Numbered from the stretch's first letter, positions 1-56,524 are shown. The stretch: DNA of 56,524 nt from a virus (IMGVR_UViG_3300005613_002794:1-56524); one strand, 5' to 3'. Numbers and translations are program-made. The notes: generated by a model from the letters alone, not told the origin.

Positions 1-1
1 T

Positions 2-604
2 ATTCATCACGAACAGGATGTTAGATATTTCTCTGGTGTCCCTCACCTAGTAAATCAAAGAGTTGGAAGAGAAAACTGTAGATGGGATTTCTATGGGCAC
101 CCGCCTCCAAACACGCCTAAAGATGATTGGCAGGTGGATGTGTGGCGCAAGTATAGAGGCATTATCCTTTCGGGATTCAAGGGAGCTAGGAACTGGAATA
201 TTCATTATGCTCTGCCTGCTGATCGTTATGGGGTCTTCTACTCTGACATGGATGTGGCTCTGGCTCCTCTTGAGATAAACGACTTTAACGACTCTAAGAG
301 TGAGATCAAGGTCGCTGAATGCGGGAGGTATAAGGTGCCGCTCGTAGCCACTAACTGCGGTGCCTATGACGAGTGGATCGTAGATGGCGAGACAGGATTC
401 CTCATTGATCCAGAGAAAGGTAAATCAGAGTGGGTAAGGGTTCTCAGTAAGTGCGTTAAGGATCCAGGGCTTGTTCAGCGTATGGGTGAAAACCTACACG
501 CTCATACTGAAGAAAACTTTGATCTTAATAAGGTAGTCAAACATCGCCTTGATCTTTATAGAGAGGTTATGAGTATAAATGTCCAAGCAAAATCCTATGA
601 TTAG
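2..604 (+). CDS. GT4-type glycosyltransferase, C-terminal part (5' end outside window)
   Basis: The frame is open from base 2, so about 200 residues of a longer protein are visible. They look like the nucleotide-sugar-binding half of a GT-B fold enzyme: VAECGRYKVPLVATNCG followed by DGETGFLIDP matches the donor-site block of GT4 glycosyltransferases, and a helical tail follows. The likely role is sugar transfer during surface glycan synthesis. The last 26 bases overlap the start of the next gene. The 3' end is duplicated at 1847-2035. The acceptor-binding N-terminal half lies outside the window, so substrate cannot be inferred. Confidence 0.75.
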   Translation: MHHEQDVRYFSGVPHLVNQRVGRENCRWDFYGHPPPNTPKDDWQVDVWRKYRGIILSGFKGARNWNIHYALPADRYGVFYSDMDVALAPLEINDFNDSKSEIKVAECGRYKVPLVATNCGAYDEWIVDGETGFLIDPEKGKSEWVRVLSKCVKDPGLVQRMGENLHAHTEENFDLNKVVKHRLDLYREVMSINVQAKSYD

Positions 605-1850
605 TGTTGTAATTCCTACCATATGGAAATCTTCTGTATTTAACGATCTTCTTTTGGGTTTATGTAAGCATTCTTTGATTGAAGAAATTATTATCATATC
701 AAATGATAACCCAACATTTAAAATAGAAGATGAAAAAATTAAGATTATTCAACAGGAGCAAAATATAGGAGTTAATCCTGCCTGGAACTTAGGAGTATCT
801 TTAAGTAAAAATCAATATATTTTAATTTTAAATGATGATTTGTTATTTGATTTGGATTTTATAGATAAAGCATTTGGTATTAAGGATGATTATTCTATTA
901 TTTCAATTAACTATGATCAGAAGCAAGAACACATAGTTGAGCCAACCAGAAGACCTTACGGATTTGGCTGTGCTTTTTTTATAAGTAAATCAGACTATGT
1001 TTCAATACCTGAAGATTTAAAAATATTCTTTGGTGATGATTGGCTATTTGATAATTGCCTATTTGCTAATAAAAAAATCGCACTACTTCCAGGCATAAAA
1101 ACAAATGAAATTCTATCTTCTTCATCAAAAGATTTTCTATCAGGTATTTATATAGAATTAAGTAAGTATTCAAAACACCTAGACACCTTATATAATCATA
1201 AGTATAGGTTTAGTATCATAATTCCATATCATCACAGCGTAGTTTCGTTCAACGAAATGAATAACTTACTAAAATCTTTAAAAAATCAAACTTTTACTGA
1301 TTTTGAGATAATTGTTATACATGATGGTCCAAATCCTGATTTAGAAAGTATAGATAAAAAAGGTATAAAGTATATTGAAACTACTGTAAGATATAATGAT
1401 TGGGGACACTCTCCTAGGGATTTTGGAATATCTATTAGCAAAGGTCAATATATTATTCATTTAAATTGTGATAATCTGCTATACGAAAATGCCCTTGAAA
1501 AGCTAAATGACCTTATTGAAAGAGATATAGAGTTTGCAACTAATTATGAGGGACACCAATTCGATAGTAAGGATATTTTAATATTTCCAATAATACTACA
1601 TGGACAGACCACAGATGGCATACATCTATTCAGATATAAAAATTCTGACAAGAAGCTAATATTGACAGGATATCCTCCTCAAACTAATTTCATAGATTGT
1701 ATGCAATTAGTTATGAAAAGATCTAAGTGGAACTATTATGGAGGGTGGTATGACAAGAGCTTCGCTTCTGATGGAGCTATGTATTCTAGATTTGTTAGAG
1801 AGAATTTAGGTGCCATATATGAATCTGAGATACTAGGAGAGCACAGATGA
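579..1850 (+). CDS. Tandem two-domain GT2-family glycosyltransferase
   Basis: 423 residues holding two GT-A (GT2) domains. Domain 1 (about 8-200) starts ISVVIPT, has QNIGVNPAWNLG and the metal-site-like LNDDLLF. Domain 2 (about 205-423) starts FSIIIPYHH, has IVIHDGPNP, a conserved YNDWGHSPRD and LNCDNLLY. The second domain is clearly homologous to the single-domain protein at 2010-2705, so the locus has been duplicated. The start ATG lies inside the preceding GT4 gene and the stop overlaps the next ATG (ATGA). Base composition is strongly AT-rich compared with the genes after 5.5 kb, suggesting separate acquisition. Substrates are unknown. Confidence 0.8.
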   Translation: MSKQNPMISVVIPTIWKSSVFNDLLLGLCKHSLIEEIIIISNDNPTFKIEDEKIKIIQQEQNIGVNPAWNLGVSLSKNQYILILNDDLLFDLDFIDKAFGIKDDYSIISINYDQKQEHIVEPTRRPYGFGCAFFISKSDYVSIPEDLKIFFGDDWLFDNCLFANKKIALLPGIKTNEILSSSSKDFLSGIYIELSKYSKHLDTLYNHKYRFSIIIPYHHSVVSFNEMNNLLKSLKNQTFTDFEIIVIHDGPNPDLESIDKKGIKYIETTVRYNDWGHSPRDFGISISKGQYIIHLNCDNLLYENALEKLNDLIERDIEFATNYEGHQFDSKDILIFPIILHGQTTDGIHLFRYKNSDKKLILTGYPPQTNFIDCMQLVMKRSKWNYYGGWYDKSFASDGAMYSRFVRENLGAIYESEILGEHR

Positions 1851-2035
1851 AAGTGGCTGAATGGGTTCGTATTCTAAGTAAGTGTGCTAAAGATCCTGGC
1901 CTTGTAAAGCGTATGGGTGAGAACCTACACCAACTAACAGAGGAAAACTTTGATCTTAATAAAGTGGTTAAGTATCGTCTTGATCTTTATAGAGAGGTTA
2001 TGAGTATAAATGTCCAAGCAAAATCCAAAATTTAG
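1847..2035 (+). pseudogene. GT4 C-terminal fragment (duplicated remnant)
   Basis: This 62-residue frame repeats the last residues of the GT4 gene at 2-604: both contain KDPGLV.RMGENLH, TEENFDLNKVVK and RLDLYREVMSINVQAKS. Only the terminal helix is present and the whole catalytic half is missing, so it cannot be an active transferase. The final stretch around 1994-2027 is base-identical to 563-596, including the embedded ATG of the following GT2 gene. It is best read as the scar of a recombination that copied a GT4-end/GT2-start unit. It could still be translated as a short peptide. Confidence 0.75.
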
Positions 2036-2705
2036 TTTTATAGTTCCACATTATGATGGGGTAATTTCTGATGAGCAATTTATAGAGGGTATGTCTTCTA
2101 TTGCTCAATCAACTTACAAAAACTTTGAAGTTAGAGTCTATCATGATGGACCTACAAGTAGACCAATACCTGATTTAGATCAGTTTGGCTTTGAGTACTC
2201 TTTTAAAGAAACAAAGAAGCGTTATAATGATTGGGGACATTCTTTAAGAGATTTAGGTATTAGAGAAGCAGAAGGAGATTACATAGTTCATTTTAATCCT
2301 GATAATATCCTTTACCTAGAAGGGTTACAGGGGATTGTAGATATGCTAAACTTCGCAACAACCTATAATATACATGAACAATGTAACTCCTTAACAAGAA
2401 CCTTCGGTCTTTTTGATAACTGTTATGAAGTAGTTGTATGTCCTATAATCTTAGAAGGTGTAATTAGATTTCCAAATGGAGGTTTGACAAGAACTAGAGT
2501 TCCTTATCATAAAACTATACTTGATGGATTTCCTACTATTCACCACAATGTTGACTGTATGCAGATAGTAGCTAGTAAAAAAGCTTGGTTATCTATCGGA
2601 GGTTGGTACAATAAAGAAGAAACTTCTGATGGTTTACTAGCTCAAGAATTACATAATAAGTATAAATGTTTGTATTCTCAAACAACAATAGGAGTTCATA
2701 GATGA
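2010..2705 (+). CDS. GT2-family glycosyltransferase
   Basis: 231 residues, one GT-A domain. The N-terminus FSFIVPHYDG, the VYHDGP motif, YNDWGHSLRD and the metal-binding-like HFNPDNILY mirror domain 2 of the upstream protein (579-1850), and both end in a GGWY...SDG block and a final HR. It starts inside the GT4 fragment with the same MSKQNP sequence as the first GT2 gene. Its last 30 codons are copied again at 3733-3826. Presumably it adds a sugar to a surface polysaccharide or glycoprotein; donor and acceptor cannot be told from sequence. Confidence 0.8.
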   Translation: MSKQNPKFSFIVPHYDGVISDEQFIEGMSSIAQSTYKNFEVRVYHDGPTSRPIPDLDQFGFEYSFKETKKRYNDWGHSLRDLGIREAEGDYIVHFNPDNILYLEGLQGIVDMLNFATTYNIHEQCNSLTRTFGLFDNCYEVVVCPIILEGVIRFPNGGLTRTRVPYHKTILDGFPTIHHNVDCMQIVASKKAWLSIGGWYNKEETSDGLLAQELHNKYKCLYSQTTIGVHR

Positions 2706-2742
2706 GAGTATTTGATGATCGTTATGTATGGAGGATAGTTAA

Positions 2743-3543
2743 ATGAAATATAACGTTTTTACTACAGCAAATAAATCATATTTTCCTTTTGTTGATATAC
2801 TTGTCAATTCTTTGACTGAGAATTGTGAAAATATTCAAAGGATCTATATTGCAGATTGCGGTCTGGGCGAATATCGTAAGTACCTTCAAGACAAAGAAAA
2901 TGTCTGCATCATGGATACTGATGTTACTGACGAATATGCTGGTGTTCATTCTGAAGGTTGGGTCAAAGCAACCCAACAGAAGACTAGAGTTCTGAGCAAA
3001 CTCCTGACGATGATGGACTTTGAAGACCCACTCATTATGATTGATAGTGATGTATGCGTCTTGAAAGATCTAGCACAGGTCATTGATAAGGAGTTTGATA
3101 TGCAAGTGACTACAATGAATACTGGTGGTCACACCCGTGCTGATGGCATCTTTATCAGTGAGATTGCAAGTTTTTTAGTTATCAATAATTCTGATCTCGG
3201 TAAGGTTTTTGTTCGCAATTGGATCGAGCAGATGGAAGAATTTGCTGAAAATGGTACTCCATTCCCTCATGAAACTCCTGCACTAAATATGACTTTGAAG
3301 AATAACAACTTCCTTAATATTGGTTATCTGAAAGAATTGGAAGTTTGTGCAGATCAAGAGTTGACTTATAATACTCTATCAGTACACTTTAAGAGTAATG
3401 GTCCCACAAAGAACAATCCTGTGGTAAACTTTGAAAAGAGAGTAATGTCTGTTGATAATAAAACTAAGACTGATCTTGATATTGACAAATACTTGAACGA
3501 AGAAATTTACGATCAATGGAGATCTGAATATGAAACTAACTGA
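2743..3543 (+). CDS. GT-A nucleotide-diphospho-sugar transferase (GT8-like)
   Basis: 266 residues. The N-terminus KYNVFTTANKSYFPFVDILV and the LIMIDSDVCVL block, holding a DxD metal/nucleotide-sugar site, are typical of GT-A enzymes that move along a retained sugar-donor fold. QKTRVLSKLL before it and HETPALNMTL after it fit the acceptor side. It is less AT-rich than its neighbours on either side. A 14-base overlap with the next frame (start 3530) suggests translational coupling. Family assignment to GT8 or a related DUF is by pattern only. Confidence 0.6.
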   Translation: MKYNVFTTANKSYFPFVDILVNSLTENCENIQRIYIADCGLGEYRKYLQDKENVCIMDTDVTDEYAGVHSEGWVKATQQKTRVLSKLLTMMDFEDPLIMIDSDVCVLKDLAQVIDKEFDMQVTTMNTGGHTRADGIFISEIASFLVINNSDLGKVFVRNWIEQMEEFAENGTPFPHETPALNMTLKNNNFLNIGYLKELEVCADQELTYNTLSVHFKSNGPTKNNPVVNFEKRVMSVDNKTKTDLDIDKYLNEEIYDQWRSEYETN

Positions 3544-3826
3544 TATTCATACACAATTTAAGACTGATAAAGGAACTGCTCACGACTATATTGGCTGGTA
3601 TGAGCAGACATTCTCCGATCGTAGAACTGATGAAATGAATGTTCTTGAGATTGGTGTTCTATTTGGTGGTTCACTCAAGATGTGGGAGCATTACTTTGAG
3701 AACTCTAACATATAGGGTATAGAAGATTTTTCTAAAGAAGAAACTTCTGATGGTTTACTAGCTCAAGAATTACATAATAAGTATAAATATTTGTATTCTC
3801 AAGCAACAATAGGACTTCATAGATGA
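3530..3826 (+). pseudogene. Chimeric pseudogene: methyltransferase N-terminus fused to GT2 C-terminus
   Basis: Residues 1-61 look like the start of a class I SAM-dependent methyltransferase (TDKGTAHDYIGWYE, then VLEIGVLFGGSLKMW as motif I). An in-frame TAG at 3713-3715 stops it. Reading on in the same frame gives GIEDFSKEETSDGLLAQE and so on to TGA at 3824-3826, which is a near-identical copy of the last 30 codons of the GT2 gene at 2010-2705. The gene is therefore a methyltransferase cut after motif I and joined in frame to a GT2 tail, then interrupted by a stop. Neither half can be active. Confidence 0.75.
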
Positions 3827-4527
3827 GAGTAGCTGTTATAACAGGAATATTTTCTCCAAAATCAAAAATAGAGATTAAGTATTCTAACTATTTTGATGAA
3901 TATGATTATTTTTGCTACACTTGTGATAGTGAAAATATACAAGTAGATTCTAAAATTACTAGGATTATATTGCCTAATAAAGATTTAGATAAAAAATATT
4001 CAGCTAGAAGAGTTGGAAAAATTCCTAAAATATTATCTCATTTACTATTGCCTAGTTATGATATTTACATTTGGTGTGATGCTACTCATGAGCCTTGTAT
4101 AAATTTAAAAGAATTAAAAGATATTTTAGGAGATAATGATTGTGCGCTGTTTAAACACCCACATAGAATTTGTGTTTATGAAGAAGCAGCAGAGTGTTCA
4201 AGAAATAAGTTAGATCACCAAAACCTTATAGATGATACCGTTGTTTGGCTTTCTTCTATAGGGTTCCCTAGTAATTGTGGTTTATATGAAATGACATCGT
4301 TCATAAGAAAAAATAATAAAAAATGTAATAATGCTTTTTCTTTGTGGTATTCTGCTGTATCAAAACTGTCTTCAAGAGATCAGTTATCTTTTATGCCTTG
4401 TGCTTGTGAAACTAATATATCTATAAAATTATTAGAAGGGTCTGCTCAAATTTATTTTGGAGGTAATAAGTACTTCAAACAAATTAAACCGTCTTTGAGG
4501 ATTTCTGGAGTTGTGGATTATGTGTAG
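3823..4527 (+). CDS. TOD1/MUCI70-like glycosyltransferase (DUF616-type)
   Basis: 234 residues. Visible family landmarks are SYDIYIWCDAT, a FKHPHRICVYEEA block, a GFPSNCGLYEM segment and SSRDQLSFMP near the C-terminus; these match the DUF616 (TOD1/MUCI70) glycosyltransferase-like family. The DA of WCDAT takes the place of a DxD metal site. The ATG overlaps the end of the chimeric pseudogene and the stop overlaps the next start, so it is in a translationally coupled chain. Very AT-rich. Its sugar and acceptor are unknown. Confidence 0.65.
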   Translation: MRVAVITGIFSPKSKIEIKYSNYFDEYDYFCYTCDSENIQVDSKITRIILPNKDLDKKYSARRVGKIPKILSHLLLPSYDIYIWCDATHEPCINLKELKDILGDNDCALFKHPHRICVYEEAAECSRNKLDHQNLIDDTVVWLSSIGFPSNCGLYEMTSFIRKNNKKCNNAFSLWYSAVSKLSSRDQLSFMPCACETNISIKLLEGSAQIYFGGNKYFKQIKPSLRISGVVDYV

Positions 4528-5860
4528 CATATTAATTACAAATAAAAATCTAAAAGATAGATTTGATAAAGTTAATAAATACTTAAAATTAAGAGGTCCT
4601 GATGAGACTAATATTATAACTAGAGATAATATATCCTTTGTTCATAATCTTTTAGCTATGACGGGGGATTTTACTACACAACCCTTTGTTGATGATGATA
4701 TAATTTGTCTATTTAATGGAGAGATTTATAACTATAAATCTCTTGGAGACTTTTCTAGTGATGGTGAATGCCTAATCCCCTTATATAAAGAATATCAATC
4801 TGAATTTATAAAACATCTTGATGGTGAGTTTGCGATATGTTTATTTGATTTTAAAAAAAATATAATTATATTATCGTCTGATGTTTTTGCAACCAAACCT
4901 TTATGGTTTTCTTTTGAAGAAAATAATATTGGGATAGCTTCTTATGATTCAGCATTAAAATTACTTGGATTTAAAGAGACTACGAAGCTTCCTGCAAATA
5001 CGACAATTATTAAAAGTCTTAATAACTTAGCAGATACTCAAAGAATTCAGTCTGTTTATGACTTTGATTTAAAACAGTATAAGAATAGTTTTGATGATTG
5101 GACCCAAGCATTTAAAGACGCTATTAAAAAAAGGTACATGACAAGTCATCAAAAAGTTTTTATTGGTTTAAGTAGCGGTTATGATTCGGGCGCGATTTGT
5201 TGTGAATTACTTCAACAAGGTGTAGATTTTCATGCTTATAGTTCAAAAGGTTATGAAAACCTGCCCATACTTTATGCTCGACATGAAATAATTAAAAATT
5301 CTATAGCAGAAGGGTTTATTTTTAAGGCAACAAAGTCGGACCTTAATTTTGCATCTAATCATCTAAAAGAGTATGTTGAAGATTTTCCTTACCAAATTTC
5401 ATCCAGTTCTAGCAATTACAAAGAATACGGAAGTGTTCGAGGTGATGCTGGATCGAATGCTCTTGCTGTGATTTGCAACATGGCAAAAAAGAATGAAAGA
5501 AGGATTTACATATCAGGACAAGGTGCTGATGAAATCACATCAGATTATGGGTTTCAGGGCAAGAAGATATTCAACCACTCTAACTTTGGAGGTCTGTTTC
5601 CAGAAAACTTAAAAGAAATCTTTCCTTGGAATAGCTTTTATGGTAGCTCTCAACTATCATACCTCATGAAGGAAGAGTATGTTTCTGGTTCTTTCGGCCT
5701 AGAGGGCAGGTACCCCTACCTTGATAAGAATGTTGTTCAAGAGTTTTTAAATCTAGACCATCATCTGAAAAACGAAAAATACAAGGCACCTATATTTAAT
5801 TACCTAACGGAACATCAATTCCCGACACAAGAAAACGAAAAGAGAGGATTTAGTTTATAA
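4520..5860 (+). CDS. Asparagine-synthase-like glutamine amidotransferase/ATP-pyrophosphatase
   Basis: I chose ATG 4520 rather than TTG 4511 because it places Cys at position 2, the N-terminal nucleophile of class II amidotransferases (MCSI). FNGEIYN and the later DGEFAICLFD complete the glutaminase half. The synthetase half has a P-loop-like GLSSGYDSGAICCEL and SGQGADEITSDYG, with GLEGRYPYLD near the end. At about 446 residues it is shorter than bacterial AsnB and seems cut after KRGFSL. In a glycan cluster such enzymes often amidate a sugar acid rather than aspartate. Composition changes from very AT-rich to neutral within the gene around 5450, suggesting a recombination junction. Confidence 0.8.
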   Translation: MCSILITNKNLKDRFDKVNKYLKLRGPDETNIITRDNISFVHNLLAMTGDFTTQPFVDDDIICLFNGEIYNYKSLGDFSSDGECLIPLYKEYQSEFIKHLDGEFAICLFDFKKNIIILSSDVFATKPLWFSFEENNIGIASYDSALKLLGFKETTKLPANTTIIKSLNNLADTQRIQSVYDFDLKQYKNSFDDWTQAFKDAIKKRYMTSHQKVFIGLSSGYDSGAICCELLQQGVDFHAYSSKGYENLPILYARHEIIKNSIAEGFIFKATKSDLNFASNHLKEYVEDFPYQISSSSSNYKEYGSVRGDAGSNALAVICNMAKKNERRIYISGQGADEITSDYGFQGKKIFNHSNFGGLFPENLKEIFPWNSFYGSSQLSYLMKEEYVSGSFGLEGRYPYLDKNVVQEFLNLDHHLKNEKYKAPIFNYLTEHQFPTQENEKRGFSL

Positions 5861-6033
5861 TGGGCATTTGCAAGAACGTAATGCTTCTCAAGGTGGAAGC
5901 CGTGATAAAAGAGATTTCTAGTAGCACTCCTAAGATTCGCATGATCGAGCTAGAAGACTTCCTTGGGTTGAGAAAGCAAGATCTGCTCGATGGTCTCCTT
6001 GAAAAAAATATCAAACACCATGAATGGCACTAA
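5860..6033 (+). CDS. Small protein of unknown function (57 aa)
   Basis: The frame starts on an ATG overlapping the previous stop (TAATG) and reads 57 codons, MGICKNVMLL to KHHEWH. It overlaps the start of the fucosyltransferase-like gene by 14 bases, the spacing used throughout this cluster. It is probably mainly helical. I do not recognise a family. The arrangement is the main evidence that it is real. Confidence 0.45.
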   Translation: MGICKNVMLLKVEAVIKEISSSTPKIRMIELEDFLGLRKQDLLDGLLEKNIKHHEWH

Positions 6034-6856
6034 AAAACTATATCTTCACTGCGATGGCGGTTTTGGAAACCGATTTTACGTACTGGTGGCTGGTCTCTAT
6101 CTCGCCAAATCACTAGAGTACGAGCCTATTATTAGCTGGCCTACAAACAACTGGTGCGGCGCAGGTCTAGAGGATCTGTTCGAAAATGTTTTCGAGACAT
6201 GGGATGCTGTCATCGGGGAACCTCCCTGTGAGCTAAGACTGCTGCATGAGGATCAACTCAAGTACGGCGGCTGTACTAATATCCACCAGTTTCAAAATCT
6301 TACCCAGTTAAAAGATTACGTAGAGGGAAAAGACTTTTTCTATTTTAATAACCTTATTCCTTTTCATCTAATCACAGACCGCGAAGACTTTTTTAATGTG
6401 GTTCGTGACCTAAGGTTCAAGAAAGAGATCACGGAACTGGTTGATGAGGTGACGGGAGAGGACTCCTTTATCGGTATTCACATTAGAAAGACTGATTTTG
6501 GTGATCGTGTTAATGAAGATCACCTCTTTAACATGGCAAAAGATCGAGGCGAACGAGTGTTCATCTGCTCTGATGACCCTGACACCGAAAATAAGTTTTT
6601 AGCCCTGCCAAATGTCTTCTCCTTTGATAAGACTTCCTACGTTGAAAAATTGGTAGAAGGGTCATGGAATAGTAATATTGTGGACGATAATGGGAACGCA
6701 CGGAACTTTAATGTAAATAGAAGCAAGCAAAGTGTCGTAGAAGCAATGGTTGATCTGCTGTGCCTTTCCAAAGCAGATGAACTTATCGGGGACCACGGAA
6801 GCACTTTCTTGGCAACAGCAGGAATACTAAAAGAATGCCGACAGATTCAACACTAA
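6020..6856 (+). CDS. Fucosyltransferase-like glycosyltransferase (O-FucT/NodZ fold)
   Basis: I prefer ATG 6020 (MNGTKKLYLHC) over an upstream GTG. The 278-residue product has the GGFGNRFYVLVAGLYLAK N-terminal signature of the fucosyltransferase superfamily, an IGIHIRKTDFG motif matching the GDP-fucose-binding HxRxxD loop, and a C-terminal IGDHGSTFLATAGIL, like the final donor-site segment. It would transfer fucose or a related deoxyhexose from a GDP-sugar. The GDP-mannose 3,5-epimerase gene 500 bases downstream would supply a GDP-hexose, which makes functional pairing plausible but unproven. Confidence 0.65.
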   Translation: MNGTKKLYLHCDGGFGNRFYVLVAGLYLAKSLEYEPIISWPTNNWCGAGLEDLFENVFETWDAVIGEPPCELRLLHEDQLKYGGCTNIHQFQNLTQLKDYVEGKDFFYFNNLIPFHLITDREDFFNVVRDLRFKKEITELVDEVTGEDSFIGIHIRKTDFGDRVNEDHLFNMAKDRGERVFICSDDPDTENKFLALPNVFSFDKTSYVEKLVEGSWNSNIVDDNGNARNFNVNRSKQSVVEAMVDLLCLSKADELIGDHGSTFLATAGILKECRQIQH

Positions 6857-7374
6857 AACTCGCAGTATTGCAAAAATATCTCTCGCCTGTTTTTGTAGAG
6901 ACAGGAACACACGATGGCGGGGGAGTTCAGGTCGCACTGGATGCTGGCTTCGAGAAAGTAATCTCCGTAGAGATCGACGAAGAGCGACAAAAGCAAAATA
7001 CTCTGCGCTTTCAAAAAGAGATTGACGAAGGCCGCGTTACGCTAATCACAGGAGATATCATTGACGAGTTTGGCGGTATCGTAGAATCTCTCACGGAGCA
7101 AGCCACGTTCTTTCTTGATGCTCATTGGGATTTTGGCGTTGAGGGTAAATCGAAGTGCCCTCTGTACTTCGAGCTAGATCAGATCGCGAAGAGTGACATC
7201 AATAATCACAAGATCTTGATTGATGATCGCCGTTGCTTTGGAGAAGGTCATCATTGGGGTAACGAGATTACCGAACTAGAGATCATAAAAAAACTCCAGA
7301 GCATCAACTCAGACTATGAGATTGGATACGAAGACAACACCGTAGCAAAAAACGATATCATTGTAGCATCATGA
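6835..7374 (+). CDS. SAM-dependent methyltransferase-like protein
   Basis: 179 residues. PVFVETGTHDGGGVQVALDAG followed by VISVEIDE resembles motifs I and II of Rossmann methyltransferases (ETGTHxGxG then an acidic residue). FFLDAHWDFG fits the catalytic-side strand seen in FkbM-like and sugar O-methyltransferases, and ILIDDRRCFG follows. It overlaps both neighbours by a few bases. It probably methylates or otherwise modifies a sugar in the cluster; the exact reaction is not determinable. Confidence 0.55.
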   Translation: MPTDSTLKLAVLQKYLSPVFVETGTHDGGGVQVALDAGFEKVISVEIDEERQKQNTLRFQKEIDEGRVTLITGDIIDEFGGIVESLTEQATFFLDAHWDFGVEGKSKCPLYFELDQIAKSDINNHKILIDDRRCFGEGHHWGNEITELEIIKKLQSINSDYEIGYEDNTVAKNDIIVAS

Positions 7375-8357
7375 AAAAAGCAATAGTATGTGGAGCGGGT
7401 GGTTTTATCGGAGGCCACATGGTAAGACGCCTTCTTGATGAAGGTTATAAAGTTGTAGCAGTGGACCTAAAACCAAAAAAAGATTGGTATCAAGTTCATG
7501 AAGGTACTTTGAATGAGGGACTATTCAACCTCACTCATAAAAACAATGTATATCCTCTAATACAGGAAAGCAGACCAGACGAACTCTACCAGTTCGCAGC
7601 GGATATGGGAGGAGCGGGTTATATATTTACTGGAGAGCATGACGCTGATGTAATGTATAACTCGGCTCAGATCAATCTGAATATAGTCAATGCCCTTAAA
7701 ATATACAGCAAGCACACTAAGGTTTTTTATTCATCATCGGCTTGCATCTACCCAGCGCACAACCAAACAGATCCAGACAATCCAAACTGCGAGGAAAGCT
7801 CTGCATATCCCGCTAACCCAGACTCGGAGTATGGGTGGGAGAAACTATTTTCTGAAAGGCTTTACCGTTCTTACGCTAGGAACTACGGACTAAATGTTCG
7901 TATAGCTAGATTCCACAATATCTTCGGTCCTTACGGTACATGGGATGGAGGAAAAGAAAAAGCTCCCGCTGCTATGTGTAGAAAAGCACTACAAGCAAGC
8001 GAGTCTATGGAGGTATGGGGACCAGGAACACAAACTCGATCCTTCCTGTACATTGATGAGTGTATTGAAGCTGTACGCAGGCTAATGGAGTCTGATGTAG
8101 AGACTGTAATCAATATCGGATCAGATGAAATGATTAGCATAAATAACCTAGCTCGTATGGCTCTAGACTTGGCTGGGAAACAAAATATAGAACTTGAAAA
8201 TATTGAGGGTCCAGTAGGAGTCATGGGGCGCTGTTCTGATAATAACCTTATTGAAGAAAAGCTTGGCTGGCGTCCTAGCGAGCCTCTTGTAGAGGGCATG
8301 AAGAAAACTCTCGATTGGATTGCAGAACAGATGGATGTGAGCTATAATAAAGCATGA
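7371..8357 (+). CDS. GDP-mannose 3,5-epimerase (extended SDR)
   Basis: 328 residues with the NAD-binding GAGGFIGGHM at the N-terminus. It has family-typical blocks: ADMGGAGYIFTGEHDADV, SSACIYP with the catalytic Ser, YGWEKLFSERL with the YxxxK pair, RFHNIFGPYGTWDGGKEKAP, and QTRSFLYIDECI. These match plant and bacterial GDP-mannose 3,5-epimerases almost block for block, including the GGxGxI insert and the second Cys-containing site. The enzyme interconverts GDP-D-mannose and GDP-L-galactose/L-gulose in the cytoplasm, giving an unusual GDP-hexose for the transferases upstream. Its start overlaps the previous stop by four bases. Confidence 0.88.
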   Translation: MKKAIVCGAGGFIGGHMVRRLLDEGYKVVAVDLKPKKDWYQVHEGTLNEGLFNLTHKNNVYPLIQESRPDELYQFAADMGGAGYIFTGEHDADVMYNSAQINLNIVNALKIYSKHTKVFYSSSACIYPAHNQTDPDNPNCEESSAYPANPDSEYGWEKLFSERLYRSYARNYGLNVRIARFHNIFGPYGTWDGGKEKAPAAMCRKALQASESMEVWGPGTQTRSFLYIDECIEAVRRLMESDVETVINIGSDEMISINNLARMALDLAGKQNIELENIEGPVGVMGRCSDNNLIEEKLGWRPSEPLVEGMKKTLDWIAEQMDVSYNKA

Positions 8358-8683
8358 ACTTCCAAGAATATCAAGCAGAAGCAAGCAAGACCGCGATCTA
8401 CCCTAATAAGGGGAACAACCCTTACTACCCTACCCTTGGCCTTTGTGGTGAAGCAGGAGAGGTTGCCGAGAAGATCAAAAAGGTTATGCGTGATAATGGT
8501 GGGGAGATCTCCATCGAAAAATCAGCAGAGATTATGAAAGAGATTGGTGATGTTCTTTGGTACATTGCTGCTCTTTGTGAAGAGCTAGATATTGACATGG
8601 AAACCTGCGCTATTCTAAACATTGAAAAGCTCAAGTCGCGCCAGCAAAGAGGAACCCTCCAGGGTTCAGGAGACAATCGCTGA
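8354..8683 (+). CDS. MazG-like nucleotide pyrophosphohydrolase
   Basis: 109 residues. GLCGEAGEVAEKIKKV contains the ExxE metal ligands and EIGDVLWYIAALC the ExxD pair of the all-alpha NTP-pyrophosphatase (MazG) fold. The single-domain size is normal for phage members. Expected activity is hydrolysis of (d)NTPs to NMP and pyrophosphate; in phages such enzymes are linked to nucleotide-pool or alarmone control. It overlaps the epimerase stop (ATGA-type) and is followed at once by the zinc-ribbon gene. Confidence 0.8.
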   Translation: MNFQEYQAEASKTAIYPNKGNNPYYPTLGLCGEAGEVAEKIKKVMRDNGGEISIEKSAEIMKEIGDVLWYIAALCEELDIDMETCAILNIEKLKSRQQRGTLQGSGDNR

Positions 8684-8892
8684 TGCCTATGTATCAATAC
8701 GAGTGCTCTGCTTGTGAACTCCAGTTTGAGCTGTTTGAATCTATCTCAGAGAACATCGAGAGGGGTGCTCCTCACTGTCCCAAGTGTGATCCTGAGGGCG
8801 AGAGGGGCACTACGATGTTTAAATACTTTGGTAACTGTCGTCCAGCCTTCAAGGTTAATGGAGAAGGCGCATACGATAATAGGATGAAATGA
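8683..8892 (+). CDS. FmdB-type zinc-ribbon protein
   Basis: 69 residues starting MPMYQYECSACELQFELFES and carrying a second CPKC pair near residue 31, the four-cysteine single zinc ribbon of the FmdB regulator family. The spacing between Cys pairs and the MPxYxYxC start fit well. It is probably a small nucleic-acid or protein-binding factor. It overlaps both neighbours by one to four bases. Confidence 0.7.
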   Translation: MPMYQYECSACELQFELFESISENIERGAPHCPKCDPEGERGTTMFKYFGNCRPAFKVNGEGAYDNRMK

Positions 8893-9263
8893 TGCAAGTT
8901 CCGCCGACCGCGCCGCCGATGAGGGCGGCAATCAAAGCAAGCAAGAAAAGCTCCGAGAGGTTCAAAGTTGGGGCTGCCATATCAAATAAAAATAAAGTTC
9001 TTGCTGTGGGACATAACAAACATAAAACCCACACTAAATACAGTAGTGGGCCTTTCTGTACTACTCATGCGGAGGGCGATGCGATTCGTAAAGCAGTAAA
9101 CAAGGGTGTCGATCTTCTGGGAAAGACGCTCTTTGTTTACAGGAAGAACTGCCGATTGTCGAAGCCGTGCCCTGACTGCGAAAAACTAGCCAGAGATCAC
9201 GGCATAAAGAAGGTTGTATACTCTGTTGATCCTGGTATCTTCGAAACCTTAATATTGACATGA
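8889..9263 (+). CDS. Zinc-dependent nucleoside/deoxycytidylate deaminase-like protein
   Basis: 124 residues. CTTHAEGDAI provides the HAE catalytic/zinc motif and KPCPDCEKLA the PCxxC zinc ligands of the cytidine/dCMP deaminase fold, with the expected spacing of about 35 residues. VGAAISNKNKVLAVGHN is the substrate-side strand. It is likely to deaminate a cytosine nucleotide or free base and so shape the dCTP/dUTP pool together with the MazG-like enzyme. Phage members sometimes act on other pyrimidines. Confidence 0.75.
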   Translation: MMQVPPTAPPMRAAIKASKKSSERFKVGAAISNKNKVLAVGHNKHKTHTKYSSGPFCTTHAEGDAIRKAVNKGVDLLGKTLFVYRKNCRLSKPCPDCEKLARDHGIKKVVYSVDPGIFETLILT

Positions 9264-11233
9264 CCTTTAAGTTTAATGAATGGATTGTAGATGTACTACC
9301 AACCCTTGATGCTGGGGTAACACTAGCATTGAATTCAGGCCACGTTGCTACCCTTGACGTAGGCATTGATGCACCAGAGGATCTGAGAGATCCTTATATT
9401 GAATTTGCAGGCAACATTATCAAACGTAGTGGTGTTACTCGCTTTGATAATAACTTGGACCCAACTGTAAAGAATGGGCCTCTCATTCGTTATATCTTCT
9501 CCGCAAGACATAACACTCCTGCGCTTGAGCTTGATATGTTTATCAACAATGGCACCTTGGATAACACCAAAGAGGATGAGAACAACCCCCTTACCCCACA
9601 CTTGCTGTCTAATGGTATCTTCATTACCACACCCAAGGGCTACAAGTGGGTAAGTAAAGTTGACACGGTGAAAACCCAGGAGATTCAGGTTGGAGACGAA
9701 ACTGTTACCACTGTGCTTATTGAGAAGGCTTGGTTGGCGCAGGCTAGTTTGATGTGGTTGGGTCTTTACCTTGTTCCTAATGTCCTTGAAGAGAGTATCG
9801 TCAACGACTACAGGAACAAGCTTCCATGGGCAGATAAGGTTCAGCCACAATGGCTAGGCCCCTCGAAGTCCCCAACACTAAAAAATAATCCAGTCTTTTC
9901 TGATTACTATCTCGCAAAGGTAAACTCAGACTTCGACAAGTGGGATGTAGATTTCTCACAAGCCTTTATCGAAGGCCCTGAGGAGATTGGTAGCATTCCA
10001 AACATGTTTATCCCCCAATCCCTTAGCTACCTTGTTGCTGCGAACGGGCAGATGACTGGTGGACACGGAATGGGTATTGACAGCCTTGCTCAATACTATG
10101 GTCTGCCAGCAGGTAAGCAATGGCACATGGCAGCTAACGCTTTGGTTTATTCATTGTGCCGTCCACAGCGAGGATTCTTCAACATTGATGATGACATCGC
10201 AAGCTTGGATAAAGTTCTTGCTAAGATCAAGAGTGGTGATGTAGAAGCCCCATGGGAGAGCTGGAATCTTTCACTAGGAGGAACCCACAAGATCTTCCAT
10301 AACCAACACAACCCATTTGGTTTCACTGAGCCTGAATCAGGTTGGGAAGGAATGGAAGGCGGCATTGGCAAATCAGGTAGTGTAGACCTTCAACACTTCT
10401 CCCGTGCGTTTGGTCCTGCTGTTTTCCTAGCAGAGCGTTTCGATGACGAGGTAGGCAAGGAAGCTATTCGCTGGTTTGCTTCTACCGCACGACTCGATAT
10501 CGAAGACCCAAGAGCAGCTATTGGTCAAGACGAAAAGGGTTGGTTCTCCAACCTGGGCCGTGGCTACGCTTTCGGAGCTATGATTAACGTCTACGACTGG
10601 CACTTCAATAAAACTGAGGATGCCAAGGAATGGGTAGAGTGGTTTATCGAAGCGTGTCAGACTTTCCAAACCAACGGTATGAAGGACGGCAACTCAGGAG
10701 GATCATTCTGCTGCTGGAGAACCCCACAATGGTCTGGATCAAAGGAGATCAATTGGGCTAAAGAAGTGTGGGCTGAGAAGCATAACTACGAGGGAGACCT
10801 TGATGCGCTCGATCCCATCCCAATCACTGGTTCGTACCAGGAGATGCTTATCTTTGGTGCATTAGCTCTCGCTCACTACGCTGGTATTGAGGTAAGCATG
10901 GATGCTCTAAACAAGCAACTTGGATTCCTCGCAGAAGCTACTGAGACAGGGGATAACACTCCTGCTTACAGAGTAAACTGTATCACTGGGGAGAACCTAA
11001 GCTTTGCTTACGAAAAAGGATACACGATGAGTTATTATGGATGTATCCTAAGCTTGTTGTTTGATCTTCCTGTCTCTGACGCTTGGAAAGGCGTTCACTA
11101 TGCGGAGATCTTCGGTGGAGACAAGAGCGTAGCTGAGAGGCTACACGCCCTCAATCCATATGGTAAACCACTTAACGAGCGTAACTTTGTTGGCCTAAGA
11201 GCTTTGACCGAACGAGAAGACTTCCCCTACTAA
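9260..11233 (+). CDS. Large protein of unknown function (657 aa)
   Basis: A soluble, aromatic-rich 657-residue protein with no transmembrane segment and no motif I can assign. It has a beta-rich first quarter, then several helical blocks with conserved-looking Gly/Trp/His patches (GGHGMGIDSLAQYYGLP, GWEGMEGGIGKSGS, GSFCCWRTPQWSG, GSYQEMLIFGALALAHYAG). The repeating helical blocks recall alpha/alpha-barrel carbohydrate-active enzymes, but that is only an impression. It overlaps the deaminase by four bases and ends 50 bases before the recombinase promoter. It could be a virion protein or an enzyme. Confidence 0.6.
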   Translation: MTFKFNEWIVDVLPTLDAGVTLALNSGHVATLDVGIDAPEDLRDPYIEFAGNIIKRSGVTRFDNNLDPTVKNGPLIRYIFSARHNTPALELDMFINNGTLDNTKEDENNPLTPHLLSNGIFITTPKGYKWVSKVDTVKTQEIQVGDETVTTVLIEKAWLAQASLMWLGLYLVPNVLEESIVNDYRNKLPWADKVQPQWLGPSKSPTLKNNPVFSDYYLAKVNSDFDKWDVDFSQAFIEGPEEIGSIPNMFIPQSLSYLVAANGQMTGGHGMGIDSLAQYYGLPAGKQWHMAANALVYSLCRPQRGFFNIDDDIASLDKVLAKIKSGDVEAPWESWNLSLGGTHKIFHNQHNPFGFTEPESGWEGMEGGIGKSGSVDLQHFSRAFGPAVFLAERFDDEVGKEAIRWFASTARLDIEDPRAAIGQDEKGWFSNLGRGYAFGAMINVYDWHFNKTEDAKEWVEWFIEACQTFQTNGMKDGNSGGSFCCWRTPQWSGSKEINWAKEVWAEKHNYEGDLDALDPIPITGSYQEMLIFGALALAHYAGIEVSMDALNKQLGFLAEATETGDNTPAYRVNCITGENLSFAYEKGYTMSYYGCILSLLFDLPVSDAWKGVHYAEIFGGDKSVAERLHALNPYGKPLNERNFVGLRALTEREDFPY

Positions 11234-11252
11234 AAAAGAAAGAATAGCAGGG

Positions 11253-11278
11253 ACCAAAAAGTCAAACGTTTCTATAAT
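11253..11278 (+). promoter_or_regulatory. Promoter-like element with ACCAAAAAGTCAAA box before recombinase gene
   Basis: A perfect TATAAT (11273-11278) sits five bases before the recombinase ATG, with no Shine-Dalgarno between. In place of a normal -35, the 14-mer ACCAAAAAGTCAAA (11253-11266) ends six bases upstream of the -10. The same 14-mer occurs four times at 30145-30420. This could be a middle-type promoter read with a phage activator, giving a leaderless mRNA. Confidence 0.5.
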
Positions 11279-11283
11279 AAGGC

Positions 11284-12264
11284 ATGGATAATGCAGTATT
11301 AAACAGACTTAAGAACGCAGGACTACTCTCGGAACAGACTCCTGATATGGGATTTGTTTCGACGGGTAGCTTTGCTCTTAACAAGGTTATTTCTGGTGAC
11401 TACACCAAAGGCATCCCCATTGGAATGATTACTCAGTTCCATGGTGAAGCTTCGACTGCGAAGACAGTTTTCGCCACGCACATTCTTAAAGAGGCGCAAA
11501 AAAAAGGTTTTTACACCATGCTTGTTGACTCAGAGAATGCGTACAATTCTGAATTTGCAACTAGCTTGGGTCTTGACCCAAAAAAGCTTATTTATGCAGC
11601 ACCCGAAACGCTTGAAGATTGTTTTCAGGTTATTGAAGACACAATCTTAGCTATTCGAGAAACCGATAAAGAAACACCCATTGTTGTGGCTTATGATTCG
11701 ATTGCTGTTTCACCTTCCAAAGCGGAATATGAAGCAGAAAACTACGAAGGCAACAACATGCAAGGTGCAGTAAGAGCTAAATCAACTGGAGCTTGTTTGA
11801 GAAAGATAAATCCACTCATGCGAAAGCATCGGGTTGCTTTAGTAGTTGTCAACCAAATTAGAAACAAGGTCGGAATCGTTTACGGCAGCAACGAGACTGC
11901 CGCAGCAGGAGGTAAGGCTTTAGATTACTATCTAGGTGTCAATATAAAGACTATCTCGAATAAAACTAGCGATCTTTTGAAAGACGATAACAAACGGGTA
12001 ATGGGTATTCAAGGAAGACTACGCAACACAAAGAATAAGGTTTCCATACCTTTCCGAGAGACCACCTTCAAACTAATGTTTGATGAAGGTCTAGATCCTT
12101 TTGACGGGGTTTTGGATTATCTAATGGAGGATGGTCTTGTTACTCGATCTGGGGCATGGTATACCATAGTCTCCAATAATGAGAAGTTTCAAAGAAAAGA
12201 GCTAGAAAATATTCAGACTGACCCAAAATTTGAAGAAATACGCAACCTTCTTGGGTTGGGGTGA
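11284..12264 (+). CDS. RecA/UvsX-like recombinase
   Basis: 326 residues. The ATPase core is clear: FHGEASTAKTVFATHIL stands at the Walker A (with Ala where the usual Gly of GKT sits), FYTMLVDSENAYN follows, IVVAYDSIAV is Walker B, VALVVVNQIRNKVG is the L1-adjacent strand and ETAAAGGKALDYYLGV fits loop 2. It should coat single-stranded DNA and drive strand exchange for phage recombination-dependent replication, together with the UvsW-like helicase at 48.7-50 kb. The altered Walker A is odd but UvsX-type proteins vary here. The stop overlaps the frame of the following HNH gene. Confidence 0.85.
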   Translation: MDNAVLNRLKNAGLLSEQTPDMGFVSTGSFALNKVISGDYTKGIPIGMITQFHGEASTAKTVFATHILKEAQKKGFYTMLVDSENAYNSEFATSLGLDPKKLIYAAPETLEDCFQVIEDTILAIRETDKETPIVVAYDSIAVSPSKAEYEAENYEGNNMQGAVRAKSTGACLRKINPLMRKHRVALVVVNQIRNKVGIVYGSNETAAAGGKALDYYLGVNIKTISNKTSDLLKDDNKRVMGIQGRLRNTKNKVSIPFRETTFKLMFDEGLDPFDGVLDYLMEDGLVTRSGAWYTIVSNNEKFQRKELENIQTDPKFEEIRNLLGLG

Positions 12265-12275
12265 CTATATATGGT

Positions 12276-12752
12276 ATGAAAAATATCCCAACTCATATCA
12301 AATGTGGTAAATGCTTAGAAGTAAAAAGCTCTGATGAGTTTCATAACAATGCTTACAGGCATAATGGTAAAGCATATGCCTGTAAGCATTGTGACAACGA
12401 AAGAAAAAAGGCATACGCCAAAACCGAGAAGGGTAAAGAAGGAACTCGGCGTAGGTCCAAAAGGCATCGGGAAAAGAATCCTGATTCCTGCCGTGAGGCT
12501 ACACTAAAAAACAAGGCCAAAAAGAGGGCTTTGATACATGAAAAGAAATCTGGTGGTTGTATAGTGTGTGGGTACAATCGCTGTCCAGAAGCCTTAGATT
12601 TGCATCACCTCGATGAATCAACCAAAGAGGGGACTCTGGCTGACATGCTCCACGCATCGGGTATAAAGAGACTTGAAGAAGAAATCAAAAAGTGCGTTGT
12701 TCTCTGCGCCAATTGCCACAGAGAGCACCATGCAGGGCTCTTGGACCTGTGA
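12276..12752 (+). CDS. Free-standing HNH homing endonuclease
   Basis: 158 residues from ATG 12276. An N-terminal zinc-finger-like region (CGKC...CKHC), a basic middle, then the HNH module: CIVCGYNRCPEALDLHHLDEST and CVVLCANCHREHH, with two zinc-binding Cys pairs and the catalytic His pair. It directly follows the recombinase gene, a usual target for homing. It is a paralogue of the HNH gene at 17125-17445, sharing the LxHHLDESTK core. Expected to cut DNA and spread its own gene. Confidence 0.85.
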   Translation: MKNIPTHIKCGKCLEVKSSDEFHNNAYRHNGKAYACKHCDNERKKAYAKTEKGKEGTRRRSKRHREKNPDSCREATLKNKAKKRALIHEKKSGGCIVCGYNRCPEALDLHHLDESTKEGTLADMLHASGIKRLEEEIKKCVVLCANCHREHHAGLLDL

Positions 12753-12778
12753 CTTCGCAAATTTTTTGGACTTTCTCC

Positions 12779-12807
12779 TTGCAAGTAATCAGCGAACAGG
12801 GTATAAT
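12779..12807 (+). promoter_or_regulatory. Sigma-70 promoter for the DUF932 gene
   Basis: TTGCAA (12779-12784), a 17-base spacer and TATAAT (12802-12807). A GGAGGT Shine-Dalgarno lies at about 12820-12825 before ATG 12834, so this mRNA has a normal leader, unlike the minus-strand array. Confidence 0.7.
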
Positions 12808-12833
12808 AGGGCGACCGATGGAGGTAGTACGAC

Positions 12834-13721
12834 ATGGATGACAAGTTTTACGAAGAGTTGAGCCAACTCATTAATGGTGCGTTTGACGCTACCTTCGGTC
12901 GAACATCTACCCCTAACAAAGAGGAAAAACCAATGGTTACTATCAAGAACGAAGAACTTATCCGCCAGTACGCTCCCGCTGCTTTCGCAGAGGCTCCTGA
13001 AGAGGGTCGAGTGTCTGATCGTTACACTTTCCTTCCTACCACGGAGATCCTTTCCATCCTACAGGATGAGGGTTGGACCGCATGGAAGGCCCAGCAGGTT
13101 CAAGCTCGCAAGTGGAGCAAGGACCACGCCAAGCACATTATCCGTCTTCGCCACGAAGACATGAACATGGATAGATTTGGTGTCGGTGACAGCTTCCCTG
13201 AGATGCTGCTTATCAATGCTCACAACGGTCTCGGGGGCTACACTCTTCAAGGTGGAATCTACCGTATGATTTGCTCGAACGGAATGGTGATCTCTGAAGA
13301 GGACTTTGGTAAGATTCACATTCGCCACATCGGCTTTGAGCCTGAGCAGGTTCAGGAAGCTTCTCGCCAGCTTATCATGAACTCGTCCCGAATTGCGGAC
13401 AAGATCGGTAGCTGGCAGGAGACCACGCTTTCTGACCGTAGCCGACAGGACTTCTTTGCTGACGCTGCTCGCCTTCGGTGGGATAACCCTGATGACGGAC
13501 TGATTCGTGATGTCGCTACCCCTCGCCGTGAGGCTGATAAGGGTAACGACCTCTGGCGTGTTTTTAATGTTAGTCAAGAAAACCTTCTGCGAGGAGGCTT
13601 CCGTAATGGATCGACTAACCGAATGGTGCGTCCTATCACTAACATTCAAAAAGATGTCAATTTGAACCAAAAACTGTGGGAGCTTGCCTCTACATACAGT
13701 GAGGGCATTGCTCTCAACTAA
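12834..13721 (+). CDS. DUF932 family protein
   Basis: 295 residues. The pattern RYTFLPTTEILSILQDEGW, LRHEDMNMDRFG, FPEMLLINAHNGLGGYTLQ and YRMICSNGMV is the core of DUF932, a family common on plasmids and phages whose function is unknown. The gene has its own consensus promoter, a good Shine-Dalgarno and a strong terminator, so it is a single-gene transcription unit and probably highly expressed. Codon choice is GC-leaning compared with neighbours. The first 33 residues precede the conserved domain. Confidence 0.8.
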   Translation: MDDKFYEELSQLINGAFDATFGRTSTPNKEEKPMVTIKNEELIRQYAPAAFAEAPEEGRVSDRYTFLPTTEILSILQDEGWTAWKAQQVQARKWSKDHAKHIIRLRHEDMNMDRFGVGDSFPEMLLINAHNGLGGYTLQGGIYRMICSNGMVISEEDFGKIHIRHIGFEPEQVQEASRQLIMNSSRIADKIGSWQETTLSDRSRQDFFADAARLRWDNPDDGLIRDVATPRREADKGNDLWRVFNVSQENLLRGGFRNGSTNRMVRPITNIQKDVNLNQKLWELASTYSEGIALN

Positions 13722-13727
13722 TTCCTT

Positions 13728-13768
13728 GAGGGAGGGGTGTTTCCCCCGTCCACTCCTCCCTCGTTTTA
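13728..13768 (+). terminator. Rho-independent terminator after DUF932 gene
   Basis: A 12-bp GC-rich stem (13728-13739 with 13751-13762, one G-U pair) is followed by GTTTTATT. It closes the DUF932 unit seven bases after the stop. Confidence 0.8.
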
Positions 13769-13773
13769 TTATT

Positions 13774-14124
13774 ATGTTAGAAGACGATTACAGAGAACCT
13801 TTGATGATTGACGAGTGCGGCTTGTACATTACAATCGCACAGATGGGATTCTTCCTCAACAGGAAAAACGGTGAGAGCTTGATGAATGCCGCTTCACCTG
13901 AATTCTTAAAGTATTACAATAACTGTTGTTTATACAATCTTGTGTATGATATGATGGAGGAAGATCCCAAATGTGGTAAGATGTATTGGGACACTAAAAC
14001 TGAGTCTGTTGCGATTGCTTTTCCTATGAACGGAAAGATTGCTAAGGCTCTAGCAACTGTATCTCTTCACCTAGCAGAAATAGAGGATGAAGAGGATAGT
14101 GACGAATTTGATTCTTTTGATTGA
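13774..14124 (+). CDS. Conserved-looking phage protein of unknown function
   Basis: 116 residues from ATG 13774; the longer upstream reading would run through the terminator and is rejected. The protein is acidic with a strongly acidic tail (EIEDEEDSDEFDSFD). LYITIAQMGFFLNRKNGESLMN and CCLYNLVYDMMEEDP suggest a small alpha/beta fold. No family recognised. The following gene starts two bases downstream. Confidence 0.6.
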   Translation: MLEDDYREPLMIDECGLYITIAQMGFFLNRKNGESLMNAASPEFLKYYNNCCLYNLVYDMMEEDPKCGKMYWDTKTESVAIAFPMNGKIAKALATVSLHLAEIEDEEDSDEFDSFD

Positions 14125-14125
14125 T

Positions 14126-14326
14126 ATGGGAAGAACATTCCGAAGAGATGATGATCATAACTTTGGTCGTACCAAAAAAAAGAACTTGCGTGCCAAGAAA
14201 AATAAACCTGGCAAAGTGAAGAAGAGTTTTACGGATAGGAACTATAATGAGCTAGAGAGCTATGAAGACCGTTATGATGACGGTGGCTTTGAAAAGTTCA
14301 CTTATGGAAAACGTAAAGGTAAATAA
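14126..14326 (+). CDS. Small basic protein of unknown function
   Basis: 66 residues from ATG 14126 (MGRTFRRDDDHNFGRTKKKN). It is Lys/Arg-rich in the first half and Tyr/Asp-rich in the second, which suggests nucleic-acid binding or a disordered adaptor. It overlaps the start of the oxygenase gene. Confidence 0.5.
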   Translation: MGRTFRRDDDHNFGRTKKKNLRAKKNKPGKVKKSFTDRNYNELESYEDRYDDGGFEKFTYGKRKGK

Positions 14327-14903
14327 CCCAGAACCAACGTATATCACCGCAAAGGATGTTCTTACGCCAGAGTGTGCTAAGACACTGATGCAACTTGTTG
14401 ATGAACGGGGGAAGCGGTCTGAGTGGTCCTACAATCCTTGGTGCGTAGAATTCCAGATCGCTAACCCATTCTCACAAGTTAGATCAAAGAATGACGAGAA
14501 GATCATCTCCGTCCTGCCTGAGTTGTTTGGCATTGGAGAGAGCTTCTTGCGCCATATAAACTGGAACTTCCACAATAATGTTTGTGAGTTAGTTACAGGG
14601 CATCATGGTTTTTGGGTATTGCGGTATGATGAGGATGGATTCTTCGATCTACATTGTGATTGGGATTCTGGTCCAAACGGTATTCGTCCACCTATCGTAG
14701 CCACAGTGGCTATCCTACTAAACGACGACTTCGAAGGTGGCAAGACGGTGTTGTTTGACTCCACAAGTACACCGACTATGATAGAGCAACAGGAGCCGTT
14801 GTCTGCGCTCGTATGGGACGGGTTTACACAGCATAAAGTAGAAACTGTGATATCGGGCAGCAGATACGCTCTTGTTATACATTACACAGGAACAATCAAA
14901 TGA
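14304..14903 (+). CDS. 2-oxoglutarate/Fe(II)-dependent oxygenase (prolyl-hydroxylase-like)
   Basis: About 199 residues from ATG 14304 (MENVKVNN); ATG 14262 is an alternative. FFDLHCDWD supplies the HxD iron ligands, TQHKVETVISGSRYALVIHY the distal His and the 2-oxoglutarate-binding Arg, in the order seen in double-stranded beta-helix dioxygenases. VAILLNDDFEGGKTVLF is the conserved core strand of the P4H-like group. The substrate may be a protein side chain or nucleobase. Two more 2OG-type enzymes occur at 20005-20466 and 48112-48702. Confidence 0.75.
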   Translation: MENVKVNNPEPTYITAKDVLTPECAKTLMQLVDERGKRSEWSYNPWCVEFQIANPFSQVRSKNDEKIISVLPELFGIGESFLRHINWNFHNNVCELVTGHHGFWVLRYDEDGFFDLHCDWDSGPNGIRPPIVATVAILLNDDFEGGKTVLFDSTSTPTMIEQQEPLSALVWDGFTQHKVETVISGSRYALVIHYTGTIK

Positions 14904-15151
14904 AGTGGATTTGGAAAGACAAAGTATCACAAGAGAAAACCAAACTTGATTTCTCTGCCAAGAACAGACGCAAAGATGTAGTCACCAGGACCATCAAGGT
15001 TCACCTTGAACTTAAGATGGAGTACCCTGAGAGCATGGACATCGTGCAAGCAATTCGTGATACCAAAACATCATTCGATCTACCTCTGGGAATTGATATG
15101 AAAGATGCTCACCTTTCTAACATCGAAATCCTTGGAGTCGAAGATGTTTGA
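14900..15151 (+). CDS. Protein of unknown function (83 aa)
   Basis: 83 residues, overlapping the oxygenase stop by four bases (ATGA). The first half is basic (KDKVSQEKTKLDFSAKNRRKD), the second an alpha/beta segment with the acidic end EILGVEDV. No family recognised. Confidence 0.55.
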   Translation: MKWIWKDKVSQEKTKLDFSAKNRRKDVVTRTIKVHLELKMEYPESMDIVQAIRDTKTSFDLPLGIDMKDAHLSNIEILGVEDV

Positions 15152-15302
15152 TGATTACGATGTTTTGCCCTGGAAACCCTTTGGATTAGAACTTACCTAT
15201 GGGGAGTGGGATGAACTTGTTACATGGTATGTGCAAAAAAAGATCTCTGAGATACTAGATACTAAGGAGGACCAGGACAATGCCATCGAACTACATCCCT
15301 AA
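15144..15302 (+). CDS. Small protein of unknown function (52 aa)
   Basis: 52 residues from ATG 15144 (MFDDYDVLPWKPFGLE), overlapping the upstream gene by eight bases. It is acidic and rich in Trp and Tyr. The longer upstream start would overlap far into the previous gene and is not preferred. No family recognised. Confidence 0.45.
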   Translation: MFDDYDVLPWKPFGLELTYGEWDELVTWYVQKKISEILDTKEDQDNAIELHP

Positions 15303-15618
15303 AAACTCCTTACTCGGCCCCACACGGGTGCAGAGGATTGCTAAAAAGCTGATTGATGAGGCTGGAGAGGATCGCAAATTAGCTCTCGAAGCCCATAGAT
15401 TTTTCAGAAACATGGTTGATGAGAACCCACAAGACTCAACTGCTAAGAGTCTTATGGTTGATTCATTGAAGGTTGCCCAGGCATCTAAAAACAATGTAAT
15501 CAAAATCCTCAACCTTGTCGTTAAAATGGAAGAGACCAAAGATGAGAATATCACTAAGGCTTCCAAAGGATCCGAAAACTCTGTATTCAGCGAATTAGAC
15601 AATCTACTAAATGAGTAA
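15280..15618 (+). CDS. Helical protein, possible terminase small subunit
   Basis: 112 residues with a perfect AGGAGG Shine-Dalgarno eight bases upstream. Almost entirely alpha-helical by composition: VQRIAKKLIDEAGEDRKLAL, FFRNMVDENPQDSTAKSL, LKVAQASKNNVIKILNLVVK. The pattern resembles small helical DNA-packaging subunits of T4-like phages, but there is no diagnostic motif and the large subunit lies 24 kb away, so this is a guess. It overlaps the AAA+ gene by eight bases. Confidence 0.5.
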   Translation: MPSNYIPKNSLLGPTRVQRIAKKLIDEAGEDRKLALEAHRFFRNMVDENPQDSTAKSLMVDSLKVAQASKNNVIKILNLVVKMEETKDENITKASKGSENSVFSELDNLLNE

Positions 15619-16954
15619 CCGTAAAACCTATCGTGTTGTTTGCCCAGAACTGAACGCAGTTCTTTACGTTAAAGGCTATTCCGTTGAGGAAGAGCACAAA
15701 CTGTACACTTCACTCCGTAAGAAGATTCAAGATTCTGAAACTCCTATCAAGATTGATGAGTACAAAACTTTTATTGTTCGTAAGTTCATCGCTGACGTAG
15801 ATGGATTCTTTAACCTGTTCCCTGACGATGATGTCGAGGAAATGATTGAAGGTGTGGATGCAGCTTACGAAGCCATTGTTACGTTGTATCCCCCATTCTC
15901 TCTAGACTTTATTTGTACTGATCTTAATAGCGAAACCTTCTTCTCTGGAATCGAGAAGAGGATGCTCAACAAGCTCAGGGAGCAGATCACTGGGAAGCAG
16001 CAGAAGGTCGCCACTGAGGGCTCTGTGGCTCTCTCCTCGCTTGAGGAGCTACAACAGCTTGAAGAGCACTTCGGGGAGAACATCGTGGGACAGAAGGACG
16101 CTATACGCGCTCTCATGCGTTCGCTCAAGCTGATGGCTTCGGGTCTCGCTAACCACTCGTCGTTCTTATTCGTCGGGCCAACTGGTGTAGGCAAGACCCA
16201 AATTGCTAAACTGCTTGGTGATAAGTTCAGTGGTAATTTCTACAAGGTAAACTGTGCCGAGTATGCTGGAGGCCATGAGTACGCAAAGCTAATCGGTTCC
16301 CCTCCAGGATATGTTGGGCACTCTGAGAAGTCTTTGCTGGCTGAGAAAGCAGAGCAGTCTAACGCTTGGGTGTTCTTGTTTGACGAGATCGAGAAAGCAC
16401 ACCACAAGCTGTACGATTTCCTGTTGAGTCTATTGGATGATGGCACTTGTACGGATAACATGGGTCAGGTTCTAGACTTCACGCAGTCGATCTTTATCTT
16501 TACTTCTAACCAGGGAGTGGGTGAGATTAAGCGTGATTCCGTGGGCTTTAACCCTGGTCAGGATGAGGTAGAAGAGAAGGTAACTGATAGTGTAATTCGT
16601 AATTCCGTCAAGCGTCACTTTAGTCCTGAGTTCTTGAACAGGATTGATGAGGTTGTTGTGTTCAAATCTTTGACCCGCAACGACGTTAGGAAGATTGCCG
16701 AAATACAACTGGATGAGCTACCTATCAAAGCTACGAAGTCCTTGGTTGATTTTGTTGCCGAGAAAGGATACTCACAGGAGTATGGAGCCAGGAACATTCA
16801 AAGGTTCATCAAGAATAATGTTTCTGATAAGATAGCCGACGCCATCTTGCGTCGTTTGGTGCCCAAGAAGGACGGTGAGTATTACACACCTAGAGTTGTA
16901 GAGGGGCAAGTGAAGATCGTTGACACCAAAAAATTTAACGTGTCTTCGACTTGA
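15611..16954 (+). CDS. Clp/Hsp100-type AAA+ ATPase with a phage-specific N-domain
   Basis: 447 residues. Residues 1-140 form an unassigned domain (VVCPELNAVLYVKGYSVEEE; YPPFSLDFIC) in place of the usual Clp N-domain and first AAA module. From about 160 the sequence is a class I Clp second AAA module: GENIVGQKDAI, Walker A GPTGVGKTQ, SPPGYVGH pore loop, Walker B VFLFDEIEKA, SILDDGTC-like LLSLLDDGTCTDN, sensor TSNQGVG, arginine finger PEFLNRIDEVVVF, and sensor 2 YGARNIQRFI. It should unfold proteins; no ClpP-like gene is seen here. The N-domain may recruit a phage substrate or direct the host protease. Confidence 0.85.
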   Translation: MSNRKTYRVVCPELNAVLYVKGYSVEEEHKLYTSLRKKIQDSETPIKIDEYKTFIVRKFIADVDGFFNLFPDDDVEEMIEGVDAAYEAIVTLYPPFSLDFICTDLNSETFFSGIEKRMLNKLREQITGKQQKVATEGSVALSSLEELQQLEEHFGENIVGQKDAIRALMRSLKLMASGLANHSSFLFVGPTGVGKTQIAKLLGDKFSGNFYKVNCAEYAGGHEYAKLIGSPPGYVGHSEKSLLAEKAEQSNAWVFLFDEIEKAHHKLYDFLLSLLDDGTCTDNMGQVLDFTQSIFIFTSNQGVGEIKRDSVGFNPGQDEVEEKVTDSVIRNSVKRHFSPEFLNRIDEVVVFKSLTRNDVRKIAEIQLDELPIKATKSLVDFVAEKGYSQEYGARNIQRFIKNNVSDKIADAILRRLVPKKDGEYYTPRVVEGQVKIVDTKKFNVSST

Positions 16955-16978
16955 GAACTGAGCAGGCAAGGCTATAAT
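16951..16978 (+). promoter_or_regulatory. Sigma-70 promoter for tRNA-like RNA
   Basis: TTGAGA (16951-16956), 16-base spacer and perfect TATAAT (16973-16978). It overlaps the end of the AAA+ gene and points at the tRNA-like RNA; transcription should start near 16985, leaving about 50 bases of leader to be trimmed. Confidence 0.65.
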
Positions 16979-17035
16979 GAGTAGGTTAGATGAGCCTGAG
17001 GTAACGACGGCCGACAGACGCAACTGCCTGAATAT

Positions 17036-17123
17036 GGTCCCGTGACCTCCCGCGCGTCTTATAAGCGTGTCCGCTAAAATGGGGGGCGGTAGCGGACAGG
17101 TTCAACTCCTGGCGGGACTACCA
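17036..17123 (+). ncRNA. D-armless tRNA-like RNA with encoded CCA
   Basis: GGUCCCG(U) at 17036-17043 pairs with (G)CGGGACU at 17112-17119, giving a 7-8 bp acceptor stem, then A and an encoded CCA. CAGG-UUCAACU-CCUG (17097-17111) is a T-arm with a standard loop. CGCGU-CUUAUAA-GCGUG (17053-17069) has the form of an anticodon arm with UAU at the anticodon place. UCCGCU...AGCGGA (17070-17096) makes a long variable arm. Only about ten bases lie where a D-arm should be, so it is not a canonical tRNA. The 8+4 helix split and long variable arm recall tRNA-Sec-like or allo-tRNA forms. Confidence 0.55.
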
Positions 17124-17124
17124 A

Positions 17125-17445
17125 TCACTTCGAGTGTAGCTCTCTATGACAATTAGCGCATACCAAGATACACTTGTCTAGTTCTTCTTTGAGGGTTTCC
17201 CACTTTCTACAGTGAGAGCCTGAAATATTGAAATCTTTGGTAGACTCGTCCAGGTGGTGGAAGTCTAGTGCTACGAGGCATTTCTTGTAGCCACACTTTT
17301 GACACTCGCCTCCTTTGTAGTCTACAGCTTTCTGCTTCAGTGAATGCCTTCTAGCATTCACATGGCAGGAGTTACAAACCTTCTTGGTGTGTCCTGCTGA
17401 TCTTTTATACTCGAACTTTCTTGCACATTTTTCGCATGTATTCAT
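17125..17445 (-). CDS. HNH homing endonuclease
   Basis: 106 residues from the ATG at 17445, chosen because AGGAGG lies at 17455-17460. Cys pairs CEKC and CNSC form an N-terminal zinc finger; CQKCGYKKCLVALDFHHLDEST and CILVCANCHREL form the HNH catalytic and zinc motifs. It is a paralogue of the HNH at 12276-12752. It ends two bases after the CCA of the tRNA-like RNA, as if the RNA gene were its target site. Confidence 0.85.
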   Translation of the reverse strand: MNTCEKCARKFEYKRSAGHTKKVCNSCHVNARRHSLKQKAVDYKGGECQKCGYKKCLVALDFHHLDESTKDFNISGSHCRKWETLKEELDKCILVCANCHRELHSK

Positions 17446-17514
17446 ATGTAAGAGCCTCCTATGCTCTATCATATATAGTTACCAACAACCAACAAACAAC
17501 TTACAGGAGAAATC

Positions 17515-17721
17515 ATGAACGAACTAGCAGAAAAATACCTTTCGCAGGCTCTCGAAGGAGCAGAGCAAGCAACCCAACAAATTGATCAAGCAATCGCCCA
17601 ACTTGAAGCACAACTAGAAAAGATGCAGGAGCAACGCTCCGAAGTGGGAGAAGCCGTTTCTGATCTAAAGTCTGTCCTTGGTTTGGAGGAAGAGGATGTC
17701 GATCAAGACTCGCAAGAGTAA
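17515..17721 (+). CDS. Small coiled-coil protein
   Basis: 68 residues with an AGGAG Shine-Dalgarno just upstream. LAEKYLSQALEGAEQATQQI and then AQLEAQLEKMQEQRSEVGEA give a continuous heptad-like helix with an acidic tail (LEEEDVDQDSQE). Probably an oligomeric adaptor. No family recognised. The next gene starts inside it. Confidence 0.6.
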   Translation: MNELAEKYLSQALEGAEQATQQIDQAIAQLEAQLEKMQEQRSEVGEAVSDLKSVLGLEEEDVDQDSQE

Positions 17722-17893
17722 TCGAATTAAGTTTGGGATGTTTCACTCTGAGTCGGATGCAAAAGCAGTCTGCGACAAGCAAGCTAAACAACCCAATTTT
17801 GCTAACTCTAAGTTCTACACCATCAAAATCAAACGAGGTAAAGAAGGACAAAAGCCTTGGTTGGCATATTGTCTGACTCCCTTGAGTAACTAA
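17696..17893 (+). CDS. Small basic protein of unknown function
   Basis: 65 residues from ATG 17696 (MSIKTRKSNRIKFGMF), overlapping the upstream gene by 26 bases in another frame. Basic, with a beta-rich second half (FYTIKIKRGKEGQKPWLAYC). The longer TTG start is less likely. No family recognised. Confidence 0.5.
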   Translation: MSIKTRKSNRIKFGMFHSESDAKAVCDKQAKQPNFANSKFYTIKIKRGKEGQKPWLAYCLTPLSN

Positions 17894-18001
17894 TTTTTGA
17901 GGCAGGATTTAGAGACATCTCTTCGTTCTTCATGATTGGCTCAATCCATAAGACCTCTTTTTACAAGCCTGGATGGTGGAATTGGTATACACATCAGACT
18001 T

Positions 18002-18688
18002 AGTTCTTTTTTAAATTTGAGTGCCTTTAGGGGAAACCCTTTAGGTAGAACCTTTCAAATTCGGGGAAGCCTTTAGCATGGTAATCCCGAGCCAAGCTCA
18101 ATACGAGCCCTTATTCTTACCTCGATAGGTAGGAGTAAGAGCATGGCAGTTTGGACAAAGCAAGGTAAGGTTATCAAGAGTGTTATTTTGATGGTTTCCA
18201 TCAATGTGTTCTAACTCTAATGGGATGGGGTTTCCTAACCATTCAGACTGTTCACAGTTATAACACTTAGCTTCAAAGAAGTTTTCTTTTAGTAATCTCT
18301 GTCGAAGACGATGAGAACTACAGGAATACTTGTTCGAAAGATAATCTTCAATTGGTCTTTTGGGACCAAACTTCTTGCTTTTGTTCCAACCCTGCCCTTT
18401 GAGATGGGAAGTATCAAGGTTGAAGTGAGCAATCGCTTTTCTTAGAGTTTCGTAATTACCTCCTGCTGGAGTAACACCTAACTTATTAAGAATCTGGCGA
18501 TAAGAGATGCTAGTTGCTAAAGCATCTTTCAGTTCTTCTAATGTATATTTTCTTAGTTTCATAGCTTATTGAGAAGGTGTAGAGACTTGACGGAAGGCAC
18601 CTTAGTAATATGGTGAAGAGAAAGTCCAGACCACAAATGCCTTTACTATTATATAGTATGGTCAGCAACGAAAGTTGTAGTTGGTAAG
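18002..18688 (+). ncRNA. Group I (IC3-like) self-splicing intron in tRNA-Leu
   Basis: 687 bases ending in G (omega-G at 18688). Core blocks match the Anabaena tRNA-Leu intron as I remember it: CAAATTCGGGGAAGCC, GGTAATCCCGAGCCAAGC (P3/P4/P5 region), then, after the endonuclease insert, GAAGGTGTAGAGACTTGACGG (P7/P3 side), AAGAGAAAGTCCAGACC (P8/P7) and AGCAACGAAAGTTGT (P9). The endonuclease gene occupies the P6 loop on the opposite strand. Splicing should be autocatalytic with exogenous guanosine. Confidence 0.88.
18098..18562 (-). CDS. HNH homing endonuclease inside the tRNA-Leu intron (antisense)
   Basis: 154 residues. The N-terminal TLEELKDALATSISYRQILN and NYETLRKAIAHFNLD form a helix-turn-helix-like DNA-reading part; the C-terminal half has CYNCEQSEW, PLELEHIDGNHQNNTLDNL and CPNCHALT, a complete HNH zinc module. 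It lies in the P6 loop of the intron but on the opposite strand, so it cannot be translated from the pre-tRNA and needs its own promoter; this also avoids ribosomes disturbing intron folding. Its likely role is homing of the intron into intronless tRNA-Leu genes. Confidence 0.88.
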   Translation of the reverse strand: MKLRKYTLEELKDALATSISYRQILNKLGVTPAGGNYETLRKAIAHFNLDTSHLKGQGWNKSKKFGPKRPIEDYLSNKYSCSSHRLRQRLLKENFFEAKCYNCEQSEWLGNPIPLELEHIDGNHQNNTLDNLTLLCPNCHALTPTYRGKNKGSY

Positions 18689-18745
18689 AAAATCTGACGC
18701 CGCGAGGCATACGGGTTCGACTCCCGTTCTAGGCACCAAAAACAT

Positions 18746-18821
18746 TCCTCGATAGCTCAGTTGGTAGAGCATCTGGCTGTTAACCAGAGTGTCGCAAGTT
18801 CGAGCCTTGCTCGGGGAGCCA
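18746..18821 (+). tRNA. tRNA-Asn(GUU)
   Basis: Complete cloverleaf: acceptor UCCUCGA/UCGGGGA, D-arm with AGCUCAGUUGGUAGAGC, anticodon arm UCUGG-CUGUUAA-CCAGA with GUU, T-arm GCAAG-UUCGAGC-CUUGC, discriminator G and encoded CCA. It starts eight bases after tRNA-Leu and probably shares its transcript. Confidence 0.93.
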
Positions 18822-18832
18822 CCTTACAACAA

Positions 18833-18853
18833 GCACCCATAGCTCAATTGGAT
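18833..18853 (+). pseudogene. 5' relic of a tRNA-Arg-like gene
   Basis: These 21 bases match the first 21 of tRNA-Arg at 19188 with one difference (acceptor GCACCCA then the D-arm start). The match stops inside the D-loop, where a protein-coding frame begins. About 160 bases later a weak T-arm-like GGTTCGATTCC and an ACCCACCA end follow (19010-19034). It looks like a tRNA gene broken by insertion or deletion. Confidence 0.6.
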
Positions 18854-19009
18854 ATGAATAAAGAAACATATAAAGAAGAACGCGACCAGCTTCTAAGGGA
18901 TAAAATAAGACTCTTAGAAGAGTTATCTTCTATGTGTGAAGAAGCCTGTTATGGGGATGCTATTCGACAAGAACTAGAAGAAACACGGAAGAGATTGGTA
19001 AGGGATTGA
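18854..19009 (+). CDS. Small helical protein inside a broken tRNA
   Basis: 51 residues from ATG 18854 (MNKETYKEERDQLLRDK). Highly charged with a long amphipathic helix. Reading further upstream in frame would run through tRNA-Asn, so the ATG in the tRNA relic is chosen. There is no clear Shine-Dalgarno. It may be a real small gene inserted into a tRNA or a chance frame. Confidence 0.4.
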   Translation: MNKETYKEERDQLLRDKIRLLEELSSMCEEACYGDAIRQELEETRKRLVRD

Positions 19010-19031
19010 GGTTCGATTCCAAGAATACCCA

Positions 19032-19187
19032 CCAAAAATCATAGAGGGGTTTAACTCTGCATGTTAATTAAAGAGGGGACTCTCGATTCTCCGCCCCGAT
19101 GTACAAAATCCTGGTGAGTAACGAGAAACGCTCGCTGTTACAATAAAAAGGCAGAGCGGCCTTACCCAGGTACTTACAACATGGAAG
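19032..19187 (+). other. Non-coding stretch between tRNA relic and tRNA-Arg
   Basis: No convincing gene. It contains tRNA-like debris (GGGGACTCTCGATTCTCC) and a short stem GTAACGAG/CTCGCTGTTAC with a bulge (about 19115-19140). It is probably transcribed as spacer of the tRNA cluster. Confidence 0.4.
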
Positions 19188-19264
19188 GCACCCATAGCTC
19201 AACTGGATAGAGCGACGGACTTCTAATCCGTAGGTTTCAGGTTCGAGTCCTGATGGGTGTGCCA
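19188..19264 (+). tRNA. tRNA-Arg(UCU)
   Basis: Complete cloverleaf: acceptor GCACCCA/UGGGUGU, D-arm UAGCUCAACUGGAUAGAGC, anticodon arm ACGGA-CUUCUAA-UCCGU with UCU reading AGA, T-arm UCAGG-UUCGAGU-CCUGA, discriminator G, encoded CCA. AGA is a frequent Arg codon in this phage, so the tRNA fits a supply role. Confidence 0.93.
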
Positions 19265-19282
19265 TCAAAAAGAGAGTATAGC

Positions 19283-20005
19283 TTGAAGAATCACTATCGA
19301 AGTATTTTTATCTCCGACACTCATCTGGGCAATAAAAATTGTCAAGCTGAAAAACTATTGAGCCTCTTGAAGAGTGTAGAGTGCGATAGACTTTACCTCG
19401 TTGGTGATATCATTGATGTGTGGTCAATGCAGGCTAGTAAACTTCATTGGACTCAGCCACAAAGCGAGATTATTCGCAGAGTGCTTAAGATGTCCAGGAA
19501 CACAGAGATTTACTATGTTGTTGGCAACCACGACGCAATCGTAAGACCTTTCTTGCCTATTGACATGGGCAACATCAAGATCGTAAATGAAGCAATACAC
19601 ACTACAGCGCGTGGTAGAAAGCTTCTTGTTACGCACGGAGACATCTTTGATCCTTTTGTGGTTCGTTACGAGTGGATCTCTAAGCTTGGAGCTAAGGTAT
19701 ACGATCTGCTGATCAATGCTAACAGTTCTATTAACTGGGTCAGAAGGATCTTTGGTCTAAAATACTGGTCTCTGTCTAAATACATCAAGTACAGGTCAAA
19801 ACGAATCACGAACGTCATTGACAACTTTGAAAACCTTTTGGTTGATTACGGCAAGCAAAATGGATACGATGGTGTTGTTGCGGGTCACATTCATACTCCA
19901 GACGTAAATAACGCCAAAGGATACTATAACTGTGGTGATTGGGTAGAAACCTGCTCTTGGCTATCAGAAGACGATTACGGAAATATAAAACTGAACTACT
20001 TCTGA
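19283..20005 (+). CDS. LpxH-like metallophosphoesterase
   Basis: About 240 residues. SIFISDTHLGNKN (DxH), LVGDIIDVW (GDxxD), YVVGNHDA (GNHD), LLVTHGDIFDP and VAGHIHTPD (GHxH) are the five calcineurin-fold metal blocks in order, and the spacing fits UDP-2,3-diacylglucosamine hydrolase LpxH or a close relative. It could cleave a pyrophosphate in lipid A synthesis or another phosphodiester. The start is uncertain: an ATG at 19253 lies inside the 3' end of tRNA-Arg, and TTG 19283 is the first outside it. The C-terminal YYNCGDWVE is copied at 24607-24726. Confidence 0.8.
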   Translation: MKNHYRSIFISDTHLGNKNCQAEKLLSLLKSVECDRLYLVGDIIDVWSMQASKLHWTQPQSEIIRRVLKMSRNTEIYYVVGNHDAIVRPFLPIDMGNIKIVNEAIHTTARGRKLLVTHGDIFDPFVVRYEWISKLGAKVYDLLINANSSINWVRRIFGLKYWSLSKYIKYRSKRITNVIDNFENLLVDYGKQNGYDGVVAGHIHTPDVNNAKGYYNCGDWVETCSWLSEDDYGNIKLNYF

Positions 20006-20466
20006 TGATAGATCAAATTAGGAAACTAGAAGACAACTGGGAGACAGTCCTAGAAGAATACAACTCGATCAAAAGCACCGAGAAGTATTTTGAGAGAGAT
20101 TTGTATGTTGGGGATTGGGATGTCTACCCCTTCTTGTTTTTTGGCAGGCCGTTCCCCGAAAACCAATCAGCCTGCTCCAAGACTTGGGATATGCTAAAAG
20201 CGATCCCTGGATTGACAACCGCGAGCTTTTCGATCCTAACTCCACACACTGAGATCTTTCCTCATACAGGATTTACCTCAGAGGTAATAAGATACCACTT
20301 AGGCTTGGAGATTCCAGACAACTGTGCTATAACAGTAGAGGGGAGAGAGTTTAAGTGGCAACAAGGAAAGATATTTAAATTCGATGACACAAAAGAACAC
20401 TCAGCCTACAACAGAAGCGAGCGAGACAGAGTTGTCCTGCTCTTCGATGTTAGAAAAGATCAATGA
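20005..20466 (+). CDS. Aspartyl/asparaginyl beta-hydroxylase-like 2OG oxygenase
   Basis: 153 residues, ATG overlapping the previous TGA. ILTPHTEIFPHTG contains the first His ligand, VIRYHLGLEIP the central strand with Arg for 2-oxoglutarate, and FDDTKEHSAYNRS the distal His, followed by RVVLLFDV; this is the AspH (PF05118) pattern. The enzyme hydroxylates Asp/Asn in proteins or a small metabolite. It forms a run with the phosphoesterase upstream. Confidence 0.75.
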   Translation: MIDQIRKLEDNWETVLEEYNSIKSTEKYFERDLYVGDWDVYPFLFFGRPFPENQSACSKTWDMLKAIPGLTTASFSILTPHTEIFPHTGFTSEVIRYHLGLEIPDNCAITVEGREFKWQQGKIFKFDDTKEHSAYNRSERDRVVLLFDVRKDQ

Positions 20467-20632
20467 ATATGCTTCAAGCCAACTTCAGCGTTGGTGCGAA
20501 GTTTACGACTACGATCAACATACTGATTCGGGCAAATCCCTCAAAGCTCATGCAGATGCCTGTATTTCTGCATACACTGAACTACTATCCTTTTTAAGAG
20601 AGTTAGAGAAAGACCTTGAAGAAAGACTGTGA
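20447..20632 (+). CDS. Small helical protein of unknown function
   Basis: 61 residues from ATG 20447 (MLEKINEYASSQLQRW), overlapping the previous gene by 20 bases. Mainly helical with a charged C-terminus (LRELEKDLEERL). A longer start is possible. No family recognised. Confidence 0.5.
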   Translation: MLEKINEYASSQLQRWCEVYDYDQHTDSGKSLKAHADACISAYTELLSFLRELEKDLEERL

Positions 20633-20915
20633 CGGAACCTATGAAAGTATTGGATGGAATGTTGGAGAACTTGTCTCAGCTAAACAACGTGCTTATGGCG
20701 ATTCTTTCGGACGAAGTGGAGAATGCCTTCGTCAAATGTTTCCCAATGGCATCAAGCCAGAGCAATATGATGACCTTCTCACCATCGCTAGGATTCTAGA
20801 CAAACTATTTAGAATTGCCAACGACAAGAATGCCTTCGATGAAAACCCTTGGCAAGACATTTGTGGATACTCTTTGCTAGGAATGAAGCGCCATGCTGAA
20901 CACAACGATTCCTGA
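20616..20915 (+). CDS. Conserved phage protein, paralogue of 25308-25565
   Basis: 99 residues with a TTG start at best. GELVSAKQRAYGDSFGRSG and PEQYDDLLTIARILDKLFRI match the protein at 25308-25565, so the genome holds two copies. The helical pattern with conserved AYGD and RILDKLFR suggests a small metabolic or nucleotide-binding helical bundle, but I know no function. It overlaps both neighbours. Confidence 0.6.
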   Translation: MKKDCDGTYESIGWNVGELVSAKQRAYGDSFGRSGECLRQMFPNGIKPEQYDDLLTIARILDKLFRIANDKNAFDENPWQDICGYSLLGMKRHAEHNDS

Positions 20916-21477
20916 GTTTTACTGCCTAGCTAGAAAAGAGTTCTTTTACAATCAAGAGAAAGGGCATGGTGAGTTTGTGCCTGTCATGCTTTTCGGTGCA
21001 AGATCACGCGGAGGCAGAGTGCTAGAGTTTCATGCCATGACAGATTCGGGTATGCAATTCTTAGGATTGCCTCCACACGCGATCTGCCATAAGCCTTGCA
21101 AAAAACCTCTGATCCAAGACTCCCAACTCTGGGACTGTTTCGGTGATGAAGTTACTGTGGAGAAGTTTGATTATCTTGAGGGGATGCGGTGCAAGTACAG
21201 ACGAGAAAGTGATGGCAAATGGCTTTCGGGTAGGTACATGATGACCTTCGACTGGACGGGTAATGCATTCTCTGATGATCCTTCACAGCGTAAGAATGGT
21301 CATCTTATCGAGCTAGATTCTGGCAACTACACAATTCAACCAAACAACAGGACTTTATGGTTCGATCCTTCTTGGACCACGAACGAGCCTGATCTAGATT
21401 GGAAAGTAAACGAGCATGTGTGGTCATCAGAAAACCAACATGCTCGTCACAAGGAAAACAAGTTCTTCTACGATTAG
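20893..21477 (+). CDS. Protein of unknown function (194 aa)
   Basis: 194 residues starting MLNTTIPEFYCLARKEF. Beta-rich with many aromatic residues (LIELDSGNYTIQPNNRTLWF) and two Cys pairs (CHKPCKKP). It ends facing the minus-strand block, overlapping that block's last stop by four bases. No family recognised. Confidence 0.55.
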   Translation: MLNTTIPEFYCLARKEFFYNQEKGHGEFVPVMLFGARSRGGRVLEFHAMTDSGMQFLGLPPHAICHKPCKKPLIQDSQLWDCFGDEVTVEKFDYLEGMRCKYRRESDGKWLSGRYMMTFDWTGNAFSDDPSQRKNGHLIELDSGNYTIQPNNRTLWFDPSWTTNEPDLDWKVNEHVWSSENQHARHKENKFFYD

Positions 21478-21989
21478 ACCCCTCGATCGTAAAGATCTTG
21501 TCTTAGCGTATTGAATGGGGTGATGTTGCCGTAGTTTAGTTCAATCGTTACCTCACCTTCATGTGATGAATTCTTGGGGTGGTCTTCTAAACGAATGTTA
21601 ACGCTGTCCATAATTTCACCGTTATCACATTTAAACTCGACCACCCCAGGATTCGCGTTATCAGCAAAAACCACTTGACCGTAAATACCCGAAACATTAC
21701 CCGCTGCAATATCGTCTGTGGTAATTTCGTTAGCGATATGTGAGTGTGTTGTCATGCTAAATGCTGTATGCGAAGTAGGTCCGCTAGGCTCAACCCATAC
21801 CACAGCATGATCTTTTGGCTCGCTTTGGTAATCGTAGTAAATTGCTACTCTAGCATAGTTGCACTTGATTCTAGCTCCATTAGAATCCACGAAAGGGAAT
21901 CCAGAAGCATCACCATCCATGGTTATTGAAGATACAGCATAACCATAGGTTCTTTCGCCGTCAGTCAGATTTAAAGATAGACCAGCCAT
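21474..21989 (-). CDS. Probable structural protein of unknown function
   Basis: 171 residues. Beta-strand-rich sequence with many Gly, Asn and Asp residues (GLSLNLTDGERTYGYAVSSI; EGEVTIELNYGNITPF), no signal and no membrane segment. It reads like a capsid or tail accessory protein. It follows the DUF6321-like gene without a gap, so the three minus-strand genes here form one operon. Confidence 0.5.
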   Translation of the reverse strand: MAGLSLNLTDGERTYGYAVSSITMDGDASGFPFVDSNGARIKCNYARVAIYYDYQSEPKDHAVVWVEPSGPTSHTAFSMTTHSHIANEITTDDIAAGNVSGIYGQVVFADNANPGVVEFKCDNGEIMDSVNIRLEDHPKNSSHEGEVTIELNYGNITPFNTLRQDLYDRGV

Positions 21990-22475
21990 TTAGCAATTCC
22001 ACTTACGAAGTGCCTTGTTAATCCGTGAATCAGGATCATTCGCAGTCTTGGCACTCGTAAGTCTTTTCTTCATTCCACCCATGCGAGCACAGAAGGATTT
22101 TCTACGACTGGCTGCCTTCGATCCCTTCTTTAGTTTACTGGGTTTAGTCGTAACAGCAGTCTTTAATTTTGATCCTGGATTGGCTGCTCTGTATCTAGCA
22201 ACACCTTTTGCTGTAAGACCTCCTGCTTCGGATTTATCACCACTCTTTACAGAGAAGTTCTTTGGCATGGTGCCCTTCTTTCCTTCTGCAATAGCGAATG
22301 CCATGGTAGCATAAGTGTTGATGATGGACTCGTTCTTATTTTTGCTTTTGTTACCCCAGTTAGCAGCACCAACCTTTCTACACTTTACGAGCGCACCAGA
22401 AGCATAAGCTGAGGGCCAAACACTGTAGCGGGACTTGACCTTGTTGTAGCAAGCGTCTTTCTTTTCATTAATCAT
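21990..22475 (-). CDS. DUF5872/DUF6321-like basic protein
   Basis: 161 residues. SVWPSAYASGALVKCRK is the DUF5872-type N-terminal motif, and GGLTAKGVARYRAANPGSKL, SFCARMGGM and DPDSRINKALRKWNC form the DUF6321-type C-terminal part. It is very basic. These families are widespread in marine phages and giant viruses; function is unknown. Overlaps the upstream gene by four bases. Confidence 0.7.
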   Translation of the reverse strand: MINEKKDACYNKVKSRYSVWPSAYASGALVKCRKVGAANWGNKSKNKNESIINTYATMAFAIAEGKKGTMPKNFSVKSGDKSEAGGLTAKGVARYRAANPGSKLKTAVTTKPSKLKKGSKAASRRKSFCARMGGMKKRLTSAKTANDPDSRINKALRKWNC

Positions 22476-22903
22476 TTTGATTTTCTTTTTGGTTTATCAG
22501 TAGAAACATATGTGGGCTTTGCTGCGCCTGTTTTTTGTGGTTGGCCTGGATCAGCCTTACGCTTTCTTCTTTGTGCGGACTCGCGTTCGGACTTAGACAT
22601 GGACGCTCTCTTTGCAGAGGACACACACTTTGGAGTAGTCTTTTGTCCAGGCTGACGAGCGCAAGGTTTACCCGACACTACTTGTACCCAACCAGGCTTG
22701 CCACCCTTTGAACGAGAATTCTTAAACCAGGCATGGAGTCCTTCTTCACGAAGTTTCTCCATACTCTCTCTGAGCTTGGCTTTCTTTTTTACGCAGTTGG
22801 GATAACGCTTACCAAACATGGTCTTCATGCCCTTCTTTTCGTACCCAGCCCAGCACTTCTCGGCTAACATATTTTTAAGTTTTTCTCGCTTATCCATTGA
22901 CAT
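22472..22903 (-). CDS. DUF5872-like basic protein
   Basis: 143 residues, strongly basic. WFKNSRSKGGKPGWVQVVSG, KPCARQPGQKTTPKCVSS and the downstream RRKRKADPGQPQKTG segment are the shared motif set of DUF5872-like phage proteins. A TATAAT at 22921-22926 and an ACGGAG Shine-Dalgarno lie before the ATG, so this mRNA has a short leader. Function unknown; DNA or virion association is plausible from charge. Confidence 0.65.
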   Translation of the reverse strand: MSMDKREKLKNMLAEKCWAGYEKKGMKTMFGKRYPNCVKKKAKLRESMEKLREEGLHAWFKNSRSKGGKPGWVQVVSGKPCARQPGQKTTPKCVSSAKRASMSKSERESAQRRKRKADPGQPQKTGAAKPTYVSTDKPKRKSK

Positions 22904-22980
22904 TTAGCACTCCGTCTGGTATTATATACCCTATTCAGTAAGTAATTTAGAGTAATAACTAACTAATTCTCGCAGCTCAC

Positions 22981-23484
22981 ATGAACATTTTCTACCTTGA
23001 CTCCGACCCGAAACTTGCCGCCAAGTACCATTGTGATAAACACCAAAAAATGATCTTGGAATCTGCCCAACTTTTGTCTACAGCGCATCGTGAGACTGGT
23101 TCACCTTGGGCTGATCAAGTTTATAAGTCTACTCACAAACAACACCCTTCGAGTCTTTGGACGCGAGCCAGCCAGGATCACTATAGTTGGCTTTTTGAAC
23201 TATTCAGAGAGCTTACCAACGAGTTCCACAACCGTCGAGGCAAGACACACGCATCATGGACCAAGCTAGGTCATATCCTCTGCCACAACCCCCCTGGGTT
23301 GCCTTGTGCTGGCTTCGAGCCCCCTCCCCTATGTATGCCCGACCAGTACAAGCAGGAAGACGCTGTGGAGGCTTACAGGGCCTATTACAGAGGCGACAAG
23401 GCCAGCTTCGCCAAATGGGACTGGCCGACTGCTCAGACCCCTAGCTGGTGGGATTTTCCCAAGTTTTCTCAAGTCGGGGCTTGA
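22981..23484 (+). CDS. Conserved phage protein (MNIFYLD...CDKH family)
   Basis: 167 residues. The N-terminus MNIFYLDSDPKLAAKYHCDK, the middle STHKQHPSSLWTRASQDHY and the PPLCMPDQYK...AYRAYYRGDK segments match a protein family I have seen in many marine myophages without a proven role. Some annotations call it a DNA glycosylase; I cannot confirm that. The last codons lie inside the promoter of the next gene, and this end is copied at 25687. Confidence 0.6.
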   Translation: MNIFYLDSDPKLAAKYHCDKHQKMILESAQLLSTAHRETGSPWADQVYKSTHKQHPSSLWTRASQDHYSWLFELFRELTNEFHNRRGKTHASWTKLGHILCHNPPGLPCAGFEPPPLCMPDQYKQEDAVEAYRAYYRGDKASFAKWDWPTAQTPSWWDFPKFSQVGA

Positions 23485-23508
23485 CATCTGCCGATAATAC
23501 AGTATAAT
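23481..23508 (+). promoter_or_regulatory. Consensus promoter giving a leaderless mRNA
   Basis: TTGACA (23481-23486), 16-base spacer, TATAAT (23503-23508), then seven bases to ATG 23516 with no room for a Shine-Dalgarno. The TGA stop of the upstream gene lies within the -35. The whole segment is duplicated at 25687-25750. Confidence 0.8.
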
Positions 23509-23515
23509 ACTCCCT

Positions 23516-23788
23516 ATGAGCTACAAACAAAGCAAAGATCTTCAGAGTATTTGTCGATACGTTGAGTACGTTCGTGATACGCTTAATCGTAAATCTAACT
23601 CCCTAAACTCTTCGTGGTGTAAACTTCAGCCAATGGCTACTGAAGAACGCTGGGGTTATGATTCTGTCAAAGAGACTGATCTGGATCCTGTTTTCCAGGA
23701 GCTTTTTGATTCCATGGATGAACTCGCTAATGTGTTTACTGTTCTTGAATCTAAGATTACTGATTATATTAATCATCAATATCGCTGA
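23516..23788 (+). CDS. Small helical protein from a leaderless promoter
   Basis: 90 residues (MSYKQSKDLQSICRYV start), helical throughout with an acidic middle (DSVKETDLDPVFQELFDSM). The ATG falls where transcription should begin, so the message should be leaderless. No family recognised. It heads a short run with the lipoprotein and coiled-coil genes. Confidence 0.6.
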   Translation: MSYKQSKDLQSICRYVEYVRDTLNRKSNSLNSSWCKLQPMATEERWGYDSVKETDLDPVFQELFDSMDELANVFTVLESKITDYINHQYR

Positions 23789-23799
23789 TAAATTATCAA

Positions 23800-24213
23800 A
23801 TGAAGAAAGCCTTACTGACGACACTATTCCTTCTTAGTTCTTGTATTGAGAGTAGGCGTGTAATTGACATAGAACAAGAACATGCTCGAATTCAACAAGA
23901 GATTGAACTTTACCGAGTAAATCAAGCAGAACAAAGAGAGCAGGCTTTCTTCGATACTCTTCGAGAGTTTTCTGGGGAAGAGTTTAATGAGCCTAACGTT
24001 AAGTTATTCTTTTGGGAAAATTATGGTTCTTATTCTAAATTTGAGCCTGATCGGGGAATGACTACTTATAGTTTCTTGAATAGGTTGGATTCAGATACTC
24101 CCCCTAAAGCTGTTCGTGAGTATGTCCATTTTTGGCTTTTGATCCAAAATCCTAAACTACGCAATACTACCGCTGAAATTATTTGGAGAAACTACCGAGC
24201 TAAGGTCCTATGA
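23800..24213 (+). CDS. Small lipoprotein
   Basis: 137 residues. MKKALLTTLFLLSSC is a lipoprotein signal peptide with lipobox LSSC, so the mature protein would be anchored by its N-terminal Cys at the membrane. The rest is a charged helix (EQEHARIQQEIELYRVNQA) and an aromatic-rich domain. It could be an outer-membrane spanin or a superinfection-exclusion lipoprotein; context does not decide. Overlaps the next gene by four bases. Confidence 0.65.
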   Translation: MKKALLTTLFLLSSCIESRRVIDIEQEHARIQQEIELYRVNQAEQREQAFFDTLREFSGEEFNEPNVKLFFWENYGSYSKFEPDRGMTTYSFLNRLDSDTPPKAVREYVHFWLLIQNPKLRNTTAEIIWRNYRAKVL

Positions 24214-24566
24214 GTAAGTATATTGTATTTGATAAGTATTTAGTTTCTGATTGTGAGTATGAAGCTGATTACGAAGTAGCAAAATCAGTAATTGAGGTTT
24301 TAGAGGACGAAGTTTGCGAGCTATCTAAACAAGAGATTGTTTCCCTTTCTAGAGCTGGGTATGTAGTTGTTCGGCTGGTCCCTAAAACTTCGGTTAAAAT
24401 CTTATTGGATAATATCAGGGAGGGTGAGAAGAAAAAGAAAGCCGCCGCAGAAAAAGCTAAGAAGGCTAGGGAAGAAAAGAAGCGCCTACGTTTGGCTCAA
24501 GAGAAAAAACTCAAGGAAGAACAAGAGCGAAAACTTTTGAAGGAATTACAAGACAAGTACAGTTAA
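24210..24566 (+). CDS. Protein with Lys/Glu-rich coiled-coil tail
   Basis: 118 residues. The first 70 form a small alpha/beta domain; from about 72 a long charged helix (KKKKAAAEKAKKAREEKKRL) runs to the end. It is coupled to the lipoprotein by an ATGA overlap. No family recognised. Confidence 0.55.
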   Translation: MSKYIVFDKYLVSDCEYEADYEVAKSVIEVLEDEVCELSKQEIVSLSRAGYVVVRLVPKTSVKILLDNIREGEKKKKAAAEKAKKAREEKKRLRLAQEKKLKEEQERKLLKELQDKYS

Positions 24567-24575
24567 ATAAGCACC

Positions 24576-24596
24576 TCCTGTATCACACTCCAACTA
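24576..24596 (+). repeat. Relic of the tRNA-Cys 3' end
   Basis: These 21 bases match 25629-25649, the T-arm/acceptor/CCA end of tRNA-Cys plus its flank, with one difference. The 5' part of the tRNA is missing, so it is a duplication scar. Confidence 0.65.
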
Positions 24597-24606
24597 GAAT
24601 AACACT

Positions 24607-24726
24607 ATGAGACACTCTCCTTGGGCTAAAGGTAATTCCTACAACTGTGGTGATTGGGTAGAAAGCTTTTCTTATTTGGCAGAAGACAGTGAAGGAGAAA
24701 TCACGCTTCACTATTATAAGCAGTAA
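24607..24726 (+). pseudogene. C-terminal fragment of the LpxH-like phosphoesterase
   Basis: 39 residues from ATG 24607. SYNCGDWVESFSYLAEDSEG followed by a short strand copies the end of the phosphoesterase at 19283-20005 (YYNCGDWVETCSWLSEDDYG). None of the metal motifs is present. It lies right after the tRNA-Cys relic, so both seem left from one segmental duplication. It may be translated but cannot be an enzyme. Confidence 0.65.
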
Positions 24727-24738
24727 AAGGAAACACTT

Positions 24739-25302
24739 ATGTCTTGGTTCTCATTAACTTCTATTGTAGACGCATTATCCGTCTTATCCCCGATTAGATT
24801 TGCTACTGTTCACGATAATGAGCATGGAATCCTTTTCCGCTTCGGAAAAGTAAAGAAGGTTATTAACTCCAGTAATGGATTATTTGGAACAGGGGTCCAT
24901 GCCTATTTCGGCTGGTGGTTAGGGAGTGTCGATACTCTTCCTTGCTCAGAGCAAACTATGGAGACTGAATATCAATCAGTAGAAACTATTGATGGTAAGT
25001 CTCTAACTGTAACTTGCTCTATCAATTACAAAGTAGTGGACCCACAAGCTGCTCTAATTAACGTGAACGATTACGTAGGCAGCATGATGGATGTTATTTG
25101 TGGAGTTATTGCTAGTGATATCGGAGTTAAAAGATTCACTGAGCTTAATACTAAACGAGGAGCTATCCTTTCTGAGATTACAGCAAGTCTAGAAGCTTGT
25201 ATGGATCGTTGGGGTATTGAAGTACTGAGTGTAGAATATAATAACTTCACTACTGCTCCTGCTTATCGCCTAATGGCTGACCCTTTTGGAATTAGCAACT
25301 AA
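24739..25302 (+). CDS. SPFH/band-7 domain protein
   Basis: 187 residues. The N-terminal hydrophobic stretch (about 4-25) is short; ATVHDNEHGILFRFGKVKKV, then SVETIDGKSLTVTCSINYKV and VICGVIASDIGVKRFTELN follow the stomatin/prohibitin SPFH fold order, ending ACMDRWGIEVLSVEYNNF. These proteins form membrane-associated rings or scaffolds, and phage copies may affect host membrane proteases. It has an AGG-containing ribosome site just upstream. Confidence 0.75.
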   Translation: MSWFSLTSIVDALSVLSPIRFATVHDNEHGILFRFGKVKKVINSSNGLFGTGVHAYFGWWLGSVDTLPCSEQTMETEYQSVETIDGKSLTVTCSINYKVVDPQAALINVNDYVGSMMDVICGVIASDIGVKRFTELNTKRGAILSEITASLEACMDRWGIEVLSVEYNNFTTAPAYRLMADPFGISN

Positions 25303-25307
25303 ACATT

Positions 25308-25565
25308 ATGAATAAATATCAAGAACTTGGAAATCAGGTAGGGGAACTTGTAGGCCACAAACAAGAGGCTTATGGTGATGCTTTTAATAAGGCTGGAAGA
25401 TGCTTAGAGCAGCTATTCCCTGATGGTATAAAAAAAGAACAATACACAGATTTACTATGTATTGTTCGGATTTTAGATAAGCTCTTTAGGGTTGCTAATG
25501 GTGAGCCTGGAGGATTGCAAGATTGCCATGTGGATCAGGCAATTAAATCCTTAAACAATGTGTGA
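25308..25565 (+). CDS. Conserved phage protein, paralogue of 20616-20915
   Basis: 85 residues (MNKYQELGNQVGELVGHKQE start). AYGDAFNKAGRCLEQLFPDG and QYTDLLCIVRILDKLFRVAN align with the protein at 20616-20915. The stop codon lies inside the 5' acceptor strand of tRNA-Cys, so protein and tRNA genes overlap by six bases. Function unknown. Confidence 0.65.
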   Translation: MNKYQELGNQVGELVGHKQEAYGDAFNKAGRCLEQLFPDGIKKEQYTDLLCIVRILDKLFRVANGEPGGLQDCHVDQAIKSLNNV

Positions 25566-25645
25566 TTGACCGAGCGGTCTAAGGTCCTAGATTGCAAATC
25601 TAAGGGGAGAAATCCACGCAGGTTCGAATCCTGCATCACACTCCA
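25560..25645 (+). tRNA. tRNA-Cys(GCA) with an enlarged variable region
   Basis: Perfect 7-bp acceptor GUGUGAU/AUCACAC, D-arm GACC...GGUC, anticodon loop UUGCAAA with GCA, T-arm GCAGG-UUCGAAU-CCUGC, discriminator U (the known Cys identity base) and encoded CCA. The anticodon stem has one C-A mismatch. The variable region is about 14 bases (GGGGAGAAATCCAC), long for tRNA-Cys. The 5' end overlaps the stop of the preceding gene. Confidence 0.82.
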
Positions 25646-25716
25646 ACTATAATTATATTATGACACAACAAGAAAATAAAGATCACCATTTTTCCCAAGT
25701 TTTCTCAAGTTGAGGC

Positions 25717-25744
25717 TTGACATCTGCCGATAATATGGTATAAT
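25717..25744 (+). promoter_or_regulatory. Consensus promoter giving a leaderless mRNA (duplicate)
   Basis: TTGACA (25717-25722), 16-base spacer, TATAAT (25739-25744), six bases to ATG 25751. The promoter and about 30 bases upstream, including the last codons of the 22981-23484 gene, are a copy of 23454-23515. Confidence 0.8.
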
Positions 25745-25750
25745 ATCCCC

Positions 25751-25960
25751 ATGAAAGCACGACAAATCGTACAACAGTTGGACCACTTCAACGATGTCAC
25801 TCTGGAGATCCTGGAGCTTATTGACATCTGGCGTACTGCCAAGCACCCTGAGCTAATTGAGGCCGTCAAGGAGGCTCACGAAAAGCTCGACAGAATGCGG
25901 CAAGAGAGCTGTGACCTGGCTGACACAATCGACTACCAAATTAGTGAAACCTTGATGTAG
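25751..25960 (+). CDS. Small helical protein from a leaderless promoter
   Basis: 69 residues (MKARQIVQQLDHFNDVTLEI start), two amphipathic helices and an acidic end. The ATG lies at the expected transcription start. It differs in sequence from the gene after the other copy of this promoter (23516-23788). No family recognised. Confidence 0.6.
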   Translation: MKARQIVQQLDHFNDVTLEILELIDIWRTAKHPELIEAVKEAHEKLDRMRQESCDLADTIDYQISETLM

Positions 25961-25976
25961 ACGGAGAAACTCTGAT

Positions 25977-26381
25977 ATGGGACTTGATATGAATGTTTAC
26001 CACACGAACGGTGTGGAGCTTACTGAAGAGAACTTCGAAGAGCATTGCATGGGTCAGTGGGACGACTTTTACTGGCGCAAGGCTAACGCTATTCACGGTT
26101 GGTTTGTTGATACTGTCCAAGGTGGCAAAGATGAATGTCAAATCACTGAGATCAACTGGCCTGACCTTTTGAACCTGAAGAGTCTGTGTCTTGCTGCTCT
26201 GAAATATCCTTCTGACGCAGCTAGTGTTCTTCCTATTCGTCGAGGTTTCTTCTTCGGGCCCTACGACTACGGCGAGTATTACATGGAAGCCCTCAGGGCT
26301 ACGATTGGGTACATTGAAAAGATGCAGGAGATGAAGAAGGAGAATCCCCAGACCCGATTCTTCTACAACGCAAGTTGGTGA
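25977..26381 (+). CDS. Conserved phage protein of unknown function (MGLDM family)
   Basis: 134 residues. MGLDMNVYHTNG, FYWRKANAIHGWFVDTVQGG, LPIRRGFFFGPYDYGEYYME and the C-terminal helix follow a family seen in many phages and some bacteria, with conserved WRKANxIHxWF. No enzymatic role is established that I know of. It sits 16 bases after the previous gene and probably shares its transcript. Confidence 0.7.
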   Translation: MGLDMNVYHTNGVELTEENFEEHCMGQWDDFYWRKANAIHGWFVDTVQGGKDECQITEINWPDLLNLKSLCLAALKYPSDAASVLPIRRGFFFGPYDYGEYYMEALRATIGYIEKMQEMKKENPQTRFFYNASW

Positions 26382-26388
26382 TAGAACT

Positions 26389-26571
26389 ATGAAAATATTG
26401 AACGACATGAAGGGCAACATTGACGGTAAAGTAATTCTTTCCCGACTGGATTGCCGTAGACTACACTCTGCTATTTTCTACTTTCTTAAAGAAGAGCCTT
26501 CGGATGAAGAAGCAGAGGGACTTCGTAAACTACAGGCTCAACTAAAAGCAATGATTCAGGAATTAGGTTGA
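26389..26571 (+). CDS. Small helical protein of unknown function
   Basis: 60 residues (MKILNDMKGNIDGKVILSRL start), helical, closely following the MGLDM-family gene. Its TGA stop is part of the -35 (TTGACC) of the next promoter. No family recognised. Confidence 0.5.
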   Translation: MKILNDMKGNIDGKVILSRLDCRRLHSAIFYFLKEEPSDEEAEGLRKLQAQLKAMIQELG

Positions 26572-26596
26572 CCCAGGGACCTGATCCTGGTATAAT
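26568..26596 (+). promoter_or_regulatory. Consensus promoter giving a leaderless mRNA
   Basis: TTGACC (26568-26573), 17-base spacer, TATAAT (26591-26596), ACACGC and ATG 26603. It matches the minus-strand array promoters in both boxes and in the six-base gap. Confidence 0.8.
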
Positions 26597-26602
26597 ACAC
26601 GC

Positions 26603-26680
26603 ATGAATGACAAGCAGACAACCGATTTTGATCATGGTGTTCAGGTAGGGCGTTTACACCCTTTTGATAAATTATCGTAG
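26603..26680 (+). pseudogene. N-terminal stub of a gene interrupted by an HNH insertion
   Basis: From the leaderless promoter, ATG 26603 reads MNDKQTTDFDHGVQVGRL and stops at 26680, after entering the antisense end of the HNH gene (its stop is at 26641-26643). A consensus promoter for a 25-residue peptide is unlikely, so an original gene start was probably cut by the endonuclease gene. The rest may be the sigma-like gene after the insertion, or lost. Confidence 0.5.
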
Positions 26681-27216
26681 GCCCACAGAGGTTGTAGATT
26701 CTGATAGTGAAACAAGGGAATCAATTCCTCTAGGGATTTAGCCGATGATAAAGGGACAATATGATCTACATGCCATTCACCATAATTGTCCCAACCCATG
26801 CCGTCTACAAATTGGTTTTCCAGATGTGCTTTGAGATCACTCCAAGTACATCCAAGGTAAGCCCCTGTGTGGTGCTCTTTTCCTTCTTGAATAAGCTCCC
26901 TGATCCTAGCCCGACAACTGTTCTTCACCCTGTTCAAGGGTTTCCTTCGGTATTCCTTTTGGTATTCCTGTTGTCTTTTGGATGTTTTTCGTTGGGCTAG
27001 GATCTTTTCTTTATTTTCATAATAATATTTCCGAGATTTTGCTTGCCTTTCCTCTCTGTTTGCGGTATAATTGGCGCGTGAGGTTGAGGCAGTCTTCTCT
27101 GGGTTCTCGACCCGATATTTCTTCACTACAGCCCTCTTACAGGCTTTACAGGATGGGTAGCCAGAGTAGAACTCGGACTCGTCTTTCTCCACACCACACT
27201 TAGTACACTTCTTCAT
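26641..27216 (-). CDS. HNH endonuclease
   Basis: 191 residues. N-terminal zinc finger CTKCGVEKDESEFYSG...CKAC, a long basic helical linker, then the catalytic part HTGAYLGCTWSDLKAHLENQ, WHVDHIVPLSSAKS and YQNLQPLWAYDNLSKG, typical of the HNH family with HVDHIxP. It is inserted antisense between a promoter with a gene start (26568-26640) and the sigma-like gene. A TATACT lies next to its ATG. Confidence 0.85.
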   Translation of the reverse strand: MKKCTKCGVEKDESEFYSGYPSCKACKRAVVKKYRVENPEKTASTSRANYTANREERQAKSRKYYYENKEKILAQRKTSKRQQEYQKEYRRKPLNRVKNSCRARIRELIQEGKEHHTGAYLGCTWSDLKAHLENQFVDGMGWDNYGEWHVDHIVPLSSAKSLEELIPLFHYQNLQPLWAYDNLSKGCKRPT

Positions 27217-27226
27217 ACAAGTATAT

Positions 27227-27823
27227 ATGCTGGAACGTAAAGAAAACTGGAACGAAAAAGCTGATTTTTATGACCATATGGAGAGCAAGTATGGTAAGCT
27301 CATGCATAAGATCAGTCATTGGATTTCTGGTGATATCGCTATCACTTCTCACGATGATAATGTTCAAGAGCTTTGGCTGGTAGCGTACACCACTATGGAA
27401 ACATTTAGCCGCTTGAACCTAGAGCAGTACCCAAATGGGTTTGAGGACTACAAGGACACCAAACATTGGGACAAGTACATCAAAACCGCGCTTTGGAATA
27501 ACAAGAATTCTCGCGGAGCAAAGATCACCAAGAAGTTTAACATCACCCGTAACACCGTTGACATTGTAGACAACGAGGAAGTGCTACAGAAAGAGGATCC
27601 TTCTGTGGCTTGCTCTGACACTGATATCTTCCTTGAGGAGATTCAGCCCATGCTCACTGACGATCAGCGAGTGCTTGTGCGTTCGATCCTAGAGGACCCT
27701 ACATATATCAAGCCTTCGGGCAAGGTAAACATCAACGCTCTAGCCAAGAACACAGGCAAGACCTGGAATGATGTGAGCATCCTTCTCAAAGACCTTGGGC
27801 GACGAATCGGTAACGAACTATGA
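27227..27823 (+). CDS. Possible sigma-factor-like protein
   Basis: 198 residues. KLMHKISHWISGDIAITSHD followed by DNVQELWLVAYTTMETFSRL resembles sigma region 2 (the DDxxQEhxLxxxxAxxxF pattern that contacts RNA polymerase and the -10). A C-terminal helix-turn-helix-like part (INALAKNTGKTWNDVSILLK) could be region 4. This would fit a phage late sigma factor of the gp55 sort, but the match is weak and not decisive. It overlaps the next gene by four bases. Confidence 0.5.
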   Translation: MLERKENWNEKADFYDHMESKYGKLMHKISHWISGDIAITSHDDNVQELWLVAYTTMETFSRLNLEQYPNGFEDYKDTKHWDKYIKTALWNNKNSRGAKITKKFNITRNTVDIVDNEEVLQKEDPSVACSDTDIFLEEIQPMLTDDQRVLVRSILEDPTYIKPSGKVNINALAKNTGKTWNDVSILLKDLGRRIGNEL

Positions 27824-28146
27824 AACAGTACAAAACAGTATATCTCAGTGGTAGTATTTCTGGCCGCATCCAAGGGATCGCAGAGTTCCACTTCAAAGCA
27901 GTCCAGCGTTGGATCGAGGAGCAGACAGGCGCTTATGTCTACAACCCAATGGAGTTTAAGGAGCGTGATTGCTGGGAGGATTACATGCGAGACGGTATCT
28001 CAGCTTTGATGGACTCTGATGCTATCCTGATGCTGGATGGTTGGCAAGAGAGCAGGGGTGCTTCTCTGGAGAGGCATATCGCTCTTGAACTCAAGATTCC
28101 TGTCTTCTACGAACACACTACGCCATGGGTTTCTTCAGAAAACTAA
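27820..28146 (+). CDS. DUF4406 nucleoside 2-deoxyribosyltransferase-like protein
   Basis: 108 residues. VYLSGSISGRI at the N-terminus, YNPMEFKERDCWEDYMRDGI and DAILMLDGWQESRGASLERH follow the DUF4406 pattern, related to nucleoside 2-deoxyribosyltransferases, with the conserved Asp and the Glu of the SxGAxxE helix. It could act on nucleosides or bind nucleotides. Coupled to the gene upstream by ATGA. Confidence 0.75.
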   Translation: MKQYKTVYLSGSISGRIQGIAEFHFKAVQRWIEEQTGAYVYNPMEFKERDCWEDYMRDGISALMDSDAILMLDGWQESRGASLERHIALELKIPVFYEHTTPWVSSEN

Positions 28147-28247
28147 TTTACGCAACCATAATCCCTCAAGATGTGAGGGAAGCAATCAAGATTGACGAGC
28201 TAAAGAAACTCAACGAACAAAAAGAAAAGGACAAGAAGAAGAAATGA
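28125..28247 (+). CDS. Small basic peptide (40 aa)
   Basis: 40 residues from ATG 28125: a short hydrophobic start (MGFFRKLIYATIIPQDV) and a Lys-rich tail (EQKEKDKKKK). It overlaps the previous gene by 22 bases and the next by four (ATGA), so it fills the gap in a coupled chain. Membrane association is possible. No family recognised. Confidence 0.5.
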   Translation: MGFFRKLIYATIIPQDVREAIKIDELKKLNEQKEKDKKKK

Positions 28248-28471
28248 GCGACAAAACTTATGACCTCCTGAACACTTTCATTGTGACCCTTGGCATTTTA
28301 GGCTTCTCCTGGATCGCACTAAACGCGGTGGATAAGGCTGCTGCTCGTAAGCACTCCGAGGAGATCTATCGTCTGGAGATCAAGGAGATTGAAGCCAACG
28401 CTCGCATGAAACTGTCTGACATGATCATTGATCTGAACGAAACCATTTTGAGCTTGAAGGAGCAACTGTAA
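28244..28471 (+). CDS. Small single-pass membrane protein
   Basis: 75 residues. TFIVTLGILGFSWIALNAV (about 12-30) is one transmembrane helix, followed by a charged helical domain with heptad character (EEIYRLEIKEIEANARMKLS). The topology resembles small phage membrane anchors or holin-like proteins, but nothing assigns a role. Coupled to the upstream peptide by ATGA. Confidence 0.6.
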   Translation: MSDKTYDLLNTFIVTLGILGFSWIALNAVDKAAARKHSEEIYRLEIKEIEANARMKLSDMIIDLNETILSLKEQL

Positions 28472-28475
28472 AAGA

Positions 28476-28982
28476 ATGAGCACTTACGATTTCAAAGACG
28501 GTAACGGTCCTGTCCCTGCTCATCAACACACTAACCCTGATGGTTCTGTCGGTGGCTGGGTAGCTGATACTGCCACCGTCGCTGATACTGCCTACATCGG
28601 TCGTGATGCCAAGGTGTCTGGTGATGCCTTGGTGTATGATAATGCCTGGGTGTTTGATGATGCCTTGGTGTATGGTAATGCCAAGGTGTATGGTGATGCC
28701 AAGGTGTATGGTAATGCCTTGGTGTATGATAATGCCTGGGTGTTTGATGATGCCTTGGTGTATGGTAATGCCAAGGTGTATGGTGATGCCAAGGTGTATG
28801 GTAATGCTGAGGTTTTTGGTAATGCCAAGGTGTTTGGTAATGCCTTGGTGTATGATAATGCCTGGGTGTTTGATGATGCCTTGGTGTATGGTAATGCCAA
28901 GGTGTATGGTAATGCCAAGGTGTGCGGTCATGCCTGGGTGTTTGATGATTCTGTATTGAGTACAGGAACCCACAAGGAATAA
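28476..28982 (+). CDS. YdcK-like beta-solenoid protein 1
   Basis: 168 residues. The N-terminus has GPVPAHQHTNPDGSVGGWVA; from about residue 40 there are roughly 18 hexapeptide repeats of type (N/D)AxV(Y/F)(G/D), which should wind into a left- or right-handed beta-helix as in the YdcK solenoid family. The DNA is built from 18-base units with longer identical blocks, so it can expand or contract. It shares the HTNPDGSxGGWVAdTA header with 28985-29581 and 35320-35919. Possibly a structural, adhesive or decoy surface. Confidence 0.75.
   Translation: MSTYDFKDGNGPVPAHQHTNPDGSVGGWVADTATVADTAYIGRDAKVSGDALVYDNAWVFDDALVYGNAKVYGDAKVYGNALVYDNAWVFDDALVYGNAKVYGDAKVYGNAEVFGNAKVFGNALVYDNAWVFDDALVYGNAKVYGNAKVCGHAWVFDDSVLSTGTHKE
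28641..28936 (+). repeat. 18-bp coding tandem repeats
   Basis: About 16 units of a roughly 18-base unit (consensus GGTAATGCCAAGGTGTAT) encode the hexapeptide turns. A longer block of about 100 bases around 28632-28732 recurs at 28722-28822, showing recent block duplication. Confidence 0.8.
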
Positions 28983-28984
28983 CG

Positions 28985-29581
28985 ATGAACAAGAAAGAAG
29001 TTATCAAGAGCCTGGAATCCATTATCGAGGCTTTGAGTGCTGAGGAGCAAGAAGAAATCACTACCTTTGATTTTGGTAGTGGACCTGTTCCTGCTCATCA
29101 ACACACTAACCCTGATGGGTCAATCGGTGGTTGGGTAGCGGATACAGCTAAAGTAGAACCTAATGTTTATATCGGCTCTAATGCTAGGGTTTTTGGCGAA
29201 GCTTGGGTTTATGGTAATGCTCAGGTTTATGGTGAAGCTTGGGTTTATGGTGAAGCTCGGGTTTGGGGTAAAGCCTGTGTGCTTGGTAATGCTCGGGTTT
29301 ATGGTTATGCTGAGGTTTATGGTAATGCTTGGGCTTATGATAAAGCTCGGGTTTATGATAAAGCTCTAGTTTATGGTAATGCTGAGGTTTTTGGTAATGC
29401 CGAGGTTTATGGTACTGCCCAGGTTTCTGGTACTGCCCAGGTGTCTGGTTTTGCCAGGGTGTATGGTAATGCCTTGGTTTCTGGTAATGCTGAGGTTTGT
29501 GGTAATGCTGAGGTTTATGGTAATGCTCTAGTGTTTGGAGATGCTGGAGAGCATTACCATAGTGACTATAATGAGGACTAA
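28985..29581 (+). CDS. YdcK-like beta-solenoid protein 2
   Basis: 198 residues. After a helical start (VIKSLESIIEALSAEEQEE) comes the shared header GPVPAHQHTNPDGSIGGWVA, then about 20 hexapeptide repeats (NAxVYG type). The repeats are more diverged in DNA than in protein 1, so this copy is older or under selection. A header plus solenoid organisation shared by three proteins implies a common attachment role of the header. Confidence 0.75.
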   Translation: MNKKEVIKSLESIIEALSAEEQEEITTFDFGSGPVPAHQHTNPDGSIGGWVADTAKVEPNVYIGSNARVFGEAWVYGNAQVYGEAWVYGEARVWGKACVLGNARVYGYAEVYGNAWAYDKARVYDKALVYGNAEVFGNAEVYGTAQVSGTAQVSGFARVYGNALVSGNAEVCGNAEVYGNALVFGDAGEHYHSDYNED

Positions 29582-29584
29582 GCA

Positions 29585-30100
29585 ATGAAATACGAAGAGA
29601 TCAAAGTCCACAAGATCAAGACAGCGGAAATGTATGTGAATGCCTGGTACATCATGCAGGAAGAATTCCCTGATCACAGGGACACAGATCTCTTGAGTGA
29701 ATACGAGTGGATTCTAGTAGCCACAATCGAGCAGAACCAACCGCTGATCAGGGGAAAGAAACAAAAACTAATCGGCGTGATAACAGCGAACAAGTATATC
29801 CCAAAAAAAGCTCTACTGTGTGATATAGTAGTATCCCCAGGATATAGATCCAAAGGAGTAGGAATCAAGATGCTAAAAGAGATGGGCATCATGCTGAGAC
29901 AACAAGGATATACTCACCTTATGGGATTCACACCTAAGAAGAATACAGAAGCTCTCAATACATACAAGAGAGTACACACACACCAAGAAGAAATGATCAT
30001 TACCTCTAGTGAACTAGATGTAAGCATACCACACATCGAACAACTAGAAGCTAAACTAAAATACAGAGATAAGAGAACCAAGAGACAATCACGAAGGTAA
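29585..30100 (+). CDS. GNAT-family acetyltransferase
   Basis: 171 residues. CDIVVSPGYRSKGVGIKMLK is motif A of the GNAT fold (acetyl-CoA-binding R/QxxGxG/A, here RSKGVG), with TEALNTYKRV as the C-terminal motif B tyrosine segment. It should acetylate an amine on a protein or small molecule. It closes the plus-strand run and is followed by a long non-coding stretch. Confidence 0.75.
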   Translation: MKYEEIKVHKIKTAEMYVNAWYIMQEEFPDHRDTDLLSEYEWILVATIEQNQPLIRGKKQKLIGVITANKYIPKKALLCDIVVSPGYRSKGVGIKMLKEMGIMLRQQGYTHLMGFTPKKNTEALNTYKRVHTHQEEMIITSSELDVSIPHIEQLEAKLKYRDKRTKRQSRR

Positions 30101-30557
30101 AAGAGGTAGAAAAGAATAGAGAAAAAGGTACAAAAAAGGGTAGTACCAAAAAGTCAAAGTAGAGGCACCCCATATACCCACCCCCCTGAAAAGTAAACCA
30201 AAAAGTCAAAGTATTGAGTTTGAGTATACAAAATACTATACAGGGGACCAAAAAGTCAAATTAGGGGTTCTGAAAATAAGTTGTTTGCTTGACCCAAACT
30301 AAATTCCCACTTTCTCCCACATCCCCCCACTAAACTAAATTCTGTTTTTCTCCCACCCCACCGAACTAAATTTAGAACTAATTCGGTCCACACCGAATAA
30401 AAGTAAACCAAAAAGTCAAACCTGGAAATTGAAATAAATGCATTTTAAAGCACTTTAGTAGGAGCTAGACTCAAATAGTCTAATTTTAAAACCACCTATC
30501 ACAACAAATTAGGATATGGTTTAAAAAACTCCTAAGGAATAAATCCAACTAGATAAG
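30101..30557. other. Non-coding stretch with iteron-like 14-mers
   Basis: No gene is visible between the convergent genes ending at 30100 (+) and 30642 (-). It holds four exact copies of ACCAAAAAGTCAAA at 30145, 30197, 30247 and 30407, a repeated AACTAAATTC element (about 30299 and 30335), a stem ATTCGGT/ACCGAAT (30381-30398) and AT-rich blocks. Directly repeated 14-mers plus AT-rich DNA are the appearance of an origin or regulator-binding region. Confidence 0.55.
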
Positions 30558-30595
30558 AAAAACCCTCTAGGCTATTTAAAGTCTAGAGGGTTTTT
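30558..30595. terminator. Bidirectional terminator
   Basis: 13-bp stem AAAAACCCTCTAG (30558-30570) with CTAGAGGGTTTTT (30583-30595), with A- and T-runs on both sides so it can stop transcription from either direction. Confidence 0.85.
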
Positions 30596-30641
30596 CTATT
30601 TAGTCTGAATTAAATTCAGCGAAGCATATCAGGACTTACTT

Positions 30642-30836
30642 TTACTGAAAAGCTTCCCAATCTTCTTCGTTATCGTAATCGTCGAACATATCGTCAAGCG
30701 CTTGACGATAATAGTCTGCGGTACTAATGCTCTGGAAAGTAGCATTCTCTCGCGTTGCAGTGTAGTAAACCGCTTCCCGATAAGAATCCACAACAAGGGT
30801 AGATCCATCCTCAAACCGAACCTCGAACTTTTTCAT
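30642..30836 (-). CDS. Small acidic protein, leaderless array gene
   Basis: 64 residues from ATG 30836 (MKKFEVRFEDGSTLVVDSYR). The longer reading starting at 30854 would translate through the TATAAT box and is rejected. Beta-rich start and a very acidic end (DDMFDDYDNEEDWEAF). No family recognised. Own promoter at 30843-30871. Confidence 0.65.
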   Translation of the reverse strand: MKKFEVRFEDGSTLVVDSYREAVYYTATRENATFQSISTADYYRQALDDMFDDYDNEEDWEAFQ

Positions 30837-30842
30837 GCCCCT

Positions 30843-30871
30843 ATTATACCTCACGTGGCCTAGAATTGCAA
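30843..30871 (-). promoter_or_regulatory. Leaderless sigma-70 promoter
   Basis: TTGCAA, 17-base spacer, TATAAT (30848-30843), six bases to the ATG at 30836. Confidence 0.75.
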
Positions 30872-30930
30872 GAGAAACCCGTGGGAATTTTTTGGTTCCC
30901 GTCGTAAGTGGTTGTAAATAAAGGACTTAT

Positions 30931-30984
30931 GGCGCGCCGCCGCCCGCAGGCCGATCCTAAACCCTTGGGGGATAAGCACTTAGG
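30931..30984 (-). repeat. Hairpin-rich intergenic element, copy 1 (inverted)
   Basis: Inverted relative to copies 2-7: CCTAAGTGCTTATCCCCCAA then GGTTTAGG and a GC-rich GGGCGGC tail. It lies between a gene end and the next promoter, as do the other copies. Confidence 0.7.
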
Positions 30985-30993
30985 ACCTCGCCC

Positions 30994-31215
30994 CTAGGGC
31001 CTAGAATCCTTGTAAAAAGGCGTCAGGGAGTTAGTGTAAGCTCGGACGGGGGAACATTCTTCGTCGCAATCGTTACACCAGTAAAAATCGTTGGCATAAT
31101 TGTTTTCGATACCTTCCTCCCAACCGTTATCTTCGTTCATTTCCAGGAGAACAGAAAACTCCTGGAGAACGTTATCGCTACCGCATTGGCTACAAGTCCA
31201 GCTATCTTTTTTCAT
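30994..31215 (-). CDS. Small zinc-ribbon protein
   Basis: 73 residues. CSQCGSDN near residue 8 and CNDCDEEC near residue 47 form a four-cysteine zinc ribbon; the middle is acidic. The ATG overlaps the stop of the GP88-like gene (TGATG), so the two are one transcript from the 31884-31911 promoter. No specific family. Confidence 0.65.
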   Translation of the reverse strand: MKKDSWTCSQCGSDNVLQEFSVLLEMNEDNGWEEGIENNYANDFYWCNDCDEECSPVRAYTNSLTPFYKDSRP

Positions 31216-31877
31216 CAGTGAGAAAGGAATCGAACGGTTTTTTTAGCAGTCCAGCACAATCCACAATCGGCGCAGGACTTTGCTTTAGCAGTCTGTTCGG
31301 GACAATCGAAAGAAGAACCCTCGAAAGATTCTTCCGCAGCATAAAGCCAACCCGTAATGGTATCGGCTTCGAAGTTGCCAGAATGGCGAATAACACAACG
31401 CTCGGAAAAGCGGTTATTCAGGAGCCAGATAGCCTTGCCGATCTTAGTTTGATCCTGGCGAGCAGTATATCCGAAGATCGCAAGTTTAGGATATTCCAGC
31501 AACATCTCTTGCCAGAACTCGACATAATCGGTGGAGTAGAAGTCTCCGAGAACATGCAAACGAATAAGGATTCCGTCCTTATGTTTCGCCATTAGTTTGG
31601 CGATATCGTCGCGCAGCTTATCCTCTAAACCGTTCACGTTGTAACGGTGTGCGAAGGGCATATTGTTACCATAACAGTCTGCCCAATGGTGACAGCTAGT
31701 GGGGCAAGTTTCCCGTTCAGTAAGGGTAAGGGAGAAGATACGCTTTCCCTTGTGCCGACCTTTCGAGACTTTCCAACCGAGCTTCTTGTTGTTCGAGCCA
31801 GGCTTGAGAACGTGGAGAGTGTCCCAGACAGACTTGATGGACTTGAGGTAGCGCGTGGTCAGGAGAGTGTTAGTCAT
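31215..31877 (-). CDS. GP88-like protein
   Basis: 220 residues. GKRIFSLTLTERETCPTSCHHWADCYG, split as SLTLTERETCP and CHHWADCYG, and the later LIRLHVLGDFYSTDYVEFWQ match the GP88-type phage family, which has a conserved CP...C...CY block after a phenylalanine/leucine-rich strand. A second Cys cluster (CPEQTAKAKSCADCGLCW) at the end could bind a metal or Fe-S cluster, suggesting a radical-SAM-like or other metalloenzyme. Function is unproven. Leaderless promoter upstream. Confidence 0.65.
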   Translation of the reverse strand: MTNTLLTTRYLKSIKSVWDTLHVLKPGSNNKKLGWKVSKGRHKGKRIFSLTLTERETCPTSCHHWADCYGNNMPFAHRYNVNGLEDKLRDDIAKLMAKHKDGILIRLHVLGDFYSTDYVEFWQEMLLEYPKLAIFGYTARQDQTKIGKAIWLLNNRFSERCVIRHSGNFEADTITGWLYAAEESFEGSSFDCPEQTAKAKSCADCGLCWTAKKTVRFLSH

Positions 31878-31883
31878 GCGTGT

Positions 31884-31911
31884 ATTATACCCGACTTTGG
31901 GCCAATGTCAA
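31884..31911 (-). promoter_or_regulatory. Leaderless sigma-70 promoter
   Basis: TTGACA (31911-31906), 16-base spacer, TATAAT (31889-31884), ACACGC, ATG at 31877. Both hexamers are perfect. Confidence 0.85.
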
Positions 31912-31936
31912 GCCTGGGAAGAAGTTTTTTTTCGAT

Positions 31937-32002
31937 CCTAAGTCCTTATCCCCCAAGGGTTTACGACCGCTTCGCGGGCGGCCGCGCCTGCCAATATGGC
32001 AG
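31937..32002 (+). repeat. Hairpin-rich intergenic element, copy 2
   Basis: CCTAAGTCCTTATCCCCCAA, then GACCGCTTCGCGGGCGGC, then the palindrome-like CTGCCAATATGGCAG. The three parts can each fold into a hairpin. Confidence 0.75.
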
Positions 32003-32015
32003 TCAAGGAAAAAAA

Positions 32016-32098
32016 TGGTGGAGGCGCAGGGAATCGAACCCTGGTCTTAACTAGTTCCCGTGTAGGGTCTTAGCTAGTCGAACAACCATATCGCCCCC
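32016..32098 (-). ncRNA. tmRNA-like RNA without a tag reading frame
   Basis: On the minus strand GGGGGCG (32098-32092) pairs with CGCCUCC, followed by A and an encoded CCA (32018-32016). CAGGG-UUCGAUU-CCCUG is a T-arm. After the acceptor comes AUAUGGUUGUUCGAC, which matches the D-loop-like start of bacterial tmRNA (GGxxUUCGAC). There is no D-stem and no anticodon arm; instead ACUAG/CUAGU with an inner CCC/GGG forms one hairpin where tmRNA helix P2 starts. The whole RNA is 83 bases, with no space for pseudoknots or a tag ORF. Confidence 0.6.
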
Positions 32099-32105
32099 GA
32101 AGGGT

Positions 32106-32166
32106 GGCGGAGGGTAGCCCTTCTGCTGTGGCCCACTTACCTCCAGCATGAGACAGACCCTCCGCC
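32106..32166. repeat. Inverted repeat next to the tmRNA-like gene
   Basis: GGCGGAGGGT near 32106 and ACCCTCCGCC near 32157 form a 10-bp perfect stem with a loop of about 40 bases. It is immediately 5' of the tmRNA-like RNA on the minus strand and could be part of its precursor or end the gene upstream. Confidence 0.55.
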
Positions 32167-32172
32167 GATCAT

Positions 32173-32406
32173 TCACCGACCGCGACGGCCAAGGCCACCC
32201 TGGGTGGCGAGGTGAGCAGCAGAGGCACCGAGGCGCCGATCCCCGTCCATCGGGAGGAGACGCCGCAGAGATTTGTAAGCCTCAAGGCACTCCATCGCGT
32301 TGATGTTTGAGTTGGGATCATCGTAGAGGTCAGCGAAAAGCTCTCCAACTTGGACGGAGAGACCTTGAATCTTAGCCAACAGGGCGTCCTTGTTGAAATC
32401 TTTCAT
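32173..32406 (-). CDS. Small helical protein, leaderless array gene
   Basis: 77 residues from ATG 32406 (MKDFNKDALLAKIQGLSVQV); longer readings cross the promoter. Helical first half, Arg/Gly-rich end (GGLGRRGR). No family recognised. Confidence 0.6.
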   Translation of the reverse strand: MKDFNKDALLAKIQGLSVQVGELFADLYDDPNSNINAMECLEAYKSLRRLLPMDGDRRLGASAAHLATQGGLGRRGR

Positions 32407-32412
32407 GGGTGT

Positions 32413-32441
32413 ATTATACCGCAGGGAAGGGAGTTTGTCAA
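32413..32441 (-). promoter_or_regulatory. Leaderless sigma-70 promoter
   Basis: TTGACA (32441-32436), 17-base spacer, TATAAT (32418-32413), ACACCC, ATG at 32406: a full consensus. Confidence 0.87.
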
Positions 32442-32459
32442 GGGGAAAAGGGAAGAAAC

Positions 32460-32603
32460 CTAGTAGGCGTCGTCGCACCAATCGTCGCAATCGGGATCAT
32501 CTTGCCAATCCTCACAGCCTTCCTCCTCGATGGCATAGAAGCCTTCCTCGATCATGCGGTAGAAGCTGTCGGCTTGCTCGTAGTAATCGTTTTCGTTTTC
32601 CAT
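32460..32603 (-). CDS. Very acidic small protein, leaderless array gene
   Basis: 47 residues (MENENDYYEQADSFYRMIEE start), with 19 Asp/Glu and three Cys in the second half (CEDWQDDPDCDDWC). Such charge suggests a DNA-mimic or an inhibitor of a nucleic-acid-binding host protein; this is inference only. Confidence 0.6.
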   Translation of the reverse strand: MENENDYYEQADSFYRMIEEGFYAIEEEGCEDWQDDPDCDDWCDDAY

Positions 32604-32609
32604 GCGTGT

Positions 32610-32638
32610 ATTATACCAGAAGAAGGCTCGTTTGTCAA
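32610..32638 (-). promoter_or_regulatory. Leaderless sigma-70 promoter
   Basis: TTGACA (32638-32633), 17-base spacer, TATAAT (32615-32610), ACACGC, ATG at 32603. Confidence 0.87.
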
Positions 32639-32644
32639 GGGGAA

Positions 32645-32860
32645 TCAGAGAGAAAACGGAAGTTCGCAACCCTCGCGCTGCCAACGACTTGCAATGGCGC
32701 TCATGTGGTAGCTGGCAAGGGAATCGGGCATATCGAGCCCGTGGACGCGGTAGTCCGCACAGGCATCACGGTAGGGCATCCACAACAGCCCAAACCCATC
32801 GGCTTCAATGGCATCGAGGAGGCGAGAGAGCTTGCTGGGCAGGTGAGTCGTTTTCTTCAT
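32645..32860 (-). CDS. Small protein, leaderless array gene
   Basis: 71 residues from ATG 32860 (MKKTTHLPSKLSRLLDAIEA), alpha-helical with Trp/Tyr residues in the middle (GFGLLWMPYRDAC). No family recognised. Confidence 0.6.
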   Translation of the reverse strand: MKKTTHLPSKLSRLLDAIEADGFGLLWMPYRDACADYRVHGLDMPDSLASYHMSAIASRWQREGCELPFSL

Positions 32861-32866
32861 GTGTGT

Positions 32867-32895
32867 ATTATACCACACTCTTGGGGGATTGCAGG
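32867..32895 (-). promoter_or_regulatory. Leaderless promoter with weak -35
   Basis: TATAAT (32872-32867) six bases before ATG 32860; the -35 is only CTGCAA/CCTGCA-like. Confidence 0.65.
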
Positions 32896-32919
32896 CGTGT
32901 GGTGCGAAAAACTTTCTGC

Positions 32920-33002
32920 CCTAAGTCCTTGTCCCCCAAGGGTTTAGGACCGCTTCGCGGGCGGCGCGGATGCCCTAACCCTAGTATTGACAAGGGTTTA
33001 GG
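32920..33002 (+). repeat. Hairpin-rich intergenic element, copy 3
   Basis: CCTAAGTCCTTGTCCCCCAA core, GACCGCTTCGCGGGCGGC hairpin, and a tail CCTAACCCTAGTATTGACAA plus GGGTTTAGG shared only with copy 4. Confidence 0.8.
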
Positions 33003-33010
33003 TTCACCCA

Positions 33011-33053
33011 CTAAAAAATAGCACTCAACCGCTAAAAACTAGCGGTTGAGTGC
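33011..33053 (-). terminator. Rho-independent terminator (minus strand)
   Basis: A perfect 14-bp stem (33053-33040 with 33034-33021, loop of five) is followed on the minus strand by TATTTTTTAG. It ends transcription coming from the gene at 33283-33516. Confidence 0.85.
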
Positions 33054-33282
33054 ATCCGAGACGCCCCTTGCAAAGAGCTTCTCGGCCTGCCTCGGCCCTA
33101 GCCGCCTCAGCCAGTTTAATAAATCACGCACCGCTCTAGACTATCGCGCGCGACCCGATAGTGTTGCGGTGTGGAGGAGCTACCTCCGCGTGTCCCCCAA
33201 AGGGTGGGGCTTTCGCCTCGCTACCCTTCGGGACGCTCTGGGCCTAGTCACCTATTTAGCCTCGCCCAGTCGAGGATGGGAT
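33054..33282 (-). other. GC-rich non-coding stretch with several hairpins
   Basis: No credible frame. On the minus strand it can form CCC-GAA-GGG, GGC-GAAA-GCC (a GNRA tetraloop), a CCCTTTGGGGG hairpin, GGAG/CTCC and CTATCG/CGATAG stems, and it ends in the terminator at 33021-33053. It may be a structured RNA in the 3' region of the 33283-33516 transcript. Confidence 0.4.
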
Positions 33283-33516
33283 TCACGCCCCCATGTAGCG
33301 GTGGTTCAATCCGCTCTTGGTCACGAACTGGCGGGAGTTGGCATAGTGCCGATTCCACGCGTGCTTGCAAGCGTTCAGCGTTCCCGTGTAGGTGTTTCGC
33401 TGTTCTTGTAGGTCGAAGATGGTGTAGACCGCATTTGCGGCGTTGCCCTTACCGACTCGAATCATGACCGCATTCTGGTTCGAACGCACGATGTTAGTGA
33501 TGATGAAGTTGATCAT
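33283..33516 (-). CDS. Small basic protein with a normal leader
   Basis: 77 residues (MINFIITNIVRSNQNAVMIR start), mostly beta-strand, basic. Unlike its neighbours it has an AGGAG Shine-Dalgarno and a leader of about 40 bases from a consensus promoter, and a strong terminator follows. No family recognised. Confidence 0.65.
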   Translation of the reverse strand: MINFIITNIVRSNQNAVMIRVGKGNAANAVYTIFDLQEQRNTYTGTLNACKHAWNRHYANSRQFVTKSGLNHRYMGA

Positions 33517-33561
33517 TGTTTGATTTCTCCTATTGGAAATAAGGTTGGTGAACGAGCCCCC

Positions 33562-33590
33562 ATTATACCATGGGGACCGTGTGCTGTCAA
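33562..33590 (-). promoter_or_regulatory. Consensus promoter with a normal 5' leader
   Basis: TTGACA (33590-33585), 17-base spacer, TATAAT (33567-33562). The ATG is 45 bases further and has AGGAG before it, making this the exception in the array. The -35 overlaps the end of the next gene. Confidence 0.85.
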
Positions 33591-33961
33591 GCGTTGGCTT
33601 CGAAGTTCTTGACGATGTTGGCGATCTTGGCCTGGATGCGAGCGTCGATATCGCTCAGACGCTGCTCACCGCTGGAGAGGGTTTCCTCTGCCTCACTGAC
33701 TTCCATGTTGATCTTGTCGATCCAACGCTCATGCTTGGCGATGCGAGCCTGTCCCGACTGGGGACCGTTGCCAAGCACCTTCTTGGCCTCGCGGATCTGC
33801 TTCTGGATGATGGCCTTGTTCTCCAGCATGGTGGCAACGTCGGGGTTGCTGCTGGCGTCCTTCTTGGCTTGCTTGATGCGAAGACGCTCAAGCTTGGCCT
33901 CGGTTTCCGCGATGATCTCGGCAGGGGTGCGCTGGCCGCGCTTAGTGATGTTGTCTTTCAT
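33587..33961 (-). CDS. Coiled-coil protein, leaderless array gene
   Basis: 124 residues, almost entirely a charged helix: AETEAKLERLRIKQAKKDAS, IIQKQIREAKKVLG, EAEETLSSGEQRLSDIDARI. Start ATG 33961 at a leaderless promoter. Probably dimeric. No family recognised. Confidence 0.7.
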   Translation of the reverse strand: MKDNITKRGQRTPAEIIAETEAKLERLRIKQAKKDASSNPDVATMLENKAIIQKQIREAKKVLGNGPQSGQARIAKHERWIDKINMEVSEAEETLSSGEQRLSDIDARIQAKIANIVKNFEANA

Positions 33962-33967
33962 GGTCGT

Positions 33968-33996
33968 ATTATACCTCAGGTTAGGGGTTCAGTCAA
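33968..33996 (-). promoter_or_regulatory. Leaderless sigma-70 promoter
   Basis: TTGACT (33996-33991), 17-base spacer, TATAAT (33973-33968), six bases to ATG 33961. Confidence 0.82.
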
Positions 33997-34015
33997 CAAG
34001 AATCTGGAGAAAGTT

Positions 34016-34177
34016 TCAGATGTTGAGACCTTTGGAGCGAGCTTCCTCACGCCATGCGAGGTAGTCTTGGACCTCTTCGACAGTGTAACCATCTTCCCAG
34101 AACTCTTGGATCACCTCCGTATCCAGGTAGCCCAGGGTGGTGAAGAAGGCCTCTTGGTTCATATCGGTGTAGCTCAT
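34016..34177 (-). CDS. Small acidic protein, leaderless array gene
   Basis: 53 residues from ATG 34177 (MSYTDMNQEAFFTTLGYLDT), ending near 34016. Helical, acidic and aromatic-rich, with EFWEDGYTVEEVQDYLAWRE. It is under 60 residues but has a full leaderless promoter. No family recognised. Confidence 0.6.
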   Translation of the reverse strand: MSYTDMNQEAFFTTLGYLDTEVIQEFWEDGYTVEEVQDYLAWREEARSKGLNI

Positions 34178-34183
34178 GCGCGT

Positions 34184-34211
34184 ATTATATCACGGATCGA
34201 GGCCATTGCAA
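34184..34211 (-). promoter_or_regulatory. Leaderless sigma-70 promoter
   Basis: TTGCAA (34211-34206), 16-base spacer, TATAAT (34189-34184), six bases to ATG 34177. Confidence 0.78.
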
Positions 34212-34236
34212 GCCTGGGAAGAAGTTTTCTTTCGAT

Positions 34237-34319
34237 CCTAAGTCTTTATCCCCCAAGGGTTTAGGACCGCTTCGCGGGCGGCGCGGATGCCCTAACCCTA
34301 GTATTGACAAGGGTTTAGG
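34237..34319 (+). repeat. Hairpin-rich intergenic element, copy 4
   Basis: Nearly identical to copy 3 over about 83 bases. The preceding GCCTGGGAAGAAGTTTTCTT (34211-34230) is also nearly the same as the flank of copy 2, so the repeat unit extends further there. Confidence 0.8.
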
Positions 34320-34395
34320 ACCGTTTTCGGCAGTTTGCGTGCACACGAAATTTTGCGTGCGCACGGAATCTACCCGACTGCCGTTGAGCATGGGC

Positions 34396-34470
34396 CTACA
34401 TGTAGAGCCAAGCTATGCACGCACCGAAGAACAACACGTTGCACAGCACGCGGTAAGCACGACTCTTCAA
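34396..34470 (-). CDS. Possible 24-residue membrane peptide
   Basis: A TTG overlapping the stop of the previous gene (TTGA) reads 24 codons to TAG. RVLCNVLFFGACIAWLYM is a membrane-helix-like stretch with two Arg and a Lys before it. Start codon and size make it uncertain. Confidence 0.3.
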   Translation of the reverse strand: MKSRAYRVLCNVLFFGACIAWLYM

Positions 34471-34730
34471 TAGATCAGTCCGCCGCTGCTGTTCAACCTC
34501 GCGACGTATTCTTCACGCAAGGCGTTGTGCTTGCGCGTGAGCACGGGGATCTCCTCAGCAGGGACGAAGGCCCCCCAGAGCGTGTTGACACCGTTGTCCA
34601 GGATCTCAAGATGCACGAGTTCGTTGGATTGAGGACGAACGGCGAACCAGATGTCTTGGATGAGGATGTTGGTAGGGATGTCGTGGATGGATGACATGAT
34701 CAGCATTTGGCTAGGTTGTTGTGTTTCCAT
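34467..34730 (-). CDS. Small protein, leaderless array gene
   Basis: 87 residues from ATG 34730 (METQQPSQMLIMSSIHDIPT), beta-rich with a helical C-terminal part. The promoter and the first four codons are shared with the zinc-finger gene at 36886-37089. No family recognised. Confidence 0.62.
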   Translation of the reverse strand: METQQPSQMLIMSSIHDIPTNILIQDIWFAVRPQSNELVHLEILDNGVNTLWGAFVPAEEIPVLTRKHNALREEYVARLNSSGGLIY

Positions 34731-34737
34731 GTTGCTC

Positions 34738-34766
34738 ATTATACCACAAGGGACAGGGGTTGTCAA
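34738..34766 (-). promoter_or_regulatory. Leaderless promoter, GAGCAAC type
   Basis: TTGACA (34766-34761), 17-base spacer, TATAAT (34743-34738), GAGCAAC, ATG at 34730. The seven-base gap GAGCAAC recurs before genes at 37089 and 37460. Confidence 0.85.
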
Positions 34767-34769
34767 GGA

Positions 34770-34976
34770 CTAATCCGTGCAAACTTCAACGTACCAGCCG
34801 TCCAGCGCGGGCCAGGAATCGCGGATGCCAAGCCAAGCGCCGATTTCCTTGCGGACGAACTCGTACATCTCCTTTTTGGTGGAACCCTCTGGAACTACGA
34901 CAAAGTAGGTATCGTAGTAACGGCCAGATTGGATCTTTTCGAACGAAGAGACGTTCAGCTCTTTGCTTTCTTTCAT
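34770..34976 (-). CDS. Small protein, paralogue of 36565-36747
   Basis: 68 residues. From residue 11 it matches the protein at 36565-36747 (FEKIQSGRYYDTYxVV, GWYVEVCTD). Its first nine codons (MKESKELNV) and promoter are instead identical to those of the beta-solenoid gene at 35320-35919. It is thus a chimera of a promoter/N-terminus unit and a separate body. No function known. Confidence 0.65.
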   Translation of the reverse strand: MKESKELNVSSFEKIQSGRYYDTYFVVVPEGSTKKEMYEFVRKEIGAWLGIRDSWPALDGWYVEVCTD

Positions 34977-34982
34977 GGGTAC

Positions 34983-35010
34983 ATTATACCACATCCTGGG
35001 CAAATGTCAA
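34983..35010 (-). promoter_or_regulatory. Leaderless sigma-70 promoter
   Basis: TTGACA (35010-35005), 16-base spacer, TATAAT (34988-34983), six bases (GTACCC) to ATG 34976. Confidence 0.85.
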
Positions 35011-35035
35011 GGGGTCAGGTGGATCTTTTTGTCGT

Positions 35036-35100
35036 CCTAAGTCCTTGTCCCCCAAGGGGTTAGGACCGCTTCGCGGGCGGCTGGCCTGCCATTATGGCAG
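35036..35100 (+). repeat. Hairpin-rich intergenic element, copy 5
   Basis: CCTAAGTCCTTGTCCCCCAA, GGTTAGG, the GACCGCTTCGCGGGCGGC hairpin and CTGCCATTATGGCAG. Its last part holds the stop codon of the gene at 35092-35247. Confidence 0.8.
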
Positions 35101-35247
35101 ATTGTGTGCTTGGTCCTCGATAGCTTCAATGAGGGCACGGTAGTCCATAGGACCGAGGGGAGTAGTTCCTGGGGCTGTGCTCTCAGCGACCCACTGGCCG
35201 ACTTCGATGCAACGGATTTCCCAGAAATTCATATTGCTATCGTACAT
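35092..35247 (-). CDS. Small acidic protein, array gene
   Basis: 51 residues from ATG 35247 (MYDSNMNFWEIRCIEVGQWV), acidic and rich in Ala/Glu at the end. The promoter is weaker, with TATAAC at 35260-35255 seven bases upstream and no clear -35. The stop lies in repeat copy 5. No family recognised. Confidence 0.5.
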   Translation of the reverse strand: MYDSNMNFWEIRCIEVGQWVAESTAPGTTPLGPMDYRALIEAIEDQAHNLP

Positions 35248-35319
35248 GCTTTGTGTTATACCACGGGGGTAGCAGTATGCTGATCGGTGTCAAGAAGAGC
35301 GTTCAAGCCTTTTTATTTG

Positions 35320-35919
35320 TTAGTTGCCAGAAACCCAAGCTTTACCAAAAACTAGAGCATTATCACAAACCCGAGCTTTACCAAAAACTAGAGCATTACC
35401 ATGAACCGAAGCATTATCAAAAACTAGAGCTTCACCGTAAACCCTAACTTCATCATAGGCCCAAGCTTTACCAAAAACCTGAGCTTTACCATAAACCCGA
35501 GCTTTACCATAAACCCGAGCATTACCATAAACCCGAGCTTCATCATAAACCCGAGCTTCATCATAAACCCTAGCTTCATCATAAACCCTAGCTTCACCAA
35601 AAACCTGAGCTTTACCGTAAACCCGAGCATTACCAAAAACCCTAGCTTTACCATAAATCCAAGTTTCACCAAAAACCTGAGCTTTACCGTAAACCGAAGC
35701 ATTACCCCAAACCCGAGCATTACCAAAAACCTGAGCTTTACCGTAAACCCGAGCATAACCAAGAACTAAAGCTTCCCCGAAAACCCTAGCATTGGGACCA
35801 ATATAAGCAGTAGGTTCTACGATAGCTGTATCAGCTACCCAACCACCAATTGATCCATCAGGATTAATATGACGCTTCGCAGCCAGAAGGGGAACGTTCA
35901 GCTCTTTGCTTTCTTTCAT
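35320..35919 (-). CDS. YdcK-like beta-solenoid protein 3
   Basis: 199 residues from ATG 35919. MKESKELNV is followed by HINPDGSIGGWVADTAIVEP (the header shared with the two plus-strand copies), then about 25 hexapeptide repeats of type NARVYGKAQVFG. Five near-identical units around 35530-35600 (EARVYD) show recent expansion. It is expressed from a leaderless promoter, unlike the two plus-strand paralogues. Confidence 0.75.
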   Translation of the reverse strand: MKESKELNVPLLAAKRHINPDGSIGGWVADTAIVEPTAYIGPNARVFGEALVLGYARVYGKAQVFGNARVWGNASVYGKAQVFGETWIYGKARVFGNARVYGKAQVFGEARVYDEARVYDEARVYDEARVYGNARVYGKARVYGKAQVFGKAWAYDEVRVYGEALVFDNASVHGNALVFGKARVCDNALVFGKAWVSGN

Positions 35920-35925
35920 GGGTGT

Positions 35926-35953
35926 ATTATACCACACTTCGGGGCGATTACAA
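35926..35953 (-). promoter_or_regulatory. Leaderless sigma-70 promoter
   Basis: TTGTAA (35953-35948), 16-base spacer, TATAAT (35931-35926), ACACCC, ATG at 35919. Confidence 0.78.
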
Positions 35954-35978
35954 GTCTGGAGGTGGATCTTTTTGCACT

Positions 35979-36044
35979 CCTAACCTGTTATGCCCCAAGG
36001 GGTTACGACCGCTTCGCGGGCGGCCCCGCCTGCCATAATGGCAG
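35979..36044 (+). repeat. Hairpin-rich intergenic element, copy 6
   Basis: CCTAACCTGTTATGCCCCAA variant of the core, GACCGCTTCGCGGGCGGC and CTGCCATAATGGCAG. Confidence 0.78.
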
Positions 36045-36066
36045 TCAAGGAAAAAAGATGATAGAT

Positions 36067-36090
36067 ATTCGCTATTCGCGAATAGCGAAT
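36067..36090. repeat. Perfect 24-bp palindrome
   Basis: Two 12-base arms (ATTCGCTATTCG and its complement) meet without a spacer. It lies between repeat copy 6 and the end of the gene at 36128-36310. It could be an operator for a dimeric repressor or a cruciform/hairpin site. Confidence 0.8.
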
Positions 36091-36127
36091 GGGGCAAGCC
36101 GTCAGGCTCCACAGGTGCGGCGGCTAA

Positions 36128-36310
36128 CTAAATCAGGTTCTTAAGGTTTTGCTTTTGGATGCGGCGAAACTTACGGCGTTCTTTCGCGTTGGACTTTCTC
36201 GGATGAGTCCCCCACCCGTTGCAGCACACACAACTTTTTCCGCCATACCCGTGATAGCTACGACGAATCAGTTTTTCTTCTTTTGCGTTGTTTGCAATCT
36301 CGATGTTCAT
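36128..36310 (-). CDS. Small basic Cys-containing protein
   Basis: 60 residues (MNIEIANNAKEEKLIRRSYH start). GGKSCVCCNGWGTHPRKSNA holds a CxCC cluster and the end is Arg/Lys-rich. It starts 21 bases after the gene at 36332-36526 and probably shares its transcript; no strong Shine-Dalgarno. Nucleic-acid binding is possible. No family recognised. Confidence 0.5.
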   Translation of the reverse strand: MNIEIANNAKEEKLIRRSYHGYGGKSCVCCNGWGTHPRKSNAKERRKFRRIQKQNLKNLI

Positions 36311-36331
36311 ACTAGTATTTAGGGAACTTTA

Positions 36332-36526
36332 TTATCGAAGAAGATCAGGGGAAACGGGTTGATTTTGAATCAAAGCAAAAGCCACTTCACGAATTTGCAT
36401 TCTCAATTCCTCCGTAGGGGAAAAAGAATCCTCGTCGTCAACCACAACAAAGCGCTTTTCTCGGTCGATGATATCCAAAAGAGTGTTTGCGATGTCGATT
36501 CGACGGCGATCTTCGGAAGTTTCCAT
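36332..36526 (-). CDS. Small acidic helical protein, leaderless array gene
   Basis: 64 residues from ATG 36526 (METSEDRRRIDIANTLLDII), helical with an acidic middle (VVDDEDSFSPTEE). Longer readings cross the promoter. No family recognised. Confidence 0.62.
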   Translation of the reverse strand: METSEDRRRIDIANTLLDIIDREKRFVVVDDEDSFSPTEELRMQIREVAFALIQNQPVSPDLLR

Positions 36527-36532
36527 GTGTGC

Positions 36533-36561
36533 ATTATACCTCAGTAAGTGGGGGTTGTCAA
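36533..36561 (-). promoter_or_regulatory. Leaderless sigma-70 promoter
   Basis: TTGACA (36561-36556), 17-base spacer, TATAAT (36538-36533), six bases to ATG 36526. Confidence 0.86.
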
Positions 36562-36564
36562 GGA

Positions 36565-36747
36565 CTAATCCGTGCAAACTTCAACGTACCAACCCTTGTC
36601 CTTGTAGGGCCAGGATTGGCGGATGCCGAGACCAGCGCCAATTTCCCTGCGGACGTACTCGTGGATCTCCTCTCGGGTGGAACCCTCAGGTGCCACGACA
36701 AGGTAGGTATCGTAGTAACGGCCAGATTGGATCTTTTCGAACTTCAT
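36565..36747 (-). CDS. Small protein, paralogue of 34770-34976
   Basis: 60 residues from ATG 36747 (MKFEKIQSGRYYDTYLVVAP). It keeps only the shared body, without the MKESKELNV head of its paralogue. Both end GWYVEVCTD. An alpha/beta fold with REEIHEYVRREIG helix. No family recognised. Confidence 0.65.
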   Translation of the reverse strand: MKFEKIQSGRYYDTYLVVAPEGSTREEIHEYVRREIGAGLGIRQSWPYKDKGWYVEVCTD

Positions 36748-36753
36748 GGGTAC

Positions 36754-36781
36754 ATTATACCACATCCTGGGCAAATGTCAA
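36754..36781 (-). promoter_or_regulatory. Leaderless sigma-70 promoter
   Basis: TTGACA (36781-36776), 16-base spacer, TATAAT (36759-36754), GTACCC, ATG at 36747. Almost identical to the promoter at 34983-35010. Confidence 0.86.
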
Positions 36782-36806
36782 GGGGTCAGGTGGATTTTTT
36801 TATCGT

Positions 36807-36872
36807 CCTAAGTCCTTGTCCCCCAAGGGGTTAGGACCGCTTCGCGGCCGCCCCCGCCTGCCATAATGGCAG
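36807..36872 (+). repeat. Hairpin-rich intergenic element, copy 7
   Basis: CCTAAGTCCTTGTCCCCCAA, GGTTAGG, GACCGCTTCGCGGCCGCC variant and CTGCCATAATGGCAG. Confidence 0.8.
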
Positions 36873-36885
36873 TCTGTGATGTGTT

Positions 36886-37089
36886 TCATTCGCAGGGAAT
36901 AACGTCGTCCCAGATGCCTTGGTCGATCAGGTCCTGAGCGGACACGATCTTATTCCAATAGTACTCGTCCGCCCACCGCTCCAAATCAGCCATGTACTCA
37001 GTGTCGCAGGAGGAGCAGAGCCCCATGTGCGAGCGAAGGAAGTGGATCGGGGCAAGCGCCCCACAGCTATCACAGGCTTGTGTTTCCAT
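36886..37089 (-). CDS. Small zinc-ribbon protein, leaderless array gene
   Basis: 67 residues from ATG 37089. CDSCGALAP at residue 6 and CSSCDTEY at residue 26 form a four-Cys zinc ribbon; the rest is an acidic helix. Shares its METQ start and promoter with the gene at 34467-34730. May bind nucleic acid or a host protein. Confidence 0.68.
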   Translation of the reverse strand: METQACDSCGALAPIHFLRSHMGLCSSCDTEYMADLERWADEYYWNKIVSAQDLIDQGIWDDVIPCE

Positions 37090-37096
37090 GTTGCTC

Positions 37097-37125
37097 ATTA
37101 TACCACAGGGAAGGGGGCTTGTCAA
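37097..37125 (-). promoter_or_regulatory. Leaderless promoter, GAGCAAC type
   Basis: TTGACA (37125-37120), 17-base spacer, TATAAT (37102-37097), GAGCAAC, ATG at 37089. Confidence 0.86.
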
Positions 37126-37238
37126 TAGGTTTTTTGGGTTTTCCTCAGAGGTTAGAGGTCATCTGCCTCTAAAGTGCCAAAAGTGGCCTATAACCGATGT
37201 GGCGTGTGGCCTTGACGCGGGGCCGCTCGGCCCCTGAA

Positions 37239-37460
37239 TTAGCGGTTGAGGAGGTCGAGCATTTGCTTCAAGCTCCACCGCTTGGTGCTGTAGTAGGAGG
37301 GCCACAAGGGGTCGCCTTGAGGGTAGTGGAATCGGTAGTGCGAGGAACCACTCGCCAGGTTGACGAGTTGGAGGACCTTACCCTCAGGCCCGAACCACTC
37401 CAGGATGTTCGGGTTGTCGGTGCGGGGAGTACCTTGGGGGAGAGTCTTGGTTGCTTTCAT
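37239..37460 (-). CDS. Small protein, leaderless array gene
   Basis: 73 residues from ATG 37460 (MKATKTLPQGTPRTDNPNIL), aromatic- and Pro-rich in the middle (HYRFHYPQGDPLWPSYY) with a short helix at the end. First gene of the array in transcription order. No family recognised. Confidence 0.6.
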   Translation of the reverse strand: MKATKTLPQGTPRTDNPNILEWFGPEGKVLQLVNLASGSSHYRFHYPQGDPLWPSYYSTKRWSLKQMLDLLNR

Positions 37461-37467
37461 GTTGCTC

Positions 37468-37495
37468 ATTATACCACACCCTCAGCGGAATGCAA
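37468..37495 (-). promoter_or_regulatory. Leaderless promoter, GAGCAAC type
   Basis: TTGCAT (37495-37490), 16-base spacer, TATAAT (37473-37468), GAGCAAC, ATG at 37460. Confidence 0.78.
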
Positions 37496-37523
37496 GAACT
37501 ATTTCGGAAAATATCGCGTGGAC

Positions 37524-37637
37524 GGGACTCCTAACAAACCCCAAACCCACCTACATACAGGGACTCCTAATATTTTTCAAGTCCCAATTTTATAAAAAAT
37601 AAACTCAGGGACTCCTAGAACTTTTGTGGGACTCCTA
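37524..37637 (+). promoter_or_regulatory. Four GGGACTCCTA direct repeats upstream of 37658
   Basis: Exact copies at 37524, 37560, 37608 and 37628, spaced 36, 48 and 20 bases, in an AT-rich stretch without a gene. The last one runs into TATATAAATTC just before the Shine-Dalgarno and ATG of the next gene. Probably binding sites of a regulator. Confidence 0.6.
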
Positions 37638-37657
37638 TATAAATTCAGAGGTACATT

Positions 37658-38143
37658 ATGACTAACTTAGAAGACGCTTACTTACGCGCAAACATTAATC
37701 TCGCAGACACCTTAGCAGAGGCTCTAATCTCTGACAGTAACCAAGAAAAAGCCAAACCCCGCTATTCCATTGATCCAGGGGGAAAAGCGAAGAAAGAAGC
37801 GGAAAGATTAGCTGCACAACGAAGAAATAATCCTGAAACTATGCGAAGGGCTAACGCCGCAGCACTGAAGGCCCGCGCGATCGCCAACCAGCCTATGGGT
37901 GGTGTCACCCGCGTTCCAGGTCGTCCTGGCGTAGAAGAAGCTAATGAGATGCTTGGTGCCTGTATCGCAGAAGGTCTAGCACAGAAACTTCGCTCTGTAG
38001 CATCTAAGATGAAAGATCGCTACCAAAAAGGATCTAAGAAATCTCAAGCTAGGGGGATGGAGAAAGCTGATAGGGAATCTGAGAAATTCCACGCGGATCG
38101 TAAGAGAAGAGAGAGAGGCACAGCCTACTCACAAGACTCTTAA
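37658..38143 (+). CDS. Basic helical protein of unknown function
   Basis: 161 residues. A helical N-terminal part (NLADTLAEALISDSN), then long Lys/Arg/Ala-rich helices (AKKEAERLAAQRRNNPETMR; RKRRERGTAYSQ) with one PGRPGVEEANEML segment. It is likely to bind DNA or act in head assembly. Preceded by four GGGACTCCTA repeats, so it is probably regulated. No family recognised. Confidence 0.6.
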   Translation: MTNLEDAYLRANINLADTLAEALISDSNQEKAKPRYSIDPGGKAKKEAERLAAQRRNNPETMRRANAAALKARAIANQPMGGVTRVPGRPGVEEANEMLGACIAEGLAQKLRSVASKMKDRYQKGSKKSQARGMEKADRESEKFHADRKRRERGTAYSQDS

Positions 38144-38144
38144 T

Positions 38145-38312
38145 TTGCCACGCAGAAAGAACAAAGGATTTCGTAACAAGGATCCTAAATACTTTGAAAA
38201 ACTCGGGGAAACTAAAAAAGAAGTTCGTTGGATTATAAGCCAAGAAACTAAAAAAAAATTAGGAGTAGAAAATGGACCACAAAGAAAGAATCCGCGCAAA
38301 GACCGAAGCTAG
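38145..38312 (+). CDS. Possible small basic protein with TTG start
   Basis: A TTG two codons after the previous stop reads 55 codons, PRRKNKGFRNKDPKYFEKLG onwards, ending inside the next gene in another frame. It fills the otherwise empty 128-base gap and is very basic, but has no ATG. Confidence 0.35.
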   Translation: MPRRKNKGFRNKDPKYFEKLGETKKEVRWIISQETKKKLGVENGPQRKNPRKDRS

Positions 38313-38463
38313 ACTTGCAAGACTTAGACCCAACACGGGTCATGCTAGACTCTTAAGAGCAAGACTTGGAATTTCTGATGCTCCTGTAGTAGAAGAAGTT
38401 GTTGAGCCCGTTGTCGAAGAAGTAGTCAAGCCTCGCAAGCGTAGAACAAAGAAATCCGACTGA
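38272..38463 (+). CDS. Small basic protein with a VVEEV-rich segment
   Basis: 63 residues with an AGGAG Shine-Dalgarno. Arg-rich first half (IRAKTEARLARLRP), then VVEEVVEPVVEEVV and a basic end (KPRKRRTKKSD). Followed by a bidirectional terminator. No family recognised. Confidence 0.6.
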   Translation: MDHKERIRAKTEARLARLRPNTGHARLLRARLGISDAPVVEEVVEPVVEEVVKPRKRRTKKSD

Positions 38464-38481
38464 TTATTTGTTCAATATAAT

Positions 38482-38519
38482 AAAAACTCCTTGGTATAAA
38501 ACAGTACCAAGGAGTTTTT
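38482..38519. terminator. Bidirectional terminator
   Basis: A 15-bp stem, AAAAACTCCTTGGTA (38482-38496) with TACCAAGGAGTTTTT (38505-38519), and T-runs on both strands, between convergent genes. Confidence 0.88.
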
Positions 38520-39143
38520 TTATACTTCTTTAATTATCCAACCCGACACATGCTTAACGCCACCGACTCTGTTAGCGAACTCATGTCTGTGGTTCCCGTC
38601 TATTACTTCTAGCAAGCCCTCGTCTGACTCGAACAGGAGTAGGTCATCTTGCTTGTTGTAGTCCCAAGTAGTGTCCTCGATGGGTCTGACGGGCTGTAAG
38701 TACCTGATAGTTTTCTCTAGAGGTATCTGATACTCGTACCGCATCTCATAAATTGGCTTTGAGTACATAGAGGCTATACGATATTGCTGCATACACTCCT
38801 CGTCTTCACTCCAATCACCTACACACATGACAAGACTTGTGTTCTGAATAAGCATTTGCTGCTCATCTTCACGCTTTCCAATGCCATGAGTGATCTCTAG
38901 GTTCATAGCTTGGTAATATTTTTCGGTCTCTCGCTTGATTTTATGCTCAATAAGCCCACTGATGCGTGAATGCAGATACTCTTTGCACTTTTTAAGCAGA
39001 TCAGCGTCTTTTTTAGGCCCAATTCCGTAAATGTTGACAGTATTTTTGATAATTTCGTTGAAATTATCGTTCATTGGGTGCGGCCACTTATTTCTTTGAG
39101 GTTTATCACTGCCTGCGCCAGTGTAATTAATGATTTTTTTCAT
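38520..39143 (-). CDS. Possible ParB-like protein of unknown function
   Basis: 207 residues. The C-terminal LLEVIDGNHRHEFANRVGGV resembles the nucleotide-binding DGNHRxxA motif of ParB-like proteins; the first half is helical (KKCKEYLHSRISGLIEHKIK). It starts three bases after the GT2-like gene and is in its operon, so it could regulate or assist glycan modification. The ParB link rests on one motif. Confidence 0.5.
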   Translation of the reverse strand: MKKIINYTGAGSDKPQRNKWPHPMNDNFNEIIKNTVNIYGIGPKKDADLLKKCKEYLHSRISGLIEHKIKRETEKYYQAMNLEITHGIGKREDEQQMLIQNTSLVMCVGDWSEDEECMQQYRIASMYSKPIYEMRYEYQIPLEKTIRYLQPVRPIEDTTWDYNKQDDLLLFESDEGLLEVIDGNHRHEFANRVGGVKHVSGWIIKEV

Positions 39144-39146
39144 TTC

Positions 39147-39839
39147 TCAGTGCTGAATTCTAATAGGAAGCTCTGTATTCTGAATAAATGCGAGCCTATT
39201 CTTGTGCCATGACTCTCTTCCTACCAATTCTCCTCTAGAATTATGTAGAATGTTCATGTCAATCACCTTATTTGTGTATCCTTTTTCAAAAGCAGTAGTT
39301 GTATAATGAATATCATAGAAATCCCACTCACCTTCGAAGTATTCTGGCTTGTCTAAACCAATATCACGCACTACTTTTGCTCTTGCTGCTAAAAATAAGC
39401 CGTCCAAAGCCACTACATCATCTGCTGGACCATATTCAGTCACATATTCCTTGCCTTGCTGGTCAATGTGAGATACTTTACCCCTATGCAATCCTGCTTT
39501 CCACACATCCTGATCCCACCACACCGCATTTGGAGATAAATAAGTAGTTCCCGCTGGTCCTACAAACCCAGTCTCAGGTAAATAGCACAAATCTTGGAGC
39601 TTCTTTAAAAATTCGGCGCATACTTCTCGAATTTCGATGTCATCATGACAAAATATACAGATATCGTTGTCATCTGGGTTAATGCGCTCAAAAGCCCCTT
39701 TATAAGCTTTAAATATAGATTTGGCCTTAGACATCAAGATTACATTAACACCACAACCAGACAAAAAGTTCAAAAGCTTATTCGTTGTAGCAGTAACTTG
39801 ATCTGCTGATCTAGTACATATAATAGCGTGTATTGACAT
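39147..39839 (-). CDS. GT2-like glycosyltransferase (StrF-type domain)
   Basis: 230 residues. NDICIFCHDDIEIRE has the metal-site acidic pair. FVGPAGTTYLS, VVALDGLFLAARAKVV and GEWDFYDIHYTTTAFEKGY follow the Glyco_tranf_2_5/StrF domain used for O-antigen-type or capsular sugars. The ATG lies five bases after TATAAT (39850-39845), another near-leaderless start. It is divergent from the terminase. Confidence 0.7.
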   Translation of the reverse strand: MSIHAIICTRSADQVTATTNKLLNFLSGCGVNVILMSKAKSIFKAYKGAFERINPDDNDICIFCHDDIEIREVCAEFLKKLQDLCYLPETGFVGPAGTTYLSPNAVWWDQDVWKAGLHRGKVSHIDQQGKEYVTEYGPADDVVALDGLFLAARAKVVRDIGLDKPEYFEGEWDFYDIHYTTTAFEKGYTNKVIDMNILHNSRGELVGRESWHKNRLAFIQNTELPIRIQH

Positions 39840-39872
39840 ATACTATTATATGCAAGAGCCAAGTATTTTTTT

Positions 39873-41417
39873 ATGGAAAACGAAAAATTATTAGAAGAGT
39901 TTAAGAAATGCTCTCAAGACCCCGCTCACTTTATATCCAGATATATCAAAGTTACTCACCCTGTTCGAGGTCTAGTTCCCTTCAAACTCTACCCATTCCA
40001 GGAAAGAATCCTTGAAGAACTACAAGGAAACAGGTTTAATATTCTTCGTAAGTTCAGACAGGCTGGATGTACTACTATCGCTGCTGCTTACAGCTTGTGG
40101 ATGATTATCTTTCAAAAGCACAAGTCGGTGGTTATTCTCTCTAAGGGTGATGCAGAGTCTACCGAGGTTCTTGATCGTATTAAGCTCATGTATGACGAGC
40201 TACCTGATTTCCTAAAGCCAGGCATCGTTGAAGACAACAAACACACACTAAAACTTAAAACAAACTCTATTATTAAGTCCAGGCCATCAGGGAAGCAGTC
40301 AGGTCGTTCTCTTGCTGGATCATTTCTGATTATTGATGAGGCTGCGTTCATTGAGAATATTGATACTATTTGGGCTGCTGTTTATCCAATTATCTCTACA
40401 GGTGGTCGTGCTTTCGTTCTTTCTACTGTTAACGGCATTGGAAATTGGTATCATGAAGTTTACCAAAATTCGCTTGTAGGAGTAAACTCTTTTAATGCCA
40501 TTGATATCCGTTGGCAGGAGCATCCAGAGTATAGCTTCACAGAAGGCTTTGAGGACCTTTATGCCGAAATGGCAGAGAAGGGCCTGGACATCCATAAATG
40601 GGAAGAGATCACTAAGGCGAACATGCCTACTAAGCAGTGGTTACAAGAGTATGAGTGTAGCTTCCTGGGAACTGGCGATACCTTCGTAGAGGGCGAAATT
40701 CTTAAAAACATTTCGTCCCAAACTAGTGAAAAATACTACACCAAGTATAACAACCGTATGCGCGTTTGGCAGGACCCTCAGCCCCATTACTCGTACCTAA
40801 TTTCGTGTGATACTTCCTTGGGTAGGGACAGGGACTACTCAGCTTTCCATATAATCAATATGTACAACGGGCAGCAAGTGGCAGAATTTTACTCTAACCG
40901 CACTGCCATTAACGATTTCGCTAAAATACTATTCAATGAAGGCACGCTATATAATATAGCTTCGATAGTTTGTGAAAGAAACACGATAGGTAACAATCTT
41001 ATCGACTGGCTCTATAATATTTATGAGTATGAAAACCTGTGGGCCGACGATAAGGGTGAGTTGGGATTCCAGGTTACTGCCAAAAATAGAGAAAGTGTTC
41101 TGGCTGAATTAGAGGAGGCCCTTAGGACTGACATGATCAAAATTAACTCAACGAGAACCTGCGATGAGTTAATGACGTTCATTATTTCAGAGAATGGCAA
41201 GCCCCAGGCTGAGAAAAATCACCACGATGATTTGGTCATGAGTTTAGCCCTGGCAGTCCATACCTACAAAAACTTGCTCGATTCCACCCCCATGGAGTTT
41301 GCAACTAGACTAAATAATGATGAGAGATTACCCCTCCCTTCAAAGATGTACAAGCACACAATAAAAAATGCGCTTGGACAAATAACTGAGGAAGATTATA
41401 AATGGCTGATAAAGTAG
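39873..41417 (+). CDS. Terminase large subunit (gp17-like)
   Basis: 514 residues. The N-terminal ATPase has ILRKFRQAGCTTIAAAYSL (a deviant Walker A, as in T4 gp17), SFLIIDEAAFIE (Walker B) and STVNGIGNWY (coupling motif). The C-terminal RNase-H-fold nuclease has SCDTSLGRDRDYSAF with the first Asp, VCERNTIGN and the final HHDDLVMSLALA acidic pair. It cuts concatemeric DNA and pumps it into the prohead through the portal encoded next. No Shine-Dalgarno is evident before the ATG. Confidence 0.92.
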   Translation: MENEKLLEEFKKCSQDPAHFISRYIKVTHPVRGLVPFKLYPFQERILEELQGNRFNILRKFRQAGCTTIAAAYSLWMIIFQKHKSVVILSKGDAESTEVLDRIKLMYDELPDFLKPGIVEDNKHTLKLKTNSIIKSRPSGKQSGRSLAGSFLIIDEAAFIENIDTIWAAVYPIISTGGRAFVLSTVNGIGNWYHEVYQNSLVGVNSFNAIDIRWQEHPEYSFTEGFEDLYAEMAEKGLDIHKWEEITKANMPTKQWLQEYECSFLGTGDTFVEGEILKNISSQTSEKYYTKYNNRMRVWQDPQPHYSYLISCDTSLGRDRDYSAFHIINMYNGQQVAEFYSNRTAINDFAKILFNEGTLYNIASIVCERNTIGNNLIDWLYNIYEYENLWADDKGELGFQVTAKNRESVLAELEEALRTDMIKINSTRTCDELMTFIISENGKPQAEKNHHDDLVMSLALAVHTYKNLLDSTPMEFATRLNNDERLPLPSKMYKHTIKNALGQITEEDYKWLIK

Positions 41418-43168
41418 AGGACAATATTGAAGAAAGCGGTTACACCAACTTCGGTGGAACTGAAAACAGGGCTGGTTCTTATTATACACCAACAGGACCA
41501 ATAGGAAAGTTCTTTGCTAAGTTCTTTGCCACAAAAGCGCAAGTTCCCGCTGCCGCTGCCATTGATAGTAAAGTTACTCCTGAAACTGGAGACACGGTTA
41601 TCTCAACTCAGGTTATCAAGGATGCGCCTGTAGATGGCGCTCCTGCCGTGGGTGGGGTGAGCAGAAACCCAATCCTTCCCCAGCTAGAACTCAACCGTAG
41701 GCGTAGATACAAAGACTACGAAGAGATGGACGAGTACCCAGAGATTGGTGCTGCTTTTGATATTTACGCTGATGATTCTACTCAGCGAGGATTAAGGGGC
41801 GAACGCTGGGCTGTGAAGTCTGATAACGACATGGTGGTTGAAGAAGTAGAAACCTTTTTCGATACCATTCGATTAGACAAGCTTCTTTGGGATATCATCA
41901 GAAATACCGTAAAATATGGGGATTGCTTTACTGAACTTATCCTAGACGTTAACAAGCCACAGGAAGGCGTAAAGAAGATCAAGATCCTTAACCCAAACTG
42001 GATTCTTCGTGTTGAAAACGAGTTTGGTTATCTAAAGAAGTTCCTCCAAGAGATCCCTAATATGGAGTCTCTACAATACGCTGAAGTTGGTCAATCTAAT
42101 GTAAATCGCCCTGTTAAGTACATTGAGCTTGACAAGAATCAAATTGTCCACTTCCGTCTACACACATCAGATCCAATCTTCTACCCCTATGGTAAATCAA
42201 TTGCAGCCCTCTGCCACAGGGTATTCCGATCACTGAAGATGATGGAAGACGCGATGATGATTTATCGTTTGTCGCGTGCTCCTGAGCGTAGAATCTTTTA
42301 TGTAGACACAGGCAACCTTCCAACCTCCAAGGCTGAAATGTTTATTGAGCGTCTTAAGCAGAAGTTCAAGAAAGAGAAGTTCTACAACAGCCCAAAGGGC
42401 ACAGTGGACTCAAGATACAACCCAATGTCAATGGACGAGGACTTCTTCGTTCCAACTAGAAATGGCAGGGGCACCAAGATCGAAACTCTGCCTGGAGCTA
42501 CTAACCTTGGTGAGATCGAAGACGTTCGATACTACAGAGACAAGCTACTTGCTGGTTTGAAGGTTCCAAAAGACTACATTGTAGAAAAGGAACAATCACC
42601 AGAAAGAAAAGCCAACCTATCTCAGCTTGATGTTAAGTTCGCCAGAACTATTCAGCGAGTCCAGATTGATGTTGAAACTGGGTTGGAAAACATGGCAAAG
42701 AGACACCTTCAATTACGAGGGTTCCCTGCTTCTGTGATCAAAAATCTAAAAATTAAATTACCTGAGCCTTCTGATATGTCAGAAAAGCGCAAGCTTGATG
42801 TTGATGAGCAGAAGACTAGAGTTATCCAGGCTGTCCAAGGTCTCAACCTGTTCTCAAAGGAGAGCATCTACCGCGAGTTCTACGATATGACTGAAGATGA
42901 GATCCGTAGAATGAAATCGGAGATAGAGAGCGAACAACAGCAGGAGCAACAGGATCAGCAAGCCATGGGTGCGGGGCCTGGGCCAGGAGAAGCAGGTGGG
43001 CAAGAGCCTGCTGAAAACGCACCACCTACAGCCAATGAGAGTGTAGAGTATGCACTCAAATTTGTGGCTGACACTGCAATTGATGAAAAAGCCAAAGAAG
43101 TGCTACAACGAATTGTAGAAAAACAACAGCAAAAAGCAGAAATCACTAACTCCGAAGAATCTATATAA
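41402..43168 (+). CDS. Portal protein (gp20-like)
   Basis: 588 residues. LNRRRRYKDYEEMDEYPEIG, then FDIYADDSTQRG, and RVFRSLKMMEDAMMIYRLSR plus VPKDYIVEKEQS are the hallmark blocks of T4-like gp20 portals, which form the dodecamer at the capsid vertex. It overlaps the terminase end by 16 bases. The C-terminal 70 residues are Gln/Gly/Pro-rich and probably flexible. Confidence 0.9.
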   Translation: MADKVEDNIEESGYTNFGGTENRAGSYYTPTGPIGKFFAKFFATKAQVPAAAAIDSKVTPETGDTVISTQVIKDAPVDGAPAVGGVSRNPILPQLELNRRRRYKDYEEMDEYPEIGAAFDIYADDSTQRGLRGERWAVKSDNDMVVEEVETFFDTIRLDKLLWDIIRNTVKYGDCFTELILDVNKPQEGVKKIKILNPNWILRVENEFGYLKKFLQEIPNMESLQYAEVGQSNVNRPVKYIELDKNQIVHFRLHTSDPIFYPYGKSIAALCHRVFRSLKMMEDAMMIYRLSRAPERRIFYVDTGNLPTSKAEMFIERLKQKFKKEKFYNSPKGTVDSRYNPMSMDEDFFVPTRNGRGTKIETLPGATNLGEIEDVRYYRDKLLAGLKVPKDYIVEKEQSPERKANLSQLDVKFARTIQRVQIDVETGLENMAKRHLQLRGFPASVIKNLKIKLPEPSDMSEKRKLDVDEQKTRVIQAVQGLNLFSKESIYREFYDMTEDEIRRMKSEIESEQQQEQQDQQAMGAGPGPGEAGGQEPAENAPPTANESVEYALKFVADTAIDEKAKEVLQRIVEKQQQKAEITNSEESI

Positions 43169-43194
43169 TTCGGGGCCACATTACGGAGATAAAA

Positions 43195-44769
43195 ATGTTT
43201 TCTAATTTATTCGAAGAGAGAGATAAAACAATCACACACCTAGTAAAGCTGGGTGACTGCATTGGCAGATCACTGAGAGAGAACGTCAGTCTTTTCTCAA
43301 TTGACAGTGCAAATTCTGAAGTATCCTATGTCACTAACAGCGGCATGGTTATCAGCGGAAAGTATACTATTGGAGAGGATATCTCAATTGATAGAATCAA
43401 AGTTCAAGATTCCTCAGTTTTCCAAGATGGAGAGGAGTTTGATAACTTTGTAAACTCTAAAATCCACTCCTTTGTAGAAAGTGTGCATTACGGAGAGTAT
43501 GCCACAGCCGATAGCTCATTTGATGATGTTCTTTCACTATGGGAAAGCCGCCTAAAGCTTTCATCTATCCAGAACAGATTGATGGAGCAAAGTGAAAAGC
43601 TTTCTCAGATAGAGCAGATTCTTGAGTCTGATCAGTTCCAAAAGCTCATGGAGGTCACTCCCCAGCTTCAGGACTTCCTAAGAGAAAACATTGAAAAAGT
43701 AACTTCAGTTCCAGAAGTTCGCAACGCTGTGAACCTCTCAAACGTGGTTTCAAATGCTTTCAACTTCCCAAGGTTAACCCTTGAGGAGCTTGAGGAGAAC
43801 AGTTCATACACCTTGAAGAATGGTGTTAATGAGTCTATCTACGAAATGATTTGTAGACAAGAGCTTGTTAAGCGTGAACTAATCGAATCAAAGAAAAGCT
43901 TTGACACTGTATGGGCTGATAACACATCAATTAGAAAACTTGCGAGTATGATCTTTGAAGGTGACGAAGCCGTTGTTGGGGCTTTGTCTGAGGCCCTGAA
44001 GGAAGTTCCTTATCTCTCACTTGCTTCCAAGAGGAGCCTCTTCAATACTTTCACAAACTGCCTTGCAAACGCTGATGGTATCGGTGTGTCTGAGAAGGAC
44101 ATCCAGAGCTACGCATCAAGGATCTTTGAATATAAGAAGGATGTGAAAGAACTCTTTATTGATACAATCAATGAAAAGTACGGAGTGAACATTCAGAATC
44201 TACAAAACCCAGCATCTTTCAAGAGCCTGGCTAACACTCAAGTTATTATCTTCGAAGCTCTTTCAAGATTGGCTCCAAAAGGATCTGTGCTGAAGGAAGT
44301 CTTGTCTGAGATGGCTCAGTGCTTGAAGAACAAGTCTGGTGTCGAGTGCATTGATGTAAACGACTTTCTTATGGAAATGTTTGTATCAGTCGGATACGAC
44401 TACGTTCTTGAGGAGGCCGAAACTAAGGATCTTCCAAAAGTAAACTTCAAAAGAGTAAGTAAGGACCTGATCGACATCCAGGATCTAGTTATGACCCTAA
44501 AGCAAAAGGTTCAAGATCAAGAGTACCCAAGCGATGAAAACCTAGCTCCTGAGGAAGAAGCTCCCGCAAAGGCCACCCAAAAGGAACCAGCACCAGAGCC
44601 CCCAGCAGAGGAGCCAGCCCCTGAGCCAGCACCAGAAGCTGCTCCTGAAGAAGCACCAGAGCCACAAGCTCAAGATGATGTAGTCAACGATCTAGCTGAC
44701 TTGGAAAACATGGTAGCTGACATCGCTGCTGAACTTGGAATGGATAAGCCAGAGGAAGATGAAGAATGA
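43195..44769 (+). CDS. Probable head-assembly protein, possible scaffold
   Basis: 524 residues right after the portal, where T4-like phages place the scaffold and prohead protease. It is helical with coiled-coil parts (LMEQSEKLSQIEQILESDQF) and an extended Pro/Ala/Glu tract near the end (APEPPAEEPAPEPAPEAAPE). A GGAG Shine-Dalgarno precedes the ATG. No protease triad or capsid motif is visible, so scaffold or internal protein is inferred from position and composition. Confidence 0.6.
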   Translation: MFSNLFEERDKTITHLVKLGDCIGRSLRENVSLFSIDSANSEVSYVTNSGMVISGKYTIGEDISIDRIKVQDSSVFQDGEEFDNFVNSKIHSFVESVHYGEYATADSSFDDVLSLWESRLKLSSIQNRLMEQSEKLSQIEQILESDQFQKLMEVTPQLQDFLRENIEKVTSVPEVRNAVNLSNVVSNAFNFPRLTLEELEENSSYTLKNGVNESIYEMICRQELVKRELIESKKSFDTVWADNTSIRKLASMIFEGDEAVVGALSEALKEVPYLSLASKRSLFNTFTNCLANADGIGVSEKDIQSYASRIFEYKKDVKELFIDTINEKYGVNIQNLQNPASFKSLANTQVIIFEALSRLAPKGSVLKEVLSEMAQCLKNKSGVECIDVNDFLMEMFVSVGYDYVLEEAETKDLPKVNFKRVSKDLIDIQDLVMTLKQKVQDQEYPSDENLAPEEEAPAKATQKEPAPEPPAEEPAPEPAPEAAPEEAPEPQAQDDVVNDLADLENMVADIAAELGMDKPEEDEE

Positions 44770-45194
44770 CACATACCACTTTAAGACCCTACACTAAAGT
44801 AATAAATATTGGTGCTGGTGAAACTTCAGCCATAGAATTAAAAGACACTTCTGAGACTTTATTAGAATGTAATTACATCAGAGTTAACACTTCTGGAACC
44901 CTGATCCCGCTGGCCGTCGAAGATGCAGTTGATTTTACAGTCTACCTTTCTGGAGTTGAAGGATTAACGACCACAAATACACCTGCTGGGACAGGGACTG
45001 CTGATGGTAGTGGTTTTTGCGGTGTTGTAGGTCAAGGTGATGGAATTAATCCTGTAGAAATATTTCTGGATGATCAAGACAGAGTTTCCGAAATTCAAAT
45101 ATATTCTCCTCTTAATAGAAATTATTCTATAACATACGGTAATATTAAATTCATTAATCCAATGAGATTTAATGATCGTCCAAAAGGATCGTAA
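44766..45194 (+). CDS. Possible head decoration or tail-associated protein
   Basis: 142 residues, beta-rich and Gly/Thr-rich (GTADGSGFCGVVGQGDGINP), with no membrane part. The ATG overlaps the upstream stop. Reads like a small virion protein; no family recognised. Confidence 0.55.
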   Translation: MTHTTLRPYTKVINIGAGETSAIELKDTSETLLECNYIRVNTSGTLIPLAVEDAVDFTVYLSGVEGLTTTNTPAGTGTADGSGFCGVVGQGDGINPVEIFLDDQDRVSEIQIYSPLNRNYSITYGNIKFINPMRFNDRPKGS

Positions 45195-45589
45195 TGGCAT
45201 TACAAATACAAAATAACCTTACGGTGGGAAGACCAGGAAAGCGAGGTAGATCTAGAAGATACTCTAGTTCTACCTACCGCACTTCTGGTGGAGATCGTGG
45301 AGTTACTTTTGTAGGAGTTCAAAATTTAAGATTTCGTGCAGGAAACGGATATAGAACAACCTTAGGTTTCGGTGGAGGTAACTGGTCTTTCAAGCTATGG
45401 GACTCCACAGGAACACAAGTAGGAACAACAAAAGTTAGAAGCACACTTGAAGTTCTAATTGCTCTAGTAAATGCTGATGCCACCCTATCAACTTATGTAG
45501 AAGCAGTTTTAGAGAGTGGCGTTACAAGTGTGACAGGAAATACTAGTTTAAACTTTGCTGATGCAACGGTTATGAGTGGGGGAGTATAA
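45194..45589 (+). CDS. Possible virion protein of unknown function
   Basis: 131 residues. Arg/Ser-rich N-terminal tail (GKRGRSRRYSSSTYRTSGG), then beta-strands with Gly repeats (TTLGFGGGNWSFKLWDS) and a helix. Coupled to both neighbours by one-base overlaps, so it is in the structural operon. Confidence 0.55.
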   Translation: MALQIQNNLTVGRPGKRGRSRRYSSSTYRTSGGDRGVTFVGVQNLRFRAGNGYRTTLGFGGGNWSFKLWDSTGTQVGTTKVRSTLEVLIALVNADATLSTYVEAVLESGVTSVTGNTSLNFADATVMSGGV

Positions 45590-47607
45590 TGACTGAATAC
45601 AGCGCGATTGTCGTCGTTCAAACTAACGAGGCAGACCAGCCTACTAATTTATTAGCCCTTAATGAGGGCGACACTATTTCTTCAGGCGTATTACCTGACT
45701 CTGTAAGACAGGCTGTTTCTGGAGTTTCTGAAGTATCTTCTACAGTATATGATAACTCATCCTCTTGGGGGTTAGGACTTGATGCGGGTACTAGAGCTGA
45801 TATTGAATCTGTTTCTGGTACTGTTCGAGATACCTCAGGTGACTACACCGAGGCTTCAGTTGGATTTAGAATCTTTTCAGGTGACATTCAAGCCTCTACT
45901 TCTTATGTTTCAAGCTACGCTACTGATGTTTCAACCTATATTGAAGATAATAGGACATCTTGGGAGCAGGGAATTGATGCGGATACTCTAGCAGACATTG
46001 AATCGGTTTCAGCTACTGTTCTAAATACTTCAGGTGACTTGGTTGAAGCTTCTGCTGGATTTAGAGTCTTTTCAGGTGACATTCAAGCCTCTACCACATA
46101 CTTGTCTGGTTACACTGATGATTTAGAAACATCTGCTAGAAACTTATCAGGATTAGTAGATTCTTCAACAGCCATTCTTGATGGTAGTGTCGTTGCTCTA
46201 AATGCTTCTTCTGATAGACTATTTGTTTTTTCAGGTGATGTAGAAACGTCTACTGCTACTTTGGATAGTCGGGCTGATGCTATAGATTTAAGCACTAATA
46301 CATACTGGAATAAAACCTATGAAGATGTAAATACTAGTTCCACTAATTGGAATTTTACTTATATAGGTGTAAATACGAGTGCTCACCCTATATGGAATGC
46401 TACAGCAGTGGGAGTCTCTACTAGTGCTAATACATACTGGAATAGAACCTATGAAGATGTAAATACTAGTTCCACTAATTGGAATTTTACTTATATAGGT
46501 GTAAATACGAGTGCTCACCCTATATGGAATGCTACAGCACTGGGAGTCGCTACTAGTGCTAATCCATATTGGAATAGTAACTACGAAGACGTTCAAGCTA
46601 ACAGAGATGCTTGGGCAGTAACTTCTGGCATAGCTAGTGGTTTCGGTTTTGTACCTAACGCCCCTACAAAAACTCTCTCTTCAGTAGCCATTTCTGGTTT
46701 TGGTGATGGGGATACCTCAGGTGTTACTATTTTTGATGGAGCCATCCCTGTATACTCTGAAGAATTAGGTAGGTTTAACTATCTTCCATATATTGCGGAG
46801 CCCGCTGGCGGTTTTGAGGCAGTAGGGGAAAATGAGCCACCTGTATCAATTGGAATAACAGAGTTTGGAGGATTCCAATTTACCAATGAGAGTGGTACTC
46901 CTCAACTCTTGATTGATACCCAAGATGGATTCTTATCAGGAACTGGCTCCTTTGATATGTCTAGTATTCGTTCTGTCAAGGCAGGAACAGGAGATTTTAC
47001 CACAGCTAGTGCTGAAACTCAGGTAGTAGAGAGTGAATTAAAAGTGCGTGGAGCGGCTTTTTCTCAATTGGATAGAGGCTACAAGGCTACAAGTACAGAT
47101 AGGTTTGCTGTAAACGGATCTGGTATAGGTACAGGAGCTGGTGATATTTATATTGTCAACGCAGGAGCACCATTTATCTACTACGAAACTTCTACCGATG
47201 GTTCAGTTAGAAACGGATCTAATGAACTTGGATTAGGAGCAACTCCAATGTACACGGTCTCCTCGACGCCAGATTCTTATTTGTCTGGAACAATTGATGC
47301 CTTTTATGACAACTCAGCATATGCCAGAACAGTAGTATCCTCTACAGGAGTTTATGAAATCCAGGCTATGATGAACGTCTCATCCCTCGGGGAAATTGAC
47401 GTTGTGTATGGTGTACAGATTGATGGCGTTGATATCGCGCAAACAGGGGACACCGTTGTTGGTATCTCCGCTCCGCATTATATGTTATCAAAACTTCAAT
47501 TTGTAAAATTTTTAAATGTTGGACAAGAAATTAGAGTTACTTTAACTGCGGCGGCACAGCATATAATTGCAAAGGGTTCTAACCTACTAATACGAAGAAT
47601 AGGATAA
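45589..47607 (+). CDS. Tail fibre or head fibre-like protein with a trimeric C-terminal domain
   Basis: 672 residues. The shaft carries two repeat families: about 60 residues around ADIESVSxTV...FSGDIQAST, and an exact-looking 43-residue repeat (NTSSTNWNFTYIGVNTSAHP) at 46291-46555. The last 170 residues resemble a C1q/TNF-like jelly roll (GVYEIQAMMNVSS, VQIDGVDIAQ, LNVGQEIRVTLTAAA), typical of trimeric fibre tips. It is a candidate receptor-binding protein. Confidence 0.72.
   Translation: MTEYSAIVVVQTNEADQPTNLLALNEGDTISSGVLPDSVRQAVSGVSEVSSTVYDNSSSWGLGLDAGTRADIESVSGTVRDTSGDYTEASVGFRIFSGDIQASTSYVSSYATDVSTYIEDNRTSWEQGIDADTLADIESVSATVLNTSGDLVEASAGFRVFSGDIQASTTYLSGYTDDLETSARNLSGLVDSSTAILDGSVVALNASSDRLFVFSGDVETSTATLDSRADAIDLSTNTYWNKTYEDVNTSSTNWNFTYIGVNTSAHPIWNATAVGVSTSANTYWNRTYEDVNTSSTNWNFTYIGVNTSAHPIWNATALGVATSANPYWNSNYEDVQANRDAWAVTSGIASGFGFVPNAPTKTLSSVAISGFGDGDTSGVTIFDGAIPVYSEELGRFNYLPYIAEPAGGFEAVGENEPPVSIGITEFGGFQFTNESGTPQLLIDTQDGFLSGTGSFDMSSIRSVKAGTGDFTTASAETQVVESELKVRGAAFSQLDRGYKATSTDRFAVNGSGIGTGAGDIYIVNAGAPFIYYETSTDGSVRNGSNELGLGATPMYTVSSTPDSYLSGTIDAFYDNSAYARTVVSSTGVYEIQAMMNVSSLGEIDVVYGVQIDGVDIAQTGDTVVGISAPHYMLSKLQFVKFLNVGQEIRVTLTAAAQHIIAKGSNLLIRRIG
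46291..46555 (+). repeat. 129-bp tandem repeat in the fibre gene
   Basis: Two near-identical 129-base units and part of a third encode 43-residue shaft repeats, allowing change of fibre length. Confidence 0.75.
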
Positions 47608-47612
47608 ATACT

Positions 47613-47864
47613 ATGCCTGAAACTACACCTCATCCAGAAAAAAAGATTACAATAGGTAAAGAAACACTTATGCCCATCAGTATGGTGATTGCCGTCTGCG
47701 GTGGGGTCGTTTGGATTAGCACTCAACTTAACAATATAAATTATAAGTTAGACGTACTTGAATCCAAACTCCAAGACCAGTGGACTACCAGGGACATGGA
47801 AAACTGGGGCCTACGCTTACAAATGCAGAACCCAGAAATTGTAATTCCAAAAATGAAAGATTAG
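47613..47864 (+). CDS. Small single-pass membrane protein
   Basis: 83 residues. LMPISMVIAVCGGVVWIS (about 19-36) is one transmembrane helix; the rest is a hydrophilic helix (YKLDVLESKLQDQWTTRDME). It resembles XhlA-like small membrane proteins sometimes placed near lysis genes, but no endolysin is nearby. Function open. Confidence 0.55.
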   Translation: MPETTPHPEKKITIGKETLMPISMVIAVCGGVVWISTQLNNINYKLDVLESKLQDQWTTRDMENWGLRLQMQNPEIVIPKMKD

Positions 47865-47887
47865 TCTAACATGCCAGAAATGACACA

Positions 47888-48115
47888 TTAGTCTAACATG
47901 TGGTTTTGTTTGGCTGCTCTTAGCAGTCTCCACATGTAGCTATCTTTTAAATTTTCTAGAGTTGTAATTATATTTTCCAACTTGTGTATTAACTCTTCGT
48001 TAACAACTCTTGTTTCCGTCGCCATTTTGATTTCTTCTGACACGGAAGTGATTGTCTTTCTATCGTCTTCAGATATTGAGAATATCTGTTTTTCTATAGT
48101 TTCTCTGGCTTTCAT
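47888..48115 (-). CDS. Small helical protein of unknown function
   Basis: 75 residues from ATG 48115, chosen because it overlaps the upstream stop (ATGA). Helical and charged (ARETIEKQIFSISEDDRKTI; EELIHKLENIITTLENLKDS). Part of the minus-strand operon with the oxygenase and helicase. Confidence 0.55.
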   Translation of the reverse strand: MKARETIEKQIFSISEDDRKTITSVSEEIKMATETRVVNEELIHKLENIITTLENLKDSYMWRLLRAAKQNHMLD

Positions 48116-48702
48116 CGTTGTACCTTTATTTTTTTGTCCCAACAGCTAATCATTAAGCTGATTCTTGAGGATCCTGATCGCATATGTCGGATAGGTAAAA
48201 CTCCATGAGCGTGGTTTCCCTCAAAGATTACTAGGCGGCTGGGTTTGTATTCAATCTTTAACCACTTGTTTGCTTTGGATCTTTCAGCTAGATTGTAGAT
48301 ATCTTCCTCAAAAAAGTAGCCTGGATGATATGGTTCGGGATCCATCACAAGCTCGCCGCCTTCGATCTCGTCTCCTCCAAGAAAGAGAACGGCTGTCTTT
48401 TTGGCAGGTTCAATACCTTCTACCTCTTCATCACAATCCACATGATGATGTAGATAGTTATTATTGTGGTCTAAGACGTTAACCCAAACCTCGTAACCCT
48501 TGCCTGTAAACCCTGGATCTACATTAGATAAAGACCTAATAATCTTACAGATATCAGATTCTGTCTTGTCCTTGTGTTTCTTACCCCAAACATACTTGTC
48601 GCTGAAGAAATCAAACTGCCAGGATCCAGCGTAATGAAAAAAGCTATAAAGGTCATCTAAAGTAGAATCTCCACCAAAAAAATCATCTTCTATCTTAATC
48701 AT
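48112..48702 (-). CDS. 2OG-Fe(II) oxygenase-like protein
   Basis: 196 residues. YLHHHVDCDEEV has an HxD-type iron-ligand pair, HAHGVLPIRH the distal His and SSRISLMISCW the Arg that holds 2-oxoglutarate; AVLFLGGDEIEGGELVM is the core strand pair. It is the third such oxygenase here. Substrate unknown. It overlaps both neighbours by four bases. Confidence 0.72.
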   Translation of the reverse strand: MIKIEDDFFGGDSTLDDLYSFFHYAGSWQFDFFSDKYVWGKKHKDKTESDICKIIRSLSNVDPGFTGKGYEVWVNVLDHNNNYLHHHVDCDEEVEGIEPAKKTAVLFLGGDEIEGGELVMDPEPYHPGYFFEEDIYNLAERSKANKWLKIEYKPSRLVIFEGNHAHGVLPIRHMRSGSSRISLMISCWDKKIKVQR

Positions 48703-50072
48703 AGAATTTTTACCGTATGGCCCTCTTTTTCGTAGTGTCGTCTGCGTGCTACAGAGTGATCAGATAGATATTTCTCTTTATCGAGAAAATCATAGATATA
48801 TACTACATCTTTGCTATCATGCCGTCTTAATGCTCGGCCAAGTGCTTGTAAAGTAGCAATTTCGGATTTCATACCTCTTGCATTTATGAAGTGGGTGATC
48901 TCCTCGATATTTACTCCTGTTTGCAGAATTTTTGTTCCAATAAGAACACTAGACTCTGAGCATCCTCTGAATCTAGATATACAGTCATACCGTTCTCCGA
49001 TGGAATTAGCCCCTTCCAAGAACTCAACGGATCCTCCAACCATTTCCTCCAAGGTCCTTCCGTGATCAAGTGATTTGGTAAGAATAAGGATACGGGCTTT
49101 TTTGTTTCTTCTTCTGATGTCATTTACAATTTCTTTTATTATTTTGTTTCTGGGTTCGTTGTTTACAATGTAATCATCATAAACGTCAAGGAACCCCATG
49201 TCCTCATCGACTCCACTAGCTTCGTAGGGTCTGTCAATGAGTTGTATGATTGGTTTTGTGAGTTTGCCTTCATCAACTAGATCGGCTGTTGCCACGGTCT
49301 GTAGGACGCTCCCTAGAGCGCCCTCTAGGTTGTATCGAGGGATCTTCTCACTTGGAGGCGTAGCGGTGAATCCGAAGCGGTACACGGCGTTAGGGAAGCT
49401 CCTGATGGCTGTCAGGGTGGTCTTCCCATTAGCGAACTCATGGCACTCGTCAACCATAAGCACTTCAGCTTCGGTCAAGTGTGTGTCTAAGATTCTTTCG
49501 ATGCTTTGTACAGTACATAACATAATATCACCACAAACAAAACCCTCACCAAAACAAAGCCCAATATTATCAAATCCACAAGCTTTAGTAAGGAAATCAT
49601 ATGTCTGCGTCAGTAGCTGTTTCGCATTGAACAAGATCACCATCTTTTTACCCTCTAGAGCTTTGATCAAACCAGCCATGATCAAAGTTTTTCCTGAGCC
49701 AGTTGGAGACTTGATAACACCTCTCATCTTATCTAGGCCCTGAGCGATAAGTTCTTTTTGGTAGTCGTAGTAAGTAAATCCTGGTATTGTGTAATCTACT
49801 TTTTGTATTTCAGAAACAGGAAGATGATCTAGAACTATCTCGGGATCACAATCAATCTTCTTTAAGTCCTCAAGTAACCTAGATAATAGGCCAGTCTTAA
49901 ATACGCCAGACTTAGAAATAAAGTAAGTTTTACCATCCCATTGTCTCCGCTTGTACGCAGGCGAGTACCTGGCACCAGGAACATTGAATGAGTAAAGCTC
50001 ATATAGTGCTTTTAGAAGCTCGGGATTGTCGGTTTCTATACGAGAATTTATTGTATCGACATAGATCTTCAT
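48699..50072 (-). CDS. UvsW-like SF2 helicase
   Basis: 457 residues from ATG 50072. N-terminal domain with YKRRQWDGKTYF, then YDYQKELIAQ (Q-like motif), SPTGSGKTLIMAGL (motif I), LMVDECHEF (motif II, DECH), GFTATPP (III), ILTKSLDHGRTLEE (IV) and QALGRALRRH (VI). This is the order of T4 UvsW and RadH-type helicases that rewind or branch-migrate recombination intermediates. TATAAT (50084-50079) sits six bases before the ATG. Confidence 0.86.
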   Translation of the reverse strand: MKIYVDTINSRIETDNPELLKALYELYSFNVPGARYSPAYKRRQWDGKTYFISKSGVFKTGLLSRLLEDLKKIDCDPEIVLDHLPVSEIQKVDYTIPGFTYYDYQKELIAQGLDKMRGVIKSPTGSGKTLIMAGLIKALEGKKMVILFNAKQLLTQTYDFLTKACGFDNIGLCFGEGFVCGDIMLCTVQSIERILDTHLTEAEVLMVDECHEFANGKTTLTAIRSFPNAVYRFGFTATPPSEKIPRYNLEGALGSVLQTVATADLVDEGKLTKPIIQLIDRPYEASGVDEDMGFLDVYDDYIVNNEPRNKIIKEIVNDIRRRNKKARILILTKSLDHGRTLEEMVGGSVEFLEGANSIGERYDCISRFRGCSESSVLIGTKILQTGVNIEEITHFINARGMKSEIATLQALGRALRRHDSKDVVYIYDFLDKEKYLSDHSVARRRHYEKEGHTVKIL

Positions 50073-50078
50073 CACACT

Positions 50079-50084
50079 ATTATA
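50079..50084 (-). promoter_or_regulatory. Leaderless -10 box of the helicase operon
   Basis: TATAAT followed by AGTGTG and the ATG at 50072, the six-base gap of the array promoters. No good -35 is seen. Confidence 0.55.
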
Positions 50085-50115
50085 GATTAGGAATTATGCC
50101 TATAGGAGTTGAAAT

Positions 50116-50859
50116 ATGCTAAACCAACCAGTTAACGATGAAGCCAAGCAGGCGGTCATTGATGAAATTTTAAAAGAGCTTCCCACAGATACTGCTGTGG
50201 AAGTGGAGCTACCCTCTGAGTCTAAAGTCTATAGCTTAGAAGACCCAGGGGCTCCAATCACCATCCGTCCTATGACATTTGAGGACGAGAAGGCTCTAGT
50301 CAGTGCTGGTAAGGGTGATGATCCAGTAAACTTGATTCTACAAAGGTGTACGACCAATATCAAGATTCCAGATCTCCTTTCCATGGATAAGCTTTACCTT
50401 ATCATGAAACTGAGAGAGATTTCTTATGGAGATGATTACAACACCTTGTTGGTGTGCTCTCACTGTAAGGCTGAGAACCCAACCACTGTTAAGCTATCTC
50501 AATTAAATGTTAACCCTGTTCCTGATGATTTTGAAGACCCTATCACTGTCATGCTTCCAACCATCAAAAAGGAAGCCAAGGTACGTCTTCCTAGAGTTCG
50601 CGATGAGAGAATGATGATGGACACACAAGCAGCCCTTGATCAGATTTGGAGATTTGTGGTGGAGATTGATGGGCATACCGACAAATCAATCGTAGCTCCA
50701 GTCGTTGATAAGTTGCCTCTAAGAGATGTCAGAACCATCCTAAATGCTATCAAGACTGATTACGGCGTAGATACAAAGATTAAATTTGAGTGCAATAGCT
50801 GTGGAGGGGTGACGGTCGTAGACCTGCCAATCGACTCAAATTTTTTCGATGTGAACTAG
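50116..50859 (+). CDS. gp26-like tail assembly/baseplate hub protein
   Basis: 247 residues. ITIRPMTFEDEKALVSAGKG, NLILQRCTTNIKIPDLLSMD, LREISYGDDYNTLLVCSHCK and NSCGGVTVVDLPIDSNFFDV (two CxxC pairs) follow the T4 gp26 family, which has a zinc-binding insert. An AGGAG Shine-Dalgarno lies eight bases upstream. The 3' end holds a canonical slippery site; see the overlapping extended form. Confidence 0.78.
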   Translation: MLNQPVNDEAKQAVIDEILKELPTDTAVEVELPSESKVYSLEDPGAPITIRPMTFEDEKALVSAGKGDDPVNLILQRCTTNIKIPDLLSMDKLYLIMKLREISYGDDYNTLLVCSHCKAENPTTVKLSQLNVNPVPDDFEDPITVMLPTIKKEAKVRLPRVRDERMMMDTQAALDQIWRFVVEIDGHTDKSIVAPVVDKLPLRDVRTILNAIKTDYGVDTKIKFECNSCGGVTVVDLPIDSNFFDVN

Positions 50860-51038
50860 AAGAAGTAATTGATGTAGACAATCTTCTTCTAGAAGCCTAT
50901 ATACTTGTGAAACGAGCCAATTTCACATATTCCGATGTGAAGGAGATGACTCGTACAGAAAGAACAGTATTTCTAAAACTCCTAAGAGAGGACCTGGAGC
51001 GAGAACAAGATGCAATTAAACGGAGTAACAGTAGTTGA
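50116..51038 (+). CDS. Predicted -1 frameshift form of the gp26-like protein (T-domain extension)
   Basis: T TTT TTC at 50841-50847 is in the gp26 reading phase (AAT TTT TTC). Slipping one base back joins the frame RCELEEVIDVDNLLLEAY to NSS*, adding 63 residues and giving about 307. The extension (LEAYILVKRANFTYSDV, then KEMTRTERTVFLKLLRED) looks like the T-domain of tail assembly chaperones, which are made by frameshift in many tailed phages. No ATG opens that frame before its middle. It overlaps the next gene by 29 bases. Confidence 0.6.
50841..50847 (+). promoter_or_regulatory. T TTT TTC slippery heptamer
   Basis: A perfect X XXY YYZ -1 frameshift heptamer in phase, four codons before the zero-frame TAG. 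The -1 frame stays open for 63 codons. Confidence 0.65.
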
Positions 51039-51963
51039 TAGACACAACAGACCCACTGTAATTCAGAAGGTCGCGTTGCGTGCATTCTTTATTAATGATG
51101 GAGAATATTACGATCCTTACGATATTAGTGGAGTAACTATTTTTCAAAAGGCATCTAACTTTACTCCAAGCACAGTTCTCGGCAGCGACAACCTCATCAT
51201 AAGCTCAGTTCCAGGATCAATCATCAAAATGCACTTTACCCCCTCTGGCGATGATGGGGGAACAGCAGGTCAGGATCCAAGTGGATATAACCCAGGAACT
51301 GATATCAGGGCTACCAGCGGAGTTTATCGTGTAAGCAAGGGTGAGTACATGGTGATCCTTGATGGGACGCAAACCACATCGGGGGTCTATGATTTCCACG
51401 GCTCATCTCTCACGGTTGAAAACACTGCTAGTGCTGTAAATGATTATATTGATTGTTGGACTATTCAGTTTGCTCAAGGCTCACTATATCAAACGATAAT
51501 CAATGATTTTCACCTGTATGATGACACGTTCTTCAGCATCACACAACCCCTCCTCCTAGCCAGCAGAAACAAACTAATCAATAGAAACATAGTTCTAAGC
51601 TCAATCGAAGATCTAAAAGTAACAACTGAGATTACAATTCAAAACAAAGACATCGACCAGAGTGTAAAAAATATCTTCAAAGATTCAGCCATCACAAACG
51701 CGATGATGAAGATCGAAAAGGTGAACGAAGATTCAACAACTCTGCCTGCTCACGTTACTGTCTCTGGATTCTCTGACACTAGTGCTCTGATTGACGTTAC
51801 CTCAGATAACACTATGGTTTTGAACTTCGATACCACAACCCTAGCTACCCATGCCAATGTGGCAGACTTTGGAGGTCTAACAGGAACCTACAGGGCCATT
51901 GTGAAATACACACTACTAAATGAAACTATCATATCGTCGCCCTATTACTTTACAATAAGTTAA
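51010..51963 (+). CDS. Tail structural protein of unknown function
   Basis: 317 residues. NGVTVVDRHNRPTVIQKVAL, VTIFQKASNFTPSTVL and long Ser/Thr/Gly beta-rich stretches suggest a virion protein, with a C-terminal Ig-like module (YRAIVKYTLLNETIISSPYY). Located between the gp26-like and tape-measure-like genes, it is probably a tail or baseplate component. It overlaps the convergent primase end by 14 bases. Confidence 0.6.
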   Translation: MQLNGVTVVDRHNRPTVIQKVALRAFFINDGEYYDPYDISGVTIFQKASNFTPSTVLGSDNLIISSVPGSIIKMHFTPSGDDGGTAGQDPSGYNPGTDIRATSGVYRVSKGEYMVILDGTQTTSGVYDFHGSSLTVENTASAVNDYIDCWTIQFAQGSLYQTIINDFHLYDDTFFSITQPLLLASRNKLINRNIVLSSIEDLKVTTEITIQNKDIDQSVKNIFKDSAITNAMMKIEKVNEDSTTLPAHVTVSGFSDTSALIDVTSDNTMVLNFDTTTLATHANVADFGGLTGTYRAIVKYTLLNETIISSPYYFTIS

Positions 51964-52942
51964 TTTCATTTATCATTTTGTATTCAAAATTATAGAGAGA
52001 GCTTTCATTCATAACCCAGGAGTGAAGGCTCTCTCCTTTTACATGAGCTTCGTTCCAATCTTTGCAGCCCTTAGGTGGGGAACAGACGTAGAAATCATCC
52101 ATTAGTCTTTCACGGCGAAGCACATCAAACCTCTGGCATCCCCTAACACCAGCGGTATCACTATCAAAGCCCAGGATAACCCTGCCATCAAATGTTGACA
52201 GGATCTCAGCCTGGCGAGGGCTAATGTAGTTCTTCATGGTGGCTGTAGCGTTCACACCTTGGAGCTGTAGGGACTTAGCATCCAAAGGCCCTTCGCATAC
52301 AACTACATAATCCTCGTCTTCGTTGTAAGGGTACAGGATCTCTGAGGGGTTGGGAGCAGACTCGATAGAAGGGTTTAGATACTTTGGTCTCTGGTCGCCC
52401 AAGGCTCGACCTTGGAAGTAGTATACAACACCATCTTTCTTGAATGGAATTATGATTCTGTTTTGGAACTTGCCATCCATGCACAGGTAGTATTCAGCAG
52501 CAGGGGGATCTTCTACAGAGAAAAGTTTTCTCTCAAACAATAGGCTCCATGCCCTCAAGACATCAGGATCGTCAGAGTGCCCAGACTCAATATTCAAAGG
52601 AATAAGCTTGCTAGTGTCCAACTCAAGCTGACGCTCCTCCTTGATTTGCTCTGGAATGTCCTCACCAATGAACTCAAAGTTCCTGATCATCAGATCCCTA
52701 TAAGCGCGGAAGTAGGGAATATCTTCAGCTTCGGAGTACAGTCTGGTGAAGTTACCTGAGCGCCCAGTCTTGAAACACTGCCACAAACCACTATCTACAT
52801 TGACGCTCATGTGCCTCTTCCAATCATTCCTGACGAAGAGTGATTCCATGATAAATTCCCGACCGTTGGAAGATAACCTTCCTTTATCAGAAAAATTTTG
52901 AGTAATGTAGTCTCTAATAAACTGAGGTGCTATAATGTACAT
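51950..52942 (-). CDS. TOPRIM DNA primase (gp61-like)
   Basis: 330 residues. RNDWKRHMSVNVDSGLWQCF is a degenerate zinc-finger-like start, RIIIPFKKDGVVYYFQGRAL the domain before TOPRIM, YVVVCEGPLDAKSLQ has the TOPRIM Glu and ILGFDSDTAG the DxD. It should make RNA primers for lagging-strand synthesis. Its ATG is in the palindrome ATGTACAT (52935-52942), overlapping the divergent nuclease start. Confidence 0.85.
   Translation of the reverse strand: MYIIAPQFIRDYITQNFSDKGRLSSNGREFIMESLFVRNDWKRHMSVNVDSGLWQCFKTGRSGNFTRLYSEAEDIPYFRAYRDLMIRNFEFIGEDIPEQIKEERQLELDTSKLIPLNIESGHSDDPDVLRAWSLLFERKLFSVEDPPAAEYYLCMDGKFQNRIIIPFKKDGVVYYFQGRALGDQRPKYLNPSIESAPNPSEILYPYNEDEDYVVVCEGPLDAKSLQLQGVNATATMKNYISPRQAEILSTFDGRVILGFDSDTAGVRGCQRFDVLRRERLMDDFYVCSPPKGCKDWNEAHVKGESLHSWVMNESSLYNFEYKMINEINLL
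52931..52942. promoter_or_regulatory. Shared divergent start site
   Basis: TATAAT (52931-52936, plus strand) runs directly into ATGTACAT. The plus-strand nuclease begins at 52935 and the minus-strand primase at 52942, so both start codons share eight bases and there is no intergenic promoter space. Confidence 0.7.
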
Positions 52943-53720
52943 AAAAACTATTTCCGAATCTAAGTATCAAACTTTCAAGCAGTGTAAACTTAAATACCGT
53001 TACCGTTATGTTGATCGTCTGCCTGAGCCAGAGGAGTCTAACACAGACGCTCTCCACTTTGGATCATATATCCACAAGATCCTTGAGGACGGTGTGAACG
53101 CCAAAACTCAAGAGGAGCTTGTCCAGATCGCTGAGGAAGTGAAGGGCACATACAAGGTATCAGAGAAGTACGACGGCAAGGATTTAAAGTGTATCCAGAA
53201 TTTTCTGAAGTTCAATGAACAACTAGAGAATACCGTCGCCTGCGAGCTTGTATTCGAAGTTCCAGTAAAAGACGACATTACCTTGAATGGAGTAATAGAC
53301 CGTGTAATCAAGGGCAATGATGGTGGTTATCTGGTAATCGACTACAAGACATCCAAGCGTGAGAAAAGTAAGGTCGAACTTTACCAGGATTCCCAACTCA
53401 AAGGGTATGTGTACGCTATCAGCAAACTATACGATGTGCCCTACTCTAAGATCATCGCAGCACACTACTACCCACTAACTAACAATTTTGTACACGTTCA
53501 ATACTCTACCCCTCAGATTACAGCCCATGCTCGCAAGATCGTTGATGAAGTCTGGAAGATCCGCAAGAGCAAGAAAGAGGACATGAAGCCTAACCGCAAT
53601 GAATTTTGCTCATGGTGCGCCTACAAGACCTGCTGCCCCGAGTTTAATTCTCCTCAGGCATGTTCTTCCAAGATCGAGCAGTTGAAGGCTAAGAAGGCTT
53701 TGGATAAGTCCCGTAAATAA
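52935..53720 (+). CDS. RecB/Cas4-like PD-(D/E)XK nuclease
   Basis: 261 residues. SKYQTFKQCKLKYRYRYVDR and LHFGSYIHKILEDG are the N-terminal helices, GVIDRVIKGNDGGYLVIDYK holds the D...(D)xK catalytic core, and DSQLKGYVYAI follows. One Cys near residue 17 and the C-terminal CSWCAYKTCCPE could bind an iron-sulfur cluster, as in Cas4. It probably trims DNA ends in recombination or replication. Confidence 0.85.
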   Translation: MYIKTISESKYQTFKQCKLKYRYRYVDRLPEPEESNTDALHFGSYIHKILEDGVNAKTQEELVQIAEEVKGTYKVSEKYDGKDLKCIQNFLKFNEQLENTVACELVFEVPVKDDITLNGVIDRVIKGNDGGYLVIDYKTSKREKSKVELYQDSQLKGYVYAISKLYDVPYSKIIAAHYYPLTNNFVHVQYSTPQITAHARKIVDEVWKIRKSKKEDMKPNRNEFCSWCAYKTCCPEFNSPQACSSKIEQLKAKKALDKSRK

Positions 53721-53985
53721 ACGGAGAGTAGATACTTATATCAATAGAAACAAAGAAGTTATGTACCTGATCAGATGAGTAGTTACACTTCTTAGTTAAA
53801 TAGTTATAAAGCATTTCTAGTTTAATAGGCTTCTGTTTATTCATACCATCAAGAACCTTAAACTGAAAGTGCTTAATAAATTTTTCACTATACTTATGTC
53901 TCCACTTTTCAACAAAAGAATAGCTAAGTGTCTCATTTATAAGATCAAGAAAATCAATAATATCTACATCTAGGTTATAACTCAT
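53689..53985 (-). CDS. Small acidic-basic protein of unknown function
   Basis: 98 residues (MSYNLDVDIIDFLDLINETL start), helical with a Lys-rich centre (EKWRHKYSEKFIKHFQFKVL). It is convergent with the nuclease, overlapping by 32 bases, and divergent from the next gene. Locally AT-rich. No family recognised. Confidence 0.55.
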   Translation of the reverse strand: MSYNLDVDIIDFLDLINETLSYSFVEKWRHKYSEKFIKHFQFKVLDGMNKQKPIKLEMLYNYLTKKCNYSSDQVHNFFVSIDISIYSPFIYGTYPKPS

Positions 53986-54018
53986 GATTAGGGTAATGTT
54001 TATATATAATATAGAGCT

Positions 54019-54405
54019 ATGAGAGGTTTTTCAAAAGAAATCAAGAATTTTCTTACTCAAGTCCAAGCAGCCGATGATTTGAGGATAAGTATTGTCCCAA
54101 AGAGTGAATCCTGTGGTGGCCCAGGGGATATATTATTTTTTCGGTATAAGTTAGGTGAAGGTAAAGGAAGTAGAGCTTTTAGGATTTTTCTCTTGACAGA
54201 GCCTATAACTAAAGATGCTAGAACGGGAAACAGATTGATGACTGGGTTTAGAGTTCCTGAAGATGGCACATATACCCCAGATTCTTTAGAGTCTCTATAT
54301 AAAAATAAGGAGCTTGATAAAGAACAATATAGGACCTACATAATGTCTAGAATATATGGTCCCCTAAGAAAGATTAGCAGACTCCCACAACAGGAGATTA
54401 GATAA
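54019..54405 (+). CDS. Possible tail-associated protein (128 aa)
   Basis: 128 residues (MRGFSKEIKNFLTQVQAADD start). FFRYKLGEGKGSRAFRIFLL and RISRLPQQEIR suggest an alpha/beta fold. TATAAT (54005-54010) lies eight bases before the ATG. It overlaps the tape-measure gene by one base and may be part of the tail operon. Confidence 0.55.
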   Translation: MRGFSKEIKNFLTQVQAADDLRISIVPKSESCGGPGDILFFRYKLGEGKGSRAFRIFLLTEPITKDARTGNRLMTGFRVPEDGTYTPDSLESLYKNKELDKEQYRTYIMSRIYGPLRKISRLPQQEIR

Positions 54406-56129
54406 TGGTAGTACAAGCAGTTGCCCTTACGGCTTTAACAACAGCAATGGATGGTCTAAAAGCGACTCTTGAGAAATCCATGGAGTTTGGTGAGAAAGCT
54501 AATAAAGCCTCCTTGGCCTTGGGTATGACATACTCGGAGGCAGAATCAAAGTTAGGCCCAAGCATGGATGGCTTGCGGGGCAGCATTGACCAAAGGTTTG
54601 GGGCTGCGATTAGAACCTTAGAAGCAGGTCTTCAAGGCAACACCACTGGAATTTCTAGGCTAATTAATCAACAAAAACTAACAGGAACACAATCAGCAAA
54701 AACAGCAAAAGCTTTTGCTACTTTGGAAGCTCAACTTGGGTCATCAAGAGATGATACTAATAATTTAGCTGAGTCCCTTATTATCACTAGCCAGGAGTAT
54801 CAGATAAGCACTGACAAGCTCGTAGAAGCCGTTGATGGCCTGAAGGCTACTTTCCCAGCCCAAGCTCTAGCTGGCATGGGAAGCAAGGTCATGGAGGCTA
54901 CCACGCAGCTACAAGCGCAGCTAGGCCCTCAGTTAGCTGGTCCCCTCAATAAAGTAATGAAGATGGTTATGGATACCAGCATGGAGGGTTATGAGCGCCT
55001 TACAAAGCTTGGTATCGGGGATGTTAGAGAACGCTTATCAGCAGCTAAGGATTCAGCGGAAGCTCAAAAAATATTAAAAGAGGCTTTTGTTAAGGCACAA
55101 GAAAACTTTGAATCTGTAGCAGGAAACGCAGCAGAAGGCTTCTTCCAGATCGGCGTAGCTAGTGATATTTTTGGTCAACAGGCAATAAACTTTGGTCTGG
55201 TCGCAGAAGGCTTTGGTAAGAGGGTTAAGACTGAGGCTCAAGAGATGGATAAGTTTGCCAAGCAAATGAATGTGCTTAGGTCTGAAATTCTTTATCCTCT
55301 TCAAAAGCTTTTAACTGATTTCGTGTATCCAGCATTTGTTAGCTTGGCTCAGTTTGTTAAAAAAGTTAGTTTAATATTTCTCGATGGTGTTAGACTGATC
55401 TTAAACAGTTTGACTGGTGTTTATGATGGTGTAAAAAACTTTTTTAGTAAAGTATTCAAACCAATAACGGAATCTTCTGAGTTTGTAAATAAAGCTATAC
55501 ATTTTGGGATTGTTCTGCCTATAGAGCGTTTAAAAATTGTATTTAACTTATTTATGAACGGTCTTGATGGTATTTACTTTGCTACTTTGTTTGTTGCTGA
55601 AGGTCTTTTAAAGTTTGTAAATGATCTCAATATCATGGGTTTTGATGTCGCTGATCTTGGTAGTGAGATTTCTGCGGTTCAAAACCAGATGCTTGAATCA
55701 GGGCTTAGGATAGAAGAACGAAATGCTAAAATGAAAGATAGTGTTGATAGACACTTTATGGACCCTGGTGAATCGGCAAGGAAGTTTAGAGAATCACTGA
55801 AAGAATCAAGAGATGATCCTAATGGGCTAGGCAATAGAATCATGGGTGATATGTTACATACCCTCATGATGACTGAAGAAACGTCTAAGCTTAATCTTAA
55901 AGAAAATCAAGAAACAAACAATAAAACTCCCGAACTAACAACTTCTCCTGAGTTCTTAGATGAGACAGCAAATATGTTAGGTAGGAGTATTGAGAGGATT
56001 CTAGGCATCGGACCAGACATAAGATTGTCTGAAGTCGTAGAGGCTATCGACAGAGGCACTGAGGTAGCTATGGCTAATGGAGACAAGGGTGGGGCATCTT
56101 CATCCACCAAACAGGACTCACTTGAATAA
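54405..56129 (+). CDS. Tape-measure-like tail protein
   Basis: 574 residues, mostly alpha-helical. The first 290 show Ala/Thr-rich heptads (ALTALTTAMDGLKATLEKSM), the centre has hydrophobic segments (LYPLQKLLTDFVYPAFVSLA; LRLIVFNLFMNG-type at about 365-410) and the end is charged. This is the look of a tape-measure or tail-hub-length protein that sets tail length and later enters the membrane. It is short for a tape measure, so a related tail component is possible. Confidence 0.6.
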   Translation: MVVQAVALTALTTAMDGLKATLEKSMEFGEKANKASLALGMTYSEAESKLGPSMDGLRGSIDQRFGAAIRTLEAGLQGNTTGISRLINQQKLTGTQSAKTAKAFATLEAQLGSSRDDTNNLAESLIITSQEYQISTDKLVEAVDGLKATFPAQALAGMGSKVMEATTQLQAQLGPQLAGPLNKVMKMVMDTSMEGYERLTKLGIGDVRERLSAAKDSAEAQKILKEAFVKAQENFESVAGNAAEGFFQIGVASDIFGQQAINFGLVAEGFGKRVKTEAQEMDKFAKQMNVLRSEILYPLQKLLTDFVYPAFVSLAQFVKKVSLIFLDGVRLILNSLTGVYDGVKNFFSKVFKPITESSEFVNKAIHFGIVLPIERLKIVFNLFMNGLDGIYFATLFVAEGLLKFVNDLNIMGFDVADLGSEISAVQNQMLESGLRIEERNAKMKDSVDRHFMDPGESARKFRESLKESRDDPNGLGNRIMGDMLHTLMMTEETSKLNLKENQETNNKTPELTTSPEFLDETANMLGRSIERILGIGPDIRLSEVVEAIDRGTEVAMANGDKGGASSSTKQDSLE

Positions 56130-56524
56130 TGACTAATCGCCATATAGTAGACAGGAATCTCCCTGAAAGAACTAAGCTAATGTTCTATTTCCCAATGCCA
56201 ACAGCGGGGGATAGTTACTACACTGTGGAGATGCCTTTCTTTGAAAATGTCTCCATAAAGGAATCTAAAAAAGCACGTTATCAAAAGTATTCTCTAATTT
56301 CCAGGTCCAGTAATTTGTACAGTTACCTTGGAGCGGATTCTAGAGTGCTAAACCTGACCTTCAACATAAGCCTTCCTCACCTTCTTGAGGAGCATCCTGG
56401 CATTAACTTAGATAAGTATGTAAGTTATATGCAGGACAAGGATAACGAAGAATTAGAAAAACAAAAGTTCAAGGAGCCATATAAGCAGCAATCCATCCCA
56501 GAAGGGATGGCCTTTAGACTCGGA
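56129..56524 (+). CDS. Baseplate-type protein, N-terminal part (3' end cut by window)
   Basis: 132 codons from ATG 56129 remain open to the window end. VEMPFFENVSIKESKKARYQ, then YSLISRSSNLYSYLGADSRV and LNLTFNISLPHLL resemble baseplate or tail-sheath-terminator-like proteins that follow the tape measure. The start overlaps the previous stop (TAATG). Confidence 0.6.
   Translation, partial: MTNRHIVDRNLPERTKLMFYFPMPTAGDSYYTVEMPFFENVSIKESKKARYQKYSLISRSSNLYSYLGADSRVLNLTFNISLPHLLEEHPGINLDKYVSYMQDKDNEELEKQKFKEPYKQQSIPEGMAFRLG

Follow-up and report, generated by a model that had tools for sequence, protein, structure and literature searches.

Promoter–start codon fusions predicted to give leaderless mRNAs in a small-gene array of a T4-superfamily phage

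Results

A minus-strand array of small genes with close promoters

The window analyzed here is a 56,524-nucleotide stretch of viral DNA (IMGVR_UViG_3300005613_002794) from an uncultured, distant relative of T4. Its minus strand carries an array of small genes from about 30642 to 37496, for which the original prediction had counted 16 promoter units in less than 7 kb. All of them were recovered: in 15, only 6 or 7 bases separate the −10 element from the ATG of a reading frame of 47–220 codons, and the remaining one precedes a leader. The proposed layout of TTGACA-N16-17-TATAAT-N6/7-ATG held for the spacing in these 15 predicted leaderless units, but about half of the −35 boxes differ from TTGACA (TTGCAA, TTGTAA, CTTGCA, TTGACT).

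The form TTGACA-N16-TATAAT-N6-ATG is found at unit 3 (36565..36747, 60 aa), unit 7 (34770..34976, 68 aa), and unit 14 (31215..31877, 220 aa, GP88 family PF17338); an ORF at 30994–31215 overlaps the end of unit 14. TTGACA-N17-TATAAT-N6-ATG precedes units 4 (36332..36526, 64 aa), 12 (32460..32603, 47 aa, net charge −18), and 13 (32173..32406, 77 aa, conserved), and TTGACA-N17-TATAAT-N7-ATG precedes units 2 (36886..37089, 67 aa with CxxC motifs, promoter at 37125..37097) and 8 (34467..34730, 87 aa). Altered −35 boxes are present at unit 5 (35320..35919, TTGTAA-N16-TATAAT-N6-ATG), which encodes a 199-aa protein with YdcK-type beta-solenoid repeats, unit 9 (34016..34177, 53 aa, TTGCAA-N16-TATAAT-N6-ATG), unit 10 (33587..33961, TTGACT-N17-TATAAT-N6-ATG), which encodes an all-helical coiled coil of 124 aa, unit 11 (32645..32860, 71 aa, CTGCAA-N16-TATAAT-N6-ATG), and unit 15 (30642..30836, 64 aa, TTGCAA-N17-TATAAT-N6-ATG). 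Unit 1 (37239..37460, 73 aa) has TATAAT-N7-ATG behind a poor −35 (CTTGCA/TTGCAT). The weakest promoter, that of unit 6 (35092..35247, 51 aa), matches the proposed layout only in part: it reads TATAAC-N7-ATG with a poor −35, and a TTGACA lies farther upstream. The poor −35 boxes of units 1 and 6 count against the leaderless reading. Longer TTG or GTG start choices would indeed translate through the TATAAT itself, as had been pointed out.

Outside the array, plus-strand copies of the layout had been proposed at three places. Two are present, at genes 23516..23788 (90 aa, TTGACA-N16-TATAAT-N7-ATG) and 25751..25960 (69 aa, TTGACA-N16-TATAAT-N6-ATG), but the one at 26603 opens only 25 codons. Two further sites described as having a −10 alone, at 11284 and 50072, do lack a real −35, but the spacing at 11284 is N5. 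The site at 50072 is the TATAAT-N6-ATG of a minus-strand helicase gene (48699..50072), and a similar string lies ahead of this gene in relatives. Only one strong intrinsic terminator lies within the array (33021..33053, minus strand); another with an 18-bp stem (30556..30597) marks the array end, between convergent gene blocks.

The fusion of promoter and start codon far exceeds chance. There are six perfect TTGACA-N17-TATAAT promoters in the array, where 0.00 are expected, and nine perfect TTGACA/TATAAT promoters when spacers of 16–18 bp are allowed. TATAAT-N6/7-ATG with an ORF of 40 codons or more behind it occurs 14 times in the array and in none of 100 dinucleotide shuffles; for the whole window the count is 17, compared with 0–1 in 40 shuffles. 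TATAAT-to-ATG spacings in the window peak sharply at N6 (13 cases) and N7 (4 cases), while each other spacing from 0 to 30 gives 0–3. In having host sigma-70 consensus hexamers at 16–18 bp, the array resembles the sigma-70 early promoters of T4-type phages. The usual sigma-70 spacing preference was assumed for the host. The T4 late motif TATAAATA was also considered and occurs in the window only at chance level.

Array proteins, an SD-led gene, and a candidate Pistol ribozyme

Comparison of homologues indicates that the array proteins are products of real coding genes, belong to conserved families, and start at the close ATG. Among codons with a single change, 6613 of 9343 changes are synonymous, with 2217 expected (200 pairs, which are not independent). 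Units 3 and 7 are paralogues with 78% identity. Sequence searches of the array proteins against Pfam, PHROGs, and PDB returned nothing beyond the beta-solenoid and GP88 matches and weak coiled-coil matches.

The exception to the close-promoter layout is a 77-aa gene at 33283..33516 (minus strand), upheld as the only one with an AGGAG-containing leader. The leader is about 45 nt long and the gene has its own promoter (33590..33562). It is kept in 11 array phages and comes second in a conserved two-cistron arrangement with unit 10, which is itself kept in 14 array loci. A search of annotated phages found no homologue of either protein of the pair, and AlphaFold models of the two gave no fold match in the PDB. 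About 8 nt past the stop codon of the SD-led gene is a match to the Pistol self-cleaving ribozyme (33223..33275, minus strand). The window copy scores 38.5 bits (RF02679, cut-off 34.5) and has an imperfect P2 stem. Matches above the Rfam cut-off are found in 10 array loci including this one, reaching 65.5 bits, and in 8 of these 10 the match lies 7–16 nt past the stop codon of the SD-led gene. The association of Pistol with phages is already known (PMC4604425); what differs here is this fixed place.

A mini-tmRNA within the array

At 32016..32098 on the minus strand lies a mini-tmRNA that consists of the tRNA-like domain only, with an encoded CCA and the G3:U70 pair. It has the acceptor, T arm, and GGUUUCGAC-type D loop of a tmRNA, although the D loop varies somewhat, and it has no tag ORF; about 300 of the 374 positions of RF00023 are absent from the match. 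This 80–85 nt RNA without a message part is conserved in 10 phages with covarying stems: nine pairs show double changes, and the third pair is G-U in 10 of 10. A model of permuted tmRNA gave a weaker and partial match. One relative of 111 kb gave a 41-bit match that turned out to be a tRNA, so only matches above 70 bits were trusted. No SmpB gene was found in 13 phage records, which may be fragments, and inhibition of the endogenous tmRNA would therefore probably need host SmpB.

One tag-less phage tmRNA is described in the literature searched, that of mycobacteriophage DS6A, whose expression in E. coli is reported to inhibit the tmRNA of the cell (PMC11915505). The mini-tmRNA shares with the CDS-less tmRNAs of DS6A and jakobid mitochondria (PMC11915505, PMC3985003) a tRNA-like domain without tag frame or pseudoknots. 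It differs from the DS6A RNA in its conservation with covariation across ten related T4-type phages and in its place inside a leaderless array. It may likewise jam the ribosome rescue system of the host.

Sequence features of the starts in related phages

Related phages with the same T4-type terminase bear arrays of the same kind. The predicted enrichment of TATAAT-N6-ATG was borne out in these loci: 104 TATAAT elements lie at N6 and 12 at N7 from the ATG, with most other spacings at 0–17. A further peak of 53 is seen at N22. Five cultured T4-type phages lack the signature, with 3–6 sites per 156–192 kb compared with 1–5 for a reversed-pattern control. The fused motif gave 13 matches in a bacterial and archaeal genome collection of 257 Gb and was found in at least 120 stretches of viral contigs. 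The 13 matches lie in assorted MAGs, and no host emerged from this route.

Start features were compiled from 192 distinct units of 19 sources. The base before the ATG is C in 90% of N6 units and 85% of N7 units, position +1 is A, the discriminator is mostly ACACRC, and a TG ahead of the −10 (extended −10) is frequent. Five of the 192 units have the spacer motif (G/T)CGATAA. The second codon is AAN in 74% of units, versus 24% of the other genes in the window, and T is depleted. The starts are also unstructured, with a mean folding energy of −3.9 kcal/mol over the first 45 nt compared with −9.6 inside the ORFs. Matches of the GAGG type sit at or before the −10, so that no usable SD lies between the predicted transcript start and the ATG. 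Taken together, the N6/7 fusion, the conserved C before the ATG, the AAN second codon, the unstructured starts, and the real protein families strongly predict, from sequence, mRNAs that begin at the AUG.

A 29-bp inverted repeat upstream of many units

Many units have a putative operator, the 29-bp inverted repeat CSTAAGTSC-N11-GSACTTASG, ahead of their −10. It is present at 77 of the 192 units, compared with 0–6 in shuffles. In the window it is located 47 bp before the −10 of units 3 (36807..36835), 7 (35036..35064), 9 (34237..34265), 11 (32920..32948), and 14 (31937..31965), as well as of unit 5 in a degenerate form matching 12 of 18 positions (35979..36007). A copy matching 16 of 18 positions (30903..30931) precedes the −10 of unit 15 by 54 bp, an atypical distance, and distances of 50–52 bp also occur among the units. 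An extra copy on the plus strand (30956..30984) has no promoter after it on that strand. The distances to the −10 form two clusters, with 39 matches at 46–48 bp and 23 at 56–59 bp. These place the operator center near −73 or −83, one helical turn apart, which fits the helical register of class-I activator sites (near −62, −73, or −83), although some copies fall outside it. A separate scan for the operator only retrieved new contigs with similar spacings. Weak −35 boxes are found in 43 of 69 units with the operator versus 17 of 65 without it (p = 3e-5), and units without it tend toward a consensus −35.

Discussion

Where translation starts and what the operator binds

The fused TTGACA..TATAAT-N6-ATG motif alone is no proof of leaderlessness. 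In an unrelated phage group, 29 of 56 cases have an SD and another ATG after it (TTGACA..TATAAT-N6-ATG...AAGGAG..ATG), and the coiled-coil gene of two loci in the array lineage (L158 and L171) shows such an SD and inner ATG. By analogy, the first ATG of array units might belong to a short leader, with the true start at the inner ATG. We find this hardly credible, since just 3 of the 192 array units have an SD and ATG within 60 nt, no excess over the 7 of 174 inside the same ORFs, and alignments of homologous array proteins mostly begin at the first ATG, with an offset of 0 by far the most frequent. It is also conceivable, if very unlikely, that the close promoters are incidental and that translation begins without an SD on long upstream transcripts, mediated by S1 or A-rich sequence. 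Terminators between units are few, so read-through RNA probably exists, and a clear SD is present in 31 of the 63 other genes of this phage, leaving about half without. However, divergent phages retain perfect promoters, the sharp peak at N6, C at −1, and A at +1, which can only be understood if transcription begins at these sites, and the conserved second-cistron gene of 77 aa mostly keeps its SD across relatives. It is possible that the messages have 5′ leaders of 1–3 nt rather than starting exactly at the AUG, and the conserved spacing could in part stem from copying of whole cassettes, as units 3 and 7 are duplicates.

Two alternatives concern the inverted repeat. It sits in 3′ intergenic DNA adjoining GC-rich, hairpin-like sequence and might serve as a hairpin that closes the upstream RNA at its 3′ end instead of as a DNA operator. 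This is unlikely: at all 12 positions the arms pair about as expected of half-sites varying independently, which argues against an RNA stem, and the distance to the −10 is clustered. Repressors often bind inverted repeats near promoters, and control of a lysogeny or late type by a repressor has a small but real chance of being correct. The operator center, however, lies outside the core contacts of the polymerase, and the operator accompanies weaker −35 boxes, the pattern expected of activation. From its position and the −35 correlation, we infer that the operator binds a dimeric class-I activator.

Comparison with known systems

Leaderless mRNAs are known from Thermus phages. The cI mRNA of lambda is leaderless (cited in PMC9031893 and PMC3160421), and phage transcripts have been described as "often leaderless" (PMC5312081). 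Such messages share a 5′-terminal AUG with those predicted here, but they belong either to a single repressor gene or to an entire temporal class, whereas the T4-superfamily phage has an array of small cassettes that are autonomous and carry sigma-70 consensus promoters. Leaderless genes of bacteria are marked by a TANNNT located about 12 bp ahead of the start codon (Zheng et al. 2011, PMC3160421). The array has in common with these genes a TATAAT-type −10 located 6–7 bases before the ATG, the lack of an SD, and a frequent extended TG. However, the bacterial genes are scattered among ordinary ones, while in the phage nearly every gene of a 7-kb block has this form, with a fixed discriminator and a common operator. 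The SAS/ESAS elements of Cluster K mycobacteriophages are likewise start-linked and repeated before many genes; about half have an upstream inverted repeat, for which an RNA hairpin has little support (PMC3203893). SAS (GGGATAGGAGCCC) includes a stretch resembling an SD, and a role in translation has been proposed for it (PMC3203893). No such 13-bp SD-containing sequence was found at the array starts, which have no SD, and the inverted repeat of the array holds a helical spacing to a sigma-70 promoter.

A model for the array

We consider it probable that the array is a set of self-contained promoter–start cassettes giving leaderless mRNAs. Each cassette would be a host-type sigma-70 promoter fused to the ATG, with a −35, 16–17 bp, a −10, and a discriminator of 6–7 bases ending in C. 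RNA polymerase would initiate at the A of the ATG, so that the mRNA opens with AUG, and leaderless translation would be aided by the A-rich, U-poor, unstructured start. A 5′-end AUG and downstream CA repeats are reported to favor such translation (PMC9031893). With a single strong terminator inside the array, read-through RNA would place downstream genes on messages without a ribosome-binding site, and each gene would therefore need its own promoter. The likely purpose would be the immediate and individually tunable production of small host-directed proteins after infection, and the alanine-type tmRNA decoy could act alongside them, possibly blocking host ribosome rescue. An early role in host takeover is plausible given the host-type consensus promoters, the small variable proteins, and the location on the strand opposite terminase and portal. 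A more ambitious model, which we regard as a long shot, makes the array one arm of a takeover of translation. The tag-less alanyl tmRNA, the SD-led 77-aa protein, and the coiled-coil protein would alter host initiation or rescue, leaderless messages would beat SD-led host messages early, and an activator acting at the operator would order the cassettes.

Studies of bacterial leaderless translation usually deal with a few genes. This phage lineage appears to use it as a rule throughout a regulon, in which promoter, start codon, and regulator site are fused in a cassette that is movable independently of its neighbors. The array offers dozens of predicted strong natural leaderless starts (ACACRC-AUG-AAA) on which the determinants of message efficiency can be tested, and the defined operator is a handle for finding a regulator. 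Since the block also contains the conserved tag-less tmRNA, one can test whether an attack on ribosome rescue belongs to the same early phage program.

Small genes with promoters set directly before their start codons

The minus strand of the window carries 16 promoter units between 37496 and 30642, and in 15 of them the ATG of an open reading frame lies 6 or 7 bases past the −10 (N6 and N7 units). Both hexamers are perfect in nine of these promoters, and 100 shuffles of the region yielded 0 units. The array is correctly described in the original prediction, as is its exception: downstream of the sixteenth promoter (33590..33562, minus strand) come a leader containing AGGAG and then the gene at 33283-33516. 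To judge from their sequences, the array reading frames are genes. Their proteins fall into families common to several phages, homology starts mostly at the first ATG, and 6613 of 9343 single-change codons were synonymous (expected 2217; counted over 200 pairs, which are not independent). One predicted leaderless unit (32460-32603, minus strand) encodes a 47-aa protein that has a net charge of −18 and may mimic DNA or RNA. Another (35320-35919, minus strand) is built of 18-nt (6-aa) beta-solenoid repeats, and its DNA resembles genes of Curvibacter, Vibrio and other phages. Outside the array, the helicase gene at 48699-50072 (minus strand) has TATAATAGTGTG-ATG upstream but no −35; the relatives L076 and L082 have a similar string before this gene, possibly a different promoter type.

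The terminase of this 56.5-kb virus record is ∼32% identical to those of cyanophage, Flavobacterium and Microcystis phages. Because homologues of a gp20-type portal, UvsX, primase, helicase and a T4 baseplate protein are also encoded, we assign the phage to an uncultured T4-superfamily branch; no phage search returned a close cultured relative. On the plus strand, the genes at 579-1850 and 2010-2705 are identical in their first codons and in the sequence close upstream, apparently through partial duplication.

The same arrays are present in loci picked up through homology to the terminase or to GP88 (the unit 14 family, PF17338), and four loci retrieved via the promoter motif (L158, L159, L171 and L214) encode this terminase too, with 65-72% identity. 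A search of related phages for TATAAT-N6-ATG had been proposed, and N6 proved to be by far the commonest spacing: terminase loci held 104 cases with a reading frame at N6, 12 at N7 and 0-17 at most other spacings. Five cultured T4-type phages had 3-6 TATAAT-ATG sites per genome, near the reversed control. A second, smaller peak of 53 cases occurs at N22 (terminase-related loci L044-L123).

Predicted leaderless starts

Sigma-70 polymerase prefers to start 7-8 bases after the −10. Among 192 distinct units, drawn from related phages and so not independent samples, the A of the ATG falls 7-8 bases past the −10, the discriminator mostly reads ACACRC, and C stands immediately before the ATG in 90% (N6) or 85% (N7). 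Codon 2 is AAN in 74% of units versus 24% of the window's other genes, T is scarce downstream of the ATG, and the first 45 nt are almost without structure. The preceding C, discriminator, distance, second codon and unstructured start together lead us to predict that transcripts begin at the AUG. Efficient leaderless translation has been linked to a 5'-terminal AUG with downstream CA repeats (PMC9031893), and leaderless genes to TANNNT ∼12 bp upstream of the start (PMC3160421).

The promoter-adjacent ATG might instead merely open a short leader, with a Shine-Dalgarno (SD) sequence and second ATG marking the real start. Other viral contigs have this arrangement in 29 of 56 cases of TTGACA-TATAAT-N6-ATG, so a gene cannot be called leaderless from the motif alone. 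In the array lineage, however, only 3 of 192 units show it, which largely excludes this explanation there. Seven unrelated phage contigs (L186, L241, L202, L213, L203, L160 and L157) illustrate the arrangement: TTGACA-N17-TATAAT-N6-ATG heads a short leader holding an SD and second ATG, so that a 5'-terminal AUG precedes an SD-led gene. For the array itself, comparison of N6 and N7 units across related phages supports well the prediction of leaderless mRNAs, as originally proposed. A putative role in early host takeover may fairly be inferred.

The SD-led 77-aa gene (33283-33516) sits behind the coiled-coil gene (unit 10, 33587..33961) in nearly all array phages having both. In some it lacks its own promoter, SD-like AAGGA being usual there, and must therefore be read from the upstream message; in L089 neither promoter nor AAGGA is evident. 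A candidate Pistol ribozyme follows close behind the stop codon of the 77-aa gene in eight loci and lies elsewhere in L004 and L030; matches occur in the window (33223-33275, minus strand; a weak copy, 38.5 bits), L001, L004, L005, L030, L076, L099, L158, L171 and L214.

A putative operator

Many units have upstream of them a 29-bp inverted repeat whose half-site reads CSTAAGTSC. Sites scoring at least 13/18 precede 77 of 192 units, versus 0-6 in shuffled upstream DNA. The repeat ends 46-48 bp from the −10 in 39 matches and 56-59 bp in 23, and its centre therefore lies near −73 or −83. It does not appear to be an RNA stem, because its arms do not co-vary. The −35 is weaker in 43 of 69 units with the operator versus 17 of 65 without (p = 3e-5), and an extended −10 is commoner with it. 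In the window it precedes 7 of 15 units, one copy being degenerate and one at 54 bp. A separate operator-only scan of viral contigs found 21 sites followed by a leaderless unit in loci not used earlier. Five lie in L352, which repeats L002 sequences; among the other 16, some again from near-identical contigs, the distance is 47-49 or 57-60 bp for 14 sites and 51 bp for two. We infer a putative site for a dimeric activator with class-I geometry.

A conserved tag-less tmRNA

Usually directly after the gene homologous to 32173-32406 lies a mini-tmRNA, a tRNA-like domain with no message part. The window copy (32098..32016, minus strand) comprises 83 nt with both acceptor strands, D loop, short helix, T arm and CCA. 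A model built here from 8 of the 10 copies scores 71-100 bits in ten phages (the window, L001, L002, L003, L004, L005, L076, L089, L099 and L115). In the alignment fitted to that model, 9 of 19 pairs have changes on both sides (20 cells versus 5.8 shuffled), and G3:U70, the mark of alanine tRNAs, is invariant in 10 of 10. In L089, a long structured-looking RNA stretch (1300-1560, minus strand) immediately follows the CCA; no Rfam family matched it above cut-off. The mini-tmRNA resembles the tag-less tmRNA of phage DS6A, which reportedly inhibits the tmRNA of E. coli (PMC11915505). By this analogy our tentative reading is that it could be a decoy against ribosome rescue; alternatively, it may serve as a point of RNase P processing.

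What appears new here is scale and order: leaderless starts are predicted to be the norm in a phage regulon, where they are joined to sigma-70 promoters and to a phased putative operator, beside a conserved tag-less tmRNA.
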